A DNA stretch of 64,000 nt from assembly GCA_002070185.1 (NCBI GenBank), contig MWCT01000001.1, forward strand, positions 393,110 through 457,109, in the 5' to 3' direction. The DNA is from a candidate division BRC1 bacterium ADurb.Bin183 (GTDB lineage Bacteria > Sumerlaeota > Sumerlaeia > MWCT01). The notes under the pieces were generated by a model. It did no database searches. It was not told the origin of the DNA and saw nothing but the letters and a program-made list of their open reading frames with translations. Of this stretch, positions 1 through 64,000 are shown piece after piece (position 1 is the stretch's first letter; every line of letters starts with the position of its first letter). The position numbers and the translations under genes were made by a program.

Positions 1-2420
1 ATCTTGCCCGAGCCGATGCCATTGAGGCTCTGACCGCAGTCGAGTTTTATATTATCGAAAGACAATCCATGTTTTGTGAAAAGGAATGTCCCATTAATAT
101 TTTTCAAAGCGGCGGGCATATCAACATAGGCGAATCCGGCGCCGCGAGCCTGTATTTCGCCGCGGAAACCATATCGCGTTTCATCGGGTTGCATCATTTG
201 ATAAAAGGCTTTGCGCAAGTTGGCGGAGGCAAAGGTTGCCTCCAACCCCAGCTCAATAGTTCCGGATGCGCTGAAATCCTCCTTGAGGGCGGGGAAAACA
301 TCCAGCAATTTTCCAAGGTCAAAAAATCCATCAAGCCGGGCGGTATATTTTCCGCCAGCCATTTTCCCGTTCAATTGAAAAGGCATATCCGCGTATTTTG
401 CCTTTAAGGTTTCAAGATTGAGATAACCGGGCGCAAATTGAAATACGGCGGCGCCTTCCTCCAAGCGAATCGGCTTTGGCGAAAGCCCCGGGTTAAATGA
501 AAAATCATCGAGCGCAATCTCCCCCGATGGAATCATTTCGAACGGATTCAAAAGCGGTCCTTTGAGATTGATGCTGCCCCGAGCGCGACCTTTGAGAGCG
601 CCTTCAAGGGCAGCCAACCGGAGGCGGTCCGGCAAAAAGGGGATAACCGTTTCAATATCTCCTTTGCCTTCGACGGCAAGGCTCGCATTCGGCTGCGCCC
701 AGAAACGCGGCTCGCCGGTCAACAAACCGTCAATTTTGAATGATGCGTTTGCCAGACGTCCCTGCACTTCTCGCAACTCCATCAATTGTGGGCGCATATC
801 CATCTTTCCGGTGGAGATAAATAACGGCTCCGGCAAAATCGGATGAATGAACGAGCAATCCCGAATCTCCGCCAGAGCATGAAAGGTTTTGCAAGAAGCG
901 GGGACGCCGTTTTGGGGGAGCGCCATTTCAAGCGTCCCGGTTGTGTTTATCCAACCGGATATTTCTAATTCCTCCGGCAGTCCGGCATGACCCAACATCA
1001 GGTCAATATCGCCGACAGACAAATCCGCGCCCCACAACAGTTCAGCGGATTTGGGCTGCGAAATATCGGGAGCTCCGGAGATTTTTCCGGAGACTTGGAA
1101 ATTTCCATCTCCGAATTTTCCTCTCACATCCGTGAACGACGCGTTCGTGTTATTGATTTGAAACACGCCGGAAAGTTCCGTCAACGGCAGCGGAAAATCC
1201 TGATGCCGTATGGCGATATTTTTAAAAGGGACCCTCCCTTCGATTTTAATTTCTTGAAGATTTTTTAACGAGCCTTCCGCATTGAGGACAAGGCTCAACG
1301 ACTCGCGCTGAATCGCCATGTCCATGCGGGGCGGTAGAAAGAGCCCTTTTATCCGCTCCAGAATCAATCGGGAGATGGGCGTCTGTTCCAGAGTAAGGTT
1401 GAAGGGCATATCTTGATGCAGCGCCGTTTCTGAGCGAATGTTCAGAAAAGAATCGCCGATAACAATTGATGCGGGATCCAGTTTGAGCCGCCCCAAGACA
1501 AAATCCAAAATCCCATGCGTTTCCACGCGCAGGCTTGGTTCGCGAAAAGCGCCGGCAATGCCGGGCAAACGCAGAGAAACGGCGTCTGTGTCCAGAATGG
1601 AATCAAAAATCAGGTAACGGTTGGAAATAGCCGTGTCGCTTTCAATCCGCAAGTTTTTCACATCCATCTGGATACCCTTCATAGGAAAGGTATAGTTTCC
1701 CATGAGGATATGCGAGAATAGGGCGACAAATCGTTGGGGCTTTTTATCCGGCGAAAAAACCATAAACCCTTCCATCTCTCCTACCACTTCCGTGCGGATG
1801 GTTCCTTTCATCGTCATGCGCGTATTCATTCCCGGCTCATCATAAAACCAAAGTTGGATAGGGCGCAGCGACAAAATGGGACGTCCGGAGATTTTGCCTT
1901 TTTTGGATGCGGTGTAAAGGGGGATGGCGTCCAGAGTGACGCCGATGCGGGGAATGGAAGCCGGTCGTTTATCGCCTTTGATTGCAGACAGTTTGCTCAA
2001 AATTCCGAGCAGATGGTCGAATCGTTTATCAATATCCAGCCTGCCATTCGACCAGATAAGCGGGATATGCATGGGGCAATTCAGGCGGATTTCTCTGATG
2101 GCGCCGGCATCGAGCGAACGAATTTTTTTTGGCGGAAAGGTGATTTTGATATTGCGAAGGAGTATCTCCTGATGCTCTTCATCGGGCGGGGCAATCGCGA
2201 TTTTGTTGATAGTCGCCAGCCCTCGCGAGAGGTAAAGCCGAACGCCCTTTGCCTCCACTTTGGCGTCCATGCTGTCGGAGAGCATGGAGCTGAAATAATC
2301 ATTCAACCGCTTCCCAGAAAGGGGAAACAAATAAAATAAAACGCCGAGAATCGCCATGCCAAAGATGACGTAGAAAACAAAACGCAATAACCATTTTTTA
2401 TATCGCCGCAAAATTATCAA
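1..2420 (-). CDS. AsmA-like envelope protein, partial (C-terminus beyond window edge)
   Basis: The minus strand is open from a TTG codon at 2420 to base 1 with no stop, about 806 codons, so the C-terminus is missing. The start follows a weak GGATG; no ATG lies in frame near it. Residues 10-30 form a single N-terminal membrane anchor after a short basic stretch (RRYKK). The rest is a long, low-cysteine, beta-rich sequence with repeated patterns such as 'GKISGAP', 'GDIDLMLG' and 'NGKMAGGKYTARLDG'. This is the style of AsmA/DUF3971/TamB-like proteins, which are anchored in the inner membrane, span the periplasm and are linked to lipid or outer-membrane protein homeostasis. The family call rests on overall pattern, not on a unique motif. 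A DUF1460 lipoprotein gene lies just upstream on the same strand (57-bp gap), so the two may be co-transcribed. Confidence 0.75.
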   Translation of the reverse strand, partial: MIILRRYKKWLLRFVFYVIFGMAILGVLFYLFPLSGKRLNDYFSSMLSDSMDAKVEAKGVRLYLSRGLATINKIAIAPPDEEHQEILLRNIKITFPPKKIRSLDAGAIREIRLNCPMHIPLIWSNGRLDIDKRFDHLLGILSKLSAIKGDKRPASIPRIGVTLDAIPLYTASKKGKISGRPILSLRPIQLWFYDEPGMNTRMTMKGTIRTEVVGEMEGFMVFSPDKKPQRFVALFSHILMGNYTFPMKGIQMDVKNLRIESDTAISNRYLIFDSILDTDAVSLRLPGIAGAFREPSLRVETHGILDFVLGRLKLDPASIVIGDSFLNIRSETALHQDMPFNLTLEQTPISRLILERIKGLFLPPRMDMAIQRESLSLVLNAEGSLKNLQEIKIEGRVPFKNIAIRHQDFPLPLTELSGVFQINNTNASFTDVRGKFGDGNFQVSGKISGAPDISQPKSAELLWGADLSVGDIDLMLGHAGLPEELEISGWINTTGTLEMALPQNGVPASCKTFHALAEIRDCSFIHPILPEPLFISTGKMDMRPQLMELREVQGRLANASFKIDGLLTGEPRFWAQPNASLAVEGKGDIETVIPFLPDRLRLAALEGALKGRARGSINLKGPLLNPFEMIPSGEIALDDFSFNPGLSPKPIRLEEGAAVFQFAPGYLNLETLKAKYADMPFQLNGKMAGGKYTARLDGFFDLGKLLDVFPALKEDFSASGTIELGLEATFASANLRKAFYQMMQPDETRYGFRGEIQARGAGFAYVDMPAALKNINGTFLFTKHGLSFDNIKLDCGQSLNGIGSGK

Positions 2421-2476
2421 CCATCATCCGCATTCTATCAAAGTACGCCGTTGGCAAATTTTAAAATCGTTTTTGA

Positions 2477-4462
2477 TTAATCCTTTTTCGGAGCCCAGCG
2501 GCGCCCGGGACCAAGCATAACGCCAACAGGGGGCTTGATAACCGGCGCATCCGGTCCGTCAATCTTACGCAGGTTTGCGATAGGGTCGGGTTTGAGCCGC
2601 AAGAATTTGAAGCCTCGGAACGGCGCCTTTTTTTCTTTGATGCGCTCCGCATTTTCCGCTGCAAGATTTTCGCAATATTCAAGTATAGGCTGTTCTTTGA
2701 CGCGGGGCGGGACGGAGTGCAAAAAATTTACCGTGCCGTCGGGACTGCGGGTAATCAACCCCACGTGGGAGGCGTAGCATTCCTTGCCGTTGCCATACAT
2801 GACATTGACGAAATCGCCATCCTGAAGCTCCTTGAGCATATCCGGCACAAATTTAATCGGGGTGAACCATGTGTTCAGCGCAAGGTCGGGGATATCCACA
2901 TCAATCCCGTAGCGGTTCTTGAAAAATTTATTGTAGTTGGTGCGCGCAATCATCGGCGCGGCATTCACAGTCATATATTTCCTGTTGATATCCTCCACAA
3001 GCCACTCATTGTTCACATCCCATTCTGCTTCTGTGTAATGGTTGCGGGTCAGGACGCCAATCTCGCCGTTTTTATATCGTATGCGCTGGAGGAATTGAAT
3101 GAACTCTTCCCAGCTGCGTGAAAGCGCCATGGCGTAGATGTGCTCGGCAAAAACCACGCAGTCGCTTTTGTGCAGCGTATAAATCGGTTCGTTATCATAA
3201 GTTTCAAACGGCGCCTCGCCCAAAAGGTAAAGTTGATAAGGCTGCCCGATATTCTTGCGAGCCAGATGGGCAATTCGCTTGCGGAGATTGGGCTCAGTCT
3301 CCTGAAGATATCCAAGATATTTGCCGAGCTGCTTTTCATTAAACTCATAAAGAGGGCGCGCCTTCAGGAGGGCAAGTTCGTCAAGTTGAATATCAAGTTT
3401 TTTCGCCGCCGCTTTATCCGTCTCCGTCAGTTCGGCGCGGGGCTCCGCCCATTCGGGATAGCGGAAGCGGGTTTGCAAAAGCCCGCGCGGTCCGCTCACA
3501 TGCGGCGCATCCGGTCCGTCCAGCGCCCACAATCGGGCAAGCGGGTCGGAGCTGGGGCGATAAAAACGAAAACCGAATACTTGCTCGCCTTCTTGATTGC
3601 CGGACTCTTTTTGTCCGCTGGATTTGCGATTGATATATTCGAGAAAAGGCTCCTCCCGCACAGCCCCCCGTTCGGCATGAATTATATCAAACGTTCCATC
3701 CCGCGCGGGAACAATCAAGCCCAGCGCAGATATTTTCTCCGGCTTTTCGATTCCAGCCACTATAGCGACAATGTCCGCCGCCTTTAAATCAAGGAGCAGC
3801 GTGCGCGCTAGTTCAAGAGGGATATAATCCGATTTAATCACATCTTCGCTGCAATCCTGCGCGATGCCCCATTGTTTGAAAAATTCTCTGCGGCGGGTTG
3901 AGACTTCAAAAGAGACAACCTTTTTCCCCGCCAGAGCATCATTCAACCCGGAAAGAAACCAGCGGTTGTTGGCGGGCAGCCAGTCGGCAAGGAGGTCATG
4001 ATTGCGGGCGGCAATTGAAATCTCTCCCCCTTTGTATCTCAAACGTTGCATAAGAACCAAAAAGGAACGCCAGTCATAGGCAACCGATGCGGCAAGGGTT
4101 TGCTCAATAAAGCTGATGCCATCCGTTTTTTCAAGGCAGTAAAGAGGGCGGGGGTCATAGAGTTCAAACGGCGCCTCGCCCAGAAGGGATGTAGCGGCGG
4201 GCTGCCCGACATGCTTGCGGGCAACGTGAACGATTCGTTTAGGCAGATTCGGTTCTTTTTCTTTCAGATGGCGCACATAAATATCCATTTCAGATTCGGA
4301 AAATTTGTAAATGGGTGTTTTTTCCAGAGCTTCCAGCGAACGGGTTTTTGTTTTTTTAAAGTTCCCCGCCTGATTTTTACAAAAGCAGGAACATCCTGCG
4401 GCAAAAAAAGCAACGCATGCTATGAGAAGAGCCGCCGCTGCGTAAAACCAAAAATTTTTCAT
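2477..4462 (-). CDS. Lipoprotein with two tandem DUF1460 (NlpC/P60-like) domains; first copy lacks catalytic residues
   Basis: The start is ATG 4462, preceded by GGAGGAGACC; the reading frame extends further upstream but without a comparable site. The 661-residue product has a lipoprotein signal with lipobox AAGC (Cys24). Two homologous halves follow, about residues 48-330 and 365-655, sharing 'LLGEAPFE.YD', a 'K(T/S)D' motif, 'QR(L/I)RYK.GEI' and 'DGPDAP'. They resemble DUF1460, a papain-fold group of N-acetylmuramoyl-L-alanine amidase-like proteins. The second half keeps the expected Cys435 (KSDCVVF) and His566 (ASHVGLI). The first has Gly115 (KTDGISF) and Ala246 (SALGLI) at these positions, so it should be inactive. 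Likely role: an outer-membrane or periplasmic cell-wall amidase or endopeptidase with a regulatory or binding pseudo-domain. Substrate is unknown. Confidence 0.85.
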   Translation of the reverse strand: MKNFWFYAAAALLIACVAFFAAGCSCFCKNQAGNFKKTKTRSLEALEKTPIYKFSESEMDIYVRHLKEKEPNLPKRIVHVARKHVGQPAATSLLGEAPFELYDPRPLYCLEKTDGISFIEQTLAASVAYDWRSFLVLMQRLRYKGGEISIAARNHDLLADWLPANNRWFLSGLNDALAGKKVVSFEVSTRRREFFKQWGIAQDCSEDVIKSDYIPLELARTLLLDLKAADIVAIVAGIEKPEKISALGLIVPARDGTFDIIHAERGAVREEPFLEYINRKSSGQKESGNQEGEQVFGFRFYRPSSDPLARLWALDGPDAPHVSGPRGLLQTRFRYPEWAEPRAELTETDKAAAKKLDIQLDELALLKARPLYEFNEKQLGKYLGYLQETEPNLRKRIAHLARKNIGQPYQLYLLGEAPFETYDNEPIYTLHKSDCVVFAEHIYAMALSRSWEEFIQFLQRIRYKNGEIGVLTRNHYTEAEWDVNNEWLVEDINRKYMTVNAAPMIARTNYNKFFKNRYGIDVDIPDLALNTWFTPIKFVPDMLKELQDGDFVNVMYGNGKECYASHVGLITRSPDGTVNFLHSVPPRVKEQPILEYCENLAAENAERIKEKKAPFRGFKFLRLKPDPIANLRKIDGPDAPVIKPPVGVMLGPGRRWAPKKD

Positions 4463-4613
4463 GGTCTCCTCCCTGCAAAAAATTGAAAGGATTCTACTTT
4501 TGCGCCATTGATTTGCAAGAGTATTGTTAATCGCCCCTTTCAATTTTCTTGACGCCGTGCGATTGTTTGGCAAATCCTGATATTTATATTATGAAAAAGT
4601 GTGGAGGTCGCAA

Positions 4614-6056
4614 TTGCCGCAGATGAATGAAACGGAACTCCGCGGGATTGTGGAGTCAGTGGTCAGGAAAATGTTGGGCGGCGCGCCGCCGGCTTCCGCG
4701 CCCGAGCGCCCAAAAGCTTCATCCTATTCTCCGCGTCCTCGCGGCGTATATGAAACGGTGGACGCCGCAGTGCAAGCCGCGCGCGAGGCGTTTCGCGTCC
4801 TGAACAGCATGACGCTGGAGCAGCGCGCCAAAATCATCTCCGCCATTCGCGCCTGCGGCATAAAAAACGCCCGCGAATTTGCCGAGCGCACCATCAAAGA
4901 AACAGGCATGGGCAGATTGCAGGATAAACTCAACAAGATGTTCTCATCGGCGGAGCGCACTCCCGGCATCGAGGACATCGCCACTGCCGCTTGGAGCGGC
5001 GACAGCGGACTCACCACAGAAGAGATGGCGCCTTGGGGCGTCATCGCCGCCGTTACGCCCTCAACGCATCCGGTCCCTACGCTCATAAACAACGCCATTT
5101 CTATGGTGGCGGCGGGAAACGCTGTTGTGTTTGCGCCGCATCCGGCATCAAAAAATGTTTTTCTTTATGCCATCGGTTTGATAAACGACGCAATAACAGA
5201 GGCGGGCGGACCGGAAAATATCCTTGTTACTACAGCCGAGCCAACAATAGAATCGGCGGCGGAGTTGTTCAAACATCCGGGAGCTCCTCTGCTCACGGTT
5301 ACGGGAGGACCCGGTGTTGTTAAAGCGGCGATGCAATCAACAAAAAAGGTCATCGCCGCAGGTCCGGGAAATCCGCCTGTTGTTGTGGATGAAACGGCGG
5401 ATATTCAACAAGCCGTTGCGGACATCATCGAGGGCGCCGGTTTTGATAATAACATTTTGTGTGTGGCGGAAAAGGAAATTTTCGTTGTGGACTCCGTGTT
5501 CGATATCTTCATGCGGGAAATGGCTTTGCAGGGGCAGGTCAAACTGGAAAGACCGCAGATTGAAATACTCGCCAAAGAATCGTTTGTCCCGAGCAAGGGC
5601 GGGCATTTTGTCCTCAATCGCGAATTGGTCGGGCGCTGCGCTTGCGTGTTGGCGGAACGAATCGGAATGAAACTCACAGAAGAAACGCGGCTGCTCTTTG
5701 GCGAGGTGGAGCATGACCACATCTTTGTGATGGAAGAGCAGATGATGCCTTTTTTGCCGATAGTGCGCGTGCCGGATGTCCGGCGCGGCATCGAACTGGC
5801 GATTATGGCGGAGGGCGCGCGTTTCCACACCGCGCTGATGCACTCGCGCAATATAGCCTCCATGCACGAGATGGCGCGGCGTGTGAACACAACCATCTTT
5901 ATCAAAAACGGCTCATGCCTTGCGGGGCTGGGAGTCGGCGGCGAGGGGACGCTCTCCTTCACCATCGCCACTCCCACCGGCGAAGGCGTGACCACGGCGC
6001 GCACCTTCACGCGGCGCCGGCGTTGCGCTTTGAAACGCTATTTCCATATTGTGTGA
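4614..6056 (+). CDS. Microcompartment CoA-acylating aldehyde dehydrogenase (PduP/EutE family)
   Basis: This enzyme should oxidise an aldehyde to acyl-CoA with NAD+ inside a bacterial microcompartment. Two starts compete: TTG 4614, ideally spaced from GGAGG at 4603-4607, and ATG 4623, which gives MNETELRGIVESVVRKML, a typical amphipathic encapsulation helix. A Pro/Ala-rich linker joins this helix to the dehydrogenase core, as in PduP. Counting from ATG 4623, the catalytic Cys is residue 280 in 'DNNILCVAEKE'; 'TPSTHPVPTLINNAI' and 'FAPHPASK' are the conserved cofactor-domain motifs. The C-terminus 'GEGVTTARTFTRRRR' is family-typical, and length is normal. PduL begins 11 bases after the stop. 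No diol dehydratase, lyase or aldolase that would supply the aldehyde is nearby. Confidence 0.93.
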   Translation: MPQMNETELRGIVESVVRKMLGGAPPASAPERPKASSYSPRPRGVYETVDAAVQAAREAFRVLNSMTLEQRAKIISAIRACGIKNAREFAERTIKETGMGRLQDKLNKMFSSAERTPGIEDIATAAWSGDSGLTTEEMAPWGVIAAVTPSTHPVPTLINNAISMVAAGNAVVFAPHPASKNVFLYAIGLINDAITEAGGPENILVTTAEPTIESAAELFKHPGAPLLTVTGGPGVVKAAMQSTKKVIAAGPGNPPVVVDETADIQQAVADIIEGAGFDNNILCVAEKEIFVVDSVFDIFMREMALQGQVKLERPQIEILAKESFVPSKGGHFVLNRELVGRCACVLAERIGMKLTEETRLLFGEVEHDHIFVMEEQMMPFLPIVRVPDVRRGIELAIMAEGARFHTALMHSRNIASMHEMARRVNTTIFIKNGSCLAGLGVGGEGTLSFTIATPTGEGVTTARTFTRRRRCALKRYFHIV

Positions 6057-6066
6057 GGCGGCGGCT

Positions 6067-6711
6067 GTGGATGAAAAATTAATTCGAAGAATAGTCGAAA
6101 AGATTGTGGCGGAGATGATAGAGGGCAGAGTTTCATCGGCATCCCCGCCCGCCGTTGATCCCGAAGTGGCAAAAGGGGTTGTGCCGCTGGGGGTTTCGGT
6201 GAGGCATGCCCACCTTTCAAAGGAGCATATAGAGCGTCTTTTCGGCAGCGGGCATCAACTCACGCCGCATCGGGACCTTTTGCAAAAAGGGGAATATGCG
6301 GCTTCGGAGACTGTTTCGCTTGTGGGACCAAAAATGCGCGCGTTGGAAAACGTCCGCGTCCTTGGACCCGCGCGCGGAAACTCGCAGGTGGAGATTTCTC
6401 TCACCGATGCAGTTTATCTGGGGATTCGCCCGCCCGTGCGCCCATCGGGCAATCATGAAGGAACGCCGGGCATTTTGATTGTGGGTCCGGCGGGCTTTGT
6501 GAATCTGGAATCGGGCGTGATTCGCGTGAGGGTGCGCGGGGATCGTCCGCTAATCTATTATGACGTTCAGGTGCGCGTTCACGAAACATTCGTGGCGCAG
6601 ATGCATTTGGACACAGACGATGCCAATGCGGCTGGGCTTCGGGACGGGGACAAGGTTCAAATTATCCTTTGCGAAAACGACTGCCGCATCTGCGACACAA
6701 TCAGGAAATAA
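6067..6711 (+). CDS. pduL: PduL-type phosphate acyltransferase
   Basis: PduL converts acyl-CoA plus phosphate to acyl-phosphate and free CoA, recycling CoA within a microcompartment. I chose GTG 6067, which follows GAGGCGG; a TTG at 6049 in the same frame is possible but overlaps the upstream gene. The N-terminus VDEKLIRRIVEKIVAEM is an encapsulation-type amphipathic helix. The core has 'VPLGVSVRHAHLS', whose HAH is the zinc-binding motif, and a second half with 'VHETFVAQMHLDTDDANAAG' carrying further metal ligands. Length (about 214 residues) is normal. It sits directly behind the aldehyde dehydrogenase gene, its functional partner, and the two surely form one transcript. No acetate or propionate kinase gene is in the window. 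Confidence 0.93.
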   Translation: MDEKLIRRIVEKIVAEMIEGRVSSASPPAVDPEVAKGVVPLGVSVRHAHLSKEHIERLFGSGHQLTPHRDLLQKGEYAASETVSLVGPKMRALENVRVLGPARGNSQVEISLTDAVYLGIRPPVRPSGNHEGTPGILIVGPAGFVNLESGVIRVRVRGDRPLIYYDVQVRVHETFVAQMHLDTDDANAAGLRDGDKVQIILCENDCRICDTIRK

Positions 6712-6717
6712 ACGCTG

Positions 6718-7824
6718 TTATTCAGTCTGCGCCTGCGCGTCGGCTGGGGGAACAAGAGCCGGTGGCGGTGGCGGCGGCGGCTGCAGCGTGCCTGTGGTTG
6801 CCATAGCGTCGGATTTCGCCTGCGGCGTTTTGCTTGTCAATTTAATCGGCAGGCTGATTTCCAATTTCAACAAACCCATGATATCGCCGGCGGGATCGCT
6901 CATCTGCGTTTCGTTCATTTTGGACGTAGGCACTTTGGCGCTGAATTTGCGCATGGCATTGGGAGGAACGGTCGCCTTATTCGGTTCGGCGGAGTCGGGA
7001 ATCGTCACATTGATGGGGGTATTTTGTTTATTATGGAAATGCAGATCCACTGTGGTGGTTTCAGGTCCGGGATGGGAGCCGATAACGGAAACAGCCAAAC
7101 CTGAAGCCTCAAAATCTATGCGCCCGTAAATCAGGAATGAGTAAGTTTTGCGCTTGGGATCATTGGTCTCGATACTAATCTGATCCCTTATAATGCTGGT
7201 TTGGGGATCGGGAGAAAAGTGGATTTCCATATTGACGCGCCCGCCGGGGGCAATGGTGCTCGGACCGAGGAGTTTTGCCTGAATGCCCGGGCGGGTGGGT
7301 TTGATGGCTATGACCTCAAGCGGCTGATCGCCCAGATTCATGACGGAGGCTGTAGTGCTGCGCGTCTCGCCGATTTTAAGATTTTGCAAATTCCAAGAGT
7401 ATGGACGAACGGCGACTTCGGGGGCGGGCATTTTTTGCACATCCCCACTGATGGTCAGTTTGAGAACGTTTGAGGTGGGGTCGTTGGTCTGAACATAAAT
7501 GTATTTAGACTGCTTCCCCACGCGCCCGGCTGTGTTGAAAATGACCTCCACGGAGGTTTGTCCGCCGGGCTGAATGATTTTTTCAGCCGGGGTGACCGCC
7601 GTACATCCGCATGAAGAACGCACGTTGGTTATTTGCAAAGCCTCATCGCCTTTGTTTTGTATAATGTAATTGTGTTTGATGGAATCTCCTTCCATAGCCG
7701 TCTTGAAATCATATTCAGGTTCAGGGCTGAAAACCTGCGGCGCGGCGCTTGCGCCAACGGCAATCCACAATAAAGCCGCCAGAAGAAACAATATCGCAAA
7801 TAAGCGAAAACCGTTGCGTTCCAT
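6718..7824 (-). CDS. Secreted DUF1573 domain protein
   Basis: The start ATG 7824 is preceded by AAGGAG, giving 368 residues; the frame runs further upstream without a good site. A signal peptide (about residues 1-24, cleavage near ASA-AP) precedes a DUF1573 domain at about 25-125, with the hallmark 'YIIQNKGDEALQITNVRSSC' followed by GCT. A second Ig-like/ASH-type beta domain fills about 135-240, containing 'NLGDQPLEVIAIKP' and 'SIETNDPKRK'. A third beta-rich part and a proline run plus Q/A-rich end close the protein. DUF1573 proteins are periplasmic or surface proteins of unknown function, abundant in Bacteroidetes and PVC bacteria. The gene converges with pduL, ending 7 bases beyond it. Confidence 0.85.
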   Translation of the reverse strand: MERNGFRLFAILFLLAALLWIAVGASAAPQVFSPEPEYDFKTAMEGDSIKHNYIIQNKGDEALQITNVRSSCGCTAVTPAEKIIQPGGQTSVEVIFNTAGRVGKQSKYIYVQTNDPTSNVLKLTISGDVQKMPAPEVAVRPYSWNLQNLKIGETRSTTASVMNLGDQPLEVIAIKPTRPGIQAKLLGPSTIAPGGRVNMEIHFSPDPQTSIIRDQISIETNDPKRKTYSFLIYGRIDFEASGLAVSVIGSHPGPETTTVDLHFHNKQNTPINVTIPDSAEPNKATVPPNAMRKFSAKVPTSKMNETQMSDPAGDIMGLLKLEISLPIKLTSKTPQAKSDAMATTGTLQPPPPPPPALVPPADAQAQTE

Positions 7825-8020
7825 TGTCCAAAACTCCTTCAAAAAAAGATGAAGATGGCAGTTGTCACCATGGTAAAAAAAACAAGGTGAGATTCTTTTA
7901 TTGGAGGATATGCGTGTCAAGAGTTAATAAGATTTTTTTATGAAGCGATGGCACAATTCTTTTTCGTTGACGCAAAAAGGCGCAAAGAACGATTTTCACA
8001 AAAGAAAGCAGGGAGATAGA

Positions 8021-8404
8021 ATGCACGAAAAAGGATATCCTCGGGACCCGAAAGATTTGGAAGCCGAGGTCGGCGCGGTTGTCCGCATCAAAGATATAGA
8101 AGAGCTCTATAAATTGAAAGAAGAGGTCGCTATCAAGTGGTGGGAGACCGGACTGATTATCCTGCTTTTTGCCTCCGGGTTCGGGTTTTTGTTGACGGCA
8201 ACTCAGCTGATTCCTGTTAAGGAACCGCTTCTTTACTGGTTCAGCCTTTTTTGGGTGGCGGCGATTTTGCTGACGATGATTGGTTGCATCGAGTTTTTGA
8301 TTGGCAAGATTCGCGCCCTGAGACGGCTTTATGAGATTCAGACGCGTCTCCTCATGACCATTCAAAAAGACCTCGACGAAATCAAAAAACGGCATGCTTC
8401 GTAA
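8021..8404 (+). CDS. Small membrane protein, unknown function
   Basis: The start ATG 8021 follows GGGAGATAGA, giving 127 residues. An N-terminal charged cytosolic segment of about 45 residues (many Glu, Lys, Asp) leads into two membrane helices at about 45-65 ('TGLIILLFASGFGFLL') and 75-100. A basic, amphipathic, coiled-coil-like tail rich in Lys, Arg and Glu follows. I do not recognise the family. It could be a small scaffold or a component of an envelope complex. It stands alone between divergent and convergent neighbours: its promoter region is shared with the DUF1573 gene, and its stop abuts the comF-like stop from the other strand. Confidence 0.7.
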   Translation: MHEKGYPRDPKDLEAEVGAVVRIKDIEELYKLKEEVAIKWWETGLIILLFASGFGFLLTATQLIPVKEPLLYWFSLFWVAAILLTMIGCIEFLIGKIRALRRLYEIQTRLLMTIQKDLDEIKKRHAS

Positions 8405-9169
8405 TTAATCGGATTTTATTGCACGGCAGACTGTCATTGCGGTGATTTCCCACGCCCCCGCCTCTTTTAAAACCTTTGAACAGGCATTGAGGGTATTGCC
8501 GGTTGTGTAAACGTCATCCAGCAACAAAATGTGCGCTCTGCTGTAGGGCTCTGTAAATCTGGCGGCAAAGGCATCGCGGACATTGGCGTGGCGTTTGGCG
8601 TGCGAGAGGCGCGTCTGCGGTTTGGTGGCGCGGCGGCGGCTCAAGACTTCTGTCCAAAGAGGAATCCCCAGCATTTTCGCAAGGATGCGCCCTATCTCCT
8701 CCGCCTGATTGTAACCTCGATGAAAGAAGCGAAGAAAATGAAGCGGCACAGGTATAAGGACATCGAACCTTACGCCCTTCATCTCCGTCTCAATGAACAT
8801 GAAAAGGGTTCGGGCGAAAAATTCCGCCATCTCCAGTCTGCGGTTGAATTTGAAAGCGATGATTCCATCAGCAACAGCTCCCTGATAAAGGAGCGCCGCG
8901 CGGGCGCGGGTGAAATGAACGGGCAAGGCGGGACAATTTCGGCAGCGTTTTTCCTCATTCGGCGCGCCATGAATCGGCGCCCCGCACAAATCGCAAAAAC
9001 GTTTTGAGATATATTCGAATCCGCTGCGGCACGATCCGCAAAAGATATCCTCGTCCGGCGCGAGCCGCTCTTTGCAGCTCGCGCACATCGGCGGGAAAAA
9101 GAACGCAAGCGCGTCCTCATAAATGCGTCGAATGGGGTTTTCGTAGGCGGATTTTTGAGCGCGGAGCAT
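8405..9169 (-). CDS. ComF family phosphoribosyltransferase-like protein
   Basis: 254 residues. The N-terminal zinc-finger region has CxxC pairs 'CASC', 'CGSC', 'CDLC' and 'CRNC'. The C-terminal phosphoribosyltransferase fold carries the PRPP-binding motif 'ILLLDDVYTTGNT' near residue 205. 'GYNQAEEIGRILA' and 'TKPQTRLSHAKRHANVRDAF' are the other ComF signatures. ComF/GntX proteins act in DNA uptake in naturally competent bacteria, but many non-competent species keep one with unknown function. The ribosome-binding site before ATG 9169 is weak. The Gfo/Idh/MocA gene ends only 8 bases upstream, so this gene is probably the second of a two-gene transcript. Confidence 0.93.
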   Translation of the reverse strand: MLRAQKSAYENPIRRIYEDALAFFFPPMCASCKERLAPDEDIFCGSCRSGFEYISKRFCDLCGAPIHGAPNEEKRCRNCPALPVHFTRARAALLYQGAVADGIIAFKFNRRLEMAEFFARTLFMFIETEMKGVRFDVLIPVPLHFLRFFHRGYNQAEEIGRILAKMLGIPLWTEVLSRRRATKPQTRLSHAKRHANVRDAFAARFTEPYSRAHILLLDDVYTTGNTLNACSKVLKEAGAWEITAMTVCRAIKSD

Positions 9170-9177
9170 TCGGCTCT

Positions 9178-10194
9178 TTATACCCCTATCTCAGCATCTT
9201 GGTGGGCGGATTCGATTTCCAGCAGACCCAATCGAATGCTTTGGGCGGCAGATTCGGCGGTCACGATATTTTCAAAATTCCCTGTTTCCAGATGCTCAGT
9301 GAAATCCTTGAGCTCGTAAAAGTATCCGTCGTGCGGGGGCAGCGCGGGCGAAAACTTTTCCCCCTCTTTCGGAAAAACGGTCAATGCGGGCGATTTGGAA
9401 AAATCAAGTTCGATGGTCGCGCCCTCTAAAATAAAAAAGGCGCGCATGACAAATCCAAAAGAAGGCGAGCAATTCCATCCGCCTGTGCTCATCACATCAA
9501 ACTGCGGATATTTATAAAGCGTGGTAATATGCGAAAATCCGCCGTCCTTTTCGCGAACCCCCCGCGAACGCACCGCCTGCGGCATTCCGAACAGATGGAA
9601 CACCTGATCCACGTCGTGGATGTGCAAATCCAACGCGGCGCTTCCGGAGCGTTTGGAATCCATCAGCCAGCCGTCCCATCCCCAAATGGGCGGGAGCGAA
9701 AAGCGCGCAAATTCGGCATAAAAGACGCGCCCGTATTTGCCGCCGTCTATGATTTTTTTGACTTCGCGATACGCAGGCCAGTAGCGCAGACAATGCCCCA
9801 CGCCAATGTGCCTGCCGCATTTGTGTTTTGTTTCGATAATCCAACGCGTTTCGGCGTTGGTCATAGCGAGCGGCTTTTCGCAGAAAACATGGTAGCCCGC
9901 CTCGAGCGCTTTGACGGCATGCTCGGCGTGGAGATACGTCGGCAGGCAGATATCCACCATGTCAAATCCGCCTGCGTCCAGCATTTTTTCAAAATCTGTG
10001 AAATGCCGCGCGGAGGCGAAATCAAACTGGACGCCGCCTGCGGCTATATTGCCCGCCGTTTCAGGGCAATTGGGATCCATCGCCTCCGCCCTCACATCGC
10101 ATAGAGCGGTCACTTGCGCATGGGGAAACATCGAATAATTCCGCAGGTGCGCCCTGCCCATAAAACCGATTCCGACGACTGCGATTTGAACCAT
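9178..10194 (-). CDS. Gfo/Idh/MocA family NAD(P)-dependent oxidoreductase
   Basis: 338 residues; start ATG 10194 follows GGGAG. An N-terminal Rossmann fold opens with 'AVVGIGFMGRAHLRNY', and the family motif 'FCEKPLA' with catalytic-region Lys lies near residue 105. The C-terminal alpha/beta substrate domain contains 'GSGALDLHIHDVD'-like text (GSAALDLHIHDVDQVFHLFG), where the His residues line the active site. Family members oxidise or reduce sugars, inositols or amino sugars. The substrate cannot be read from sequence. No sugar transporter or catabolic operon is next to it; comF follows 8 bases downstream and a papain-fold lipoprotein gene lies upstream on the same strand. Confidence 0.93.
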   Translation of the reverse strand: MVQIAVVGIGFMGRAHLRNYSMFPHAQVTALCDVRAEAMDPNCPETAGNIAAGGVQFDFASARHFTDFEKMLDAGGFDMVDICLPTYLHAEHAVKALEAGYHVFCEKPLAMTNAETRWIIETKHKCGRHIGVGHCLRYWPAYREVKKIIDGGKYGRVFYAEFARFSLPPIWGWDGWLMDSKRSGSAALDLHIHDVDQVFHLFGMPQAVRSRGVREKDGGFSHITTLYKYPQFDVMSTGGWNCSPSFGFVMRAFFILEGATIELDFSKSPALTVFPKEGEKFSPALPPHDGYFYELKDFTEHLETGNFENIVTAESAAQSIRLGLLEIESAHQDAEIGV

Positions 10195-10214
10195 TTTTAT
10201 TCTCCCGATTTATT

Positions 10215-11099
10215 TCAAGGAACCCATAATTTAGAATCAATAGGGTCGCTGGGAACTTTGATATTCACCGGCGTTGCGGGATTGAAACGGAAAAGATTGT
10301 GCGGTTTGGTCAGGCGTACGGTCTTTACCGCCTTGATTTTTTTGAGCGAGTCTGAATAAACGTCGCACATGCCGTTAGTGCCGCCTTGGCTTGACCAAAA
10401 GGCGATGCCGATATTGCCCTCTTTATCAAGCAGCCATCCTAAAAAGACAACCGAATGCCCGCCGCCGTTCGTCCATGTGATATTCATGAAATCGCCCGGA
10501 CGCGCCTCGCGGGGCGAAATCTCGCGCCCCATGCCGGAATATTGAACGAGCGCAAACTGAGAGCCGTTGCCGTCCGCATTCCAGTGACCCCAGAACTTGA
10601 CGCCGTCCTCGCGCCGTCCGCTATCCGGCTCCTGCATCCGCATTGCCTCAAATCGCTCGAGCGAAAGCTTCTGCGCGCCGTCGGGGAAAATCTGGTTCAA
10701 CGCCTCGATGAACGCAGTGTAGGAAGCGCCGCTGCAATAGCTTGTCGTGCGCGGGGGATTAAGGAGCGGCAAACCGAAGAGCTTGAGCGGGTAGCCTATG
10801 GGCGATTCAGCCGGGATGGCTTTGACGCCGATGAAATACCCGCCGCCATCCGGCGCATGTTCCTGCACGGTGTCAATCGCCTTCAGGATAATGTGGTTGT
10901 ATCCGCTGACATATTTGCCGAAAATCTCCGCATGGCGGGTGTGCGTCCGCGTGGTGGGCAGATCCTCCTGCGCAATGAAAAGCCAGTTGCCGTCGTCTTG
11001 TGTGGGGCGCATGTAAGGGTTGCGCGAGCCCCAAATAGCGCATCCGCCGGCGGCAATTATTATCGCAAGGAAGAAAATGACAATAATATGTTTTTTCAT
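10215..11099 (-). CDS. Lipoprotein with papain-fold (NlpC/P60- or CHAP-like) domain
   Basis: The start ATG 11099 gives MKKHIIVIFFLAIIIAAGGC, a lipoprotein signal with lipobox AGGC; upstream extensions of this frame would bury the signal. The mature part (about 274 residues) shows a probable catalytic Cys in 'YCSGASYTAFIEAL' near residue 115 and a His in 'NGGGHSVVFLGW' near residue 220. Spacing and the 'RPGDFMNI' motif just before the His fit the papain-like NlpC/P60 and CHAP amidase folds. It probably cleaves peptidoglycan peptides or another amide; this is inferred from the fold, and no subfamily is recognised. It is divergent from the metal ABC operon with 121 bases between the starts. Confidence 0.75.
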   Translation of the reverse strand: MKKHIIVIFFLAIIIAAGGCAIWGSRNPYMRPTQDDGNWLFIAQEDLPTTRTHTRHAEIFGKYVSGYNHIILKAIDTVQEHAPDGGGYFIGVKAIPAESPIGYPLKLFGLPLLNPPRTTSYCSGASYTAFIEALNQIFPDGAQKLSLERFEAMRMQEPDSGRREDGVKFWGHWNADGNGSQFALVQYSGMGREISPREARPGDFMNITWTNGGGHSVVFLGWLLDKEGNIGIAFWSSQGGTNGMCDVYSDSLKKIKAVKTVRLTKPHNLFRFNPATPVNIKVPSDPIDSKLWVP

Positions 11100-11168
11100 G
11101 AGCAGCCCCCGATATGAAATCATAAATAATTTTCCCATGCAAGATTTTGATTCTCGCAAACCTCTTTT

Positions 11169-11180
11169 GTTGCTTGCAAC
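11169..11180. promoter_or_regulatory. Short inverted repeat in divergent promoter region
   Basis: GTTGC-TT-GCAAC is a perfect 5-bp inverted repeat with a 2-bp centre. It lies between the lipoprotein gene start (11099) and the metal-binding lipoprotein gene start (11221). The position suits an operator, possibly for a metal-responsive repressor of the transporter, but the arms are short and match no consensus I know. Confidence 0.2.
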
Positions 11181-11220
11181 GAAAAACAAACCTGCCATAG
11201 ATATTTCATGGTTTGAGCAA

Positions 11221-12180
11221 ATGAAAAAAAGAGTGTTTTCATTCCAAAAATACATGAGCCTTTGCGCGCTCGGCGTTTTCATCCTGCTGGCTGCCTGCAA
11301 CAAAATCGGCGAAAAGCGCAAACGGGCGGAAGGCGAACCGCTGCGCGTCCTGTGCACCACAAGCATAGCCGCCGATCTTGCGGGCAATATTGCTGGCGGG
11401 CGCGCGCAGGTTGCCGGACTCATGGGCGCGGGCACAGACCCCCACCTATACAAGGCAAGCGAAGGCGACGTTATTCGTATGGCGCAAGCGGATATTATTT
11501 TTTACAACGGGTTGCATTTGGAAGGGCGCATGACGGACATCTTTGAAAAAATGTCGGCGCGCGGAATTCCCGCGGTGGCTCTGTCGGGCGGCGTTCCCAA
11601 AGAGCGGCTCCTTGCCTTAGAAGGCGCGCGCGGTGTTCCCGACCCGCATATCTGGTTCGATGTCTCGCTTTGGATGTTGGCGGCTCAAACCGTTCGGGAC
11701 GCCCTTGTCGAACATGACCCGCCCAACGCCCTTTTTTATCGGGAAAACGCGGACAAATATTTGAAGGAATTGGAAGCCTTGCATACATATATCAAGACGG
11801 AGGCGGAAAAAATTCCCGCCGAAAGACGCGCCCTTATCACCGCGCATGACGCCTTTGGATATTTTGGAAGGGCTTATGGCTTTGAGGTTATGGGGCTTCA
11901 GGGAATCAGCACATCAGCCGAAGTCGGCGCGCGGGATGTGCGCAACCTTGCCGCTCTCATCGTCCGCCGGCGCATACCGGCTGTGTTCGTGGAAACCTCC
12001 GTCCCGCCCCGCAATATCGAGGCGCTTCAAGCCGCCGTTCGGGCGCGCGGCTTCCAAGTTAAAATCGGCGCGCATCTATATTCGGACGCGCTCGGCTTGC
12101 CGAACACTCCCCAAGGTTCGTATATAGGCATGGCGCGCCACAATATTGATTCAATTGTCAAGGCGTTTCTGGATGAATAA
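11221..12180 (+). CDS. Metal ABC transporter substrate-binding lipoprotein (ZnuA/TroA/MntC family)
   Basis: The start ATG 11221 yields MKKRVFSF and a lipoprotein signal with lipobox LLAAC; the frame extends 200 bases upstream but those codons would precede the signal. 319 residues. The family's metal ligands are visible: His in '[13 protein letters not shown]', His in '[12 protein letters not shown]', Glu in 'VFVETSVPP' and Asp in the C-terminal 'HLYSDALG'. 'NGLHLEGRM' is typical of the Mn-binding (TroA/MntC) side of the family. It captures Mn2+ or Zn2+ in the periplasm and delivers it to the permease pair encoded downstream. It is the first gene of a four-gene operon; the ATPase gene begins 16 bases after its stop. 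Confidence 0.92.
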
Positions 12181-12196
12181 AAAGGGAGGCATGCCA

Positions 12197-12949
12197 ATGG
12201 TTGAGTGGGCAATTGAGGTGAATGACCTGACGGTGGCATACCGCCAAAAGCCTGTGCTATGGGATATTGACCTTTTTGCGCCGCCCGGAATCTTGATGGC
12301 GGTGGTCGGTCCTAACGGCGCGGGAAAATCCACGCTCATCAAAAGCATTCTTGGTTTGATAAAACCCGTTGCGGGGCAGGTGACGATTTTCAACAAACCT
12401 TATGAGGAGCAACGGCGGCTTGTGGGATATGTGCCTCAACGCGGCAGTGTGGACTGGGATTTCCCCACCACCGCCCTTGATGTCGTGATGATGGGGCTTT
12501 ACGGCTCGCTCGGCTGGTTCAAACGCCCGGGCAAAAAGGAACGCCTTGCGGCGATGGAATCTCTCGAAAAGGTTGCCATGCAGGATTTTGCGCAAAGGCA
12601 GATTAACCACCTTTCCGGCGGGCAGCAGCAACGCATCTTTTTAGCGCGCGCCCTTGCCCAGAATGCCAGCATTTATTTTATGGACGAACCGTTTCAGGGC
12701 GTGGACGCTAAAACCGAGCGCGCCATAATCGCCATCTTGAAAGAACTTCGCGCGCAGGGCAAAACTGTTCTCGCCGTCCACCACGATTTGCAAACCGTGC
12801 CAGAATACTTCGATTGGGTGATGCTCCTGAATATCCGCCGCATTGCCAGCGGTCCAGTTTCGGAAGTGTTCACGGAGGAGAACCTGCGCCGCGCCTACGG
12901 CGGTTATGTTCCGTTTATCAAAAACGCGGGCTGTGAGGCAAAGGAATAA
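12197..12949 (+). CDS. Metal ABC transporter ATP-binding protein
   Basis: 250 residues from ATG 12197, which sits 7 bases after GGGAGG; the ATG at 12191 is too close to that site. Walker A 'GPNGAGKST', Q-loop '[14 protein letters not shown]', signature 'LSGGQQQR', Walker B 'IYFMDEP' and the switch His in 'AVHHDLQ' are all intact. The Q-loop text 'VPQR..VDWDFP' is characteristic of the Mn/Zn (TroB/MntA) ATPases. It powers the permeases encoded by the next two genes, of which the first begins 4 bases after its stop. Confidence 0.96.
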
Positions 12950-12953
12950 AGCG

Positions 12954-14099
12954 ATGGGGATTTTTCATGACCTGATATTCGATTATACCCTTCGGACGAT
13001 TGCGCTCGGCTCGGCTATTTTAGGGCTTGTGAGCGGCGCACTGGGAACTTTTGCCGTGTTGCGCAAACAAAGCCTTGTCGGGGACGCCATCTCCCATGCC
13101 GCGCTGCCGGGCATCTGCCTTGCGTATCTTTTCACAGGCAGCAAGTCCCCTCTTGCGCTTTTTATCGGCGCGGCGCTTGCCGGGTGGCTGGGGGCGGTTT
13201 TGGTCATGAAGATAACAGGCAGCGTTCGCGTGAAATATGACGCGGCGTTGGGGATGGAACTCTCCGTTTTTTTCGGCTTGGGTTTGATGCTCCTGACTTG
13301 GATGCGGCGCCATCCGGATGCAAGCCAGGCGGGGCTTGACCGTTATCTTTTTGGACAGGCTGCGGGACTTTTGGCGGGCGATGTGCTTATGATGTCCCTC
13401 ATTGGCGCGGCGTCGCTCTTTGTCGTTTTTCTTTTTTGGAAGGAATTCAAAATGATGAGTTTCGACCCAGCCTTTGCAGCAAGCGCAGGTTTTCCGGTGA
13501 AACACCTTGACGTGCTTCTTGCCACATTGATTATTATCGCAGTTGTCATCGGGCTTCAAACGGTGGGCGTGGTCTTGATGAGCGCAATGATTATCGCCCC
13601 AGCCGCAGCGGCGCGGCAATGGACGAATCGCATGTGCGTCATGGTGTTTTTGGCGGGGGGTTTTGGCGCGGCATCGGGATTTTTGGGCGCGCTAATCAGC
13701 AACAGCGCCGCCCGCGTCCCGACAGGTCCGGCTATCATCCTCTGCGCCAGCGCTTTCGTTTTCTTCTCCCTTATGATAGCGCCGGGGCGGGGCATCCTCT
13801 GGGTGCGTTTGGCGGATTGGCGCCGGCGGCGCATCCTCCAAATGGAGTCTGTTCTCCTTAATCTTTTTTCTTTGGCGCAGCAGCATGGCGATCAGCAGCA
13901 CAGCCATAAAATATCGGTTCTGCTTGCGATGGGCGAGCGTCTGCCTGCTTTGAAATTTACTTTGCGGGAACTTGAAAAACGCGGTTTGGCACAAAAGGAT
14001 GTGAGCGGCGAATGGTCGCTGACCGCGGCTGGAATTGCGGAGGCGCAGCAATTATACGACTCGGAATTTGGGTTGAATCATGAACACAGCACAGATTGA
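12954..14099 (+). CDS. Metal ABC transporter permease with C-terminal winged-helix-like domain
   Basis: 381 residues from ATG 12954. Residues about 1-285 form an ABC-3 family permease with 8-9 hydrophobic helices; 'LVGDAISHAALPGI' and 'LQTVGVVLMSAMIIAPAAAA' are the hallmark motifs of Mn/Zn/Fe permeases. The remaining 95 residues are cytosolic, His/Gln-rich at first ('AQQHGDQQHSHK') and then 'LRELEKRGLAQKD...WSLTAAGIAEA', the pattern of a DtxR/MarR-like winged helix. Such fusions are known in this permease family. The tail may sense metal or gate the transporter, which is inference. It overlaps the second permease gene by 20 bases. Confidence 0.93.
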   Translation: MGIFHDLIFDYTLRTIALGSAILGLVSGALGTFAVLRKQSLVGDAISHAALPGICLAYLFTGSKSPLALFIGAALAGWLGAVLVMKITGSVRVKYDAALGMELSVFFGLGLMLLTWMRRHPDASQAGLDRYLFGQAAGLLAGDVLMMSLIGAASLFVVFLFWKEFKMMSFDPAFAASAGFPVKHLDVLLATLIIIAVVIGLQTVGVVLMSAMIIAPAAAARQWTNRMCVMVFLAGGFGAASGFLGALISNSAARVPTGPAIILCASAFVFFSLMIAPGRGILWVRLADWRRRRILQMESVLLNLFSLAQQHGDQQHSHKISVLLAMGERLPALKFTLRELEKRGLAQKDVSGEWSLTAAGIAEAQQLYDSEFGLNHEHSTD

Positions 14100-15210
14100 A
14101 ATTCAGATGATAGCGGCGCTTACGGCGGCAGCTTGCGCCCTGCCCGGTGTCTTTCTTGTTCTGCGGCGCATGTCGCTTGTGAGCGACGCCATAAGCCACG
14201 CTATTCTGCCCGGCATAGTAGCCGCCTTTTTCATCACCGGCTCGCTTGCCTCGCCGCTATTGGTTGTTGCGGCGGCGCTGACGGGCGTTCTGACTGTTTT
14301 CCTTTCGGAACTCTTGAATCGCACGCGGCTTGTGCAGGAGGATGCCGCCATCGGGCTTGTTTTCCCTTTTTTATTCAGCATCGGCGTGATATTGATTTCT
14401 CGCGGCACGGGCAATGTCCATCTGGATACGGACGCCGTTCTTCTGGGCGAAATCGCCTTTGCCCCATTCGAGCGCGTCATTTTAGGCGGATGGGATATCG
14501 GTCCGCAATCGGCTTATGTGATGGGGGCTATCTTAATATTGAATGCCTCCTTTATCATCTTTTTTTTCAAAGAGCTTAAAGTTTCCACATTTGACGCGGG
14601 TCTGGCGGCTTCGCTTGGATTTGCCCCCGCCTTCATTCACTACGCCCTTATGGCTCTTGTATCCATTACAGCAGTCGGAGCGTTCGATGCGGTGGGCTCG
14701 GTGCTGGTTGTTGCGCTGATGATTGCCCCTCCGTCGGCGGCATATCTTCTGACCGATGACTTGAGCCGGATGCTCGGGCTGAGCGCCGCTATCGGCATTG
14801 CGGCAGCCGTCGGCGGATTCTGGCTTGCTAATCTGCTGGATGCCTCCATTGCCGGCTCGATGGCGACAATGTGCGGCGCGTTTTTTGGGCTGGCGTTTCT
14901 GTTTGCGCCCCAGCGGGGGCTGTTGGCGCAGATGTTGCGCCGCGCCGAGCAGCGTTGGGAGTTTGCGCAGATGACGCTTGCCATTCATCTGTTCAACCAT
15001 GAGGGCATGCCCGAAGCGGGAGCGGAATCCATGGAGAGCCATCTGGGCGAGCATCTCCGTTGGAATCCAGATTTCGCCGCTCATGTGGTCAGACGCTCGG
15101 AACGCGGGCGCTATATTTATCGAAAAGAGGGGCGCCTTTTTTTAACCGATAACGGACGGGATTTGGCGCGCCGAGGTCTTTCCATCATCGGAGTTCCGCA
15201 AAAAAAATGA
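14080..15210 (+). CDS. Second metal ABC transporter permease with divergent C-terminal tail
   Basis: 376 residues; ATG 14080 lies inside the end of the upstream permease gene, implying translational coupling. It has the same ABC-3 permease core: 'SLVSDAISHAILPGIVAAFF' and 'DAVGSVLVVALMIAPPSAAY'. The C-terminal 85 residues form a cytosolic extension ending '...VVRRSERGRYIYRKEGRLFLTDNG', again like a winged-helix wing and last helix but diverged from the first permease's tail. With the first permease it forms the heterodimeric membrane channel. It is the last gene of the operon; no clear terminator follows. Confidence 0.93.
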   Translation: MNTAQIEIQMIAALTAAACALPGVFLVLRRMSLVSDAISHAILPGIVAAFFITGSLASPLLVVAAALTGVLTVFLSELLNRTRLVQEDAAIGLVFPFLFSIGVILISRGTGNVHLDTDAVLLGEIAFAPFERVILGGWDIGPQSAYVMGAILILNASFIIFFFKELKVSTFDAGLAASLGFAPAFIHYALMALVSITAVGAFDAVGSVLVVALMIAPPSAAYLLTDDLSRMLGLSAAIGIAAAVGGFWLANLLDASIAGSMATMCGAFFGLAFLFAPQRGLLAQMLRRAEQRWEFAQMTLAIHLFNHEGMPEAGAESMESHLGEHLRWNPDFAAHVVRRSERGRYIYRKEGRLFLTDNGRDLARRGLSIIGVPQKK

Positions 15211-15437
15211 GGGGATGACTCCATCGTATTGATATATCTTGAAAGCCTCATATATTCAAGGTTTGCAATACCTGTTAAGACGAAACCAAAGCCAAAAAAA
15301 GCATGAAAAGGGTTTCGGCTCAAACGGGTCAAAATCGCCGAAATATTTTACCAAAACAAAAAAATGATATTGACATTGAAACGGCATACATGGGAAATGG
15401 CTATACAATAAATTAATTAGAAAGGAAGGAGGTGTTT

Positions 15438-15476
15438 TTGTTTTTTGGGGTATTTGGGTTAACCCACTATACTTAA
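15438..15476 (+). other. Possible 12-codon leader ORF containing a 12-bp palindrome
   Basis: A perfect AAGGAGG at 15426-15432 is placed 5 bases before TTG 15438, which opens a 12-codon frame (L-F-F-G-V-F-G-L-T-H-Y-T, stop 15474-15476). The palindrome TGGGTTAACCCA lies inside it at 15455-15466. The secreted propeller gene starts 19 bases later with its own AAAGGAGA site. It could be a leader peptide, or the palindrome could be an operator. The rest of 15211-15494 shows nothing else recognisable. Confidence 0.25.
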
Positions 15477-15494
15477 AATTAAAGGAGAAAGATT

Positions 15495-16652
15495 ATGAAA
15501 AAAGTATTATTTGTTTTGTTGGTTTTCTTGGTAACGTTGTCTTCTTTTGCCGCGGAACCCGCGCCTATTACATCATGGACGCGGCAGGATAGTGTTTATC
15601 CAACAACTCCCGGCGTTCTTGCTCCTCAAATGGCTGGTGCGACAATTTACGGCGATTACATTTATGTGTTAGGCGGAAATCAGGGTCAAGATGGCGATAC
15701 TCATAGGGTTTTTAAGATTAAGGTGGATCAATTTACAGGCGCGCTTGACCCGGCTGTGGAAGTGACTTCATTCGAATCAACGCTTCAGAATTATTGTTAC
15801 CTTGGCAATGTATGCGCTGCTTATAATGACCATATCTATGTCGGCGGCGGCGGATATAACGTTGGCGGTCCCAACAGAAACGATGTAACGTTTGGGAAAA
15901 TTATTGGCGATGGCGATATTGATGCCGCTTGGGTACACAGCGATATTTTTCCCGAAACGCCTGCGGTTTACGACCCCGAATTGGGCGCTCTGGTTATAGT
16001 GAACGGTTATCTTTATATGATGGGCGGCGATGGCGAATTCGGCGGTATCTTTGATAGATGCTATTATGCAAAAATCAAAACCGATGGATCTCTGGATACA
16101 TGGCAAACTGGAATACCGCTCCCGGAAGCTATTTACTTCGTTTCTGCATGCGCTATTGGCAATGATATTATCATGACACCGGGGCTCAACGCAAAAACCA
16201 ACACCGCTGCTCAGGATACGATTTATGTATCCCAAACAAACCCAGCTGATGGGTCGTTGGGCGCATGGACGCTTCAAACAGAAAAATTTCCCATGCCCAT
16301 ATATGGAACGCGCCTTATAGCTGTTGGGAACACGGTATTTGCATTTGGCGGCAGAACAGTGGGCGGAGCAGCCCAAAGCTCAGTCTGGCGCGCCCTTTAT
16401 GACCCCGCCACTCATACCGTCGGCGCTTGGACCGCCGCTACAGATACCCAACTTCCTGATGCTGTAAAATATCATGACGCCGTTTATTCACCAAAAAGCA
16501 AGAGCCTCTATATTGTCAGCATTCGTGATAATGGCACAACAATCTATAATGAGGTTTGGATTTCTTCTCCGCTGTATGATCGCCCTGTTCCCACCCCCAC
16601 GCCGACCCCCATTCCTGTTTTAAGGGCAAACACATGGGAGATTTATGATTAA
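15495..16652 (+). CDS. Secreted Kelch-like beta-propeller protein
   Basis: 385 residues with a clear signal peptide (MKKVLFVLLVFLVTLSSFAA, cleaved near AAEPA). The body has at least five propeller-like repeats marked by 'GDYIYVLGG', 'NDHIYVGGG', 'NGYLYMMGG', 'GNDIIMTPG' and 'GNTVFAFGG', the pattern of Kelch or galactose-oxidase-like blades. A short linker of alternating Pro and Thr (PTPTPTPIP) is followed by only 14 residues, so a C-terminal domain seems absent or lost. Function is unknown: probably an extracellular binding protein. Start ATG follows AAAGGAGA. It is monocistronic, with a terminator just downstream. Confidence 0.8.
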   Translation: MKKVLFVLLVFLVTLSSFAAEPAPITSWTRQDSVYPTTPGVLAPQMAGATIYGDYIYVLGGNQGQDGDTHRVFKIKVDQFTGALDPAVEVTSFESTLQNYCYLGNVCAAYNDHIYVGGGGYNVGGPNRNDVTFGKIIGDGDIDAAWVHSDIFPETPAVYDPELGALVIVNGYLYMMGGDGEFGGIFDRCYYAKIKTDGSLDTWQTGIPLPEAIYFVSACAIGNDIIMTPGLNAKTNTAAQDTIYVSQTNPADGSLGAWTLQTEKFPMPIYGTRLIAVGNTVFAFGGRTVGGAAQSSVWRALYDPATHTVGAWTAATDTQLPDAVKYHDAVYSPKSKSLYIVSIRDNGTTIYNEVWISSPLYDRPVPTPTPTPIPVLRANTWEIYD

Positions 16653-16678
16653 TCCCCAATAATCCAAGTTTTTCTTCT

Positions 16679-16710
16679 AAGCCGGGATATGAAAATATTC
16701 CGGCTTTTTT
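16679..16710 (+). terminator. Rho-independent terminator after the propeller gene
   Basis: The arms AAGCCGG and CCGGCTT, extended by ATAT/ATAT around a GAAA loop with one mismatch, are followed directly by a run of seven T. It lies 27 bases after the propeller gene stop. This is one of the clearest intrinsic terminators in the window. Confidence 0.85.
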
Positions 16711-16875
16711 TATGCCCAATCATTCAATACTTTATGCCTTTATCCGTTGAAAAAGGTTTCATAAAAACTAGAGGATATTTTTTAACCCATTGACAGCAAT
16801 TTTGGGACAAAGGCATAAAACAGCCTCTTCTTATGTTTGAAAAGGAAGACTTTAAATTTTTAGCGAGTTTTGAAA

Positions 16876-19611
16876 ATGAACGGCAAGGAATTGAGAAAAC
16901 TCTTTCTGGAATATTTTATGGAACGCGAGCATCGCCTGATTCCCAGCGCGCCGCTCATTCCCCCCGACGACCCCTCTTTGTTATTTACAACGGCTGGCAT
17001 GGTGCAGTTCAAGCGTCTTTATGCCGGAGAAGTCGAGCCGCTGCCCTATACCCGCGCCTGCTCCGTGCAAAAATGCCTGCGCGCTGGTGGGAAAAACTCC
17101 GACTTGGAAAACGTCGGGAGGACGCTCCGACATCATACATTTTTTGAGATGCTCGGCAATTTTTCCTTCGGCGATTATTTCAAACGCGAAGCCATTGCAT
17201 GGGGCTGGGATTTCGTAATTAATATCATGAAACTCCCCAAAGAGCGCCTCTTTGTCTCCACATTCGAAGAAGACCCCGAAGCCCCTAAAATCTGGGAGTA
17301 CGAACAGGGCGTTCCGCGCTCGCGGATTATCCCGCTCAATGCGAAGGAAAATTTCTGGGGACCCGCCGGAGACAGCGGCGCTTGCGGTCCCTGTTCCGAG
17401 ATTCTCTTTTTCATGGGCTCGGAGGAGGAACTGGCGCAGGCGGAAAATCAAGACGTTCAAACAATCGCCAGCCGCGTATCCAAAGAGGGCGACCTCTTTT
17501 TCGAAATCTGGAATATGGTCTTTCCGCAATTCGATCAGCAGCGCGACGGCTCGCGTTTGCCGCTCAAATATCGCGGCATTGACACCGGTGCGGGGTTGGA
17601 GCGCATGACCACCGCGCAGAATTTCATCGAAACCGGCGGGCGCATCGGCAGCCCTTATGAAACCGACCTCCTTTGGGATATTGTCAAACATGCCGCGGAA
17701 ATCACCGGGTTGAAATATATTAGACGGTTTGAATCTTTTGGGGAGGCTGACCCGCAGGAAATCGCAAAGACGCGGCTGGCGCTCAACGCAATCGCCGACC
17801 ACACTCGCGCCCTTGTTTTTGCGTTGGCGGAGGGCATCATCCCCTCAAATGAAGGACGCGGTTACGTCTTGCGGCGCATCCAACGTCGGGCGCTACGCTT
17901 TGCGCATCTACTCGGCGTGGAAAAGCCATTTATGTATCAGCTCGTGGATGTTGTCATTGACCTGATGGGCGAGGCATATCCCCTGCTCAAAAAACACCCC
18001 GACCATATTCGCAGGGTCATCCATCTGGAAGAGGAGCATTTCCTGCAAACCCTCTCACAAGGCGAATCTATTTTATCCGAGTTGATTGAGGCTGCGCGGG
18101 CGCGGGGCTCCGATGCGCTCGCCGGCGAGGATGTGTTTAAACTTCATGCCACTTATGGTTATCCTGCGGATTTGACGGCGGAAGTTGCCGCCGATGCCGG
18201 TTTGAATATTGACCGAGAGGGTTTTAATGCCGCCATGAAACGGCACCGCGAGGAGGCAAAAAAATCATGGAAAGGCGCCGACCTCGAGCGCGAGACAGAG
18301 CTCCTTTCCGATATATTTGACCGATATGGCGCCACAGAATTTCTTCGGGATGACCTCACATGCGATTCCCCCATCCTTGCCATAATCAAAAACGGCAAAC
18401 GCGTTCAATCCGTCTGCGAAGGCGAAGAAGCCATCCTTGTTTTAAGTGAATCATGTTTTTACGGGGAGTCCGGCGGGCAGACGGGCGACACAGGCGTCCT
18501 TACCTCCAATAACGGCGGCGGTCAGAATGAAATGGAGATTTTGGACACGCTCAAAACTCCCGGCGGAATTCATCTCCACAAAGGCAAGATGACGGCGGGG
18601 GAGTTTTTTGTCGGCGATGTTGTCTCCTGCGCGATTGATGCCGAGCGCCGTTTTGCCATCATGCGCAACCACACAGCCACCCACCTTTTGCAAGGCGCGC
18701 TCCGGAGCGTGGTCGGCAGCCACATCGCCCAGCAGGGCTCGTATGTGACGCCGGAGTGTTTCCGCTTTGATTTTGCCAATCCCGAACCGCTCACCGCGGA
18801 GCAGATTGCCCGCGTGGAGGAAATTGTCCAGCGGGAAATTTTAAAAGATACAGAGGTTGTCATTCGCGAGATGCCGCTGGAAGAAGCGCGTCAGCTCGGA
18901 GCCATCGCGCCATTTGGCGAAAAATACGGGGTTGTGGTGCGCGTTGTGAGCATCGGCGATTTCAGCCTTGAATTTTGCGGCGGCACGCATTGCTCGCGCA
19001 CCGGACAGATTGGGACTTTCCTGATAGAAAGCGAAAGCTCCATCGCCTCCGGCATTCGGCGCATCGAGGCTAAAACCGGCATGGCGGCTTTTGCCGCCAA
19101 CCAGACGGCGCGGGGAGCGCTCAAAGATATTTGCGCCCTCCTTTCCGCCGCACCGGAAAGCCTTGCCGTGCGCATTGAAAAAATTCTCGGCGAGGCAAAA
19201 GACCTTAAAAAAGAAATACAAAAACTGCGGCAGGAAAAGGCTGCGGGCGGCGCGGACAATGTGATTGCCTCTGCGCGGGAGGCGGGCGGCGTGCGTTTCA
19301 TCGCCCATCGCGCCGACGGTTTGAATCCCAATGAGATGCGCAATCTGGCGGACACCCTCCGCGCAAAAATCAAAGAGGGCGTGGTTGTTATCGGCGGCGT
19401 GGACGGCGACAAAGTCAGCCTGATTTGCGCCTCTACGGAAGGCGTTCGGAAAAAAGTCCCCGCCGGAAAGGTCATCAAAGAGGTTGCCAAAATCGTGGGC
19501 GGCGGCGGCGGCGGACGCGACGACATGGCTCAAGCCGGCGGCAAACTCCCCGAAAAACTCCCCGAAGCCTTGAACGCTGTCGAAGAGATTATAAAATCCC
19601 TTGCCGGATAA
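16876..19611 (+). CDS. alaS: Alanyl-tRNA synthetase
   Basis: 911 residues from ATG 16876 (a TTG two codons earlier is less likely). Class II aminoacylation domain at about 1-450 ('TTAGMVQFKRLY', 'GRTLRHHTFFEMLGNFSFGD', 'GAGLERM'). The editing domain carries 'RNHTATHLLQGAL' (HxxxH) and 'FCGGTHCSRTGQIG' (CxxxH), the zinc-binding deacylation site. The C-terminal DHHA1-type domain ends with the glycine-rich 'GGGGGGRDDMAQAGG'. All key residues are intact and length is normal. It charges tRNA-Ala and removes mischarged Ser or Gly. The 223 bases upstream hold the propeller-gene terminator and no other feature I recognise. Confidence 0.98.
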   Translation: MNGKELRKLFLEYFMEREHRLIPSAPLIPPDDPSLLFTTAGMVQFKRLYAGEVEPLPYTRACSVQKCLRAGGKNSDLENVGRTLRHHTFFEMLGNFSFGDYFKREAIAWGWDFVINIMKLPKERLFVSTFEEDPEAPKIWEYEQGVPRSRIIPLNAKENFWGPAGDSGACGPCSEILFFMGSEEELAQAENQDVQTIASRVSKEGDLFFEIWNMVFPQFDQQRDGSRLPLKYRGIDTGAGLERMTTAQNFIETGGRIGSPYETDLLWDIVKHAAEITGLKYIRRFESFGEADPQEIAKTRLALNAIADHTRALVFALAEGIIPSNEGRGYVLRRIQRRALRFAHLLGVEKPFMYQLVDVVIDLMGEAYPLLKKHPDHIRRVIHLEEEHFLQTLSQGESILSELIEAARARGSDALAGEDVFKLHATYGYPADLTAEVAADAGLNIDREGFNAAMKRHREEAKKSWKGADLERETELLSDIFDRYGATEFLRDDLTCDSPILAIIKNGKRVQSVCEGEEAILVLSESCFYGESGGQTGDTGVLTSNNGGGQNEMEILDTLKTPGGIHLHKGKMTAGEFFVGDVVSCAIDAERRFAIMRNHTATHLLQGALRSVVGSHIAQQGSYVTPECFRFDFANPEPLTAEQIARVEEIVQREILKDTEVVIREMPLEEARQLGAIAPFGEKYGVVVRVVSIGDFSLEFCGGTHCSRTGQIGTFLIESESSIASGIRRIEAKTGMAAFAANQTARGALKDICALLSAAPESLAVRIEKILGEAKDLKKEIQKLRQEKAAGGADNVIASAREAGGVRFIAHRADGLNPNEMRNLADTLRAKIKEGVVVIGGVDGDKVSLICASTEGVRKKVPAGKVIKEVAKIVGGGGGGRDDMAQAGGKLPEKLPEALNAVEEIIKSLAG

Positions 19612-19735
19612 TTTTCAATTAGTTCGACATGCCCATACGCGTTCTGCTGTAGGTCAATAACCTGTTGACACGGCGTCTGGCGGAGTGGGAATATTTCCAT
19701 CTATTTTGAATATGGATAATCTGGCGGGCTGTAAA

Positions 19736-20386
19736 ATGTTTTCCGGAATCATTGAGCAGATCGGGCGGATCGCCTCGATAGAAGGCGGGGGCGCCTCAAT
19801 CCGTCTGACTGTTGAAGCGGAAGCATTTGCGGCATCGCTGGCATCGGGGGACAGCGTTGCCGTGGACGGCGTCTGCCTCACGGTGGAAAAAAGCAATACG
19901 TCAACATTCTCGGCTTATGTCTCGCCGGAGACGCTCGCCCGAACGGCGCTTGGGGAGAAAAATCGCGGCGCGGCTGTCAATCTGGAGCGCGCCCTGCCCG
20001 CAAGCGGACGCCTCAACGGGCATATTGTCCAAGGGCACGTGGACGGCGTGGGGGAGACGGCGGAAATCCGACGGGATGCCGATTCTTGGCGCATGGGGGT
20101 TCGTCTGCCGGAGGAATTGATGCGATTCTGCGTAGAGAAAGGCTCCATCGCCATTGACGGCGTCAGCCTGACCATTGCCGATTTATCCGATGAGGAGCGG
20201 ATTATCCGCGTCGCTGTGATCCCCTTCACCTTTGAACACACAACACTGAGCGGGAAAAAAATCAGCGACAAGGTGAATATCGAGACAGACATTCTGGCTA
20301 AATATGCCATGAGATATTTGATGCCATATAAAAAATCGCCGGGCTTGACGGAGGATGCGCTCCGCCGCGCCGGTTTTATTGTTTGA
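19736..20386 (+). CDS. ribE: Riboflavin synthase alpha chain
   Basis: 216 residues from ATG 19736, giving the family start MFSGIIEQIG; upstream codons in this frame are not needed. It has two lumazine-binding repeats, the first with 'SVAVDGVCLTVEK' and the second with 'GSIAIDGVSLTIADL', plus 'LNGHIVQGHVDGVG' in between. The enzyme dismutates two 6,7-dimethyl-8-ribityllumazine molecules to riboflavin. ribBA starts 13 bases after its stop and ribH follows, making a rib operon. The 124 bases upstream show a TTGACA (near 19663) but not the conserved boxes of an FMN riboswitch. Confidence 0.96.
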   Translation: MFSGIIEQIGRIASIEGGGASIRLTVEAEAFAASLASGDSVAVDGVCLTVEKSNTSTFSAYVSPETLARTALGEKNRGAAVNLERALPASGRLNGHIVQGHVDGVGETAEIRRDADSWRMGVRLPEELMRFCVEKGSIAIDGVSLTIADLSDEERIIRVAVIPFTFEHTTLSGKKISDKVNIETDILAKYAMRYLMPYKKSPGLTEDALRRAGFIV

Positions 20387-20399
20387 CGAGGTTTATACT

Positions 20400-21596
20400 A
20401 TGCCGATTTTGACTGTTGATGAAGCCATTATGCAATTCAAAGAAGGGCGGATGCTCATCATGGTGGATGATGAAGACCGCGAAAACGAAGGGGATTTTGT
20501 GCTCCCCGCTTCCGCCGTCACGCCCGAATCCATTAATTTTATGGCAAAGCACGGGCGGGGGCTGGTTTGCGTTTCCTGTTCCGAAGAACGCTTAAAGGCG
20601 CTCGACCTTGATTTGATGGTGCGCGATAACACGTCCAAACTCGGAACCAATTTCACCATATCTGTGGATGCCCGAGAGGGAACAACCACCGGCATCTCCG
20701 CCTCCGACCGCGCCAAAACGGTTCGGATTTTCACCGACCCTAATGCAAAGCCGTCCGACCTTTCGCGTCCGGGGCACATCTTTCCCATCCGCGCGCTGCC
20801 GGGCGGCGTCCTTGAACGGGCGGGACATACTGAGGGCACTGTGGATTTATGCGTCCTTGCCGGGTTGCCCCCCGCCGCCGTCCTTTGCGAAATCATGAAA
20901 GATAACGGCGAGATGGCGCGGATGCCGGACTTGGAAAAACTCGCCGATGAAATCCAAATGGGCATCGTGACCATCCGCGATATTATCGCTTATCGGATGC
21001 GCACAGAGAAGCTCATTACGCGCGTGATATCCACGCATATCCCCAATGAATTCGGGCAATGGAAGATACATCTTTACGAAGGAGTTATTGACAAGGAACT
21101 GCATGTGGCGATGGTTATGGGAGAGCCGGAAAAGCAAGAAAGCGCGCTCGTGCGCGTTCATTCTCAATGCTTCACCGGAGACACTCTCGGCTCGTTGCGA
21201 TGCGATTGCGGTTCGCAGCTCAAAGAGGCGCAAAGAATAATCAGCAAAGAGGGGCATGGCGTTATTCTTTATCTCCATCAAGAAGGGCGCGGCATCGGGT
21301 TGAAACACAAACTCATTGCTTACGCCTTGCAGGATAAGGGACGGGATACCGTCGAGGCAAATGAAGACCTTGGCTTTCATGCCGACCTTCGGGAGTATGG
21401 CATCGGGGCGCAGCTCCTGTGCGATTTGGGACTCAAAAAAATCCGACTCATGACCAACAACCCGCGCAAGATTATCGGCATCACCGGCTACGCTCTGGAA
21501 ATTGTGGATAGAGTCCCGCTGGTTACCGGCGCCAACGAATATAACAAACGTTATCTGGATACAAAGGAAAAAAAATTGGGGCATATACTGAGTTAG
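20400..21596 (+). CDS. ribBA: Bifunctional 3,4-dihydroxy-2-butanone-4-phosphate synthase / GTP cyclohydrolase II
   Basis: 398 residues. The N-terminal half (about 1-200) is RibB, with the acidic metal site 'DDEDRENEGDF' and 'RAGHTEGTVDL'. The C-terminal half is RibA, with three zinc Cys in 'CFTGDTLGSLRCDCGSQL' and the catalytic region 'LHQEGRGIGL'. Both active sites look complete, so the protein should supply both branches of riboflavin synthesis, from ribulose 5-phosphate and from GTP. It lies between ribE and ribH in the same operon. No ribD (deaminase/reductase) is in the window. Confidence 0.97.
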   Translation: MPILTVDEAIMQFKEGRMLIMVDDEDRENEGDFVLPASAVTPESINFMAKHGRGLVCVSCSEERLKALDLDLMVRDNTSKLGTNFTISVDAREGTTTGISASDRAKTVRIFTDPNAKPSDLSRPGHIFPIRALPGGVLERAGHTEGTVDLCVLAGLPPAAVLCEIMKDNGEMARMPDLEKLADEIQMGIVTIRDIIAYRMRTEKLITRVISTHIPNEFGQWKIHLYEGVIDKELHVAMVMGEPEKQESALVRVHSQCFTGDTLGSLRCDCGSQLKEAQRIISKEGHGVILYLHQEGRGIGLKHKLIAYALQDKGRDTVEANEDLGFHADLREYGIGAQLLCDLGLKKIRLMTNNPRKIIGITGYALEIVDRVPLVTGANEYNKRYLDTKEKKLGHILS

Positions 21597-21647
21597 TCGG
21601 CGACATTTTTCATAAGGAATATCCTGAGTTTAACGAAGGAGGAATCC

Positions 21648-22118
21648 ATGGTCAAAAAGATTGAGGGAAACTTTGAGGCGAAGGGGCTTAAAATCGCCAT
21701 CGTCATCAGCCGCTTCAACGAATTCATCAGTTCCAAATTGCTGGAAGGGGCGCTGGACGGCTTGCGCCGTCACGGCATCAAAGAAGACGATGTGCGCGTC
21801 ATCTGGGTTCCCGGCTCCTTTGAAATTCCATTTGCGGCAAAAAAAATCGCCATGAAAAAACAAGACGATGCCATCATCGCCCTTGGGGCGGTCATTCGAG
21901 GCGCAACAGGACATTATGAATATGTTGCGTCCGAAATGGCAAAAGGCATAGCCTCCGCCTCGATGGAAAGCGGCGTTCCGGTCATCTTCGGCGTGTTAAC
22001 TACCGACACCATCGAGCAGGCGGTGGAACGGGCGGGGACAAAGCAAGGCAACAAAGGTTTCGATGCCGCCCTTGCCGCCATAGAAATGGCGAATCTATAC
22101 AAGGCGATGGATAAATAA
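21648..22118 (+). CDS. ribH: 6,7-dimethyl-8-ribityllumazine synthase
   Basis: 156 residues, a normal length; ATG 21648 follows a strong GGAGGAATCC. '[20 protein letters not shown]' and '[15 protein letters not shown]' are the substrate-binding motifs. The catalytic His is in '[15 protein letters not shown]', where the usual Glu/Lys before T is Ala. The enzyme condenses the RibA-branch pyrimidine with the RibB product. Last gene of the riboflavin operon. Confidence 0.97.
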
Positions 22119-22274
22119 CAAAGAATAGACGCTCTGAACGCATTGTTCCATCTCATGTGGATGTTCTCCTTTTTTATTGTGATTTTACCTTGACATGGCT
22201 TGGGTTGCTCATTAGGGAAAGGCGTTTATTCGTTGGTTGTTGCCGCACCGATTGAGCATCTGAATTTTTCAAAA

Positions 22275-22583
22275 GTGAATGGGATTGAAAAAAAAGGGGC
22301 GGACGCGATTTTATTGAGGACGCGCGTAGTTCCTCGTTCATCGCGTACCGTCTTTGTAGCTATAACCGCCGAAGGTTTGCGCCTTCAAGTGAAGGCGCCG
22401 CCGGTTGAAAATGCCGCCAACGAGGAATGCATTCGCTTTCTGGCAAAAACATTCGGCGTTTCCAAAGGCGCGGTCAGGCTGTCATCCGGCGGCAAGTCCC
22501 GCGCCAAAGTTTTTGAGATTGACGGTTGCGCTGAATCGGATGCCGTCAGAATCATCGAATCGTTGAATCTGAAAGTGGTGTGA
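22275..22583 (+). CDS. DUF167 / YggU family small protein
   Basis: The conserved part begins at 'LLRTRVVPRSSRT' and contains 'LRLQVKAPPVENAANEEC', 'FGVSKGAVRLSSGGKSRAK' and a closing 'LNLK', all typical of DUF167. The start is uncertain. I chose GTG 22275 (102 residues), near the usual family length; the frame opens at TTG 22200, but those extra residues do not look like the family, and no start has a good ribosome-binding site. Function is unknown; structures show a small alpha/beta fold. The nucleoside phosphorylase starts 1 base after its stop. Confidence 0.8.
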   Translation: MNGIEKKGADAILLRTRVVPRSSRTVFVAITAEGLRLQVKAPPVENAANEECIRFLAKTFGVSKGAVRLSSGGKSRAKVFEIDGCAESDAVRIIESLNLKVV

Positions 22584-22584
22584 T

Positions 22585-23406
22585 ATGGGCGAACTTAAAA
22601 ATAAAATCGAAGAATCCCTCAAAGCCATCAGGCTCAAAACCGCGCTTCAGCCTCTTGTCGGCATCATCTTTGGCACCGGCATGGGAGCCATGGCGGACAC
22701 CATTGATGAAAGGGTTGTCATCCCTTACGGCGCAATCCCGCACTTTCCTCTTTCAACGGTAGAGTCCCACGAGGGGAATTTGGTCTTTGGCAAATTGGCG
22801 GAAAAGCCGGTTGTGGCGATGCAGGGGCGCTTCCATCGCTATGAAGGCTATTCGCTTCAGCAGGCGACCTATCCCGTGCGGGTCATGAAGGCACTCGGAT
22901 GCCAGTATATTATCATCCAGAACGCCGTGGGATGCATGAACCCCTTAATCCCCGTCGGCGCGCTTGTCCTCATCAGCGACCACATCAACCTTATGGGCGA
23001 TAACCCTTTGATTGGACCGAACGAAGATTCTCTCGGTCCCCGCTTCCCCGATATGTCCGAGCCATACAGTCGAGAGCTCATGGCTCTGGCGGAGGAAGTT
23101 GCTCTTGAAAATAAGATACGGCTTTACAAAGGTGTAGCCGTGGCGGTCACCGGACCCTGTCTGGAGACCGCTGCGGAATACCGCTTTTTCCGCCGCATAG
23201 GGGCGGATATTGTGACTATGTCCACAGTGCCGGAGGTTATAGTCGCGGTTCACGCAGGATTGAAGGCGCTGGGTCTGTCCACTGTGACGGACGCCTGCCT
23301 TCCCGATGCGTTGAAACCGCTTTCGATAGAAGAAATCATCAGCATCTCAAACGCTCAGGAGCAAAATCGCCAAACCTTGATAAAAGGAATCATAGCGGCT
23401 TTGTAA
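22585..23406 (+). CDS. Purine nucleoside phosphorylase family protein (trimeric class)
   Basis: 273 residues. 'GIIFGTGMGAMAD' (phosphate loop), 'GRFHRYEGYS', 'NAVGCMNP', 'GPCLETAAEYR' and 'MSTVPEVIVA' identify the trimeric PNP/MTAP family, which splits purine nucleosides with phosphate into base and ribose 1-phosphate. The base-recognition Glu is kept (LETAAE). The position equivalent to human PNP Asn243 reads Asp in 'STVTDACLPD', as in adenine-specific MTAP enzymes. The substrate may therefore be a 6-aminopurine nucleoside or methylthioadenosine rather than guanosine or inosine. It lies in a housekeeping operon between the DUF167 gene and ileS. Confidence 0.9.
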   Translation: MGELKNKIEESLKAIRLKTALQPLVGIIFGTGMGAMADTIDERVVIPYGAIPHFPLSTVESHEGNLVFGKLAEKPVVAMQGRFHRYEGYSLQQATYPVRVMKALGCQYIIIQNAVGCMNPLIPVGALVLISDHINLMGDNPLIGPNEDSLGPRFPDMSEPYSRELMALAEEVALENKIRLYKGVAVAVTGPCLETAAEYRFFRRIGADIVTMSTVPEVIVAVHAGLKALGLSTVTDACLPDALKPLSIEEIISISNAQEQNRQTLIKGIIAAL

Positions 23407-23467
23407 TCCGCGGGCAGGATCGAAGACAATTTAGGCTGATGACAGGAGAAAGGTTTTTAGGTGTTAT

Positions 23468-26365
23468 ATGTCTGACGAACCGAAAAATGATTATAAAGAC
23501 ACTCTGAATCTCCCGAATACGGATTTTCCAATGAAGGCGAATCTGAATCAGCGGGAGCCGGATATCCATCAAAAATGGGTTGAGATGCAGCTCGACAAGG
23601 TTATTCTTGCGCAGCGCTCTCCCGAGCGGCGCTATGTCCTCCATGATGGACCGCCTTATGCCAACGGCGACATCCACATGGGGCACGCCCTTAACAAAAT
23701 TTTAAAAGATTTCATCGTTCGATACAAAGCCATGAAAGGTTTTTATGCCCGCTATGTTCCCGGGTGGGACTGCCACGGCTTGCCTATCGAGCAGAAAGTG
23801 CGGGAGAAACTCGGCTCCGCCGCAAGGGAAAAAACCCCGCTTGAAATCCGCCAACTCTGCAAGGAATACGCCCTCAAATGGGTCAACACTCAAATCGAGC
23901 AGTTCCAGCGGTTGGGCATCGGCGGCGATTTTGACAACCCCTACCGCACGCTTAATTGCGAATATGAAGTGGGCGAACTGAAAGCCTTCCGCGCCCTTGT
24001 TGAAAACGGGTTGATTTATCGCGGACGCAAGCCGGTCTTTTGGTGCGCATCCTGCGGCACGGCTCTCGCGGATGCTGAGGTTGAATATGAAAATCACACA
24101 TCTCATTCCATCTTTGTCCGCTTTCCCATTCTAAACAAAGAAAAATGCGACGCGCTCAAAGACGTCAATGCACCCTCTATCGTCATCTGGACGACCACGC
24201 CATGGACGCTGCCCGCCAATGTGGCGGTTGCGGTGCATCCGGATTTCGATTATGTGGCGGCGCGGTTGAAAAGCACCGGCGAAGTGTTTGTGGTGGCGCA
24301 CTATTTGATGGGCGATTTCCTTGCCAAATGCAACCTCGGCGTGGCGGATATCCTTGCCCAATTCAAAGGCGGCGAACTCAATGGACTTGAATGCCGCCAT
24401 CCGTTGCTTGATAAAAAATCGGTTGTTGTTCTCGGTAATCATGTCACCCTCGAAGCGGGAACGGGCTGCGTCCACACAGCCCCCGGACATGGTTATGATG
24501 ACTATTTAATGCTCTTGAAATATAATCTCCCTATGGTTATGCCGGTTGATGATATGGGACGATTTACGGAAGAGTTCCCCTTGATGAAGGGGATGTCCGT
24601 CTGGGACGCCAATAAACCGATAGTGGATAAGTTGGCGCAGGATGGAATCCTTGTTGGCTCAGGCAAGGTGGAACACTCCTATCCTCATTGCTGGCGCTGC
24701 CACAAACCCATCATCTTCCGCGCCACAGAACAGTGGTTCATGTCGGTGGAAAAAAACGACCTGCGGCAGAACACACTCCGAACGATTGACAATGTGCGGT
24801 GGATTCCCTCATGGGGACGCGACCGCATTTACAACATGGTCGCCATGCGCCCCGATTGGTGTCTCTCGCGCCAGCGCAAGTGGGGCGTGCCCATCCCCGC
24901 CTTGCAATGCGAGGATTGCAAAAACGACATCCTTGATATCGGCGTTATTGACCTCTTTACGCGGCAAGTTGCGGAAAAAGGCTCCGATGCTTGGTTCTCT
25001 GAATCAGCTCAAAGCGTCATCCCCGAAGGGTTCAAATGTCCATATTGCGGCGGAACATCTTTCAAAAAAAAGACGGACACCCTTGATGTCTGGTTCGATT
25101 CCGGCGCAAGCCATATTGCCGTTTGCGAACAAAGGGAAGACCTCGGCTCGCCCGTTGACCTTTACCTTGAAGGCAGCGACCAGCATCGCGGCTGGTTCCA
25201 ATCATCGCTCCTTGTGGCAATGGGGGCAAGGAACCGAGCGCCGTATAAAGCCGTCCTGACTCATGGCTTCATCCTCGACTCCAAAGGCGAGGCGATGAGC
25301 AAATCCAAGGGCAACGTCATCCCGCCGCAGAAAATCATCGAGAAAATGGGAGCGGATGTCCTGAGACTCTGGGTTGCATCTGAGGATTATCGCGAAGATG
25401 TTAAAATCTCTCATGAAATCCTCGACCGCATCTCGGATGCCTATCGGCGCATTAGGAACACCTTCCGCTTTTTGCTCGGCAATCTCGGCGATTTCCGACC
25501 GGAACAAGATGCCGTTTATTACGAAAAACTGCCGGAGATTGACCGCTGGGCGTTGCATAAACTCTATAGCCTTATGAAACGCGTGACTAAGGCTTACGAG
25601 GATTTCGAGTTTCACAAGGTGTATCACTTCGTTCACTCATTTTGCGTTGTGGAAATGAGCGCGCTCTATCTGGATATAATCAAAGATAGGTTGTATGTGG
25701 AAGGGCGGGATTCGCTGACGCGGCGGGCGGCTCAGACAGTTATTCATTTCGTTGCCGACTGCCTCGTGCGTCTTATTGCGCCGGTCTTGCCTTTCACTAT
25801 GGAGGAGGTTTTCCAGTCGCTGGAAACCACGATGGAACGCCAGGCGAATAACCCCTTCAAGTCAAACCAAGGAGCGGACGGCAAGCCAGCCGGCTTTGGA
25901 AAAATCGCTAAAAGCGTACATGCCGAGCTCCTGCCCGAACCGCGCGAAGTCTGGAATCAGCCGGCGCTGGAGGAAACGTGGGAAAAACTGCTGCGCATCC
26001 GCGAGGCTGTGGTCAAAGTTCTCGAAGACGCCCGCCGGCGCAAGGAGATTGGACATTCGCTGGATGCCAAAGTTACGTTTGCCACAACTTCTGATGAGAT
26101 TTATTCTCTCCTTGAAGACAGAAAGTTGTTCCTTGCCGATCTTTGCATCGTTTCCTCTTTTGAGATAAAAAAGGTAAAAACCTTTGCGCCCGGCGATGAG
26201 CCTGTGGAAGAATTCCCAGAAGTCTCCATCAAAGCGGAAAAAGCACCGTGGGAAAAATGCGCCCGTTGCTGGAAACTCCATCCGGAAACGGGAAAAAATG
26301 CGCGCCATCCGGGAACATGCCCCCGGTGCGCGGGTGTATTGAGCCAACAAAAAACGGAATCATAG
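23468..26365 (+). CDS. ileS: Isoleucyl-tRNA synthetase
   Basis: 965 residues, normal length. Class I signature 'GDIHMGHALNK' (HIGH) near residue 65 and 'MSKSKGN' (KMSKS) near residue 605. The CP1 editing domain is present ('TTTPWTLPANVAVAVHP', 'HTAPGHGYDDY'). 'PGWDCHGLPIE' and the C-terminal zinc finger with CxxC pairs 'CARC' and 'CPRC' are typical of bacterial IleRS. It attaches isoleucine to tRNA-Ile and clears valine. The DksA-like gene starts 26 bases downstream and lspA follows, a common ileS-lspA linkage. Confidence 0.98.
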   Translation: MSDEPKNDYKDTLNLPNTDFPMKANLNQREPDIHQKWVEMQLDKVILAQRSPERRYVLHDGPPYANGDIHMGHALNKILKDFIVRYKAMKGFYARYVPGWDCHGLPIEQKVREKLGSAAREKTPLEIRQLCKEYALKWVNTQIEQFQRLGIGGDFDNPYRTLNCEYEVGELKAFRALVENGLIYRGRKPVFWCASCGTALADAEVEYENHTSHSIFVRFPILNKEKCDALKDVNAPSIVIWTTTPWTLPANVAVAVHPDFDYVAARLKSTGEVFVVAHYLMGDFLAKCNLGVADILAQFKGGELNGLECRHPLLDKKSVVVLGNHVTLEAGTGCVHTAPGHGYDDYLMLLKYNLPMVMPVDDMGRFTEEFPLMKGMSVWDANKPIVDKLAQDGILVGSGKVEHSYPHCWRCHKPIIFRATEQWFMSVEKNDLRQNTLRTIDNVRWIPSWGRDRIYNMVAMRPDWCLSRQRKWGVPIPALQCEDCKNDILDIGVIDLFTRQVAEKGSDAWFSESAQSVIPEGFKCPYCGGTSFKKKTDTLDVWFDSGASHIAVCEQREDLGSPVDLYLEGSDQHRGWFQSSLLVAMGARNRAPYKAVLTHGFILDSKGEAMSKSKGNVIPPQKIIEKMGADVLRLWVASEDYREDVKISHEILDRISDAYRRIRNTFRFLLGNLGDFRPEQDAVYYEKLPEIDRWALHKLYSLMKRVTKAYEDFEFHKVYHFVHSFCVVEMSALYLDIIKDRLYVEGRDSLTRRAAQTVIHFVADCLVRLIAPVLPFTMEEVFQSLETTMERQANNPFKSNQGADGKPAGFGKIAKSVHAELLPEPREVWNQPALEETWEKLLRIREAVVKVLEDARRRKEIGHSLDAKVTFATTSDEIYSLLEDRKLFLADLCIVSSFEIKKVKTFAPGDEPVEEFPEVSIKAEKAPWEKCARCWKLHPETGKNARHPGTCPRCAGVLSQQKTES

Positions 26366-26391
26366 AATAATGTCAGGAGGTGGTGTGGATT

Positions 26392-27102
26392 ATGACAACA
26401 AAGAAAAAAGTCGTTAAAGCCCCGGCAAAGGCTTCCCCAAAAAAGACGGTGAAAACCAAAACGGCTGCAACGCCAAAAGTTGCCGCAAAACCCGCAAAAA
26501 CCACAAAACCCACAGTTGCAAAAAAGGCGGCGAAGGAAACAAAAAAAACAGCCGTAGCCAAAACAAAAAAAATCGTTGTCAAAAGCGCGCTCAAACCGGA
26601 AAAACCCAAAACCAAACTCCCTTTGAAGAAAACGACAAAACCCGTAAAAAAACCGGCTGTAGTAAAACCCGCTCCCGCTGCTCAGGCAATAGCCCAGCAA
26701 CCAGAACCCAAAAAACTCCGCAAATCAGAAGCAACCAAACTCAGAGAAGAGCTCATCGCCGAGCAGAGCCGCTTAGTCAAAGAAATCAACAATCTGGATA
26801 ACATCGCGCGCACCAATTACGATGATGAAATGGCAACGGAAAATCGCGCTTACTCCATCCACATGGCGGAAAATGCCAGCGAAAACGAAGCCATCAACAT
26901 GGCGCTTGGATTGCGCGGAATACTTCTCACCCGTTTGCAGGGAATCTCGGAAGCCCTTGAGCGGCTTGACAAAGGCAAATACGGCATTTGCGTCCGCTGC
27001 AATTGCGCAATTGATGTGGAGCGCCTTCTGGCAAAACCTCAGGCTGTTTTTTGCGTCGCCTGCCGCCGAGAGTATGAGAAGGAAAGACGAGGCGTAATGT
27101 GA
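26392..27102 (+). CDS. DksA/TraR-type zinc finger protein with long histone H1-like N-terminal tail
   Basis: 236 residues from ATG 26392 after AGGAGG. Residues 1-115 are almost wholly Lys, Ala, Pro and Thr ('KKTVKTKTAATPKVAAKPAK'), like eukaryotic H1 or bacterial Hc1/AlgP-type nucleic-acid-binding tails. Residues about 120-236 form the DksA/TraR coiled coil and C4 zinc finger 'CVRCNC...CVAC'. DksA-type proteins enter the RNA polymerase secondary channel or bind ribosomal or other partners; the tail should bind DNA or RNA nonspecifically. The stop overlaps the lspA start by 4 bases, so the two are translationally coupled. Confidence 0.9.
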   Translation: MTTKKKVVKAPAKASPKKTVKTKTAATPKVAAKPAKTTKPTVAKKAAKETKKTAVAKTKKIVVKSALKPEKPKTKLPLKKTTKPVKKPAVVKPAPAAQAIAQQPEPKKLRKSEATKLREELIAEQSRLVKEINNLDNIARTNYDDEMATENRAYSIHMAENASENEAINMALGLRGILLTRLQGISEALERLDKGKYGICVRCNCAIDVERLLAKPQAVFCVACRREYEKERRGVM

Positions 27103-27581
27103 ATTTATTTTGGTGGATAGCTGGAGTTGCTCTTGCCGACCAAGCCGCAAAAATTCTGGCTATCCATTTTCTTCAAACGGGCAAGCCTGTTTATCTTGTT
27201 CCATCTTTTTTTTGGCTCCATCTCGTTTACAATCCCGGCGCCTTTGCCTCCATCATGCACAACCACCCCGGCATCCTTGCCGTCATAAACTCAATTGCCT
27301 TGCTCTTGATTATCTGGTGGGGGGCGCAGATTCCCAAAAAGGAAAAACGTTTACGCGCCGCCATGGGACTGGTTGCCGGCGGGGCGCTGGGAAATCTGGC
27401 GGATAGATTTTTTCGCGGCGGGCATGTGGTGGACTTTTTGGATGTCCATTGGATGAATAAAGTCCACTGGCCTGTCTTTAATATTGCCGATGTCGCCATA
27501 TCGGTTGGCGTCGGTCTGATATTTTTGGATCTCCTTCTTCAGAAAAAAAAGCAGCAGGCAAAACCAGCCGGCAATAAATAA
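27099..27581 (+). CDS. lspA: Lipoprotein signal peptidase (signal peptidase II)
   Basis: 160 residues from GTG 27099, which overlaps the upstream stop (GTGA). Four membrane helices with catalytic Asp residues in 'GGALGNLADRFFRGGHVVDF' and 'FNIADVAISVG', and the conserved 'LVYNPGAFA'. It cleaves prolipoproteins after diacylglyceryl transfer; substrates in this window include the lipoproteins encoded at 2477, 10215, 11221 and 39458. The tail after the last helix is short and Lys/Gln-rich. It converges with the yggS-like gene 10 bases away. Confidence 0.96.
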   Translation: MNLFWWIAGVALADQAAKILAIHFLQTGKPVYLVPSFFWLHLVYNPGAFASIMHNHPGILAVINSIALLLIIWWGAQIPKKEKRLRAAMGLVAGGALGNLADRFFRGGHVVDFLDVHWMNKVHWPVFNIADVAISVGVGLIFLDLLLQKKKQQAKPAGNK

Positions 27582-27591
27582 AATCAGCAAA

Positions 27592-28269
27592 TTAGCTACG
27601 CGCGCCGAATATGCTCGTTCCAATGCGGATGATGTTTGCGCCCTCTTCAATAGCAACGCGCCATGAACTGCTCATCCCCATTGAAAGAAAACGCATATCA
27701 ATATTGGCGTGTCCTGCCCGCGAAAGAGCGTCGAAGACTTCTTTTGTTGTCTTGAAATAAGGACGCGAATCTTCCGGATTATCTGAAAAAGGACCAAGCG
27801 TCATAAATCCCATTAAACGGACATGGCTTAAAGACGTTATTAGAACGGCGAGGTTTTCCGCCTCTTCGGGCAAAACGCCCGACTTAGCCGCTTCCCTCCC
27901 GCTGTTGATTTCAATCAGAATCGGCATGACCTTTCCCATATCCGCGCATTCCCTATCCAGTTTGGCGGCAAGAAGAAATGAGTCCACCGTTTCAATCATG
28001 TCAAAAATTTCCGCCGCTTTTTTTGCCTTGTTCTTTTGAAGGTGTCCAATCAGATGCCAGCGGGCGACGCCGCCCAGAGCCGCCTTCATCAACTCCGCTT
28101 CCTGAACGTAGTTATGCCCCACAACCTGAATGCCCGCTTCAATGGCAGCGCGGACTTCTTCGTTTGTGCGCGTCTTTGCCGCCGCCACAAGCGTTACGCC
28201 CTGAGGCAATTGGCGTAGAATCTCTTCAACATTTCGCCGGATGGCATTTACGTTTGTAATTCCGCTCAT
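27592..28269 (-). CDS. YggS family pyridoxal 5'-phosphate homeostasis protein
   Basis: 225 residues, normal for the family. The PLP Lys lies in 'LVAAAKTRTNEEV', and 'VGHNYVQEAELM', 'WHLIGHLQKNKA' and 'MGFMTLGPFSD' are family motifs. The C-terminal phosphate-binding text is 'LSMGMSSSWRVAIEEGANII' followed by RIGTSIFG. YggS/PROSC proteins bind PLP without known enzymatic activity and buffer B6 and amino-acid pools. The FmdB-type gene ends 10 bases upstream on the same strand, suggesting a short operon. Confidence 0.95.
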   Translation of the reverse strand: MSGITNVNAIRRNVEEILRQLPQGVTLVAAAKTRTNEEVRAAIEAGIQVVGHNYVQEAELMKAALGGVARWHLIGHLQKNKAKKAAEIFDMIETVDSFLLAAKLDRECADMGKVMPILIEINSGREAAKSGVLPEEAENLAVLITSLSHVRLMGFMTLGPFSDNPEDSRPYFKTTKEVFDALSRAGHANIDMRFLSMGMSSSWRVAIEEGANIIRIGTSIFGARS

Positions 28270-28279
28270 AATATTTGCA

Positions 28280-28510
28280 TCAGCCTTTTCCGCATGTGCT
28301 GCAGTTGTGCGAGCTGCAGCTGGAACATCCGCCGGCGTTGCCGTGGCTTACGATGGATTTGCCGTCCATAGTGGCGCTGAAAACGGACATGACGCGGGAC
28401 ATCTTTTCGCTCCCGCATTTTTCGCAGACGTGTTTAGATGCGGAGTTGAAGCCTTCCAAAAATTCGCTGACGGTCTGGCACTCGCCGCACTGATATTCAT
28501 AAATCGGCAT
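28280..28510 (-). CDS. FmdB-type zinc ribbon protein
   Basis: 76 residues. The N-terminus MPIYEYQCGECQTVSEFLEG and a second pair 'CEKCGSEKMSRVMSVFSA' form the FmdB/CxxC_CXXC_SSSS zinc ribbon. A Ser/Cys/His-rich tail ('CSSCSSHNCSTCGKG') follows and may bind another metal. FmdB was named as a regulatory protein linked to formamidase operons, but most homologues are uncharacterised. It sits between the yggS-like and J-domain genes on the minus strand. Confidence 0.93.
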   Translation of the reverse strand: MPIYEYQCGECQTVSEFLEGFNSASKHVCEKCGSEKMSRVMSVFSATMDGKSIVSHGNAGGCSSCSSHNCSTCGKG

Positions 28511-28527
28511 AAGTTTTTTCCTTTGCC

Positions 28528-28884
28528 CTATTTAAAATATTTATCCCGCCACCAAAGAAAATATCCCCAGTTATTTGCTGTGTTATACTCTTCGGAGACC
28601 GAATCGGAAAAGGGCTGTTCCCCGTTATCGAACAAGGCAGCCCCGTTGTCATTTTTCATTAAAAAATCATAAGCCGCGCGAATGTTGTTAAATTGGCGCA
28701 AAGCCTCCTTATCGCCCGGTTTTTTATCCGGGTGGTGCTTCATCGCAAGGAGCCAGTATGCCTTTTTAATCTCTGTAGGACTGGCGCCTTCATCCACGCC
28801 GAGAATTTTGCGCGCCAGTTTCTCCATGCGCAACTGCTCTTGTGCTTGTTTTTGAAAATCAAATTCGTCCTGCGCCATAGCCAA
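28528..28884 (-). CDS. Short J-domain protein
   Basis: 118 residues (or 116 from the second Met). A J-domain occupies about residues 24-85, with the essential HPD in 'LAMKHHPDKKPGDKEA'. The C-terminal part ends in an aromatic-rich 'NNWGYFLWWRDKYFK', a tail seen in a group of short DnaJ-like proteins. It lacks the G/F-rich, zinc and peptide-binding regions of full DnaJ, so it should only recruit and stimulate an Hsp70 at a specific site. First gene of a probable three-gene transcript with the FmdB-type and yggS-like genes. Confidence 0.92.
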   Translation of the reverse strand: MAMAQDEFDFQKQAQEQLRMEKLARKILGVDEGASPTEIKKAYWLLAMKHHPDKKPGDKEALRQFNNIRAAYDFLMKNDNGAALFDNGEQPFSDSVSEEYNTANNWGYFLWWRDKYFK

Positions 28885-28959
28885 CGCCTTAAAAAAAGAA
28901 AAAATTAATAATTAACAAATCAAAATCAAAAACGTATATGATTCTTTAACGCGCAATTG

Positions 28960-28985
28960 TTGCATTTCAAATGCAAATTTGCATG
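28960..28985. promoter_or_regulatory. Overlapping palindromes upstream of the J-domain gene
   Basis: TTGCATTT-C-AAATGCAA (28960-28976) is a perfect 8-bp inverted repeat. It overlaps GCAAATTTGC (28973-28982), itself self-complementary, and the motif ATTTGCAT recurs. It lies in the 106-bp gap between the DUF89 gene stop and the J-domain gene start, both minus strand. It could be an operator for the J-domain operon; no T-run follows that would make it a good terminator. Confidence 0.35.
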
Positions 28986-28990
28986 TTTCG

Positions 28991-29848
28991 TCATTTTTTG
29001 TTTTTCATTAGAACCGCCGAACCCAGCGGGCAGCCCACTGCGCGGGCAATCACCGGACATTTGGCGCGCAGGAGGAAAAAGATGTTCCCCGCCTCGCCGT
29101 CAAGCGTTTCATAATTGCCCTGCCCTTTGGAAATTATTACATCCGCGCTTTCGAACCGACGCCTAAATTCATCCGAGCATTGAGGCAGCCATGTCCCCGG
29201 CGCGTCGTCGCCGTTGTCAATCACGACCACAATCTCCGTAATGCCCGTTTCAATGGCATCCTCCAAAGTGGCGTCGTTCAAAATCGGTCCGCCCCGCACG
29301 GCAAAGGTCACCTTTTCGCGGGGGAGTTCCTCAACGAGAAGACGATCCAGCACAATCTCTCCGCAGTTATCGGCAAGATAAAGAATGCTCGACGCGGATT
29401 GCACCGCGTCATGAAAGGACTGGAGCGTCTCGGCGAGAATCGGCGCATCGAGCGCTTCGCGGATTGAGCGCTCCGCATGAGCATGGTCAATGCCCGGATA
29501 AATACCCATGTCAATGATATTTCCCGCAATTGCCAAACGCGCCGCTGTTTCGAACGGATTTCGGGATGTGCGGACAATCTCCTTCATCTCAGGATAAAGT
29601 TCCATGGCAAAACGGTTTTGGCGGCGTTTGGATTTGGCATAAGGGTCGGCAATGCCGGTCATGCGCCGTATCAAAGAGGAGACTTTTTGCGCTAAAAGGG
29701 GAGGCGGCGTTTCAAAATCCGCCTCGATGATAATTTTAAGCGACTCCCGTGCAATCTCTTTCTGGAGTGATTCGACCTCGGTTCCCATCCGCGCCATCTC
29801 CAGCGCCTGACGCGCAAAACAGGGGATACATTCTAAATGAGTTTTCAC
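28991..29848 (-). CDS. DUF89 / ARMT1-like damage-control phosphatase family protein
   Basis: 285 residues from GTG 29848, which follows AGGAGCGGC and gives VKTHLECIPCFARQ; the frame is open further upstream but that region does not look like the family. The N-terminal CxxC ('CIPC') is typical of archaeal and bacterial DUF89 proteins. 'YLADNCGEIVLDRLLVEEL', 'VRGGPILNDATLEDA' and 'DVIISKGQGNYETL' are the metal- and phosphate-binding motifs. Family members are metal-dependent phosphatases that remove damaged sugar-phosphate metabolites. The gene starts back to back with the small membrane gene at 29891. Confidence 0.9.
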   Translation of the reverse strand: MKTHLECIPCFARQALEMARMGTEVESLQKEIARESLKIIIEADFETPPPLLAQKVSSLIRRMTGIADPYAKSKRRQNRFAMELYPEMKEIVRTSRNPFETAARLAIAGNIIDMGIYPGIDHAHAERSIREALDAPILAETLQSFHDAVQSASSILYLADNCGEIVLDRLLVEELPREKVTFAVRGGPILNDATLEDAIETGITEIVVVIDNGDDAPGTWLPQCSDEFRRRFESADVIISKGQGNYETLDGEAGNIFFLLRAKCPVIARAVGCPLGSAVLMKNKK

Positions 29849-29890
29849 GCCGCTCCTCAAAATTTTTATTTGGCAAAGCATGTCACCCAA

Positions 29891-30216
29891 ATGAAAAGAA
29901 AACCAATCGAACCAACGCCCGCCCCGCCGGTCAAGCAAGAAAGACCCTTGACCCGCCGGCGGCTCATGTTATATCCCACGACCATGTTTTGGATGCTTTA
30001 TTTTGCAACAGTTCCCGTTTTATTATTTTAGGAATTGTCGGAAAATATCTCTATTATTCCCAAATGGGCGGTTATGCCGGATGGGCGGCATCCATGAGAG
30101 ATTTTTATAGGGGTTGGCTTATTGTTTTACTTGTGTTTTTGGGAGTGGAATGGGTATATTTCAAAATGAGAAAGAAGTTCATTGAAAAGAAAATAGACAA
30201 TGAAACAAAGATATAA
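29891..30216 (+). pseudogene. Small two-helix membrane protein gene split by a frameshift
   Basis: ATG 29891 opens a 46-codon frame (basic, Pro-rich start, then 'TMFWMLYFATVPVLLF') that ends in TAG at 30029-30031, in the middle of a membrane helix. The -1 frame continues the helix without a break as 'FIILGIVGKYLYYS', then gives a loop, a second helix 'GWLIVLLVFLGVEWVYF' and a basic tail, stopping at 30216. The joined product would be about 107 residues with two membrane helices. A one-base deletion in the T/A-rich stretch around 30018-30030 is the simplest cause; assembly error is possible. Its end overlaps the next gene start by 17 bases, so the two were probably coupled. Family unknown. Confidence 0.55.
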
Positions 30217-31582
30217 AGGCGCGTTTTTAGGTATGGCAATCGGCGATGCCCTCGGCGCGCCGGCGCAAAGCCTCAAGCCCGGACGCATTGTTCAAGCCTT
30301 TGGCAAAATCATGGATTACATCGAACCCGACAAGGCGTTTGAACCAACGTCGTCGCACTGGCGGTTGAAGGGGCTTTATTCCCTGCCAACGCAACAGGCG
30401 CTCGTTGTTGCCGAGTCGCTTATCACATCCTCAAAATATGATTTGCAGGACATATTCACAACATTTCAGGCAATGGCGCGCGGGGAGGAGCCTCTGGGGT
30501 ATTTTCGCGGCGCGGACGTTCATTTCCGCAAGGTGTTGGATTTAATGGGAACATCCGCCGCGCCCTTTGAATGCGGCGTTTCCCACCCCGGCATCGGCGC
30601 CGCAAGCCGCGTCCTGCCGCTTGCCCTGATTTTTCGCAATGACGAAACCGCGCTTATGCGCGCCGCCGTCGAATGCGCCCTCCTCACGCATAACGACCCA
30701 CGGGCAATAGCAGGAGCGGCGGCTATCGTTTATGCCGCTTTTCGATTTTCCCAAGAGCGGCAAATAACGCCAAAAGACCGCATTGATTTTTGCAGAGACC
30801 TTCAGCGGTTTACGCGCAAGAGCGAGGAATTTTTGCAGGATGAATTTAAGCGTTGCATCCCGAAGGAAATTCCCCAACCCGCCTTTTACGCCGTAAGCGA
30901 CGCGTTGAGTATTCTTCTGCCCTGTCTGCGGGAAAACGATTGCGCCCTCGCCCGCAAAACTATTATCGCGGAGGCAAACCGCCGCGACCCGCAATTCCCC
31001 ATATCCTCGCCCAATCAGGATTTCGCCCCTTCCGCCATAGTCCATGCCCTTTATATCAGCCTCTCCGCCTTGACATTTGGACAAGGCGTCATAGAAATAA
31101 TCAACGAGGGAAAGGAAGCCTGCGCGATGGGAGCCATCGCGGGAGGGCTATTGGGGCTGCGTTTTGGCGATGACGGCATTCCTGATGAATGGCGCGCGGG
31201 GCTTCTCAATGCCCATGAAATTGCGCGGCGCGGCGATGAGATGGCAAACGGATTTCCCGATTGGTCGGAACGCACAGACCTCATCGCGATGGAGAGCCGT
31301 TTGACGCGCGACGACGCCGCAGAACGCCGCAAAAGGCGCGAGGCGGTTATTCATGAAGAGGAAAAGCGCGCCCAAAAAAGCGCCGCCCGCGGGAAGACCG
31401 CCGCCTCATCCGAGACAAAAGCAAAACTCCCGCCGCAGGAAGAGGCTCCATTTGCCCCGCCGCCGTGGATTGTATTCGGCGAGCCGCTTGCCGATCCTAT
31501 CACAAAACAGCGCGACAAGGCGCTTCGCGGGCGCAAACGCATCGAGTGGAAGGAAACGCGACGGCGAAAAAGCAAGGAGTGA
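30200..31582 (+). CDS. ADP-ribosylglycohydrolase-fold protein lacking the metal-binding Asp residues
   Basis: 460 residues. The N-terminus 'GAFLGMAIGDALGAPAQ', the middle 'GIGAASRVLPLALIFRND' and 'LLTHNDPRAIAGAAA', and the end 'AMGAIAGGLLGLRFG' follow the ADP-ribosylglycohydrolase (DraG/ARH) family in order. Where the family has TDDTQ, this protein has 'SLPTQ'; where it has GDxDT, this has 'EGKEA'. These Asp residues bind the two Mg2+ ions, so hydrolase activity is not expected. A highly charged tail of about 130 residues, rich in Lys, Arg, Ala and Glu, follows the fold. It may be a binding protein for ADP-ribosylated targets or have another role. It overlaps the frameshifted membrane gene upstream. 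Confidence 0.88.
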   Translation: MKQRYKGAFLGMAIGDALGAPAQSLKPGRIVQAFGKIMDYIEPDKAFEPTSSHWRLKGLYSLPTQQALVVAESLITSSKYDLQDIFTTFQAMARGEEPLGYFRGADVHFRKVLDLMGTSAAPFECGVSHPGIGAASRVLPLALIFRNDETALMRAAVECALLTHNDPRAIAGAAAIVYAAFRFSQERQITPKDRIDFCRDLQRFTRKSEEFLQDEFKRCIPKEIPQPAFYAVSDALSILLPCLRENDCALARKTIIAEANRRDPQFPISSPNQDFAPSAIVHALYISLSALTFGQGVIEIINEGKEACAMGAIAGGLLGLRFGDDGIPDEWRAGLLNAHEIARRGDEMANGFPDWSERTDLIAMESRLTRDDAAERRKRREAVIHEEEKRAQKSAARGKTAASSETKAKLPPQEEAPFAPPPWIVFGEPLADPITKQRDKALRGRKRIEWKETRRRKSKE

Positions 31583-31588
31583 ATTGAC

Positions 31589-33478
31589 TCAACTCAGACG
31601 CGCAATGACATAATCGCGCAATAAAGGAATGATAACGTTCTGGACTCCGCCCTCGCTGATTAAATCGCAAACATCCGGCTCATTCGCATCCGGCGCGAAT
31701 ATTTCCGCCTTTGTAAAAAATCCGGCGGATTTAGCGCGCCACGATATTTTAATATTTTGCGTTTCGGGAAATCCAATCGTGTAATTGTTTTTGTGAATGA
31801 TTGCCGTCGTTGGCGGCGCCGCGCCGCGGTAGTTGAGAATGTGTATAATCAGATTGTTTTTTTCGCCGCGAAAGCCGCTCGCCAAAATTCCCGCCGGCGC
31901 AGTAATTTCAAGAGACGGCGCATCATTGAGCGCATCTCGGACAGCGGCAAGAATCAACCGACCCGCATCAGGTTCGCGCGTATCGCAAAACTCTTCATCC
32001 ATACGGGCGCACGGCAGGTGGCGGCGCAGACCGATTTTTTCAGGAAAATATTTTCCCGCTTTTTGAAGGGCGTATGCAAGCGACAAATCAATCCGCGGCT
32101 CGCCGGTTTCGTCCCGCCAGCCCGTTTCGCCTGTCGTGATAATGCGCCCCCCCGAAGAGGCGTAATCAAGGAGCGCTAAAATCTGCGCGTCGCTTAAACA
32201 AACGGCGTGCGGCGCGATGACCAGACGATAGCGCGATAAATGTTCTTTGGTCAGATCCCGTTCCAGCGCCGTCTCAAAGGGAATGTTCGCCTCAATCAGC
32301 GTTTGCGCCCAGCCCGTCCATTCGCGGACATAAAAATCAAGGTCGCGCCCTTTATAACCGTCGCGGGTTTGTTTGGAAAAAAGTAAAGCCGCATCCGCCA
32401 TCGGCGCGCTTGCAATAAAAAGATTTTCATGCGACGCCTGCCATTTGAAAAAATCGAAAGGATAACTTGCGCTGGCGTTGTTGCATGCCCAAAAACGAAA
32501 GCCCGCCGCGCTGGAAAGCGCCCACGAAAAACGCGATTCCAATTCCGAGCGCGGATAGAAAAGCGCCAGCGGGGCAACGCCGGTCGGACGGGCAATGGCG
32601 GCGTATAATTTCAGCTCCGCAAAATACCAGAGCCATCCATAAAAGGGGATGCCGTTTCGGACATAAGCCTCGTAAAAAATATAATCGAGCACGCGGGAAT
32701 ATTCGATGGCGTCCGTCCCCCAAAATTGCGCCGACCATGTGTCGCTGGCGCCGGCATGGCAAGTCGTCAGGATTTTTCCGGGCGTTTCCGCATCAAGCCG
32801 CTTTTTCAAATCCGCAAAAAAATCGGCGGCGGATTTCATGCGGAAGCGCAGCCATGCGCGCCAGAGAGGATTTTCAAAATTTTCCCATACCGGCGAATTG
32901 GCTTCAAAGGGAAGCGCCATGCCGGTTTCTTCCTTAAATTTTTCCCGGCACCACAGACAGCCGCAAGAAAACCATGTCGGCAGCCATTCCACCTCGTCAA
33001 TCATCCACCCATCCACGCCTGTTTCTTTTGTGAACTCGATGACCATCTGATAGAACGCCTCGCGAAATTCGGGATGATTGAGACAGAAGAGCCATACGCC
33101 CCCATATTCCTCAAAGAAGAGCGGCTCATCGGGGCGGCGGGCGTCGCGCTGCGTCCAGCCGCGATGCTCCCGCATGAATTCTTCATGGCAATAGGCGGCG
33201 GATGCATGGTGCAGGATTTTGATGCCGCGTCTGCGGCATGTTTCCGCCATGAGTTTCGTTGCCGCAATGCTCTTTGCTCTGGGTTGCGGCTTGAATAAAA
33301 ATTGCGGCGGCGCGCCTTCCGGCATATCGAACATGATGTAGCGATGGTCTTCAGTCAGAATCATGTTGATGCCGCGCTCGGCAAGGCGGCTGATATCCGA
33401 CTCCGCCTTTTCGGGCGTTAAATCGGCGGGATATGGCAATTGGATAGCGCGAACAGAATTCAGCCATTGTTTGTTCAT
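31589..33478 (-). CDS. Putative glycoside hydrolase (GHL-type TIM barrel with beta-galactosidase trimerisation-like domain)
   Basis: 629 residues without a signal peptide. Residues about 1-370 look like a (beta/alpha)8 barrel: 'RGINMILTEDHRY', 'RRRGIKILHHASAAYCHEEF', 'TGVDGWMIDEVEWLPTWFSC' and 'KILTTCHAG'. The pair Asp/Glu in 'MIDEVEW' is a likely catalytic region, and 'CGCLWC' nearby may bind a metal. Residues about 385-500 resemble the flavodoxin-like trimerisation domain of GH42 beta-galactosidases ('YRLVIAPHAVCLSDAQILAL', 'SGGRIITTGETGW'). Probably a cytosolic glycosidase; substrate unknown. The SAM hydroxide adenosyltransferase-like gene ends 15 bases upstream on the same strand. Confidence 0.8.
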   Translation of the reverse strand: MNKQWLNSVRAIQLPYPADLTPEKAESDISRLAERGINMILTEDHRYIMFDMPEGAPPQFLFKPQPRAKSIAATKLMAETCRRRGIKILHHASAAYCHEEFMREHRGWTQRDARRPDEPLFFEEYGGVWLFCLNHPEFREAFYQMVIEFTKETGVDGWMIDEVEWLPTWFSCGCLWCREKFKEETGMALPFEANSPVWENFENPLWRAWLRFRMKSAADFFADLKKRLDAETPGKILTTCHAGASDTWSAQFWGTDAIEYSRVLDYIFYEAYVRNGIPFYGWLWYFAELKLYAAIARPTGVAPLALFYPRSELESRFSWALSSAAGFRFWACNNASASYPFDFFKWQASHENLFIASAPMADAALLFSKQTRDGYKGRDLDFYVREWTGWAQTLIEANIPFETALERDLTKEHLSRYRLVIAPHAVCLSDAQILALLDYASSGGRIITTGETGWRDETGEPRIDLSLAYALQKAGKYFPEKIGLRRHLPCARMDEEFCDTREPDAGRLILAAVRDALNDAPSLEITAPAGILASGFRGEKNNLIIHILNYRGAAPPTTAIIHKNNYTIGFPETQNIKISWRAKSAGFFTKAEIFAPDANEPDVCDLISEGGVQNVIIPLLRDYVIARLS

Positions 33479-33492
33479 AAAACGGCACCTTT

Positions 33493-34305
33493 TTAAAAGA
33501 TTAATTCAATTTTTGTCCCGATGGCGGACTTGAGAATATCCGCGGCGCTATTTAGGTTCGCGGCGATTTCAAGGCGCCCAGTCGAGCCCCAATATGCCGC
33601 GAGCGCGCCGCAGGGCACATCGGCATAGCCCGCCGCAAGCCCCTTTATTTTATTGCGTCGGATGGAAATAACCGCGGAGCGCGCATCGAACTTTTTCGGC
33701 AAATCTTCCGCGCTGATGTTGGTTATCAAATTTCCAAAGCGGTCAATGTAGAGCACCTCGCCGCGTAAAACACCTTTGGAGGTTTTTGACGGCGGCGGGA
33801 TATTCAATCGAACCATGTCCTCGCAGAGCGCGCCGAAATCTTCGAGCGGTTTTCCCTCGGCAAGATGCGCCGCCGCTGGAGCAAAAACATCGCGCCCCTC
33901 AAAAGTTGTCCCTTTGCCTTCAAGCATGAGTTTTTTATTTTCGATAGAATATACGAGAAATGTTTCCGCCTGAGATTCAACGCCCGTGAGGAGCCCGTTA
34001 TCAGGCGAGATAAAAAAATAAGACCCGTCTGTTGCGGCGAGCCGGCGCCGCGCCGTCCCAACGCCCGGATCAACCACGCAGCAAAAAATCGTCCCTTCCG
34101 AAAAATCGCGATAGCAACTTTCAAGAATGAATGACGCCGCGAGGATATTATGCGGTTCGACTTCGTGCGTGATGTCCACAATCTCCGCGTCGCAAGCGAT
34201 ACGCCGTATGACGCCCTTCATGGAAGAGACAAACCAGTCCCGCGTCCCGAAATCCGTCAGCAACGCAATTATGCGCCGCGGTTTCTTATTTGTTTTGCTC
34301 GCCAA
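33493..34305 (-). CDS. SAM hydroxide adenosyltransferase-like (DUF62) protein with altered triad
   Basis: I chose TTG 34305, placed after GGGGGGAAACG; an earlier TTG at 34344 has no such site. 270 residues. 'IIALLTDFGTRDWFVSSMKG', 'CVVDPGVGTARRRLA', 'FFISPDNGLLTG' and 'FGNLITNI' define the DUF62 family, whose members split S-adenosylmethionine into adenosine and methionine using water, or halide in chlorinase and fluorinase. The Asp and Arg of the known Asp-Arg-His triad are present. At the expected 'TFHGRD' this protein reads 'TFEGRD', so the His is replaced by Glu. It overlaps the end of the upstream membrane protein gene by 20 bases. Confidence 0.92.
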   Translation of the reverse strand: MASKTNKKPRRIIALLTDFGTRDWFVSSMKGVIRRIACDAEIVDITHEVEPHNILAASFILESCYRDFSEGTIFCCVVDPGVGTARRRLAATDGSYFFISPDNGLLTGVESQAETFLVYSIENKKLMLEGKGTTFEGRDVFAPAAAHLAEGKPLEDFGALCEDMVRLNIPPPSKTSKGVLRGEVLYIDRFGNLITNISAEDLPKKFDARSAVISIRRNKIKGLAAGYADVPCGALAAYWGSTGRLEIAANLNSAADILKSAIGTKIELIF

Positions 34306-35971
34306 CGTTTCCCCCCAGAGCCGTTTTATGCCAAGCCGCTTCAAAATCCGCGCCGGTTTTGAATAGCATAACCATCGGCACGCCTAGATGCTCAAAGACC
34401 TTCAGCCGCCGCCAAGTAAGAAAGAGGCACCATTCGGGGCGCGCAAAAAAACCTTTGCGCACCAGCAACAGGTGGTAATCATAAGGCGGAGCGCCGCGAT
34501 TGATTTGCAGGTCGGCGCGCAAATTTCCCCATGTCTGATGATATTCAAAAACCTTTTCGTGCAGCGCCAGCGTTTTAATCCGCGCCCCTTTTGGGAGTTC
34601 ATTCAAGGCTTTCAGAACGCCGTCATTCACCGCTTCGCCCCACCATGTGGTTTCCATCCCCTTGTTCCATGCGCCGCGAATCCCTCCCGCAAAAATATTA
34701 AAGTAGGTTAAATTATAGGGGAAGCTGGTTATCACAGAGAATAATCCGCTGGCGCCGATTAAAACGATGCTAAGGACAGCTGCTTTTTGTTTTTTTAGTT
34801 CATCAAAGGGCAGCCGCTCGCAAAGAGCCGCCAATCCAACGCCTGCCAGCGGCAACATAAAAACAAACGCCGGCAGAAAAAGCCGAACACCGTCATACTT
34901 AGGCGAATTGGGCATGGCGGCAATTCCCAGCGTGAAAATCCCGCCCCACAAAAGCAGCGCTTCCACAGGCGAGCGGCGGATGTTTTTCAGCGCGGAGGCG
35001 ATTCCCGCAAACATAAAAAATAAAATCAAAGGCGGCGTGTTGTAAAACATCATTACAAACGGATAATGCCACGGCGCAAGCGCGGAACCGTAATTATATT
35101 TTTGACCGAAATAATAAACCGCCGTGAACTGGTGGGAGACAAAAAAATAAAAATATTCTAGCAACCGTTTTGCCGTGTCGTGCCAGAGCCAGGGCCAGGT
35201 TATGACCATCGCAACCGGCGAAAGAAAAACCAACGCGAAAAAATTGTTCGCGTATTTCCGTCTATGATACACATGCGCCCAAGGGAGCAGAACCAGCGGC
35301 AGAAAGGCGCAGTTGATTTTTGTGTTCAGCGCAAGACCAAAAACAATTCCAAGCAAAACACTCCAAAGCGGTTTTTCCAATCCTTTCAAAAAACAAAAAA
35401 CAGTTAATATCGTCATGAACGCGGTGAAAGATTCCGATGCGCCGATGTGGGCATGTCCAAAAAGAGGCGGAGTTAGGGCATATGCCAACGTTCCCGCAAC
35501 CGCCGCCCGCCTGCCAAAATGTTCAATCATCAACCGGTAAATCAAAAGCAAGGTCAAGGCAAAGGCAATTGCGGCAGGGAGCCGCAGCGCCGTCAACTGT
35601 CCCAACACATTTTCAAAAAGCAGACTGCTCGTTCCCAGCGCAAGTTTAACAAACGAGGGAAGTTCTCTGATTTCCTCCCATGCGGCGTCAATCTCGTCGG
35701 ATGAAAGGGGGCGCGCGCCGGAAAACAACGCCCGACCCAGCCATCGCGCCGCGCTCCTTGATGGCTCATAATAATAAGCCTCATCCCACGAAAGCCCGTA
35801 TCGCTTTTGCCCTGTCAGGATGACAAAGAAAACGGCGAAGACGAAAATGAGAATCAGGCAGATTTTTTCTTTGCGCTCCATGCGGAGCGGTTGAGGGGAA
35901 GGTATTGACAGGGAGGAATCGCCCGGCTGCTCCACAGCCCACACCGCATTTGAAGACGATTCCTCCATCAT
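34286..35971 (-). CDS. GT39-like integral membrane glycosyltransferase
   Basis: 561 residues. A short cytosolic N-terminus is followed by about ten membrane helices. The first periplasmic loop carries 'YGLSWDEAYYYEPSRSAARW', where the Asp-Glu is the expected catalytic motif of PMT/ArnT-type (GT-C) transferases that use polyprenyl-phosphate sugars. The start codon choice is uncertain: a Met at residue 31 lies just before the first helix, but MMEESS is the longest reading. A soluble C-terminal part of about 110 residues includes 'FGNL'-free mixed sequence and 'LTWRRLKVFEHLGVPMVMLF'. Acceptor unknown. Its 3' end overlaps the DUF62 gene, so the two are probably co-transcribed. Confidence 0.82.
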   Translation of the reverse strand: MMEESSSNAVWAVEQPGDSSLSIPSPQPLRMERKEKICLILIFVFAVFFVILTGQKRYGLSWDEAYYYEPSRSAARWLGRALFSGARPLSSDEIDAAWEEIRELPSFVKLALGTSSLLFENVLGQLTALRLPAAIAFALTLLLIYRLMIEHFGRRAAVAGTLAYALTPPLFGHAHIGASESFTAFMTILTVFCFLKGLEKPLWSVLLGIVFGLALNTKINCAFLPLVLLPWAHVYHRRKYANNFFALVFLSPVAMVITWPWLWHDTAKRLLEYFYFFVSHQFTAVYYFGQKYNYGSALAPWHYPFVMMFYNTPPLILFFMFAGIASALKNIRRSPVEALLLWGGIFTLGIAAMPNSPKYDGVRLFLPAFVFMLPLAGVGLAALCERLPFDELKKQKAAVLSIVLIGASGLFSVITSFPYNLTYFNIFAGGIRGAWNKGMETTWWGEAVNDGVLKALNELPKGARIKTLALHEKVFEYHQTWGNLRADLQINRGAPPYDYHLLLVRKGFFARPEWCLFLTWRRLKVFEHLGVPMVMLFKTGADFEAAWHKTALGGNVGEQNK

Positions 35972-35995
35972 TGTTTATATCCGAATAAAAAGAGG

Positions 35996-36301
35996 CTATT
36001 TGGACGGTTTGGATTCTTTGCCTGAAGGCGCGGCAATCGGGAGGATTTCCTCCAGCTGCTCGTGCGGGCTCGGAATCACATGCACGGCAACCAGCTCGCC
36101 AACCTTGCGCGCGGAAGCGGCGCCGGCGTCTGTGGCTGCCTTCACCGCCGCCACATCGCCGCGAACAAGCACCGTCACCAAACCGCCTCCGACCTTTTCA
36201 TAAGCTGCCAGAACAACATTTGCCGCTTTCACCATAGCATCCGCCGCTTCCACCGCGGCAACCAGTCCCTTTGTTTCTATCATGCCTAAAGCATCATGCA
36301 T
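35996..36301 (-). CDS. Bacterial microcompartment shell protein, BMC-H (PduA/EutM type)
   Basis: 101 residues forming one BMC domain: '[20 protein letters not shown]', '[20 protein letters not shown]' and '[17 protein letters not shown]'. The pore loop is GGG rather than the common GSG. A short Ser/Lys tail follows. Six copies form a hexameric tile of the shell facet with a central metabolite pore. It is a lone shell gene here, 30 kb from the aldehyde dehydrogenase/pduL pair that it presumably helps to enclose; no BMC-P pentamer or BMC-T gene is in view. Start ATG follows GGAGG about 9 bases upstream. Confidence 0.96.
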
Positions 36302-36421
36302 AGCGAACCTCCTTCGGGAAACGTATCAGCAAGTTAATGTGAATACTTTTCCATAATCTCCCCGCGCGTCAACCAATTTCAAACAATAAAATTTTAGGAT
36401 AAATATAGCGCGCATCGCCGG

Positions 36422-37786
36422 TTACTTTGACTTTGATTTTTTTTCCATCCGCAGCAGAAGAGGCTCCGCGTTGGGCGTTGCCTGATACAATACATAAACG
36501 CCGTTTTCATCCCGATTTGTTTTCAGATATTGAACCGAATCACCCTGTTTTGCTGAGGCGATATCCCAGTTATCGGGAACATAGGTTTTCAGCGTGAGCG
36601 GGAAATTATACAATGCAGGCTCAAGGGTGTGGGTCAGTTCCACGCGGATTTTATTTTTATCCAAATAAACAGGCGCGTAGCTGTTCTTGCGTTCGCGCAT
36701 GTATTTCACAACATCTTGGAACGTCGCAATCCAAATGCTGCTTTTCTTTGATTTTAAGTAATCAAAAAAATCACGCAAGCCAGCGCCCTCTTGCGGCTCA
36801 GAGCCGATGCCGCCTGCGTCGCGAAAAACCGGAACCAGCCAGATGTTGTCCCTTGTCAAGCAGACATCAATCCATTGTTTCATTTCTTCCGCAGTAGTAT
36901 TATCTTTGGGTTCCCGCTGCCACTGGACATATTCCTTTTGGGATGCGGTCGGGTCTTTTATGTTCCGGCGGTTGATTTCCTCAAGGAACGGTTCGGGCAT
37001 GCGGTTGAGCAGGGCGGGATAAATAGGCAGCGCGCGCTCCACCGCCCTTTTATTTTCCGAGCCATACGGGCATTCGTGCGAAAAGGTGTGCTTAATTCCC
37101 AGATGATTCAGAATCTCCTCGCGGCTTTTTAAGATTTCGTAATCCATGTTGATATCGTCAATAATCGCAAAGTGCGGGTGCGAAACAGAAAGGCTTGCGA
37201 ATTCATGACCGCGCTCGGCAATCTTTTTTATTTCCTTCCACGAGATGACGGCTGTTTCATTATCATGCGTCGCCGGAGTCGGCGCCTCCTTCAACCCGCC
37301 CTGACGCGCCTTGGCGTATGCCTCATCTATTTGTTTATAGGCTTCGTCAATTTTGCCCTGTTCAAAAAGGTCGCCCGCCCGCGTGTGATAATCCTCCATG
37401 CCCTCATAGCCAAGATATCGAACAGCCCCCGCTCGCTCGAAAAAGTTTTGTTCATTGACCGGCTCGGTCTCGCTCTCTTTCAAGATTTCCGAAACAGGTC
37501 TGCCGATGAACATGCCTTTATATTGCGAGTCTGCGATATCGCCTGTCACAATAAAAAACGTGGCGGGAATCTTCAGGCTGTCCATGATGGGCAAGGCATC
37601 CTTGAACTGATTGGCGGTTCCGCCGTCATAAACGATGGAAACGGCGCATTGTTTGCCTTCGTGCCATTTTGCAACATTCGTCTGCCCGATGATATTATTG
37701 CGGACGGTCTGATTTATTAATTGCTCGCGGGCGCAGCATGTCAGGGCAAATCCAATCGCCGCCGCAAAAATCTTTTTGTAAAACAT
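36422..37786 (-). CDS. Polysaccharide deacetylase-like lipoprotein
   Basis: The start ATG 37786 lies 8 bases after GGAGG; two upstream Met-like starts are less well placed. 454 residues. The signal 'FAAAIGFALTCC' suggests lipidation. Residues about 40-330 follow the NodB fold: 'CAVSIVYDGGTANQFKDALP' (metal-binding Asp expected in this first motif), 'KIPATFFIVTGDIAD', a middle region with 'SLSVSHPHFAIID' (HxxxH-like His pair), 'FSHECPYGSENKRAVERALP' and 'NIWLVPVFRDAGG'. An extra helical insertion at about 110-185 and a beta-rich C-terminal domain of about 90 residues are present. Probably acts on acetylated polysaccharide or peptidoglycan outside the cell; not proven. Confidence 0.75.
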   Translation of the reverse strand: MFYKKIFAAAIGFALTCCAREQLINQTVRNNIIGQTNVAKWHEGKQCAVSIVYDGGTANQFKDALPIMDSLKIPATFFIVTGDIADSQYKGMFIGRPVSEILKESETEPVNEQNFFERAGAVRYLGYEGMEDYHTRAGDLFEQGKIDEAYKQIDEAYAKARQGGLKEAPTPATHDNETAVISWKEIKKIAERGHEFASLSVSHPHFAIIDDINMDYEILKSREEILNHLGIKHTFSHECPYGSENKRAVERALPIYPALLNRMPEPFLEEINRRNIKDPTASQKEYVQWQREPKDNTTAEEMKQWIDVCLTRDNIWLVPVFRDAGGIGSEPQEGAGLRDFFDYLKSKKSSIWIATFQDVVKYMRERKNSYAPVYLDKNKIRVELTHTLEPALYNFPLTLKTYVPDNWDIASAKQGDSVQYLKTNRDENGVYVLYQATPNAEPLLLRMEKKSKSK

Positions 37787-37942
37787 GAACATTCCCTCCG
37801 GCTTTGTAGATGTCTTAATTTTCTGTTCGATGCAAAATACACGCACACGCAAATAGCCGTTCCACGTCGTCTGCGTCAATATAAGTTATTATTATCTTGA
37901 CCTGACGTCCTTTTTTATCAAATCCAAAGGATATTTACGACA

Positions 37943-39454
37943 ATGGAAAAAGTTATGCCTGATTTTAAAAATCAGATTGAGCGTTTGACAGAGATAGGCA
38001 TCGCCCTTTCGGCGGAACTTCATCTGGAGGCACTGCTGGAAAAAATTGTCCGTTATGCGCGCGAACTTTCGCAGGCGGATGCGGGAACGCTCTATCTCCT
38101 TCTTGATGGAAAACTTCATTTCAAGATTTTGCAAAATGATACGCTGCAAATTTTTCAAGGCGGCGCCGGCGCCCAGCCTATAACCTTTGAGCCAGTGCTT
38201 CTGGAAAAAAACAACGTCTCCGCCTTTGCCGCCATCGAAGGCAAAACAATTGTCATTGGCGATGTTTATGAATGCGCGGAATTTGATTTCTCCGGACCGC
38301 GCCGATACGACGCCATCACCGGTTACCGCACCCGTTCTATGTTGGTTGTCCCCATGAAAAATCATGAAGGCGCAGTTATTGGCGTCCTGCAACTCATCAA
38401 TGCCCTTGAACCTGAAACAAAAAACATCATACCCTTTGACGCGGATGCCGTCCGCCTGACGGAGGCGCTTGCCTCGCAGGCGGCTATCGCCGTTTCAAAC
38501 GCAAGCCTCATCAAAGAAACAAAAGACCTCTTCAACGGTTTGGTGAAGGTGCTTGCTATGACGATTGACGCGCGTTCCCATGCCACCCGCAAACATATCC
38601 AGCGCGTGGCAACGCTGAACATCCTGCTGGCGCGCGCCATCAATGAAAAAAAGGACGGTCCCTTTGCCGGCGTCAACTTTTCCGAAAAAGAAATGGAAGC
38701 CATCAGCATTGCCGGATGGCTGCACGACGTGGGGAAAATCACCACACCCAATTGGTTGGTTGAAAAAAAGAGCAAACTCGAACGCCCCTTCGACCTGATT
38801 GAATTAATCCGAGAGCGTTTTGCCTTTATTCGCGAACAGCTTTCCGCCGCTGGCTGTTGCAAACAGGAAAATCCGCAAACCAACGCCCAAACCGACGCCG
38901 CCATAAAAAACCTTGAAGATGATTTGCAATTTTTGTGCGAGTGCAATAAACCCTGCGAGCAGATGGATGAGGCTGCGCTTGAGCGACTGCGCGGCATCGC
39001 CCGAAAGACTTATATTGAAAACGGCAAGCCCAGACCTTATTTGAATGAGGAAGAACTGCGCGCGTTATCTGTGCGCCGCGGCAATCTTACACCGGAGGAA
39101 ATCGGCGTCATGCGCCAGCATGCGCTCTGGACAAAAAAGATTCTGGCGGAGATGCCTTTCAAGGGACATCTGAAAAACGTCCCGATGTATGCGGGGCAGC
39201 ATCATGAACGCCTCAACGGGACAGGCTATCCCGATGGGCTTGCGGCGGCGGATATCCCCTTGCCATCGCGTATCCTCGCCGTGGCGGATGTGTTCGAGGC
39301 GCTCACGGCAAAAGACCGCTCCTATAAAAAGGAAACGAACCTTATGGAAGTATTCGCGCTGCTCCGCCGCGCCGCGCAAAACGGCGAACTCGACAGCGAC
39401 GTTGTGGAGCTGCTGATTGAGGATAAGGTGTTTGAGCGGTTGGATGACGTTTGA
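37943..39454 (+). CDS. GAF domain HD-GYP protein, c-di-GMP phosphodiesterase-like
   Basis: 503 residues. A GAF sensor domain covers about 20-185 ('QADAGTLYLLLDGKLHF', 'RTRSMLVVPMKNHEGAVIGV'). The HD-GYP domain follows, with 'RSHATRKHIQRVA', 'AGWLHDVGKITTPNWL', a 100-residue spacer containing several Cys, 'QHALWTKKILAEMPF', 'YAGQHHERLNGTGYPDGL' and 'ILAVADVFEALTAKDRSYK'. All metal ligands and the GYP motif are intact, so it should hydrolyse cyclic di-GMP in response to a GAF ligand. It is divergent from the deacetylase-like gene, and its stop nearly meets the TPR lipoprotein gene from the other strand. A GGDEF cyclase is encoded 5.5 kb away. Confidence 0.94.
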   Translation: MEKVMPDFKNQIERLTEIGIALSAELHLEALLEKIVRYARELSQADAGTLYLLLDGKLHFKILQNDTLQIFQGGAGAQPITFEPVLLEKNNVSAFAAIEGKTIVIGDVYECAEFDFSGPRRYDAITGYRTRSMLVVPMKNHEGAVIGVLQLINALEPETKNIIPFDADAVRLTEALASQAAIAVSNASLIKETKDLFNGLVKVLAMTIDARSHATRKHIQRVATLNILLARAINEKKDGPFAGVNFSEKEMEAISIAGWLHDVGKITTPNWLVEKKSKLERPFDLIELIRERFAFIREQLSAAGCCKQENPQTNAQTDAAIKNLEDDLQFLCECNKPCEQMDEAALERLRGIARKTYIENGKPRPYLNEEELRALSVRRGNLTPEEIGVMRQHALWTKKILAEMPFKGHLKNVPMYAGQHHERLNGTGYPDGLAAADIPLPSRILAVADVFEALTAKDRSYKKETNLMEVFALLRRAAQNGELDSDVVELLIEDKVFERLDDV

Positions 39455-39457
39455 TAA

Positions 39458-40561
39458 TTATTTACCGGAGGGCTGTTCCGCAACATCCGGACTTTGCTGC
39501 AGACTGTCCGTCGTAGCGCCTTCCCGCGCTTTTTCGCGCATAAGAGCCATCACGCGATTGCGGAGCATGTTCACAAAATCCATATCCTGCGGATTTTCTT
39601 TTAAAAGCCCTTGCAGATATTCGAGCGTTTTTTCCTTTTGACCTTGCGTATAATAAAGATCCGCAAGAGCGAGCTGCGCCACCTGCTTTAACGGCGTATC
39701 GCCGTATTGCTCGATGATGTCCTGATAAGTTTTTTGCGCTGAATCGTAATCCTTCTGGATTTCATATGTTCTGCCCATGCGAAAAGTCCAATCGGCTTTT
39801 TCCGTTTTATCGAGCGTGTTTTCAATCAGTGTCTTATAGCCCTCCACAGATTTGGCGAATAATTCCTTTGCTTTTTCTGAATCGCCTTTTTCTTGGTAGA
39901 AAAACGCCTGACCCGCTAACAGATTGTCGCGAATTTTATCATCGCCGAATTTCTCATTATAATCCTCGTATGCTTTGATAGCGGCGTCGTAATTCTTTTC
40001 TGTGGCGTGGATGGCAATAAGCCGCTCCAGCGCTATCAACCGCATCTCGTGGTTTTTGCCTATCGGGATGAGGTTTTCCAAATGGGCGACAGCTTCGGAG
40101 GTTTTCTTGTCGTCTATCAAAAGGTCGGAGATCATGCAGTTGATTTCATACCCGAAAACGTCATCAGGCGGGAGGCTCTTCACAAGGTTTTCCGCCTCTT
40201 TGATGCCGTCTTGATAATTCTTTTCCGCGCGGTATGTGCTTAGGATAATCTTGAAAGAGTCGCGCCCCATAGGGTTGGCGAGCCCCAGATTTTTATAAAC
40301 CTCGGCGAGCTGTTCGCGCACTTGCGGAAAGTCGTTTTCATAATAATAGCATTGGGATAGGAAAAAGCGCGCCTGTGGAATGGCGGGATCATCAGGGTGT
40401 TTTTTGATGAGTTCCTTTAAATCAATCCGCGCCCCGATGAAATCGCCGCGCCGGATTTTCATTTGCGCCTCGATGATGATATCTTCCGGTTTCTTTTTCT
40501 GGCAGCCGGCGCTTATCAAAACCAGCGCTGCCAGCGCGAGGATAAAAAGCGTCTTTTTCAT
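39458..40561 (-). CDS. TPR lipoprotein
   Basis: 367 residues. Lipoprotein signal MKKTLFILALAALVLISAGC with Cys20. The mature protein is a chain of helical tetratricopeptide-like repeats (for example 'GDFIGARIDLKELIKKHPDD', 'KNYDAAIKAYEDYNEKFGDD', 'KDYDSAQKTYQDIIEQYGD'), followed by a Ser/Gln/Pro tail. It resembles BamD/YbgF-type periplasmic scaffold proteins but is not clearly either. Likely a protein-protein interaction platform at the envelope. It precedes the VanZ-like gene in the same direction with a 16-base gap. Confidence 0.88.
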   Translation of the reverse strand: MKKTLFILALAALVLISAGCQKKKPEDIIIEAQMKIRRGDFIGARIDLKELIKKHPDDPAIPQARFFLSQCYYYENDFPQVREQLAEVYKNLGLANPMGRDSFKIILSTYRAEKNYQDGIKEAENLVKSLPPDDVFGYEINCMISDLLIDDKKTSEAVAHLENLIPIGKNHEMRLIALERLIAIHATEKNYDAAIKAYEDYNEKFGDDKIRDNLLAGQAFFYQEKGDSEKAKELFAKSVEGYKTLIENTLDKTEKADWTFRMGRTYEIQKDYDSAQKTYQDIIEQYGDTPLKQVAQLALADLYYTQGQKEKTLEYLQGLLKENPQDMDFVNMLRNRVMALMREKAREGATTDSLQQSPDVAEQPSGK

Positions 40562-40577
40562 TTTGTAAATCCCCTTC

Positions 40578-40988
40578 TTAAAAAAATTCCCGCAAAAAGA
40601 TAAAAAGCATAATCAGACTTGCGCCCAAAACGCTGTGCAAGAGGTCAACTCTGCGAAAGCACCGCCCGCCGCTGCGCTTCTGATGCAGTTCATCCAGATA
40701 CGCCAGCCCGCAGGTCGCGCCCCAGACCGCCGCCCCCTTGCCATAATGCCACGCAAAGCCGCCGGAGACCGCCGCATAAAGGGCGGCATAACAGGCGCCG
40801 AATTCGATGTAATGAAAGGCGGCGCGAAATTTCCCATGATGCTTATCTAAAAATCCCCAAAGCCTGCGATAATGTTTCAGCAGGTCAATCAGCCTCTGAG
40901 TGTTGGCGCGCCCGAATCCCGCCCTTCCAAAAAACCAAATGACGCCCAGCCAGAATATAACCGCAAGCCAAGCAATGACTGGAGACAT
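40578..40988 (-). CDS. VanZ-like membrane protein
   Basis: About 136 residues with four hydrophobic segments. 'KFRAAFHYIEFGACYAALYA' and the late 'AYLDELHQ...R...DLLHSVLG' match the VanZ-like family (His-Glu pair, D-E-x-HQ motif, conserved Asp). VanZ gives low-level teicoplanin resistance in enterococci; most homologues have no known role. Start is ATG 40988 or GTG 40994. It follows the jag gene by 29 bases, so it is likely part of the long rpmH-to-jag transcript. Confidence 0.85.
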   Translation of the reverse strand: MSPVIAWLAVIFWLGVIWFFGRAGFGRANTQRLIDLLKHYRRLWGFLDKHHGKFRAAFHYIEFGACYAALYAAVSGGFAWHYGKGAAVWGATCGLAYLDELHQKRSGGRCFRRVDLLHSVLGASLIMLFIFLREFF

Positions 40989-41017
40989 CAACACTTATCG
41001 GCGCATTCCCTTAAAAA

Positions 41018-41803
41018 TCATTCCGTTTCCGGTTCAATCAACTCGTCCATGAACTCGGACGATTTCCCCGAACCATTGCTGGATGAAGCGCTCTCGTGAA
41101 GGGGGCGTCGGCGCTTCGCAGGCGTCGAGGAGATATCGTTGAGGAACTCGGGCAAGATTTCCTCATCGCCTACATAGGTCGTTCGGGGAGCGTTTTCGGG
41201 CGCAACGATGACGCAGCGTTGCCCTTCGCGTCCAAGAGAATAGGTGGTGATGCCCTCAATTTCTGAAAGGAGTTTGTGGATGAATTTACGTTCGCCGGCA
41301 GCCATCGGCTCCAGTTCCACCGGCTGTCCGGATTTTTGAACCTTGTCCGCCGCGCTCAGGGCGATTTTTTTCAATCGGCGATTCACCCGCTCGCGGTAGT
41401 TTTCCACATCCACAAGGATGAGCGGCATCTCCCGCTCGCTGCGGCTGATCATGCGATTAATCAGATGCTGAATGGCTTCCAGCGTTTCGCCTTTTTTGCC
41501 TATCAGGATGGAGCCGCTTTCAGAAAAAACATCCACCATCAGGAATTCCTTTTCAGAGCGCACCCGCACATCCGCCTGAATGCCCATGAAATCGAGCAGC
41601 CTTTTCACCTTATCCAACACCAGATTATTGAAGTAATCCATGTTCACCTGAAAACGGTAATGCGTTTCGGAAGGCGCGCCCTCTTCGGCGCTTTTAAGCT
41701 CGCTTCCGATATACACAAATGCCTCGTTTGGAAGGCGGAACTGTTTCATAGCAAATTCAAGAGCGTCCTTATCGCTTGGAGCGATTATTTCTATTTCTTT
41801 CAT
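41018..41803 (-). CDS. jag: Jag/KhpB-type RNA-binding protein (KH and R3H domains)
   Basis: 261 residues. An N-terminal Jag-N-like part (about 1-55) is followed by a KH domain with 'GSILIGKKGETLEAIQHLIN' near residues 128-147 and an R3H domain with 'MAAGERKFIHKLLSEI' and 'YSLGREGQRCVIVAPEN'. A Ser-rich acidic tail of about 45 residues ends the protein. Jag/KhpB binds many small and messenger RNAs and influences cell-wall synthesis in other bacteria. Its position right after yidC is the conserved arrangement. Confidence 0.94.
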   Translation of the reverse strand: MKEIEIIAPSDKDALEFAMKQFRLPNEAFVYIGSELKSAEEGAPSETHYRFQVNMDYFNNLVLDKVKRLLDFMGIQADVRVRSEKEFLMVDVFSESGSILIGKKGETLEAIQHLINRMISRSEREMPLILVDVENYRERVNRRLKKIALSAADKVQKSGQPVELEPMAAGERKFIHKLLSEIEGITTYSLGREGQRCVIVAPENAPRTTYVGDEEILPEFLNDISSTPAKRRRPLHESASSSNGSGKSSEFMDELIEPETE

Positions 41804-41857
41804 CTTATCGGCTCCCTGTTTGTATTAATCCATTCGTCAAATAAAAAAATAAAGGCG

Positions 41858-43663
41858 CTAAGCCTTTTTAATATGTTTGTTGATGAATAACTGCTGCCCC
41901 GCCTGAATGATGTTCGAAACCAGCCAGTATAAAACCAGACCCGATGACCAGTTATACAAAATCATCATAAAAAAAAGCGGGAAGAAATACATCATCATTT
42001 TCTGGTTCGGGTCGCCGGTCGGCGTGCTGGAAAGCACCGAGACCAAAATCTGGCTGCCGCCCATCAAAAAAGGCAGAAGGTTGAGATGCGTCCCCAAAAG
42101 CGGCAGCGTCGTCCCAAAGGCGAAAAGCCTATCCGGCGCCGCCAAATCCTTAATCCATAAAAATCCCGCGCCCCGCAACTCCGGCGATTCAGAAAGCAAA
42201 AATATCAGCGCGATGAATATCGGCATCTGAAGCATGAAAGGCAGACATCCCCGCACAAAGCCGAAGGGATTAATTCCATGCTCTTTATAAAGCTCCATAA
42301 TCTTTTTATTTTTTAATTGGGGATTATCTTTATATTTGGCGTTGATTTCTTCAAGGAAAGGACGGATTTTCGCCTGCTCCGCCATCGCCTTTGCCTGAAT
42401 TTTCATCCCTTTGTGAGTCGGGAAAAAAGTGATGATGCGCACAAGAACCGTCATCCCGATGATAGCCAGTCCATAATTTTTGAGGATGCCAAACAGCCAT
42501 TGCAAAATGTAAAGCATTAAGATACAGATGGCGCGCACCCAGCCCCAGTGCGTATAAAACATAGCGGTGGAAAGATGATAGCCCGACTTTGACAGCTGAT
42601 TATATGACCTGGGGCCCACATATAATTTGAATTGATGGGATTTTGTCCCGTTCGCCGGAAGCACCGATTTCTTCATCCACAAAGTCGCCGTGGCGGGATC
42701 AATCGTAGGGGCGTCTTCTTTTTTCACCTGAGAGCGGATATTATTTTTCGGACGCACAACGCTGGAGAACCCCGCGCCTTTTTCGTCAACAGGGATAATT
42801 GCCGCCAAAAGAAAACGCGTGTTCTGCCCGCCCCAAAGGATATCGCCCGAAACGGATTGCTCCCTTTCGGATGGCTTCAAGCCGTCCGTCTTTCCGCCGG
42901 CGATGGAATAAATACTCCGCGTATATCGTTTGTCATACGAATCAAGGACGTTGAAAATCTGTCCGAAACCCGGTCCCCATGAAATCCCCAGCCCCCGCCC
43001 GTCGTCGTTGATGGTGATGTCGCTTTTTGTAGTATTGTGCAAAGTGATGTTCAAGTCTGAAAGGTGGGAACTCTTGCGGAAAACGTAGGTTTTAGTATAA
43101 AAAAGCCCCTCCATCGGCGGGGAGGTGAATATAACCTCAATATCCCCATTTGGGAGGTTTTTGACCTTATGCTCGAACTTCATACGATTGAGGAGGCTAT
43201 ACGTCTGGCGGGAATTGTATTCCCTGAAATCAATTTCCAAAGGCAGTTCGCGGTCGTCATCCTCGCGGACATTCTCAATCAAGTTGATAACGCTGGTGGT
43301 CTTGCCGTCTTTTCCCGCAGTTGATGTGTGAATCAATTTCCAAAAAGCGGGACGCCCTCCTCGATTGGTGAGCGTAATCGAATAAAAATCCGTTTGAATA
43401 GGAATAAGAGTATCTTTAAACGCATCCTTTTCCGTATGAGCGGAATCAGGCGAAGACGGTCTTGGGGCGGGCGCCGACACAGACGCCGGCTTTTCGGCGG
43501 ATTTGGCTGCCAGCGTATCGGATGTTGCCCCATCGTCCGCCGTTTCCAGTTGGGCAAGTTCCTGCCGCCTTTTCAACTCCCGTTGCTGCCGGGTGATTTG
43601 ATTCATAAAGAAAAGGTATATCAGAATTGTGATAATAAGGAAAAGTGTCCAGCGTTTTTCCAT
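41858..43663 (-). CDS. yidC: Membrane protein insertase YidC
   Basis: 601 residues, the Gram-negative (Oxa1 group with periplasmic domain) form. An N-terminal anchor (about 5-22) is followed by a low-complexity linker and a large periplasmic beta domain (about 80-370), then the conserved insertase core with five helices: 'NYGLAIIGMTVLVRIITFFP', 'KYKDNPQLKNKKIMELYKEH' and 'GCLPFMLQMPIFIALIFLL'. The positively charged groove Arg lies in the first core helix. It inserts membrane proteins alone or with Sec. The gene order rpmH-rnpA-yidD-yidC-jag is conserved in bacteria. Confidence 0.97.
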   Translation of the reverse strand: MEKRWTLFLIITILIYLFFMNQITRQQRELKRRQELAQLETADDGATSDTLAAKSAEKPASVSAPAPRPSSPDSAHTEKDAFKDTLIPIQTDFYSITLTNRGGRPAFWKLIHTSTAGKDGKTTSVINLIENVREDDDRELPLEIDFREYNSRQTYSLLNRMKFEHKVKNLPNGDIEVIFTSPPMEGLFYTKTYVFRKSSHLSDLNITLHNTTKSDITINDDGRGLGISWGPGFGQIFNVLDSYDKRYTRSIYSIAGGKTDGLKPSEREQSVSGDILWGGQNTRFLLAAIIPVDEKGAGFSSVVRPKNNIRSQVKKEDAPTIDPATATLWMKKSVLPANGTKSHQFKLYVGPRSYNQLSKSGYHLSTAMFYTHWGWVRAICILMLYILQWLFGILKNYGLAIIGMTVLVRIITFFPTHKGMKIQAKAMAEQAKIRPFLEEINAKYKDNPQLKNKKIMELYKEHGINPFGFVRGCLPFMLQMPIFIALIFLLSESPELRGAGFLWIKDLAAPDRLFAFGTTLPLLGTHLNLLPFLMGGSQILVSVLSSTPTGDPNQKMMMYFFPLFFMMILYNWSSGLVLYWLVSNIIQAGQQLFINKHIKKA

Positions 43664-43696
43664 CAGTTATTCCAGTTAAAGAGCGCTAAAATAGCT

Positions 43697-43939
43697 TCAG
43701 GGAACCGGGTCATACCCGCCGGGATGGAACGGGTTGCACCGCAGGATCCGCTTGAAAATCAACCACAATCCGGAAATGAGGGGCTTTCTTTGCAGGACTT
43801 CAAGGGCGTAATTGGAGCATGACGGCACAAAACGGCACACAGGCGGCATGATGGGCGCCGCCAGTTTCTGATACAATCGCACAAAACCCGATAAAAAACG
43901 TCTTGCCCATCTATCAAACATCGCCAACACGATTGACAT
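43697..43939 (-). CDS. yidD: YidD membrane protein insertion efficiency factor
   Basis: About 80 residues from ATG 43939, preceded by AAAGG; a later ATG at 43921 is also possible. 'RLYQKLAAPIMPPVCRFVPS' and 'CSNYALEVLQRKPLISGLWL' with 'CNPFHPGGYDPVP' are the family hallmarks, including the three conserved Cys. YidD is a small inner-membrane-associated protein that assists YidC-dependent insertion. Its start overlaps the rnpA stop by 26 bases, and yidC begins 33 bases after its stop. Confidence 0.95.
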   Translation of the reverse strand: MSIVLAMFDRWARRFLSGFVRLYQKLAAPIMPPVCRFVPSCSNYALEVLQRKPLISGLWLIFKRILRCNPFHPGGYDPVP

Positions 43940-44279
43940 CTGCCTTTTTAATAAGCATGGAAAATTGGTCAAACACCTCCCGAAAGCCGAGTTTATCGGC
44001 TCCCGAGCGGACATTGATAACCATATCCAACCCCATTGCCATTGACGGGCGCAGCAGCCGAAACGCCTCCCGTATAAGCCGCTTGATACGATTCCGCCGC
44101 ACAGCCCTGCCGAAACTCCTTGTGACTGTTATTCCCAGCCTGCTCGGCTTTTCCTCCTCTCCCTTGATATAAAAAAGCACAAAAGCCTGAGAGCGAACGA
44201 CTTGCCCCTCTTCGTAAACCTTGCGAAATTCGGTTTTTTTTAATAATCTGAACTCTTTGGGAAAAGGGTGGGTTTTCAT
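43914..44279 (-). CDS. rnpA: Ribonuclease P protein component
   Basis: 121 residues, normal length. The RNR signature is in 'GRAVRRNRIKRLIREAFRLL', and 'LLKKTEFRKVYEEGQ' and 'RLGITVTRSFG' are conserved. It binds the RNase P RNA and helps mature the 5' ends of tRNAs. The full RNase P RNA gene is not in this window, although two short RNase P RNA-like segments occur at 50.7 and 52.2 kb. It follows rpmH by 35 bases. Confidence 0.97.
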   Translation of the reverse strand: MKTHPFPKEFRLLKKTEFRKVYEEGQVVRSQAFVLFYIKGEEEKPSRLGITVTRSFGRAVRRNRIKRLIREAFRLLRPSMAMGLDMVINVRSGADKLGFREVFDQFSMLIKKADVNRVGDV

Positions 44280-44314
44280 TATCCATAGACCGGCAAACGC
44301 GATCCGACGTCCTG

Positions 44315-44449
44315 TTATTTGCTCAGGACAGCCCTCCCCTTGGCGCGGCGGCGTTTCAATACAAGGCGACCCGCGCGGGTTTTCATCCTCTCGCGAAAGC
44401 CATGCTTGTTTTTCATTTTGCGATTACTAGGTTGAAAAGTTTGTTTCAT
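44315..44449 (-). CDS. rpmH: Ribosomal protein L34
   Basis: 44 residues from ATG 44449, six bases after GGAGG; the open frame extends upstream but the protein starts here by homology. '[20 protein letters not shown]' and '[19 protein letters not shown]' are classic L34. It binds 23S rRNA in the large subunit. It is the first gene of the rpmH-rnpA-yidD-yidC-jag block. The usual upstream neighbour dnaA is absent: the gap to the next gene holds a transposase remnant. Confidence 0.98.
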
Positions 44450-44985
44450 CAGAAACCTCCACACAATTAAATAGAACTGGATGTATAGAAATCCCCGCGA
44501 ATCCCTGTCAAGTGCCATTTTGGGCGAACATGTCACCCTCCTGATTCTTCAAAATAGAAAAAATAAATGTGTCCGTTGGAAGTTGAAAAATAAAAGATGG
44601 CGGGGGAAACCTGGGCATGGCTTGCGGCACACGTCGGTAGCACAAACAGACCCCTCACAATTGAATAGATTCGACCGCAAACCAAGACGCCCTGCCAGAC
44701 GTTCCGCCAGCGTCAGTCCGCCGAAAGCCGTCGCTTTTGCATCCTCAAAATTTATCTGATTGCCCGCCCCTGTTTTGATTGCTTCTTATTCACCATAGGA
44801 GACTCTTTCTTTAAGTGGTTTGTTGATTTAACTCCCTAATAGAACAGGGGTTCGGGTAGGCATTGCTATTATTTTTATCAAATTGCAATTATTTTGAAGA
44901 ATCAAGGGCATTTTTCATTTTTACAAATAACCTTTGACTCCCAGCTAATATTTGTTTATGTATAAAACGTATATTAAGGATGGGA
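44450..44985. other. Gene-free region upstream of rpmH
   Basis: This 536-bp gap holds the transposase remnant described separately (44650-44796) and the promoters of rpmH and the diguanylate cyclase gene. The part from 44850 to 44985 is AT-rich. I found no cluster of DnaA boxes (TTATCCACA), so an origin is not supported here despite the rpmH-rnpA context. Confidence 0.5.
44650..44796 (-). pseudogene. Remnant of a transposase N-terminus, frameshifted and truncated
   Basis: On the minus strand ATG 44796 opens 'MVNKKQSKQGRAIR' and hits TAA. One base back, the frame goes on as 'INFEDAKATAFGGLTLAERL' and 'AGRLGLRSNLF', then loses similarity to any protein. The pattern (basic start, then 'T.FGGL.L...L..RLGL') is that of the N-terminus of IS1380-like or related DDE transposases. 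Both the frameshift and the loss of the remaining roughly 400 residues show that it is dead. I see no terminal inverted repeats. Family assignment is by memory of the motif, so moderate at best. Confidence 0.45.
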
Positions 44986-46413
44986 ATGAACTTTTATATG
45001 TCGCTTAGAAGAAAGTTTTTTTTCAGCCACTTTTTTGCGATATTGCTCATATCTGGCAGCGTGGGCGTATATTTTTACACGAGCGCCATGAACAACCTTA
45101 TGTCGCAGCTGCGCGCCAGTCTTATGAAGAGCGCGGCTATGGTCAGCGTGATGGTGGACGCCCGCTCGCTTGATGAAATCACAACAAGAAAAGATGTCGA
45201 GCTGCCCGCTTATCAGGATTGCCTCCGCAAATTAAGAGCCTTGCGTAAAACCAACAGGGACATTGCGTATCTTTATATTATGCGCCGAGAAGGAGAGCGG
45301 GTATTTTTTGTCGTGGATTCTGATGATTCAACCAATCAGGCGCTGCCGGGCAGGGAATATGAAAAAAAACCAAAGGAACTCCTTGAGGGGTTCGTCAGAC
45401 CTTCGGCGGATAAAAAAATCACGACGGATGAATGGGGCTCCTTTCTTTCCGGCTACGCACCATTGAAAAACGGCGGCGGAAAATATCTTGTAGGATTGGA
45501 TATGCGCTCCGATGAAGTTCGGTTCAAGATGCGGCAGATTCGTCTTGCGGCTGTCATTCCGTTTGTCGGTTCCTTGTTCCTTGCCCTTGTTTTCAGCCGC
45601 ATCCTTTCAGACCGTCAGACTACGCCCATTCAGATGTTAATCTCCCGCTGCCGCTCCATCGCCGCAGGCAGGCTCGATGAAAAAGTGGACATCCGCACAA
45701 ATGATGAATTCGATGGACTCATTCAGGCTTTTAATATCATGTCCGAACGGCTTGCGGAAAGCCGGGAACATAACCGCAATTATCAGCGATCTCTTGAACA
45801 GATTAAAAACGAACTCGAGATTCGGGTTCAGGAACGAACCAGCGAATTAAACGAATTAAACAATCAGTTGGTGCAGGAAATTGACGTGCGCAAGAAGGCG
45901 GAAAATTCCCTTGCCGAGGCGGCGCGCACGGATTCCCTCACGGGCATTTTCAACCGCCGCGCCATTTGGGAGCAGCTCGAATATCACATCGTCCTGTTCA
46001 GACGTTACCAGACGCCCTTCACTCTTTTAATGTGCGACCTTGACCATTTCAAACCGGTCAATGACACGTATGGGCATGATATCGGCGATATAGTTCTTGT
46101 CAAAACCGCAGAAAAGCTGCGAGAGAGCTGCCGCAATCAGGATTTTGTCTCCCGATGGGGCGGCGAAGAGTTTCTGATTCTTCTGCCCAATACTGATATC
46201 CAAGGCGGCGCTATCGCAGCTGAAAAAATTCGGCAGAAGATTTCTGAGCAGCCTTTTGAAATCAATGACCAGAAACTCGTCATTACGGTCAGCATCGGCA
46301 TAGCCGCCTATGTTGAGGGGCTTTCCATTGACGATTGCATCAAACAGGCGGACAGCGCCATGTATCAGGCAAAACGCGAGGGGCGGAACCGCGTGGCGGT
46401 TTCATCAGATTGA
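44986..46413 (+). CDS. Membrane-bound diguanylate cyclase with HAMP domain
   Basis: 475 residues from ATG 44986 (AAGGA five bases upstream; ATG 44980 is the alternative). Layout: membrane helix at about 10-30, extracytoplasmic sensor domain to about 185 with 'DIAYLYIMRREGERVFFVVD', second helix at about 188-208, HAMP (to about 265), a coiled coil ('ELEIRVQERTSELNELNNQL'), and a GGDEF domain. The active site reads 'RWGGEEFLILLP', and the inhibitory I-site RxxD ('RNQD') stands at the normal spacing before it. It should make c-di-GMP in response to an external signal. It faces the polysaccharide genes downstream and lies 5.5 kb from an HD-GYP protein gene. Confidence 0.95.
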   Translation: MNFYMSLRRKFFFSHFFAILLISGSVGVYFYTSAMNNLMSQLRASLMKSAAMVSVMVDARSLDEITTRKDVELPAYQDCLRKLRALRKTNRDIAYLYIMRREGERVFFVVDSDDSTNQALPGREYEKKPKELLEGFVRPSADKKITTDEWGSFLSGYAPLKNGGGKYLVGLDMRSDEVRFKMRQIRLAAVIPFVGSLFLALVFSRILSDRQTTPIQMLISRCRSIAAGRLDEKVDIRTNDEFDGLIQAFNIMSERLAESREHNRNYQRSLEQIKNELEIRVQERTSELNELNNQLVQEIDVRKKAENSLAEAARTDSLTGIFNRRAIWEQLEYHIVLFRRYQTPFTLLMCDLDHFKPVNDTYGHDIGDIVLVKTAEKLRESCRNQDFVSRWGGEEFLILLPNTDIQGGAIAAEKIRQKISEQPFEINDQKLVITVSIGIAAYVEGLSIDDCIKQADSAMYQAKREGRNRVAVSSD

Positions 46414-47094
46414 TATATTTATCCAGAGTCCTTTCCGATTCTTTGCAACCTTCGTCAAAAAATCCAATCCGAAAATGGCTTGAAAACACGACATGGCTTG
46501 AATCAGAATGGGGCGCGGGCAAAGGCATCTATCTTCACATAATCAATTCTGATGAAATCTTTTTTGCTCGTAAAAAATAGATACAATTAATGAACACATG
46601 CCCAGCCATTCTCGATAATCCGACACCGTTCCAAATGTTGGGGTGGAGCGAGTTCGAGAGCGGCATTCTGAAAGATGCAGCGCCGCCATTGATGCAACGA
46701 CGCCTTGCTTCCGAGCGAACCCCTCGCCTTTGCGGCAGGTTTCATAAATAAGGGCGCGCCGAGTAATTTCTCCCGTATAGCCCGGCATGGGCGGAGCCGA
46801 AGGAGCGGGGATAATAATACGAAAAAGTTTTATGCTTTAAATAGGTTTTGCGCCCCTCGCTTAGAAAAAGACATTTGACAAGGCAGCCCTTGAACGCACA
46901 AATATAATATAGATTAGTTTGTAATAACAAAAGTGTCGCGAGGCAATTGAAATATATACCGCTGGGAAAAAACAAAATTCAGCGACCCGTTCGCCGCATC
47001 CCCTATATCGTCCAGCAGGCGCATGGCAGGCGAGTAGATAGTTTTGGGAAGTTAAGGCATTAAAGGCGGGGCAAAGATTTTTAGCAGACAAGAT
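46414..47094. other. Gene-free region, 681 bp
   Basis: No convincing gene is present. Short frames occur on both strands but show no family pattern, start site or codon bias. The middle (about 46600-46850) is GC-richer and may be an eroded gene or intergenic element; the end (46880-47094) holds AT-rich sequence with TATAAT-like text, a likely promoter area for the polysaccharide operon. Confidence 0.5.
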
Positions 47095-48060
47095 ATGAAA
47101 TCGCAAAATGTAAAATATTGTGGAATCGCTGCCGCATGCTCCATCGCGGTCATGGCATTATTTTTATATTATATTCTGCCCGCTCTCATGTCTGCTTTTG
47201 CATGGGGCATTGCGGAAAATTATGAGTTTATCAGCGACGAACTGGCGGAGCATGGGAAGTTTGCTAAGGCGGAAAAAATCCTGCGCGCCGCCGCTAAAAA
47301 ACGCCCATGGGATTTTCGCCCCCATCAAAAACTGGGCATGCTTTATCTTGCGCAGGAGGGCAAAAAAAAGCAGGCGATTGAATCATTGGAAGCCGCCGCC
47401 GCGCTTGCATGGAAATCAACCGGCTATCCGGAAATGCTCATCCCGCTTCATCGCGAACGCCTTGCATCGCTTTATACCGCGCTGGCGCGCGAATTGGACG
47501 CCGTCCGCCAAAAAAAACCGGAGGCGTTTTATTTCGCCTATGCCGATATGCTTTCCCCTTCTCATGACTCTAAAACACGGGCAACGTGGAACCAGCCTGC
47601 AAAAGAGGCGCCTCTCCTAAAAGATGATTTCACGCTCAACGATATAAAGGATTACGAGTGCGTTGCCGGCGCGCCGCAAGTTAAAGATTCGAGCGGTCTG
47701 AAAAACCTCAATGCCGCGGGAATCTTTTTTCAAACCGGTTTTATTGAATATGAATTGACCCGCGCCGAGGCAAAGGATAAGACGCTCTATATTTTGGCGC
47801 GCGGGACGCCTGCTTTTGGAATTTATCCGATTATTGATTTGAAGATTGATAATGAGCGCGTCGCCTTCATTTATGTGGACAGCCCCGAATGGCGTTTTTA
47901 TCCCGTCGCCGCGCCGAGAACATCCGCCCGCCAGAGATGGACGCTTTCCTATTTCAATGACGGCGCGCTGCCCATCCTTGACAATGCGGGCAAGCGCATC
48001 GGATTATCAGAAGATCGCAATTTGATGGTGGGCGGAATCTTTAAACTTATCGAAAATTAA
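47095..48060 (+). CDS. Membrane-anchored TPR protein with carbohydrate-binding-like C-terminus
   Basis: 321 residues. A single membrane helix at about 10-35 is followed by TPR-like helices (about 50-160: 'GKFAKAEKILRAAAKKRPWD', 'QEGKKKQAIESLEAAAALAW'). Residues about 190-315 form a beta-rich domain with 'LYILARGTPAFGIYPIIDLK' and 'WTLSYFNDG', the pattern of the xylan-binding (CBM36/60-like) module in which 'FND' closes the calcium site. The call for this domain is tentative. It begins an operon with a Wzz-like and a flippase gene (gaps of 8 and 7 bases), so a role in polysaccharide assembly or sensing is likely. Confidence 0.7.
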   Translation: MKSQNVKYCGIAAACSIAVMALFLYYILPALMSAFAWGIAENYEFISDELAEHGKFAKAEKILRAAAKKRPWDFRPHQKLGMLYLAQEGKKKQAIESLEAAAALAWKSTGYPEMLIPLHRERLASLYTALARELDAVRQKKPEAFYFAYADMLSPSHDSKTRATWNQPAKEAPLLKDDFTLNDIKDYECVAGAPQVKDSSGLKNLNAAGIFFQTGFIEYELTRAEAKDKTLYILARGTPAFGIYPIIDLKIDNERVAFIYVDSPEWRFYPVAAPRTSARQRWTLSYFNDGALPILDNAGKRIGLSEDRNLMVGGIFKLIEN

Positions 48061-48068
48061 GGAGACGG

Positions 48069-49151
48069 ATGGTGGAAGAGAACAACTTTACATTCACTGA
48101 TATGACGCGGATATTATTGAAAAATATCAGGGGCATCCTTGCCGCCACAATTATTGTGATGCTCCTCACAGCCGTTGGGAGCCTGTTAATGCAAAAAAAA
48201 TATAAAGCGTCCGCCACGCTGCTCATCAACGAATCCAAAATGGGCATAGACGGTGTCATATCAAACTACTTCAACCCGCGATTTTATTACACGTTTGAAG
48301 GACTCGTCAAAAATAAAGAACTCGTCCGCCGTGCCATAAAAAAATTCAATCTGGATAAAAAACCATACGAATTAAGCGTCGAAGCCGTTTTAGAAAATGT
48401 GCACGTCGCCCTTGTGCGCAACACGCGCCTCATCAATCTGACCGTTGATTTCCCCGACCCGATACTTGCGGCGGAGATTGCGAACTTTATTGCGCAGGAA
48501 GCGGTTGCGCTCAATATGGTTATAAACAACACAGACGCCGTCCGCGCCCGCGAGTTCATGTCCGCGCAGGTGAACGCCGTTGCCGAGAGTATGAAGGCAA
48601 ACGAAATAAATCTCCGCGAATATAAACAGCAGGCAAAAATTAAAGAACTCGAAACAGATGTGGAAACATTGCTCTATAACAAAGCCGACCTTTCGCTTCG
48701 CCGCTCGGACGCCCTCATCAAAAAGGCGGAATTGGAAGCGGCGGGCAAAACAGCCGGAACCGTTTCCTCTTCCGGCGGCGCCGCAACATCCATTCAGGAA
48801 CTCGACGCCCTTATCGCCTCGCTTGATAAAATGATTTCCGAAGTGGAAAAAACGTTGGACGAAAAGCAAAAACTCCTTGCCGAACGCGAACTCCGCATCG
48901 AGGCGCTTCTTGCCCTATTTGATGCCGACCAGACCTCTTATGCTAAAATCAACACACGCATGGGCGAGAACAGCACCCGCGTCTCCGAAAAATTCCAAGA
49001 AATCCGCATCATTGACTCCGCCATCCCTCCCCATTATCCCGAATGGCCGCGCAAAAAACTCATGGTCATCATCGCCGGCGTCCTTGCCTTTCTATTCTCC
49101 TGCGCCTTTGCTTTGATGAAAGAACAGATGCGCACCCAATCCCTGTCATGA
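48069..49151 (+). CDS. Wzz-type polysaccharide chain-length/co-polymerase protein
   Basis: 360 residues. Membrane helix 1 at about 20-42 ('GILAATIIVMLLTAVGSLL'), a large periplasmic part with 'YKASATLLIN' after the first helix, long coiled-coil stretches (about 150-290, including 'ISEVEKTLDEKQKLLAEREL'), and helix 2 near the end preceded by 'PPHYPEWPRKKLMV', the proline-rich motif of the Wzz/PCP family. It controls the length of a surface polysaccharide. No tyrosine kinase domain follows, so it is the kinase-free type. The flippase gene starts 7 bases later. Confidence 0.9.
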   Translation: MVEENNFTFTDMTRILLKNIRGILAATIIVMLLTAVGSLLMQKKYKASATLLINESKMGIDGVISNYFNPRFYYTFEGLVKNKELVRRAIKKFNLDKKPYELSVEAVLENVHVALVRNTRLINLTVDFPDPILAAEIANFIAQEAVALNMVINNTDAVRAREFMSAQVNAVAESMKANEINLREYKQQAKIKELETDVETLLYNKADLSLRRSDALIKKAELEAAGKTAGTVSSSGGAATSIQELDALIASLDKMISEVEKTLDEKQKLLAERELRIEALLALFDADQTSYAKINTRMGENSTRVSEKFQEIRIIDSAIPPHYPEWPRKKLMVIIAGVLAFLFSCAFALMKEQMRTQSLS

Positions 49152-49158
49152 TTATAAT

Positions 49159-50595
49159 ATGAAAAATTTTGAAAAGCGATACCCTTCTTTATTGAGTCAA
49201 ACCCTCCGCGGGCTTAAAATCACAACATCCATGACCGCGCTCAAGACCCTCGTGGATGCCGGTTGCCAACTTGTCCTTGCTCGGCTTCTCTTCCCTGATG
49301 CCTTTGGCATACTTGCGTTTCTTATTTCCGCCGCCGGCTTTTTTTGCTACATTGCCGACCTTGGCGGAGGCAAATACATCATCCAGAAAAAAGACCTCAC
49401 GCAGGAAGACGCGGACACCGTTTTCACCTTTGAACTCCTTGTTGGCGTCGGGCTGGCGCTGGCATGGCTTCTCGGCGCGGGATGGATTCTCCATATCCTT
49501 AAAAAAAACACCCTGCTGCCCTATGCCGCCCCCTTTTCGCTCTGGATTGCGCTTGAGCGATTCCAACTCCCGCGCTTCATCCTTGAGAAACGCATGGAGT
49601 TCGGCAAATCCAATATCGCAACTTTTCTGGGCATTCTGGCGGGCTCGGTGATTTCCGTTTTCCTCGCCTTGCGCGGATGCGGCGTTTACAGCCTCATCAT
49701 CGGCTTAATATTCCGCAGCCTTGTCACGGCGCTTTTCGTCTGGCATTACAGCGACATGAAGCCGCGCCTGAAATTCCGAGCCGACCTCGCCGCGCCTTAC
49801 ATGCGCTTCGGACTTCCCCTTGCCGTCACAAGCCTGTTTGTGTTTTACTACTGGAACGTAGATTACATTATTGTCGGCAAATTTCTGAACGACACGCAAC
49901 TGGGATATTATTACATCGCCTTCAAGTTCCCGCATTACATACTTCAATTGCAGTCGCTTGTTTCAACTGTGGTGTATCCCGCGTTTGCAAGGACAAAAGA
50001 TGACGAACAATTGATGCGGGGGTTCAAACTGGCGACGAAATATTCCAGCGCGCTGGCGTTGCTGCCTTGCGTTGGCGTGCTGGCGCTGGGGGAGGGGATT
50101 GTGCGTTATGGACTGGGCGAGAAATGGATGCCCGCGTTGCGCCCGTTTCAGATATTCACATGCCTTGCCGCCGTCCGAATGATTACCATCCATTGGTATG
50201 ATGTTTATTTGAGCAAAGGAAAGACGCGCGTCATGCCTTGGCTGAGCGTTTCCAATGCGCTCGGCGTGACGTTTGCCGCATGGGCGGGCGCGCGCTGCGG
50301 AACCCTGACGTCGGTGGCGCTGGGCGTGGCGGCGGTTAATTTTGTTGTTATCTTATTTGCCGTCAATGTCCTGCTAAAAAAAGTCCTGCCAGTGAGTTAT
50401 GTCCAACTATTATGGAAACCCGTCCTCGCCGCCGCCGCAACGTTCCTCTGTGCAATTCTGCTCAACAGGGCGTTAAAAGATTCGGGAGGAATGATTTGCT
50501 TTTCCATTAAAATGATATTTGTTATTCTCATATACGGCGGAATATATTATTACCTTGACCGCCGCTCGCTTCACCATCTTAAAACCAGAATATGA
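49159..50595 (+). CDS. Wzx-like oligosaccharide flippase
   Basis: 478 residues with about 12-14 membrane helices. 'KTLVDAGCQLVLARLLFPDA' and 'FGILAFLISAAGFFCYIADL' near the N-terminus and 'VDYIIVGKFLNDTQLGYYYI' with 'SLVSTVVYPAFARTK' in the middle are the conserved features of the polysaccharide synthase/O-antigen flippase family (MOP superfamily). It moves lipid-linked sugar repeat units across the inner membrane. The 3' third of the gene (50325-50595) is duplicated at 51799-52069. Polymerase and glycosyltransferase genes of this pathway are not adjacent. Confidence 0.92.
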   Translation: MKNFEKRYPSLLSQTLRGLKITTSMTALKTLVDAGCQLVLARLLFPDAFGILAFLISAAGFFCYIADLGGGKYIIQKKDLTQEDADTVFTFELLVGVGLALAWLLGAGWILHILKKNTLLPYAAPFSLWIALERFQLPRFILEKRMEFGKSNIATFLGILAGSVISVFLALRGCGVYSLIIGLIFRSLVTALFVWHYSDMKPRLKFRADLAAPYMRFGLPLAVTSLFVFYYWNVDYIIVGKFLNDTQLGYYYIAFKFPHYILQLQSLVSTVVYPAFARTKDDEQLMRGFKLATKYSSALALLPCVGVLALGEGIVRYGLGEKWMPALRPFQIFTCLAAVRMITIHWYDVYLSKGKTRVMPWLSVSNALGVTFAAWAGARCGTLTSVALGVAAVNFVVILFAVNVLLKKVLPVSYVQLLWKPVLAAAATFLCAILLNRALKDSGGMICFSIKMIFVILIYGGIYYYLDRRSLHHLKTRI

Positions 50596-50639
50596 GCATT
50601 TCCATTTCATTTTAACTCATAAATGCGCAATGATGAAAG
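50325..50639 (+). repeat. Flippase 3' end repeat, copy 1
   Basis: These 315 bases (last 90 codons of the flippase gene plus 44 bases of downstream sequence) recur without gaps at 51799-52113, with about ten mismatches (roughly 97 percent identity by eye). Copy 1 is part of the intact gene. Confidence 0.95.
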
Positions 50640-50640
50640 A

Positions 50641-50760
50641 AAAACGCTTCTTGACAGAGACATCATTTTTAAGATAGGGATTAGTCAATCTCGGTGAGGA
50701 AAGTCCGGGAACTCCATTCACACAGATAATTGATGTAAATCTTGATGTGGCGAGGTGTTG
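50641..50760 (+). repeat. Leader repeat, copy 1, with promoter-like and RNase P RNA-like elements
   Basis: This 120-bp segment recurs at 52150-52269 with six mismatches. It begins near a perfect -35 hexamer TTGACA (50651-50656). After about 25 bases comes GATTAGTCAATCTCGGT, then GAGGAAAGTCC at 50696-50706 and GGGAACTCC to 50715. GAGGAAAGTCC is the nearly invariant CR-I element near the 5' end of bacterial RNase P RNA, and AGTCAATC.C resembles the preceding P2 strand. No CR-V counterpart is downstream, so it is not a full RNase P RNA. The end (GCGAGGTG, 50751-50758) supplies the ribosome-binding site of the next gene. Confidence 0.6.
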
Positions 50761-50763
50761 CGA

Positions 50764-51729
50764 ATGAAAATACAACATTATAATATCGTTTATATTTTCC
50801 TGTTTTTGTTTGTAATGCTTTCTTTCCATGCGCTTCCAAGCGGGAAAATCGTCGCCAAAATGGGCGATGCAGTTTTAACTTATGACGAGGCAACATCTAT
50901 TGTTAAATATAAAAAATCCTTTTCGTCTTTTTTCGATAATAACATTGATGAAAATATTCTGCTGAGCATGGTTATTAAAAATTGGGCGCGTGAAACGGCT
51001 TTAAACAATCTTATAGAAAAATACAATATTGCCATTTCTGAAGAAGAAGTAAAATATGAATGGACGGAGATCAAGGGAAAATTGGCGGCTCAAAATGGCG
51101 GAAACCTGCCCCGTGAAATTTTCGAACTGAAGGGAAATAACAGGTTGAGCGAAATTCTGAAAAAAGCCCTTCTCGAAATTAATCCCAAGGGAGAAGTGTT
51201 GATAAACCAAGATACCGAACATAAAATTTTCGAACTTTTCACAAAAAATCGTAATGAGCTGAAAGAGGCGTTGCCAAACAAAATGGATCGTGAGTTATAT
51301 ATAACATTCAAGACTTTTATTGTTTCGTTTAGAAAACCGGAAGATATTGACTATTATTTTAACGCCCTCCCCGATAATTGGGAGGATATGTTCGATTCAT
51401 CGCGAGAAAGCATCTCCCGAGATATTAAAATTCAAAAGTTGAAAGAGATTTTGGCGTTGCAACGTCTTCCGGAAATTGATATGGAAGACTTCAATCAGTA
51501 TATGGGAAACGCCGCAAAAGGCAAAGGCATCGAGGCGCGAAAAGAGGCATTCAAAGAATATTTTTTACTCTTCGCCAATTACAATCTTGAAGATATTATT
51601 TATGAAGAGATCAGGAATCAATTGCAGATTCCGGATAAATCTATCTTTGAACAATTTAATCAGCAATACCCAAAGCCTGCCAGAGACGCAATAAAGCCGT
51701 CGTCTTCCGCCGTTTCCAGAGATAAATAG
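50764..51729 (+). CDS. Secreted protein with SurA/PpiC-like N-terminal region, no visible PPIase domain
   Basis: 321 residues from ATG 50764, six bases after GAGGTG. A signal peptide (about 1-24, 'IFLFLFVMLSFHALPSG') is followed by 'KIVAKMGDAVLTYDEATSIV', very like the first strand-helix of SurA/PpiC-type chaperones ('..VA.VG...IT..E'), and a long helical body rich in Lys, Glu and Asn. No parvulin motif is visible, so it may be a chaperone-type domain without isomerase. The tail is Pro/Ser/Ala-rich. Base composition is much more AT-rich than the upstream polysaccharide genes, suggesting separate origin. Confidence 0.7.
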   Translation: MKIQHYNIVYIFLFLFVMLSFHALPSGKIVAKMGDAVLTYDEATSIVKYKKSFSSFFDNNIDENILLSMVIKNWARETALNNLIEKYNIAISEEEVKYEWTEIKGKLAAQNGGNLPREIFELKGNNRLSEILKKALLEINPKGEVLINQDTEHKIFELFTKNRNELKEALPNKMDRELYITFKTFIVSFRKPEDIDYYFNALPDNWEDMFDSSRESISRDIKIQKLKEILALQRLPEIDMEDFNQYMGNAAKGKGIEARKEAFKEYFLLFANYNLEDIIYEEIRNQLQIPDKSIFEQFNQQYPKPARDAIKPSSSAVSRDK

Positions 51730-51798
51730 TCACCGCGACATCAATGACTGATAATAGAATTAGGACGATGTCCCCTGCGTTGGCGTGCTGGCGCTGGG

Positions 51799-52113
51799 CG
51801 TGGCGGCGGTTAATTTTGTCGTTATCTTATTTGCCGTCAATGTCCTGCTAAAAAAAGTCTTGCCAGTGAGTTATGTCCAACTATTATGGAAACCCGTCCT
51901 CGCCGCCGCCGCAACGTTCCTCTGTGCAATTCTGCTCAACAGGGCGTTAAAAGATTCTGGAGGAATGATTTGCTTTTCCATTAAAATGATAATGGCGATT
52001 CTCATATATGGCGGAATATATTATTACCTTGACCGCCGTTCGCTTCACCATCTTAAAACCAGAATATGAGCATTTCCATTTCATTTTAACTCATAAATGT
52101 GCAATGATGAAAG
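51799..52113 (+). repeat. Flippase 3' end repeat, copy 2
   Basis: Same 315 bases as 50325-50639. Of the roughly ten changes, those in codons are mostly silent (for example GTT/GTC, CTG/TTG, TAC/TAT, CGC/CGT); only Phe-Val to Met-Ala near the end of the gene alters protein. Confidence 0.95.
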
Positions 52114-52149
52114 GATGGCAAATATGTATCATAAATTTTAATTTTTGAT

Positions 52150-52269
52150 AAAACGCTTCTTGACAGAGACCTCATTTCTAAGATATGGATTAGTCAATCT
52201 CGGTGAGGAAAGTCCGGGAACTCCATCCACACAAATTATTGATGTAAATCTTGATGTGGCGAGGTGTTG
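52150..52269 (+). repeat. Leader repeat, copy 2
   Basis: Matches 50641-50760 with six substitutions and no gaps. TTGACA is at 52160-52165 and the GAGGAAAGTCC core with its GGGAACTCC extension at 52205-52224, both unchanged. Within it CCACA (52227-52231) could pair with TGTGG (52255-52259). Here the gene that follows uses its own downstream site (AGAGGA) rather than the repeat's GAGGTG. Confidence 0.6.
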
Positions 52270-52294
52270 TGAAGATTGATTAAAGAGGATCGCG

Positions 52295-53167
52295 ATGAAA
52301 AATAAAGTCATGCTCATTCTGGGAGTTTCGATATTATTAGTTTGTAATATCAGCTTATCGGAAGAACTGTATATCGAGACACGTTATAAACGAATCACGC
52401 AGGAAATGGAAATTCAGAATCAGGAATCCATTAAACATGAAACAGAAGGAAAATTTGCCATTTCGGATTCATCTAAAAATTTATATGTTTATCAAAACCT
52501 TGCCAATGCCTTTATCGGGGAAATTAATAAGAATAATCCGTTAACGGAAAAAGAGTTGGAACAATTTTTTAATGAAAAATATGCTCCTTTTCTTGACTTA
52601 CATAAATTAAGGGAAGAGGGAACATCAATCACTCTCGCATTAGAATCTTTTTATAATCAAAAAGAGTTGGATGAAGAGTCTTTTTACAATAAAAAGATCA
52701 AACAAACATCGCTCATACGAGTTTTCCCCTCTTTTCAACAATGGAGAAAAATGTTATCCGCTTATCAGTCTCCCAATGGCAAAAAACAAATGAATGTTGT
52801 TAAAGAATTGCAATCTCCGGAACAATACTATAAAGAATATGGTCAATATTACGCGGAGGGGGCATCAATTGAAAAACTACAAAAAAGGATGCTTGAGCAG
52901 AATAACATCAATCTCGACGATTTGAGGAAGAATTTCCAGAGTAAAAATCTTTCACTTAGGGAATTTAGGATTATTGATGATGTCGGTGCTTTGATTACAG
53001 ATGTTGCCTTAATTAGGCGAATAAGGGCAGATTTACAAGGGAACAACCCTGATCGTTTGGAAAATTTCCAAAAATGGCTTTATGAACGCGAGAAAAACAA
53101 TTCTAATCGCTTGAGCAAAGTTGGAATTGATGTTAAAAACTTGGATTTAAGCCCGATATATCCTTAA
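52295..53167 (+). CDS. Secreted protein of unknown function
   Basis: 290 residues; ATG 52295 lies nine bases after AGAGGA. A signal peptide (about 1-22, 'MLILGVSILLVCNISLS') is followed by a wholly helical, charged and Gln/Asn/Glu-rich body ('ITQEMEIQNQESIKHETEG', 'NPLTEKELEQFFNEKYAPF'). I recognise no family. Its helical, AT-rich character and position behind leader copy 2 make it a sister of the 50764 gene in style, but I see no clear sequence similarity between the two. Probably periplasmic or surface-exposed. Confidence 0.65.
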   Translation: MKNKVMLILGVSILLVCNISLSEELYIETRYKRITQEMEIQNQESIKHETEGKFAISDSSKNLYVYQNLANAFIGEINKNNPLTEKELEQFFNEKYAPFLDLHKLREEGTSITLALESFYNQKELDEESFYNKKIKQTSLIRVFPSFQQWRKMLSAYQSPNGKKQMNVVKELQSPEQYYKEYGQYYAEGASIEKLQKRMLEQNNINLDDLRKNFQSKNLSLREFRIIDDVGALITDVALIRRIRADLQGNNPDRLENFQKWLYEREKNNSNRLSKVGIDVKNLDLSPIYP

Positions 53168-53267
53168 GCGTATAAGATATGAACAAATTGTTCATCCGCA
53201 TTTTAAGGGCAATAATAACATCGCAGTCTATGAAAAGGGATGCAAAGGTATTGAATGAAAAATATAA

Positions 53268-53279
53268 GGGAGTACTCCC
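53268..53279. promoter_or_regulatory. Palindrome overlapping the ribosome-binding site of the next gene
   Basis: GGGAGTACTCCC is perfectly self-complementary and ends one base before ATG 53280. Its GGGAG is the only ribosome-binding site candidate. A GGGA/TCCC stem with a GTAC loop could hide it, or the palindrome could be a protein-binding site. Confidence 0.35.
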
Positions 53280-54260
53280 ATGTTAAAAAGAATGGTTGTT
53301 CTTATATCGGTTTTTCTTGTCATAAATATCGCCCTTTATTCACAGGAAAATATTTTAAAAGCGGGCGATATCAACCAGAAGATAGCAACTTATGTTAAAA
53401 ATATTCGCTCCGTTCCCATGAGTTTAACGCTCGATTTTTATCATGAGAAATATTTGGATTATCCGATTATTGAAAATCTTCCGGATAATATGGTGATTGT
53501 TGAAGACCCGCATTCTATCACCCGATTGGGAAAAGATGGACCGGATAAAAAAGGAACACTGAAGTGTCATTTTTCACAAGAATATAACCTTCCGTTTATA
53601 AAAACGACAAAGAAGGTAAAACTAATTATTGGAAACAATATAAATTGCTATCGCACGGAAGAGTTCCATCCTAATGAAACGGAACCTTGCCTCGTTGAAG
53701 CCTTCGACGGGACAAATACTAAGATATTGAATATCGCAGCAAATCAGTCAAACGATAAAACCAAAACAAAACTGGGCAATATATATGATGGTCCAAAATA
53801 TTTGTATCATAGATTTCATCCCATTCTGGCGTGGCTGAGAAAAGATTCTTTGGATGATTCAACCACTATGGAAAAAATGCCCGATGGCAGGCTGAAACTA
53901 TCCAAAACAAATGAAGATAATTCTTCCCAGAGCGCCATCTTATCCCCTGCCGATAACTTTATGATAATGGAAATGAAATCGGAAAGCAAAGATTCTATTA
54001 GCGAAATTACGATAACTCAAACAACAAAAGCGGGAGATTTGACGCTTCCCGCAAATTATGAGGAAAAAAATTATAGAATCGTTGACCAAAAAAAGATTCC
54101 TGCAGACATTGCCATTTATTCAAATATTACATATAAAATACTATCTAATGATGAATGTATGAAGGCATGTAAGTTCGAATTTCCTGAGGGCACAATTATG
54201 GATAAAATGAAATTTCCCTCAACAACGCCGCAATCAAACAGGCAGATACGCCATCAGTGA
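53280..54260 (+). CDS. Secreted beta-rich protein, possibly LolA/LolB-like
   Basis: 326 residues. Signal peptide (about 1-22, 'MVVLISVFLVINIALYS'). The body begins 'INQKIATYVKNIRSVPMSLT', then alternates strands ('TKKVKLIIGNNINCYRT', 'CLVEAFDGTNTKIL', 'SSQSAILSPADNFMIMEMKS'). This resembles outer-membrane lipoprotein carrier-like (DUF1571 or LolA-type) proteins, which read '...LLSPDGKFMIMEM'. The link is weak. It is AT-rich like the two genes before it, and a 113-bp gap separates it from the 52295 gene. It converges with the S74 gene. Confidence 0.6.
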   Translation: MLKRMVVLISVFLVINIALYSQENILKAGDINQKIATYVKNIRSVPMSLTLDFYHEKYLDYPIIENLPDNMVIVEDPHSITRLGKDGPDKKGTLKCHFSQEYNLPFIKTTKKVKLIIGNNINCYRTEEFHPNETEPCLVEAFDGTNTKILNIAANQSNDKTKTKLGNIYDGPKYLYHRFHPILAWLRKDSLDDSTTMEKMPDGRLKLSKTNEDNSSQSAILSPADNFMIMEMKSESKDSISEITITQTTKAGDLTLPANYEEKNYRIVDQKKIPADIAIYSNITYKILSNDECMKACKFEFPEGTIMDKMKFPSTTPQSNRQIRHQ

Positions 54261-54317
54261 TAAAACAGGGCTTTTCGCCTTTTCCAATCGTTCCTTTCCA
54301 TATCGGCAGTTTGCGTG

Positions 54318-55712
54318 TTAATCTTTTGTTTTTTGCATGGCGGATTCGAGAGCCGCTAAACGAGCTTCTAAAGAGTCAATCTGTTTTTGCTGATTGGCAT
54401 TTTGCTCTTTCAGAAAAAGAATTTCCGCTTTTTTGTTTATGAGTTTTTGGTTCAATTCCTGAATTGCCGCGGCTGCGTAAATGGTTAGCGGATAAGCATC
54501 CACTTGAAGAATCTCCCCGCCGTCGGCAAGCGTCTCGCCGCTGCCTTTGACATAATCCGGGAAAACTTCGGCGAACTCCTGCGCGATGACGTTCATGTAA
54601 CGTCGAGGCTCAATCTCAGGATGCTCTGCGAGATATTCCTTCGTATATTCAAAATCCACGAGCCGCACCTTTTCAAGCGTCTCAAGCGCGTTTTCAATAT
54701 TTTTTACATCGGTTTTGATGCGGGCATCGGAGTTGGCGAGCCAATTGCCGGCGGTGGATTTTGATGCGGCGCCTTCAACCTCGAGCATGTTGGTGGTTGC
54801 TGTGCGTCCAATGCCAACCTTGCGCTGGAAGTAGTTGTCGCTGCCAGGGACTCCAGTGAAATAGGAAGCGAATCCGATTGGGCTATTTGTGTGGCCTGCG
54901 ACGCCGGCGTTGACGCCTGAGCTGGCGTCTGCCAGTCCAAAAATAGCGCAGCCATCCGTGCTATAGTTTTCGAATCGTCCGCCGTATGTGATTCCCGAAC
55001 CGGACGATGCCTTGCCATAGATTCCACGTCCTGCATTGCTCGCCGCCTCAAAATAGCCGCCGTATGTGATTCCCAAACTGGACGATGCCTTGCCATAGAT
55101 TCCACGTCCTGTATCGCTCTCCGCCACAAAATAGCCGCCATAGCTGGGAGCCGTGCCTTGTACGGCGCTTCCGCCACTGGAGTTCCTTGAAACATTCAAC
55201 CCCGTATTCTCACCTGTGATGTTCAACATTCCGGTCATCGTGTCGCCGGTGGTGTTGACCCAATTGTCCGTTGCGGCGGGCATAAAGGCAGAGGCGTGCT
55301 GTCCGCCCAGCTGGGCTGAGTCGTGGCTGTAAAGGGCATAAGGACCTGCCGTGATTTTTTGCCGCGGCGCAAGCTTTGTATAGCCCGAGCGGTCGGCGTT
55401 TGAGACGCTGCCCGGACGCACGCTGATTTCGAGCCAGCGATCCGAACCCTTGAACCAGGAACTACCGAAATCCAATTCAGCGGAAAACAAACCGTTTGCC
55501 ACCGCAAGATCGTCCACATAAATCGGATTGGACGCCTCCCCTCCCGAGGCGGCGGTAAAAAGTAAAAAACACAGGTCGTATGTGCCATTGGCGGGATTGG
55601 CGCCATCCTTCAGTTGACCCTGATAAGTGAAAGAGGTGGATTGAGCGGCAAGATGAGCGCAGAAAAGCATCATGCAAACACAACCAATACAAACCATAAT
55701 AATTTTTGTCAT
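54318..55712 (-). CDS. Secreted protein with C-terminal peptidase S74 (endosialidase chaperone) domain
   Basis: 464 residues. Signal peptide (about 1-23) is followed by 'FTYQGQLKDGANPANGTYDL', a beta domain common in PVC-group secreted proteins. The middle (about 180-290) has glycine-rich repeats around 'GRGIYGKASS..GITYGG' that suit a trimeric beta-helix or fibre. The C-terminal part 'NSDARIKTDVKNIENALETL', 'LVDFEYTKEYLAEHPE' and 'VIAQEFAEVFPDYV' is the S74 intramolecular chaperone, which trimerises the fibre and cleaves itself off; Ser of 'NSDARIK' is the expected nucleophile. A coiled coil ends it. Likely a surface fibre or adhesin of cellular, not phage, use, since no phage genes surround it. 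Confidence 0.92.
   Translation of the reverse strand: MTKIIMVCIGCVCMMLFCAHLAAQSTSFTYQGQLKDGANPANGTYDLCFLLFTAASGGEASNPIYVDDLAVANGLFSAELDFGSSWFKGSDRWLEISVRPGSVSNADRSGYTKLAPRQKITAGPYALYSHDSAQLGGQHASAFMPAATDNWVNTTGDTMTGMLNITGENTGLNVSRNSSGGSAVQGTAPSYGGYFVAESDTGRGIYGKASSSLGITYGGYFEAASNAGRGIYGKASSGSGITYGGRFENYSTDGCAIFGLADASSGVNAGVAGHTNSPIGFASYFTGVPGSDNYFQRKVGIGRTATTNMLEVEGAASKSTAGNWLANSDARIKTDVKNIENALETLEKVRLVDFEYTKEYLAEHPEIEPRRYMNVIAQEFAEVFPDYVKGSGETLADGGEILQVDAYPLTIYAAAAIQELNQKLINKKAEILFLKEQNANQQKQIDSLEARLAALESAMQKTKD
54979..55134 (-). repeat. Two 78-bp tandem repeats in the S74 gene
   Basis: Units 54979-55056 and 55057-55134 each encode 26 residues of the form 'GYFEAASNAGRGIYGKASSG' plus 'SGITYG'. 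A third, partial unit continues beyond 55134. They keep the reading frame and are nearly identical in DNA, which suggests recent copy-number change in the fibre region. Confidence 0.8.
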
Positions 55713-56117
55713 AATAACGTCTCCTTTTATTCTTTATAATGGATTGAGTAAATCGAAAAAAAATGAGGTGTCAACATGAATCGGAAACTTATATGCGCGC
55801 ATTTGGGAAACAATGGGGATTCATGATAAGGAGAGGTTAAGGAGAAAAAAGTTCTCCTGACGATTTTTACTTTTTTGGCGAAATCGTTATGATTTACGCC
55901 TTTGGTTCTCCATGGTTTTCAAAACCCTGACTTTGATGAATGCGTATTCGGTTGGTTTCGACAATCCATAATCTTTTTTGTAATGGGAAAATCCCGATGT
56001 TGTTAATGATGTTTTGGATAAGACTCTGAAGCGCTTTGATTCTGGGGTTTTGAAACAATTAGAGCCAATCCCCTCGATTGGCTCTAATTGCTGACTCTGA
56101 TTTTTTTCCCTTATTAA
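55713..56117. other. Gene-free region with two hairpins
   Basis: No gene found. It contains the S74 gene promoter region at its left end, a small hairpin AGGAGAA/TTCTCCT at 55840-55858 (5-base loop), and the long hairpin at 56056-56090 described separately. Confidence 0.6.
56056..56090 (-). terminator. Strong 15-bp hairpin after the double-GNAT gene
   Basis: CAATTAGAGCCAATC and GATTGGCTCTAATTG pair perfectly around a 5-base loop (CCCTC on the plus strand). It lies 27 bases after the minus-strand stop at 56118. No uninterrupted T-run follows directly on the minus strand (it reads TTTCAAAACC); on the plus strand a seven-T run lies 11 bases beyond. The stem is strong enough to act as a terminator or to protect the 3' end of the transcript. 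Confidence 0.6.
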
Positions 56118-57059
56118 CTAAATTATCTTTTTCATAATCGCCATGCGGCGGGTGATGGTGAAACCCAGACGTCCATAAACGCCTTTCGCTGCGCGCTCGC
56201 CCGTCCACAAAACCCATGCGCAATGATACCCTTTGATGCGCATTTGATAAAGCGTTTTGGCGAGCAGCACCGAGCCGATGCCTATGCCCTGATAAGCGTC
56301 CGAAACGCCGAAAGGTCCAAAGTGGTCCCCCTCATATTGGCAGAAGCCGATGATTTTCCCTTTGTCAATTGCGATGATGATGCAATCCTCTCCATAGAGT
56401 CCCCGCGTGAGGTCAATCAGATTCCGCCGCGCATCCTCCAGCCACGGACCCGGCATCAGCGTTCCTTGAAATTCGAGGTAGTTGAGCAAATCTTCGCGGC
56501 GATAGAGCCGCACTTCGATGCCTTCCGCAAGGAGCGCCTTTTCTTTTTCTAAAACCTCTTTTGCAATCGTGAACTTGGAGATGGGGGCATCCATAGCGAT
56601 TGCCTCGCTGTATTCGACAAATCCGTATTTCTGGAAAAGCCGGACGCCGTCCGCATAAGCCTCTTTGTCAATACCGGGGACGAAATAGTTTGGCGTATAG
56701 GGTGCAATCAGGATTTGTTTGCGTCCTTTTTGCTTGAACCACTCGATTGAATTTTCGAGCAGCGCAGAGCCGATGCCGCGTTTGCGGAAATCCGGATGGA
56801 CGCCGAACGCCGTGATGAATCCGTCATCAGGGCGCATTCCCACGTTTTCGATGGGACGCCGCAGCGCCAGTCTTAAAGCAAATCCCGACAGACGTCCGCC
56901 TTTTTCCGCAACGACAAGACTGTCCTGTTCGCGGTTGACGTCCAGCAAAACCTTGCGTTCGAACAAATTCAACGTGATGGCGTCCAGAGGCAGCGCCGCC
57001 GCCCAGAGCGCGAGCATTTCTTGCGTGTCATTTCCTGTGAACGGACGAATATTAGCCAT
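56118..57059 (-). CDS. Protein with two GNAT acetyltransferase domains
   Basis: 313 residues from ATG 57059, eight bases after AAGGAG; the frame extends upstream without need. The first GNAT domain (about 1-150) has the acetyl-CoA loop 'HPDFRKRGIGSALLENSIEW'. The second (about 160-313) has 'DAYQGIGIGSVLLAKTLYQM' and 'CAWVLWTGERAAKGVYGRLG'. Tandem GNAT proteins of this length are common, often with one catalytic and one substrate-binding half. The acceptor is unknown. Followed by a strong hairpin. Confidence 0.9.
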   Translation of the reverse strand: MANIRPFTGNDTQEMLALWAAALPLDAITLNLFERKVLLDVNREQDSLVVAEKGGRLSGFALRLALRRPIENVGMRPDDGFITAFGVHPDFRKRGIGSALLENSIEWFKQKGRKQILIAPYTPNYFVPGIDKEAYADGVRLFQKYGFVEYSEAIAMDAPISKFTIAKEVLEKEKALLAEGIEVRLYRREDLLNYLEFQGTLMPGPWLEDARRNLIDLTRGLYGEDCIIIAIDKGKIIGFCQYEGDHFGPFGVSDAYQGIGIGSVLLAKTLYQMRIKGYHCAWVLWTGERAAKGVYGRLGFTITRRMAIMKKII

Positions 57060-57139
57060 GTTCAAAACTCCTTTAATCGCATAGATTAAACGACTCCCTA
57101 CGGCGGTTGGTTGAATCATTCAATAAAAATGTTCGCGTC

Positions 57140-57769
57140 TTAAAATTTTATTGCTATTTCCCTTGCGCGGTTTTGAGCCGCGTCCAATTGCTCTTTCATT
57201 ATCTCTCTGCCGCGGGCGTCCATCGGTTGGGCGTTAATGAAGGTTATATCGGTCACGCCCACAAACCCGAATATTGTGCGGAGATATGGTTCCTGATAGT
57301 CAAGCGCGCAGATGGGGCTTTCGGGAGTATAATCGCCGCCGCGGCTTGTTATCACAACCATCTTTCTGCCTTTGGCAAGTCCATCAACGCCCTGTGCTGT
57401 GTATCGGAAAAGATATTGCGGTTGAGCAATCACATCAATATAATGCTTGAGGCGATAGGGAATGCTAAAATTCCACATAGGCGTGGATATGAGATAGGCA
57501 TCGGCGGAAAGAAAGCGGTTGATATGCTGTTTGATTTCAAGCCAAGAGGGTTTTAATATATCCGAAATCTCGCCGTCCGCCATCAGCAGATATTTCCCGT
57601 CTGTGACATCGCGGGTAATTTCCGGCAACGGCTCCGCGAAAACATCAAGAGTTTCCACAGTCCAATCGGGATGCGTCTCGTTGAATTTTTCTAAAAAGGC
57701 GGAGGCGACAATAAGAGTGCGGGATTTTTCGCCCCGCATGGCAGCGCAAATATGAAGCAGTTTTTTCAT
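57140..57769 (-). CDS. FMN-dependent NADH-azoreductase/quinone reductase-like flavoprotein
   Basis: 209 residues, normal for AzoR. Flavodoxin-like fold: 'ICAAMRGEKSRTLIVASAFL' (phosphate loop region), 'DAYLISTPMWNFSIPYRLKH' and 'ITSRGGDYTPESP' match the FMN-binding loops of AzoR/NAD(P)H quinone oxidoreductases. It should reduce quinones or azo compounds with NADH, protecting against electrophiles. Start ATG follows GGAGGTTG about 6 bases upstream. The GNAT gene follows on the same strand after an 80-bp gap. Confidence 0.9.
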   Translation of the reverse strand: MKKLLHICAAMRGEKSRTLIVASAFLEKFNETHPDWTVETLDVFAEPLPEITRDVTDGKYLLMADGEISDILKPSWLEIKQHINRFLSADAYLISTPMWNFSIPYRLKHYIDVIAQPQYLFRYTAQGVDGLAKGRKMVVITSRGGDYTPESPICALDYQEPYLRTIFGFVGVTDITFINAQPMDARGREIMKEQLDAAQNRAREIAIKF

Positions 57770-58106
57770 TTTTCAACCTCCATGCTTATAAATATTAAGG
57801 TATTACGCATGATGTTTGAACCGCAAGAGTTTTTTATAATGTATAAAAAGGGCGAGATTGCTTAATATCCTGCATCAATTTCTAATTGTTTCAGGTCTAT
57901 GTTCATGCACATCGGCGCGGCTGGATTGGCGAAGGTAAAAAACTTAACTTCGCAAGCTTCTTTTGCAAACGCTTCAAATGCCGCAAACCGACAAAAAATT
58001 TTTGATGATTGGGCAAAACTGCGCCCGCTTCATTCGTAAATATTAATATTGATATTGCCCGCGCTTTTGCTACTTTGAAATACATATTTGGTAATATGAC
58101 GCCAAC
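57770..58106. other. Gene-free divergent region, 337 bp
   Basis: It separates the azoreductase-like gene (minus) from the membrane gene at 58107 (plus). It is AT-rich near 57780-57850 and 58040-58090, consistent with two divergent promoters. A 60-codon minus frame at 57903-58085 lacks a ribosome-binding site and family resemblance. Confidence 0.5.
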
Positions 58107-59408
58107 ATGAAAAAAATGTTATTCGAAAAACCATCAGCGCAAATAATTATCATCGTTCTTTTGGGCGGAATGCTCTTGGCTGCCCCTTTTGGGAAATTCA
58201 TCCTGCCCTTTGTCGTTCTGGGCGCGGCGCTTGCCGCCATTTTATATGGACATCCCGAACAGCGGAAATTTCTCGTTCGCTGGATGCTTGCCGCCCTTGC
58301 CGCGCGCCTCCTTTTTTTGGCAATCGTTCAATTTGCCCCTGTAACCCGCGAGCCCTTTCCATTCTTTTTCCTTGATGACCAATCGTATCACAGATGGTCG
58401 AAAGAAATCGCCCAAAGGTGGCATCAGGGGGAGATGCCGCGCGTCTGGACTGATGCCGAAGTCGGCACGCTCCAGACCGGTTATTATTATTTTATTTCCG
58501 GAATTTATTATGTTATGGGCGCGAATCCCATTTTCCCGCTTTTGCTCAATTCCCTCTTCGGCTCTCTTTTGTGCCTGTTGGTTTTCCGTTTGGCGGAGCT
58601 GCTGCTCGATGACAGGGCAGCCCGCTGGTCTATGATTTTGTGCGCCGTAAATCCCGTGTTCTGGTTCTGGTCATCCTTCCTTTTAAAAGATACCCTGCTG
58701 GTGGTATTTTTCGTCCTTGCCTATGTGCTTTACCTCGAATGGCGGCGCAAAAAAAATCCCATCATTTTTGCGGCGCTTTTGCCGACGGCATATTTTCTTT
58801 TTTTAATCCGCGTCCCGTCTTTGATGGTTGTTCTGGCTGCCATCTTCATCTATGAGCTGCTTGAGAGTCCGCGAAAAGGTTTGCTTTTAGTGCTGGCGGG
58901 GACAGGGGCGGCTCTTGCCGTTGCGGGGCGCGCTATTAATCTGGCGCGCGATGTGGAGGATCAAATCATCTACTCATTTTTGAACGCCCTGCCGGATGCG
59001 GGGCTGACGTATCGCGGTGCGTTGAAATATCTGGCGCGCGGAGTGCCGAGATTGTTTCTTGCGCCCTACGGCTGGGTGTTTGCTCATTATTTCACGCCGT
59101 TTTATTTCCTCTATATCGGACAGTGGTTTTTTTATCTGTATCTCTTTCCCCACGCCTTGGCGGGTTACATCCGCCTCATTGGCGAAAACAGGCGCACGGC
59201 TTTGTGGCTGATTATTCCCGTTGTCATCAAATGCTATTTGTATTTGCTGACGGAATTGTCGGCGCGGCACATGCTGGAGCTGATGCCGCTTTTCACTGTC
59301 GCCGCCGCTTATGCACTGCGCCGTCCGCTCACGCAAAGGTTCATGCTTCTATACTACATCAGCCTTGTGGCTTTCATGCTTCTCCATTTGTTGACTTTGG
59401 TGTTATAA
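58107..59408 (+). CDS. GT39-like membrane protein
   Basis: 433 residues with about ten membrane helices. After the second helix a periplasmic loop carries 'FFLDDQSYHRWSKEIAQRW'; the Asp pair is the expected GT-C catalytic motif. 'WSMILCAVNPVFWFWSSFLL' and 'FLIRVPSLMVVLAAIF' are typical helices of the PMT_2/dolichyl-phosphate-mannose transferase superfamily. Acceptor unknown; possibly glycolipid or protein glycosylation with the GT4 enzyme encoded next door. Its last 6 bases overlap the convergent GT4 gene. Confidence 0.78.
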   Translation: MKKMLFEKPSAQIIIIVLLGGMLLAAPFGKFILPFVVLGAALAAILYGHPEQRKFLVRWMLAALAARLLFLAIVQFAPVTREPFPFFFLDDQSYHRWSKEIAQRWHQGEMPRVWTDAEVGTLQTGYYYFISGIYYVMGANPIFPLLLNSLFGSLLCLLVFRLAELLLDDRAARWSMILCAVNPVFWFWSSFLLKDTLLVVFFVLAYVLYLEWRRKKNPIIFAALLPTAYFLFLIRVPSLMVVLAAIFIYELLESPRKGLLLVLAGTGAALAVAGRAINLARDVEDQIIYSFLNALPDAGLTYRGALKYLARGVPRLFLAPYGWVFAHYFTPFYFLYIGQWFFYLYLFPHALAGYIRLIGENRRTALWLIIPVVIKCYLYLLTELSARHMLELMPLFTVAAAYALRRPLTQRFMLLYYISLVAFMLLHLLTLVL

Positions 59409-60554
59409 TTTTTTGCTTTGAATTGTTTCGCGATAAAGGTCTTCCATTTTTCGCGAGCAGACCTCCCAGTTATCATTATGGCGGATGATGTCCCAGTTTT
59501 GGGCGGATGCCATCTTGCGCCATGCCGGATTTTTCAAGGCAAAAACCGTCTTATCCGCAATTGAACGGGAATCGCCGATGCGAATATACAAACCGTTGCC
59601 GCCGTCTGTGATTCGCTCGCGATAGGCGTCCAGAGCGGAAACAACAGGCGCGGCGCCGCATGCCATCCCTTCCAAAATAGAGATGGAGAGCATATCCGAG
59701 CGGGTCGCCGAGATAAACACATCCGCCAGATTCAAAAGCAGCGCCATCCGCTCCGCCGTCACTTTTTCCTCGATGAAATGCGTTCTATCGTTTAAGCCGC
59801 ACCGCCCGACAATCTGCCTCATTTCGTTCAGATAATCCTGCGTTCCCGACCCGCGGAGGATGATGAAATGCGCCTTGGGAACTTCACCCGCGATAAGCGG
59901 CAGGGCGTTGATAATGTCCCGTCCTCCCCAATATTCCGCCAGCGTCCGGTTGCTGATGACAATCGGCGCATCCTGCGGTATAGCGAGTTCGTTCCGTATC
60001 ATTTGCGCCTCGTTTTTTTTATACGGATGGAAAATATTCAAATCAATGCCCCATGAAAATCCCTTCGATTTTTCTTCCGGAATGCCGAATACGGTTTTCA
60101 AATAATGTCCCAGCCCCGGATAATTTGTGGTGATGCGCGTAGCTGCTCGCAAACCCGATGTCACAAGAAACCGCGCAATCCGCGATTGAAACGGGTCAAA
60201 GAAAATATCGTTTCCCCACGGCGTCAGAATCTTGGGGTAATTGCCGCATCGCGCCAGCGCGAAGCCATACGCCCGCGCCTCCATTGCATGGACGATGTCC
60301 GGCTTGAAACGGGCGACTTCTTTCCGATATGGAATCCATTTGAACGAATCATTGCCATAGGGTTTTGGGTATATCTTAAATGCGACGATTGTCGTTAGAA
60401 GGTTCATTTGCGGGTTAATCACCCGTACGCCAGCAATCTCCTCCTGCGCCGCGGAATCCGATAGCACAAGCACCTCGTGCCCCAGCCCCGCAAAGTGGCG
60501 AACCCATCGCTGGGAGTGTGGATTATTCACCTCAAGGAGATAGCAGATTTTCAT
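59403..60554 (-). CDS. GT4-family glycosyltransferase
   Basis: 383 residues from ATG 60554, which gives MKICYLLEVNNPHSQRWVRH; an upstream ATG at 60569 is possible. GT-B fold: N-terminal domain with 'HSQRWVRHFAGLGHEVLVLS' and C-terminal domain with 'NRTLAEYWGGRDIINALPLI' and the E-x7-E motif in 'SILEGMACGAAPVVSALDAY'. It transfers a sugar from a nucleotide sugar to a lipid-linked or surface glycan in the cytosol. Neighbours: the C1B-type peptidase gene lies upstream on the same strand (43-bp gap), and the GT39-like gene converges. Confidence 0.93.
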   Translation of the reverse strand: MKICYLLEVNNPHSQRWVRHFAGLGHEVLVLSDSAAQEEIAGVRVINPQMNLLTTIVAFKIYPKPYGNDSFKWIPYRKEVARFKPDIVHAMEARAYGFALARCGNYPKILTPWGNDIFFDPFQSRIARFLVTSGLRAATRITTNYPGLGHYLKTVFGIPEEKSKGFSWGIDLNIFHPYKKNEAQMIRNELAIPQDAPIVISNRTLAEYWGGRDIINALPLIAGEVPKAHFIILRGSGTQDYLNEMRQIVGRCGLNDRTHFIEEKVTAERMALLLNLADVFISATRSDMLSISILEGMACGAAPVVSALDAYRERITDGGNGLYIRIGDSRSIADKTVFALKNPAWRKMASAQNWDIIRHNDNWEVCSRKMEDLYRETIQSKKL

Positions 60555-60597
60555 AATCCGCCCCACCATTTATTAACAACTGGCAACGAATAACCGC

Positions 60598-61824
60598 CTA
60601 CGGTTGAATAATAAATTCTTTTGCAACATCTTTGTGCGCCATGATATTCATCATCTTCAATTTCACAAAATCCTCGCGATAAAAGAAATACCCCGGCGCG
60701 CGACCATCCCGCGCCCGATTGCCCGAGTCTTTGATAAGATACCAATCGTTGCCGTTTTTTTCCAGATAACCCACCAGATGAATCGCATGGTCGTCTGTCG
60801 TGCTTTCACTATTGAAACGCATCTGCCGCGCCGCATCGTCAATATAATCGGCGGGGATGTCGAACGACGGCACAACCGCCGCATTCAAAGGCGGAAAAAA
60901 TCCCGGCTCCGAATTATCGCCCGCCATGCAGACGCTGTATCCCTCCCGCGCCGCCTTTTTGATGATTTTCATGAAAACATCCAACGGCAGGTTGATATAA
61001 TCCCTGCAATGCCACCAGTTGTCGGATACCGGATATTCAACCTTTTCATAAAAAGGAAATTCCATCAGCGAAATGAAATTCCAGTAATCCTCAAGTTTCA
61101 GCCCAAGAACATTTTTGAAATATTCCTGCGGCGTCATCTCCGCTCCATTTGCCAAGACCTTTTCCGGCGGCGCGCCCATGTGGCTGTTCATGATGGCGCG
61201 AACGGTTGCAATAACGGCTTCCTCGTTCCATGCGCCGGCGGCTTTGACAGATTCAAGATATGCCTTCATCTCCGAGAACATTTTTATATCATTAAAGATA
61301 TCGCTGCCGCTCTTCATGCCGTTATACGCCTCATAGGGGAGGGCGCCATATTCGGCAAAAATATGGAGGATGGCGTTCGGCTGGGAGCCGCGCACAAAAT
61401 CGGAGTCGCCCCGCTCGCGCACAAAACGCCGCGCCTTTTCCACAAATTCCCAATAGACTGTGTGCATCGCGGAAAGCCTGATTTGCCGCCCGCTTAGCCG
61501 ATAGATTTCCGATTCAAAAAAGGATGTGGCGGAAAAACTCCAACAAGCGCCGGTCAAATCCTGCGAGAAGGAAGGTTGATGCCAGACTTGCACAAACAGG
61601 TCGGCTGTGGTGGGAATATCCAGATTGGAGAAATCCATTTTGAAATCTTTTTTTATGACCTGCGGCTTTTCTTCCTGCGCCGCCGCCCGCGCCTTGAGCA
61701 TGTCTTGGAAGCCGGGTTTTTTCTCGATGTACACCGCCGAGTCTTTTTCTGCGGCGCCTAAAGGGAATAAAAATATTCCCCAAAAGAAAAAAAGCAAAAA
61801 ACGGCAGAAGTAAAATTTTTTCAT
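60598..61824 (-). CDS. Secreted papain-like cysteine peptidase (C1B/bleomycin hydrolase type)
   Basis: 408 residues from ATG 61824, five bases after GGAGG. A signal peptide (about 1-26, 'FCRFLLFFFWGIFLFPLG') replaces the usual cytosolic start of bleomycin hydrolases. 'SFSQDLTGACWSFSATSFFE' contains the nucleophile Cys with its oxyanion region; the catalytic His is in 'DDHAIHLVGYLEK' and the Asn in 'WYLIKDSGNRARDG'. The order and spacing match C1B peptidases. It is likely exported to the periplasm or beyond to degrade peptides; a proregion may lie at about 30-85. It is 43 bases upstream of the GT4 gene. Confidence 0.9.
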   Translation of the reverse strand: MKKFYFCRFLLFFFWGIFLFPLGAAEKDSAVYIEKKPGFQDMLKARAAAQEEKPQVIKKDFKMDFSNLDIPTTADLFVQVWHQPSFSQDLTGACWSFSATSFFESEIYRLSGRQIRLSAMHTVYWEFVEKARRFVRERGDSDFVRGSQPNAILHIFAEYGALPYEAYNGMKSGSDIFNDIKMFSEMKAYLESVKAAGAWNEEAVIATVRAIMNSHMGAPPEKVLANGAEMTPQEYFKNVLGLKLEDYWNFISLMEFPFYEKVEYPVSDNWWHCRDYINLPLDVFMKIIKKAAREGYSVCMAGDNSEPGFFPPLNAAVVPSFDIPADYIDDAARQMRFNSESTTDDHAIHLVGYLEKNGNDWYLIKDSGNRARDGRAPGYFFYREDFVKLKMMNIMAHKDVAKEFIIQP

Positions 61825-61943
61825 ATTAACCTCCAATATTGTTCTAAACGTTATTGACAGCATATCTTCCCCAAGCAATACAAGTGATTTTGTTTAATCC
61901 GATGGCATCAATGACAAGATTTTTTTCTTTGGGAGAATGAAAA

Positions 61944-62783
61944 ATGACTCTGGGCGCAATCCTTCTGCCGATGCTCGTCATGGGGCTATTGGGCGCCGCC
62001 ATGGCTGTTATGCTTATTGTTGCAGATAAAAAATTCGCCGTGAAGGAAAATCCGCTAATTGATGAAGTGGCGGAGGTTTTGCCCGGCGCGAATTGCGGCG
62101 GTTGCGGCTACGCCGGTTGCCGCGCCTTTGCTGAGGAAAAAGTCAAAAACCCCGAAAGCCCCGCCTTCTGTCCTCCCGGCGGCGAAAGGGTAGCGCGCGC
62201 CATTGCCGAGCTCATGGGGGTTAAAGCTATATCTTTGAAACCCATGGTTGCCCGTCTTAAATGCTCCGGCACCAATGACGTTTCCGCTCATGTAGGAGAT
62301 TATGAGGGCATCAAAGACTGCCGCGCCGCCATGCTGGTTTTTCCGGGTCACAAAATCTGCCCCTATGGCTGCGTCGGTCTTGGCTCTTGCATGCACGCCT
62401 GTAAATTTGACGCCATCTCTTTACATAATGGCATTGTCAAAATTGACGAGGAAAAGTGCACGGCGTGCCGCGCCTGCGTCAGCGCTTGCCCCAAGCATCT
62501 TATCGAAATGATGCCGAAAGATAGCACAATATATGTCGCCTGCTCCAGCAACGACGGCGGCGGACGCGTACGCACCGCCTGCACTGCCGGCTGCATCGGC
62601 TGTAAAAAATGCGAAAAAGTTTGCCCGGTCGAGGCAATCAAGGTTACCGAGTTCCTCTCCAAAGTGGATCAGGATAAATGCATTCAGTGCGGCAAATGCG
62701 TCGAGGTCTGCCCCGTGCAGGTCATTCATGACCTTCGTTCTGCCGCTGTTAAAAGCGGGGTGGAAACTCCGGTTGCCGTATAA
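61944..62783 (+). CDS. rnfB: Electron transport complex subunit RnfB
   Basis: 279 residues. An N-terminal membrane helix (about 5-27) is followed by the RnfB cluster motif 'GANCGGCGYAGCRAFAEE' and CPPGG, then four Cys-rich ferredoxin-type segments: 'CPYGCVGLGSCMHACKF', 'CTACRACVSACPKHLI', 'CIGCKKCEKVCPVEAI' and 'CIQCGKCVEVCPVQVI'. RnfB carries electrons between ferredoxin and the membrane Rnf ion pump. The other Rnf subunits are not next to it: the downstream gene encodes a glycosyltransferase-like membrane protein. Either the operon lies elsewhere or this subunit is orphaned. Confidence 0.95.
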   Translation: MTLGAILLPMLVMGLLGAAMAVMLIVADKKFAVKENPLIDEVAEVLPGANCGGCGYAGCRAFAEEKVKNPESPAFCPPGGERVARAIAELMGVKAISLKPMVARLKCSGTNDVSAHVGDYEGIKDCRAAMLVFPGHKICPYGCVGLGSCMHACKFDAISLHNGIVKIDEEKCTACRACVSACPKHLIEMMPKDSTIYVACSSNDGGGRVRTACTAGCIGCKKCEKVCPVEAIKVTEFLSKVDQDKCIQCGKCVEVCPVQVIHDLRSAAVKSGVETPVAV

Positions 62784-62802
62784 TCCCATTCAAGACACCG
62801 AC

Positions 62803-64000
62803 ATGCCCCCGACTCTTCAACAGCGCCGCCGTTGGATTATATCCCTTTTCCTTGCTGTGTGGGCGCTCTATGGTATGACGACCAACCTCTGGGATCAGTA
62901 TGGCTACAATCTCATGCATGCGGGCGTTGAGGCGATTGCCGAGCGCCGCACCTTTTGTCTGCTTGGAAGCGACACCCCCAAATTCGCCAAAATTGGCGAG
63001 GAAAAGCCAATGCCCGGACGCGACGCCTCGACGGATGTCTTTTTTTATCATGGGCGTCTTTATCCCGTGAAACAGCCGGGGATGTTTTTCCTCGGCGCAA
63101 TTATTTATAAGCCGCTTTCCCTGATGGGGCTCCGATATAATCGCGAATATAATCTCGCCGCCGCCCTCGTTTCATGGCTGACCTCCGGACTTTTGGGCGC
63201 GCTCGCCGTGGCGCTCCTTTTTGCGCAAGCCCTGCGGGAGGGATTGCCGCTCCGCCCTGCCTTGATAGCCGCGCTCTCGCTGGGCATCGGCACAATCTTC
63301 TTTGCCTATGGCGGCGTTCTTCATCATGATTTTATCGCCGGGTGTCTCTTCTTTTTTGCATATTACCTGCTTTATGGGCGCGGATTTCAAACCCCCATTA
63401 ACGCCGGTCATTTTTTATTTGCGGGATTATTAGGCGGATTTGCTGTAACAACTTCCGTTCTCGCGGTCATGTTTGTTGCGCCCTTTGCCGCCGCGGTCAT
63501 CTGGTCAAGAGGATTGCGCCCATTTTTTATCCTCACTTTGGGATTTATTATCGGGCTCATTCCCCTTTTATTTTATGACTGGGCTTGTTTCGGCAATCCC
63601 TTTATGCTCCCCAATGCCGCGGCAAAAGATGTTTACACGCTCCCTCAAATCATCCCATGGAAATCTCTCAAAGAACAATTCTTTTGGTATTTTATTTCTT
63701 GGCGGTCGCTATGGGCTTTTTCGCCCATTTTGATTTTCGCCTTTTGGGGGTTGTGCGCCCGCATCAAAGAGGGCAATCTGAATAAAGATGCGTGGATGCT
63801 TGTGAGCGCCGTGAGCAACCTTTTTCTAACAGTTCCATTTATTCCAAGCAGGGGCGGCTCCGCTTTTGGACCGCGCTACCTCCTGCCCGCCGTGCCGCTG
63901 TTGGCTGTGGGCGTATTGCCGATTTTGCAGAAATTTGAATCATGGCGCAAGGAATTGCCAAGACCTCTTCGGCAGTTGGTTTGGGCGCTTTTTGGTTTGG
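62803..64000 (+). CDS. GT39-like membrane protein, partial (runs off window)
   Basis: ATG 62803 opens a frame with no stop to base 64000, about 399 codons; the C-terminus lies outside. At least eight membrane helices are visible ('FLAVWALYGMTTNLW', 'LAAALVSWLTSGLLGALAVA', 'GHFLFAGLLGGFAVTTSV'). The sequence resembles polytopic GT-C glycosyltransferases: a first periplasmic loop with 'DVFFYHGRLYPVKQPGMFFL' and a later 'FIPSRGGSAFGPRYLLPAVP'. It lacks the clear early Asp-Glu motif, so the family call is tentative. It begins 19 bases after rnfB and may be co-transcribed with it. Confidence 0.75.
   Translation, partial: MPPTLQQRRRWIISLFLAVWALYGMTTNLWDQYGYNLMHAGVEAIAERRTFCLLGSDTPKFAKIGEEKPMPGRDASTDVFFYHGRLYPVKQPGMFFLGAIIYKPLSLMGLRYNREYNLAAALVSWLTSGLLGALAVALLFAQALREGLPLRPALIAALSLGIGTIFFAYGGVLHHDFIAGCLFFFAYYLLYGRGFQTPINAGHFLFAGLLGGFAVTTSVLAVMFVAPFAAAVIWSRGLRPFFILTLGFIIGLIPLLFYDWACFGNPFMLPNAAAKDVYTLPQIIPWKSLKEQFFWYFISWRSLWAFSPILIFAFWGLCARIKEGNLNKDAWMLVSAVSNLFLTVPFIPSRGGSAFGPRYLLPAVPLLAVGVLPILQKFESWRKELPRPLRQLVWALFGL

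Follow-up and report, generated by a model that had tools for sequence, protein, structure and literature searches.

Why does the 3' end of a flippase gene stand again 1.5 kb downstream of the intact gene, and how did this second tail come to be shortened internally and to lie beyond a gene for a secreted protein? The question was followed in a window of 64 kb, the whole stretch of DNA analysed (G000:C1:393110-457109), from a Sumerlaeota genome of 3.41 Mb (3,406,210 bases; 39-contig assembly, 94.9% completeness). We lean towards the answer that the locus is the scar of additive (insertion-duplication) recombination, probably with the allele of a related strain, followed by two deletions. The Sumerlaeota paper PMC8092238 treats rates of gene gain, loss and duplication, and such scars are unmentioned in the passages concerned; no literature on the flippase locus was found by title or opening of abstract, a level at which absence is unproven. 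Features are collected in Table 1.

Table 1 Features of the flippase locus and of the two similar relics. Positions are those of the window unless a genome or locus is named.
Feature	Position	Strand	Description
Flippase gene, intact	49159-50595	+	Wzx/MOP family, 478 aa; Pfam PF13440, E 5.8e-58
Repeated 23 bp	50068-50090	+	Recurs at 51776-51798, where copy 2 begins; holds the first TGGCGCTGGG (50081-50090)
Segment absent from copy 2	50091-50324	+	234 bp (78 codons); second TGGCGCTGGG (50315-50324) at its end
Copy 1 of flippase 3' end	50325-50595	+	Within the intact gene
Leader copy 1	50596-50763	+	TTGACA 50651-50656; RNase P-like 14-mer 50696-50709; Shine-Dalgarno-like GAGGTG 50752-50757
g1	50764-51729	+	AT-rich, secreted, mainly helical protein, 321 aa, 36.7% G+C
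Spacer	51730-51775	+	Unique, 46 bp, from g1 to copy 2; left junction
Copy 2 of flippase 3' end	51776-52069	+	Truncated, without the 234 bp; shared part 97% identical to copy 1
Leader copy 2	52070-52272	+	TTGACA 52160-52165; 14-mer 52205-52218; orphan GAGGTG 52261-52266 without the g1 ATG
g2	52295-53167	+	AT-rich secreted-protein gene, 290 aa, 33.7% G+C
g3	53280-54260	+	AT-rich secreted-protein gene
Esterase relic	G000:C1:515556-515768		Truncated copy of gene start, 213 bp, 95% identical; intact gene 517751-519214
SPOR-TPR relic	L031:398-607 and 2114-2323		Family-mate G002, contig C504; gene end and start of next gene, 210 bp, 95%

The flippase gene closes a run in which it is preceded by a TPR-protein gene (47095) and a gene for a chain-length protein of the Wzz/GNVR type (48069); its match to the NCBIfam MOP flippase model (8.4e-46) lies under that model's curated cut-off. 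No flippase homologue was found in either family-mate at 1e-20; relatives with 37-40% identity occur in five genomes from two other families of the class. Relatives of the Wzz protein were found only in G006 and G015 (nine other genomes searched), in both sharing a contig with the flippase relative.

The 23 bases at 51776-51798 equal those at 50068-50090 with no mismatch and occur at just these two sites in the window; thereafter copy 2 resumes at 50325 of copy 1, with 234 bp skipped and the frame kept. The 10-mer TGGCGCTGGG, found at both ends of the skipped segment in the intact gene, has a single instance in copy 2 (51789-51798), so that the same short repeat bounds the missing segment and one repeat is retained. 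All five aligned homologous flippases carry the 78 codons, so the difference is due to a deletion in copy 2 rather than an insertion in copy 1. Since 10-mers occurring twice in the flippase ORF make up just four position pairs, two of them overlapping, the shared 10-mer at both deletion ends is not due to chance. The copies flank the AT-rich secreted-protein gene g1, at 36.7% G+C against 51.6% in the flippase. The original prediction had described the 23-bp identity with its run-on from 50325, the 234-bp loss between 10-bp repeats and the position of the copies around such a gene, and these descriptions hold; its right boundary (50639/52113) falls short, the repeat resuming past a 35-bp indel and running to 50763/52272. 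Judged on its sequence, a repeat of such size cannot be a chance match. The open frame at 51785-52069 should not receive a separate gene annotation, and copy 2 is probably not expressed as a flippase.

The duplicated block thus takes in, as had gone unmentioned before, the whole intergenic leader of 168 bp, up to the starts of two different genes; the repeat reaches the g1 start codon, and at g2 it stops about 20 bp short of the gene. The leader carries a TTGACA box and a Shine-Dalgarno box. Its two copies differ by substitution at 9 of the 168 non-coding positions that align, and 35 bp of copy 2 (about 52114-52149) are without counterpart in copy 1. Exactly two copies are present in the genome assembly; no full-length match was found in 98 other genomes, and the four short matches there (26-41 bp) are fragments, one of them lying where a distant genome has its gene for RNase P RNA. 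In copy 1 GAGGTG stands six bases ahead of the g1 ATG, and the G004 relative of g1 also reads GAGGTG-N6-ATG, with 14 of 16 bases in agreement with the g1 start by eye, which is in part what any ribosome-binding site would give; g2 has a Shine-Dalgarno-like box of its own, AGAGGA. Because this arrangement is shared by g1 and its G004 relative, and the box in copy 2 lacks an ATG, the leader would seem to belong to g1; the orphan GAGGTG of copy 2 likewise suggests that a g1 once stood behind that copy.

Both leaders contain the exact 14-mer GAGGAAAGTCCGGG, inside a longer stretch invariant between the copies; it resembles conserved region I in the RNase P RNA of bacteria. The leader as an RNase P RNA was ruled out, no Rfam RNase P model (RF00010) giving a match in the covariance-model test; the real RNase P RNA gene of the genome lies at C1:531909-532316. 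Folding of the leaders was no better than that of shuffled sequences (z 0.02 and -0.08), and the 24-mer around the 14-mer was not found in viral contigs.

The genes behind the leaders have few relatives. g1 shows weak SurA N-terminal similarity, under the curated cut-off; among 40 other genomes it has one clear relative (G004, another family of the order; 33% identical), directly downstream of a different secreted-protein gene, and two more matches to long frames (E 0.005-0.007). No homologue of g2 was found among the 40 relatives' genomes. g3 has two relatives in 40 other genomes, 70% (family-mate G002) and 29% identical, both behind SPOR-TPR-like and Cys-rich genes (the Cys-rich gene of G002 codes for 160 aa); in the gene called SPOR-TPR here, TPR alone was matched by Pfam, and this gene was not found in the host genome (G000) at 1e-5. 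The sparse and differing relatives and neighbours of g1-g3, together with their low G+C (34-37% vs 51.6% in the flippase), point to a patchwork of accessory secreted-protein genes at 50.6-54.3 kb. Two other ideas were set aside: that g1 and g2 are diverged duplicates of one gene, for which sequence-level support is absent (shuffle z 0.02), and that the ancestral order g2-g1 can be taken from G004, where the neighbour of the g1 relative is no proven relative of g2. Local z was 4.0 for g2 against the G004 relative of g1 and 2.4 against the neighbour of that gene, both weak signals; structure models for the comparison of g1 and g2 (mean pLDDT 37.8 and 55.0) were too poor in quality for comparing. 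g1 and g2 had no match in viral scans. Further along the window, at 54979-55134, a 78-bp tandem repeat (92% identical) lies in a gene with an S74-peptidase (endosialidase chaperone) domain.

The differences between the coding tails bear on where copy 2 came from. In 281 bp there are 9 differences, namely five isolated silent substitutions and a group of four altering two adjacent codons (F454M, V455A); the synonymous/non-synonymous count is 5 silent and 2 replacement codons of 7. Under pure neutrality, 5 or more silent codons among 7 have a P of 0.012-0.026; under the fairer null, with copy 2 dead from the split and copy 1 under selection, P is 0.05-0.14. The silent majority seen in the original prediction is therefore real and its strength was overstated.

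Two similar relics were met elsewhere. The esterase relic has 11 differing codons, 9 of them silent; it leads into DNA that carries an HNH endonuclease gene on the opposite strand, and the intact esterase follows (L078:15485-17650 = G000:C1:515485-517650). The truncated esterase copy bears a different, AT-rich signal peptide. The SPOR-TPR relic of G002, with 5 of 7 differing codons silent, sits behind the g3 relative, and after it comes sequence that resembles the promoter and start of a further SPOR-TPR gene. Since these two relics look like the flippase case, the process does not seem confined to the flippase locus. Pooling the three relics gives 19 silent codons out of 25 (P 2e-5 to 1e-3 against the dead-copy null, with codons treated as independent and with relics met post hoc while following leads, not as a planned sample); on these sequences the silent bias would become convincing only when pooled, the relics being post hoc. 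A repeat scan for background, covering 1,197,953 of the 3,406,210 bases in two passes with slightly different cut-offs, yielded tandem, intra-protein and lower-identity (below 85%) repeats and, apart from these, the pairs of the flippase and the esterase and a further one of 112 bp. The 112-bp pair is a direct repeat, 94% identical, with a spacing of 6.9 kb (L110:6218-6329 and 13092-13203).

Under additive recombination, donor DNA with a flippase 3' end, a promoter-bearing leader and a gene behind it would have recombined via shared sequence, and a second flippase tail and leader would have been added beside the first with no replacement. Copy 2 most likely arrived as a working allele from a related strain, with a divergence of a few per cent; the 234 bp are gone from it, through recombination between the two TGGCGCTGGG repeats that may date from the same event or later. 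Its own g1 would have been lost exactly at the start codon, as the orphan Shine-Dalgarno box suggests, so that g2 came behind the leader; leader copy 1 may have lost its 35 bp. A likely consequence is that each leader could supply a promoter and 5' UTR to a single secreted-protein gene, with the flippase tail of copy 2 as a presumably functionless passenger. Homologues of DprA and ComEC are present in the genome; both are widespread and no proof of competence.

An in-genome tandem duplication, in which a block reaching from the flippase interior to behind g1 was doubled, the 234 bp and the second g1 were deleted later and no foreign allele took part, is possible, at clearly lower probability. 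It makes a donor unnecessary, agrees with the direct-repeat geometry and with a lost second g1 at the orphan Shine-Dalgarno box, and has a parallel in the tail copy of G002, which adjoins another SPOR-like promoter region in the manner of a tandem array. The silent bias of the tail is less expected under it; at P 0.05-0.14 the flippase locus alone does not reject it, and at 2e-5 to 1e-3 the three relics pooled speak more strongly. Taken by itself, the silent bias at the flippase would not decide between tandem duplication and import.

That two metagenome strain variants were fused into one contig is improbable, even in an assembly of this contig number and completeness. A divergence of 3-5% is typical of strain variants, and the 23-mer common with the intact gene adjoins both joins. 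Assemblers, however, require shared words of about 21 or more bases, and no shared word of at least 21 bases spans either join (10 bp at the internal join, scattered bases only at the left one); nor does the window contain any N. We give very little credence to a mobile element inserted in the flippase 3' end and supplying a substitute for that end, a habit of some integrative elements that enter gene ends. An intact gene upstream, a displaced tail downstream and AT-rich cargo in the middle would fit such an element, but Pfam showed no integrase, transposase or relaxase in the ten proteins of 44980-60569, g1-g3 included, 50596-54260 has no match to plasmids or phages, and the restored stretch, at some 450 bp, is much longer than an att core.

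If import of a related strain's allele is the true origin, truncated, silent-biased allele copies would let past additive recombination be read off the genomes of an uncultured phylum, and would flag entry points of new secreted-protein genes; if that reading is wrong, the locus is an ordinary duplication scar. It is a long shot that the flippase end and leader, the latter perhaps including the RNase P-like motif, form a recurrent landing site, a homology anchor for swapping or stacking AT-rich secreted-protein genes, with other Sumerlaeota gene ends acting alike.

Among known systems, deletion between short direct repeats removes a segment and retains one repeat copy; here 234 bp are gone and one 10-bp repeat is kept, without any difference from the ordinary case. 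Campbell-type single-crossover integration leaves an insert with the homologous segment directly repeated on either side. The direct repeats around the insert are alike here, the added DNA being bounded by repeats of the target as in Campbell-type and merodiploid cases, whereas no circular donor or plasmid backbone was seen. In homology-facilitated illegitimate recombination, foreign DNA is added through homology at one end and an illegitimate join at the other (PMC6382021, PMC3240628); here, by contrast, the microhomology join is the internal deletion of copy 2. Comparison of the flanks gave no run of microhomology at the join of the added DNA (51775/51776), so the locus is not placed in that class. 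In natural transformation, imported DNA that is partly repeated can give duplicated chromosome segments instead of replacement (Johnston et al. 2013, PMC3784515). The flippase locus is like such merodiploids in having duplicated segments in place of replacement; it differs in that the pneumococcal units are of about 100-900 kb with IS-derived repeats, against about 1.5 kb here, in an organism of putative competence. Additive recombination with subsequent deletions is an already known mechanism, and the locus is most likely a recombination scar of an ordinary sort and not a new kind of element.
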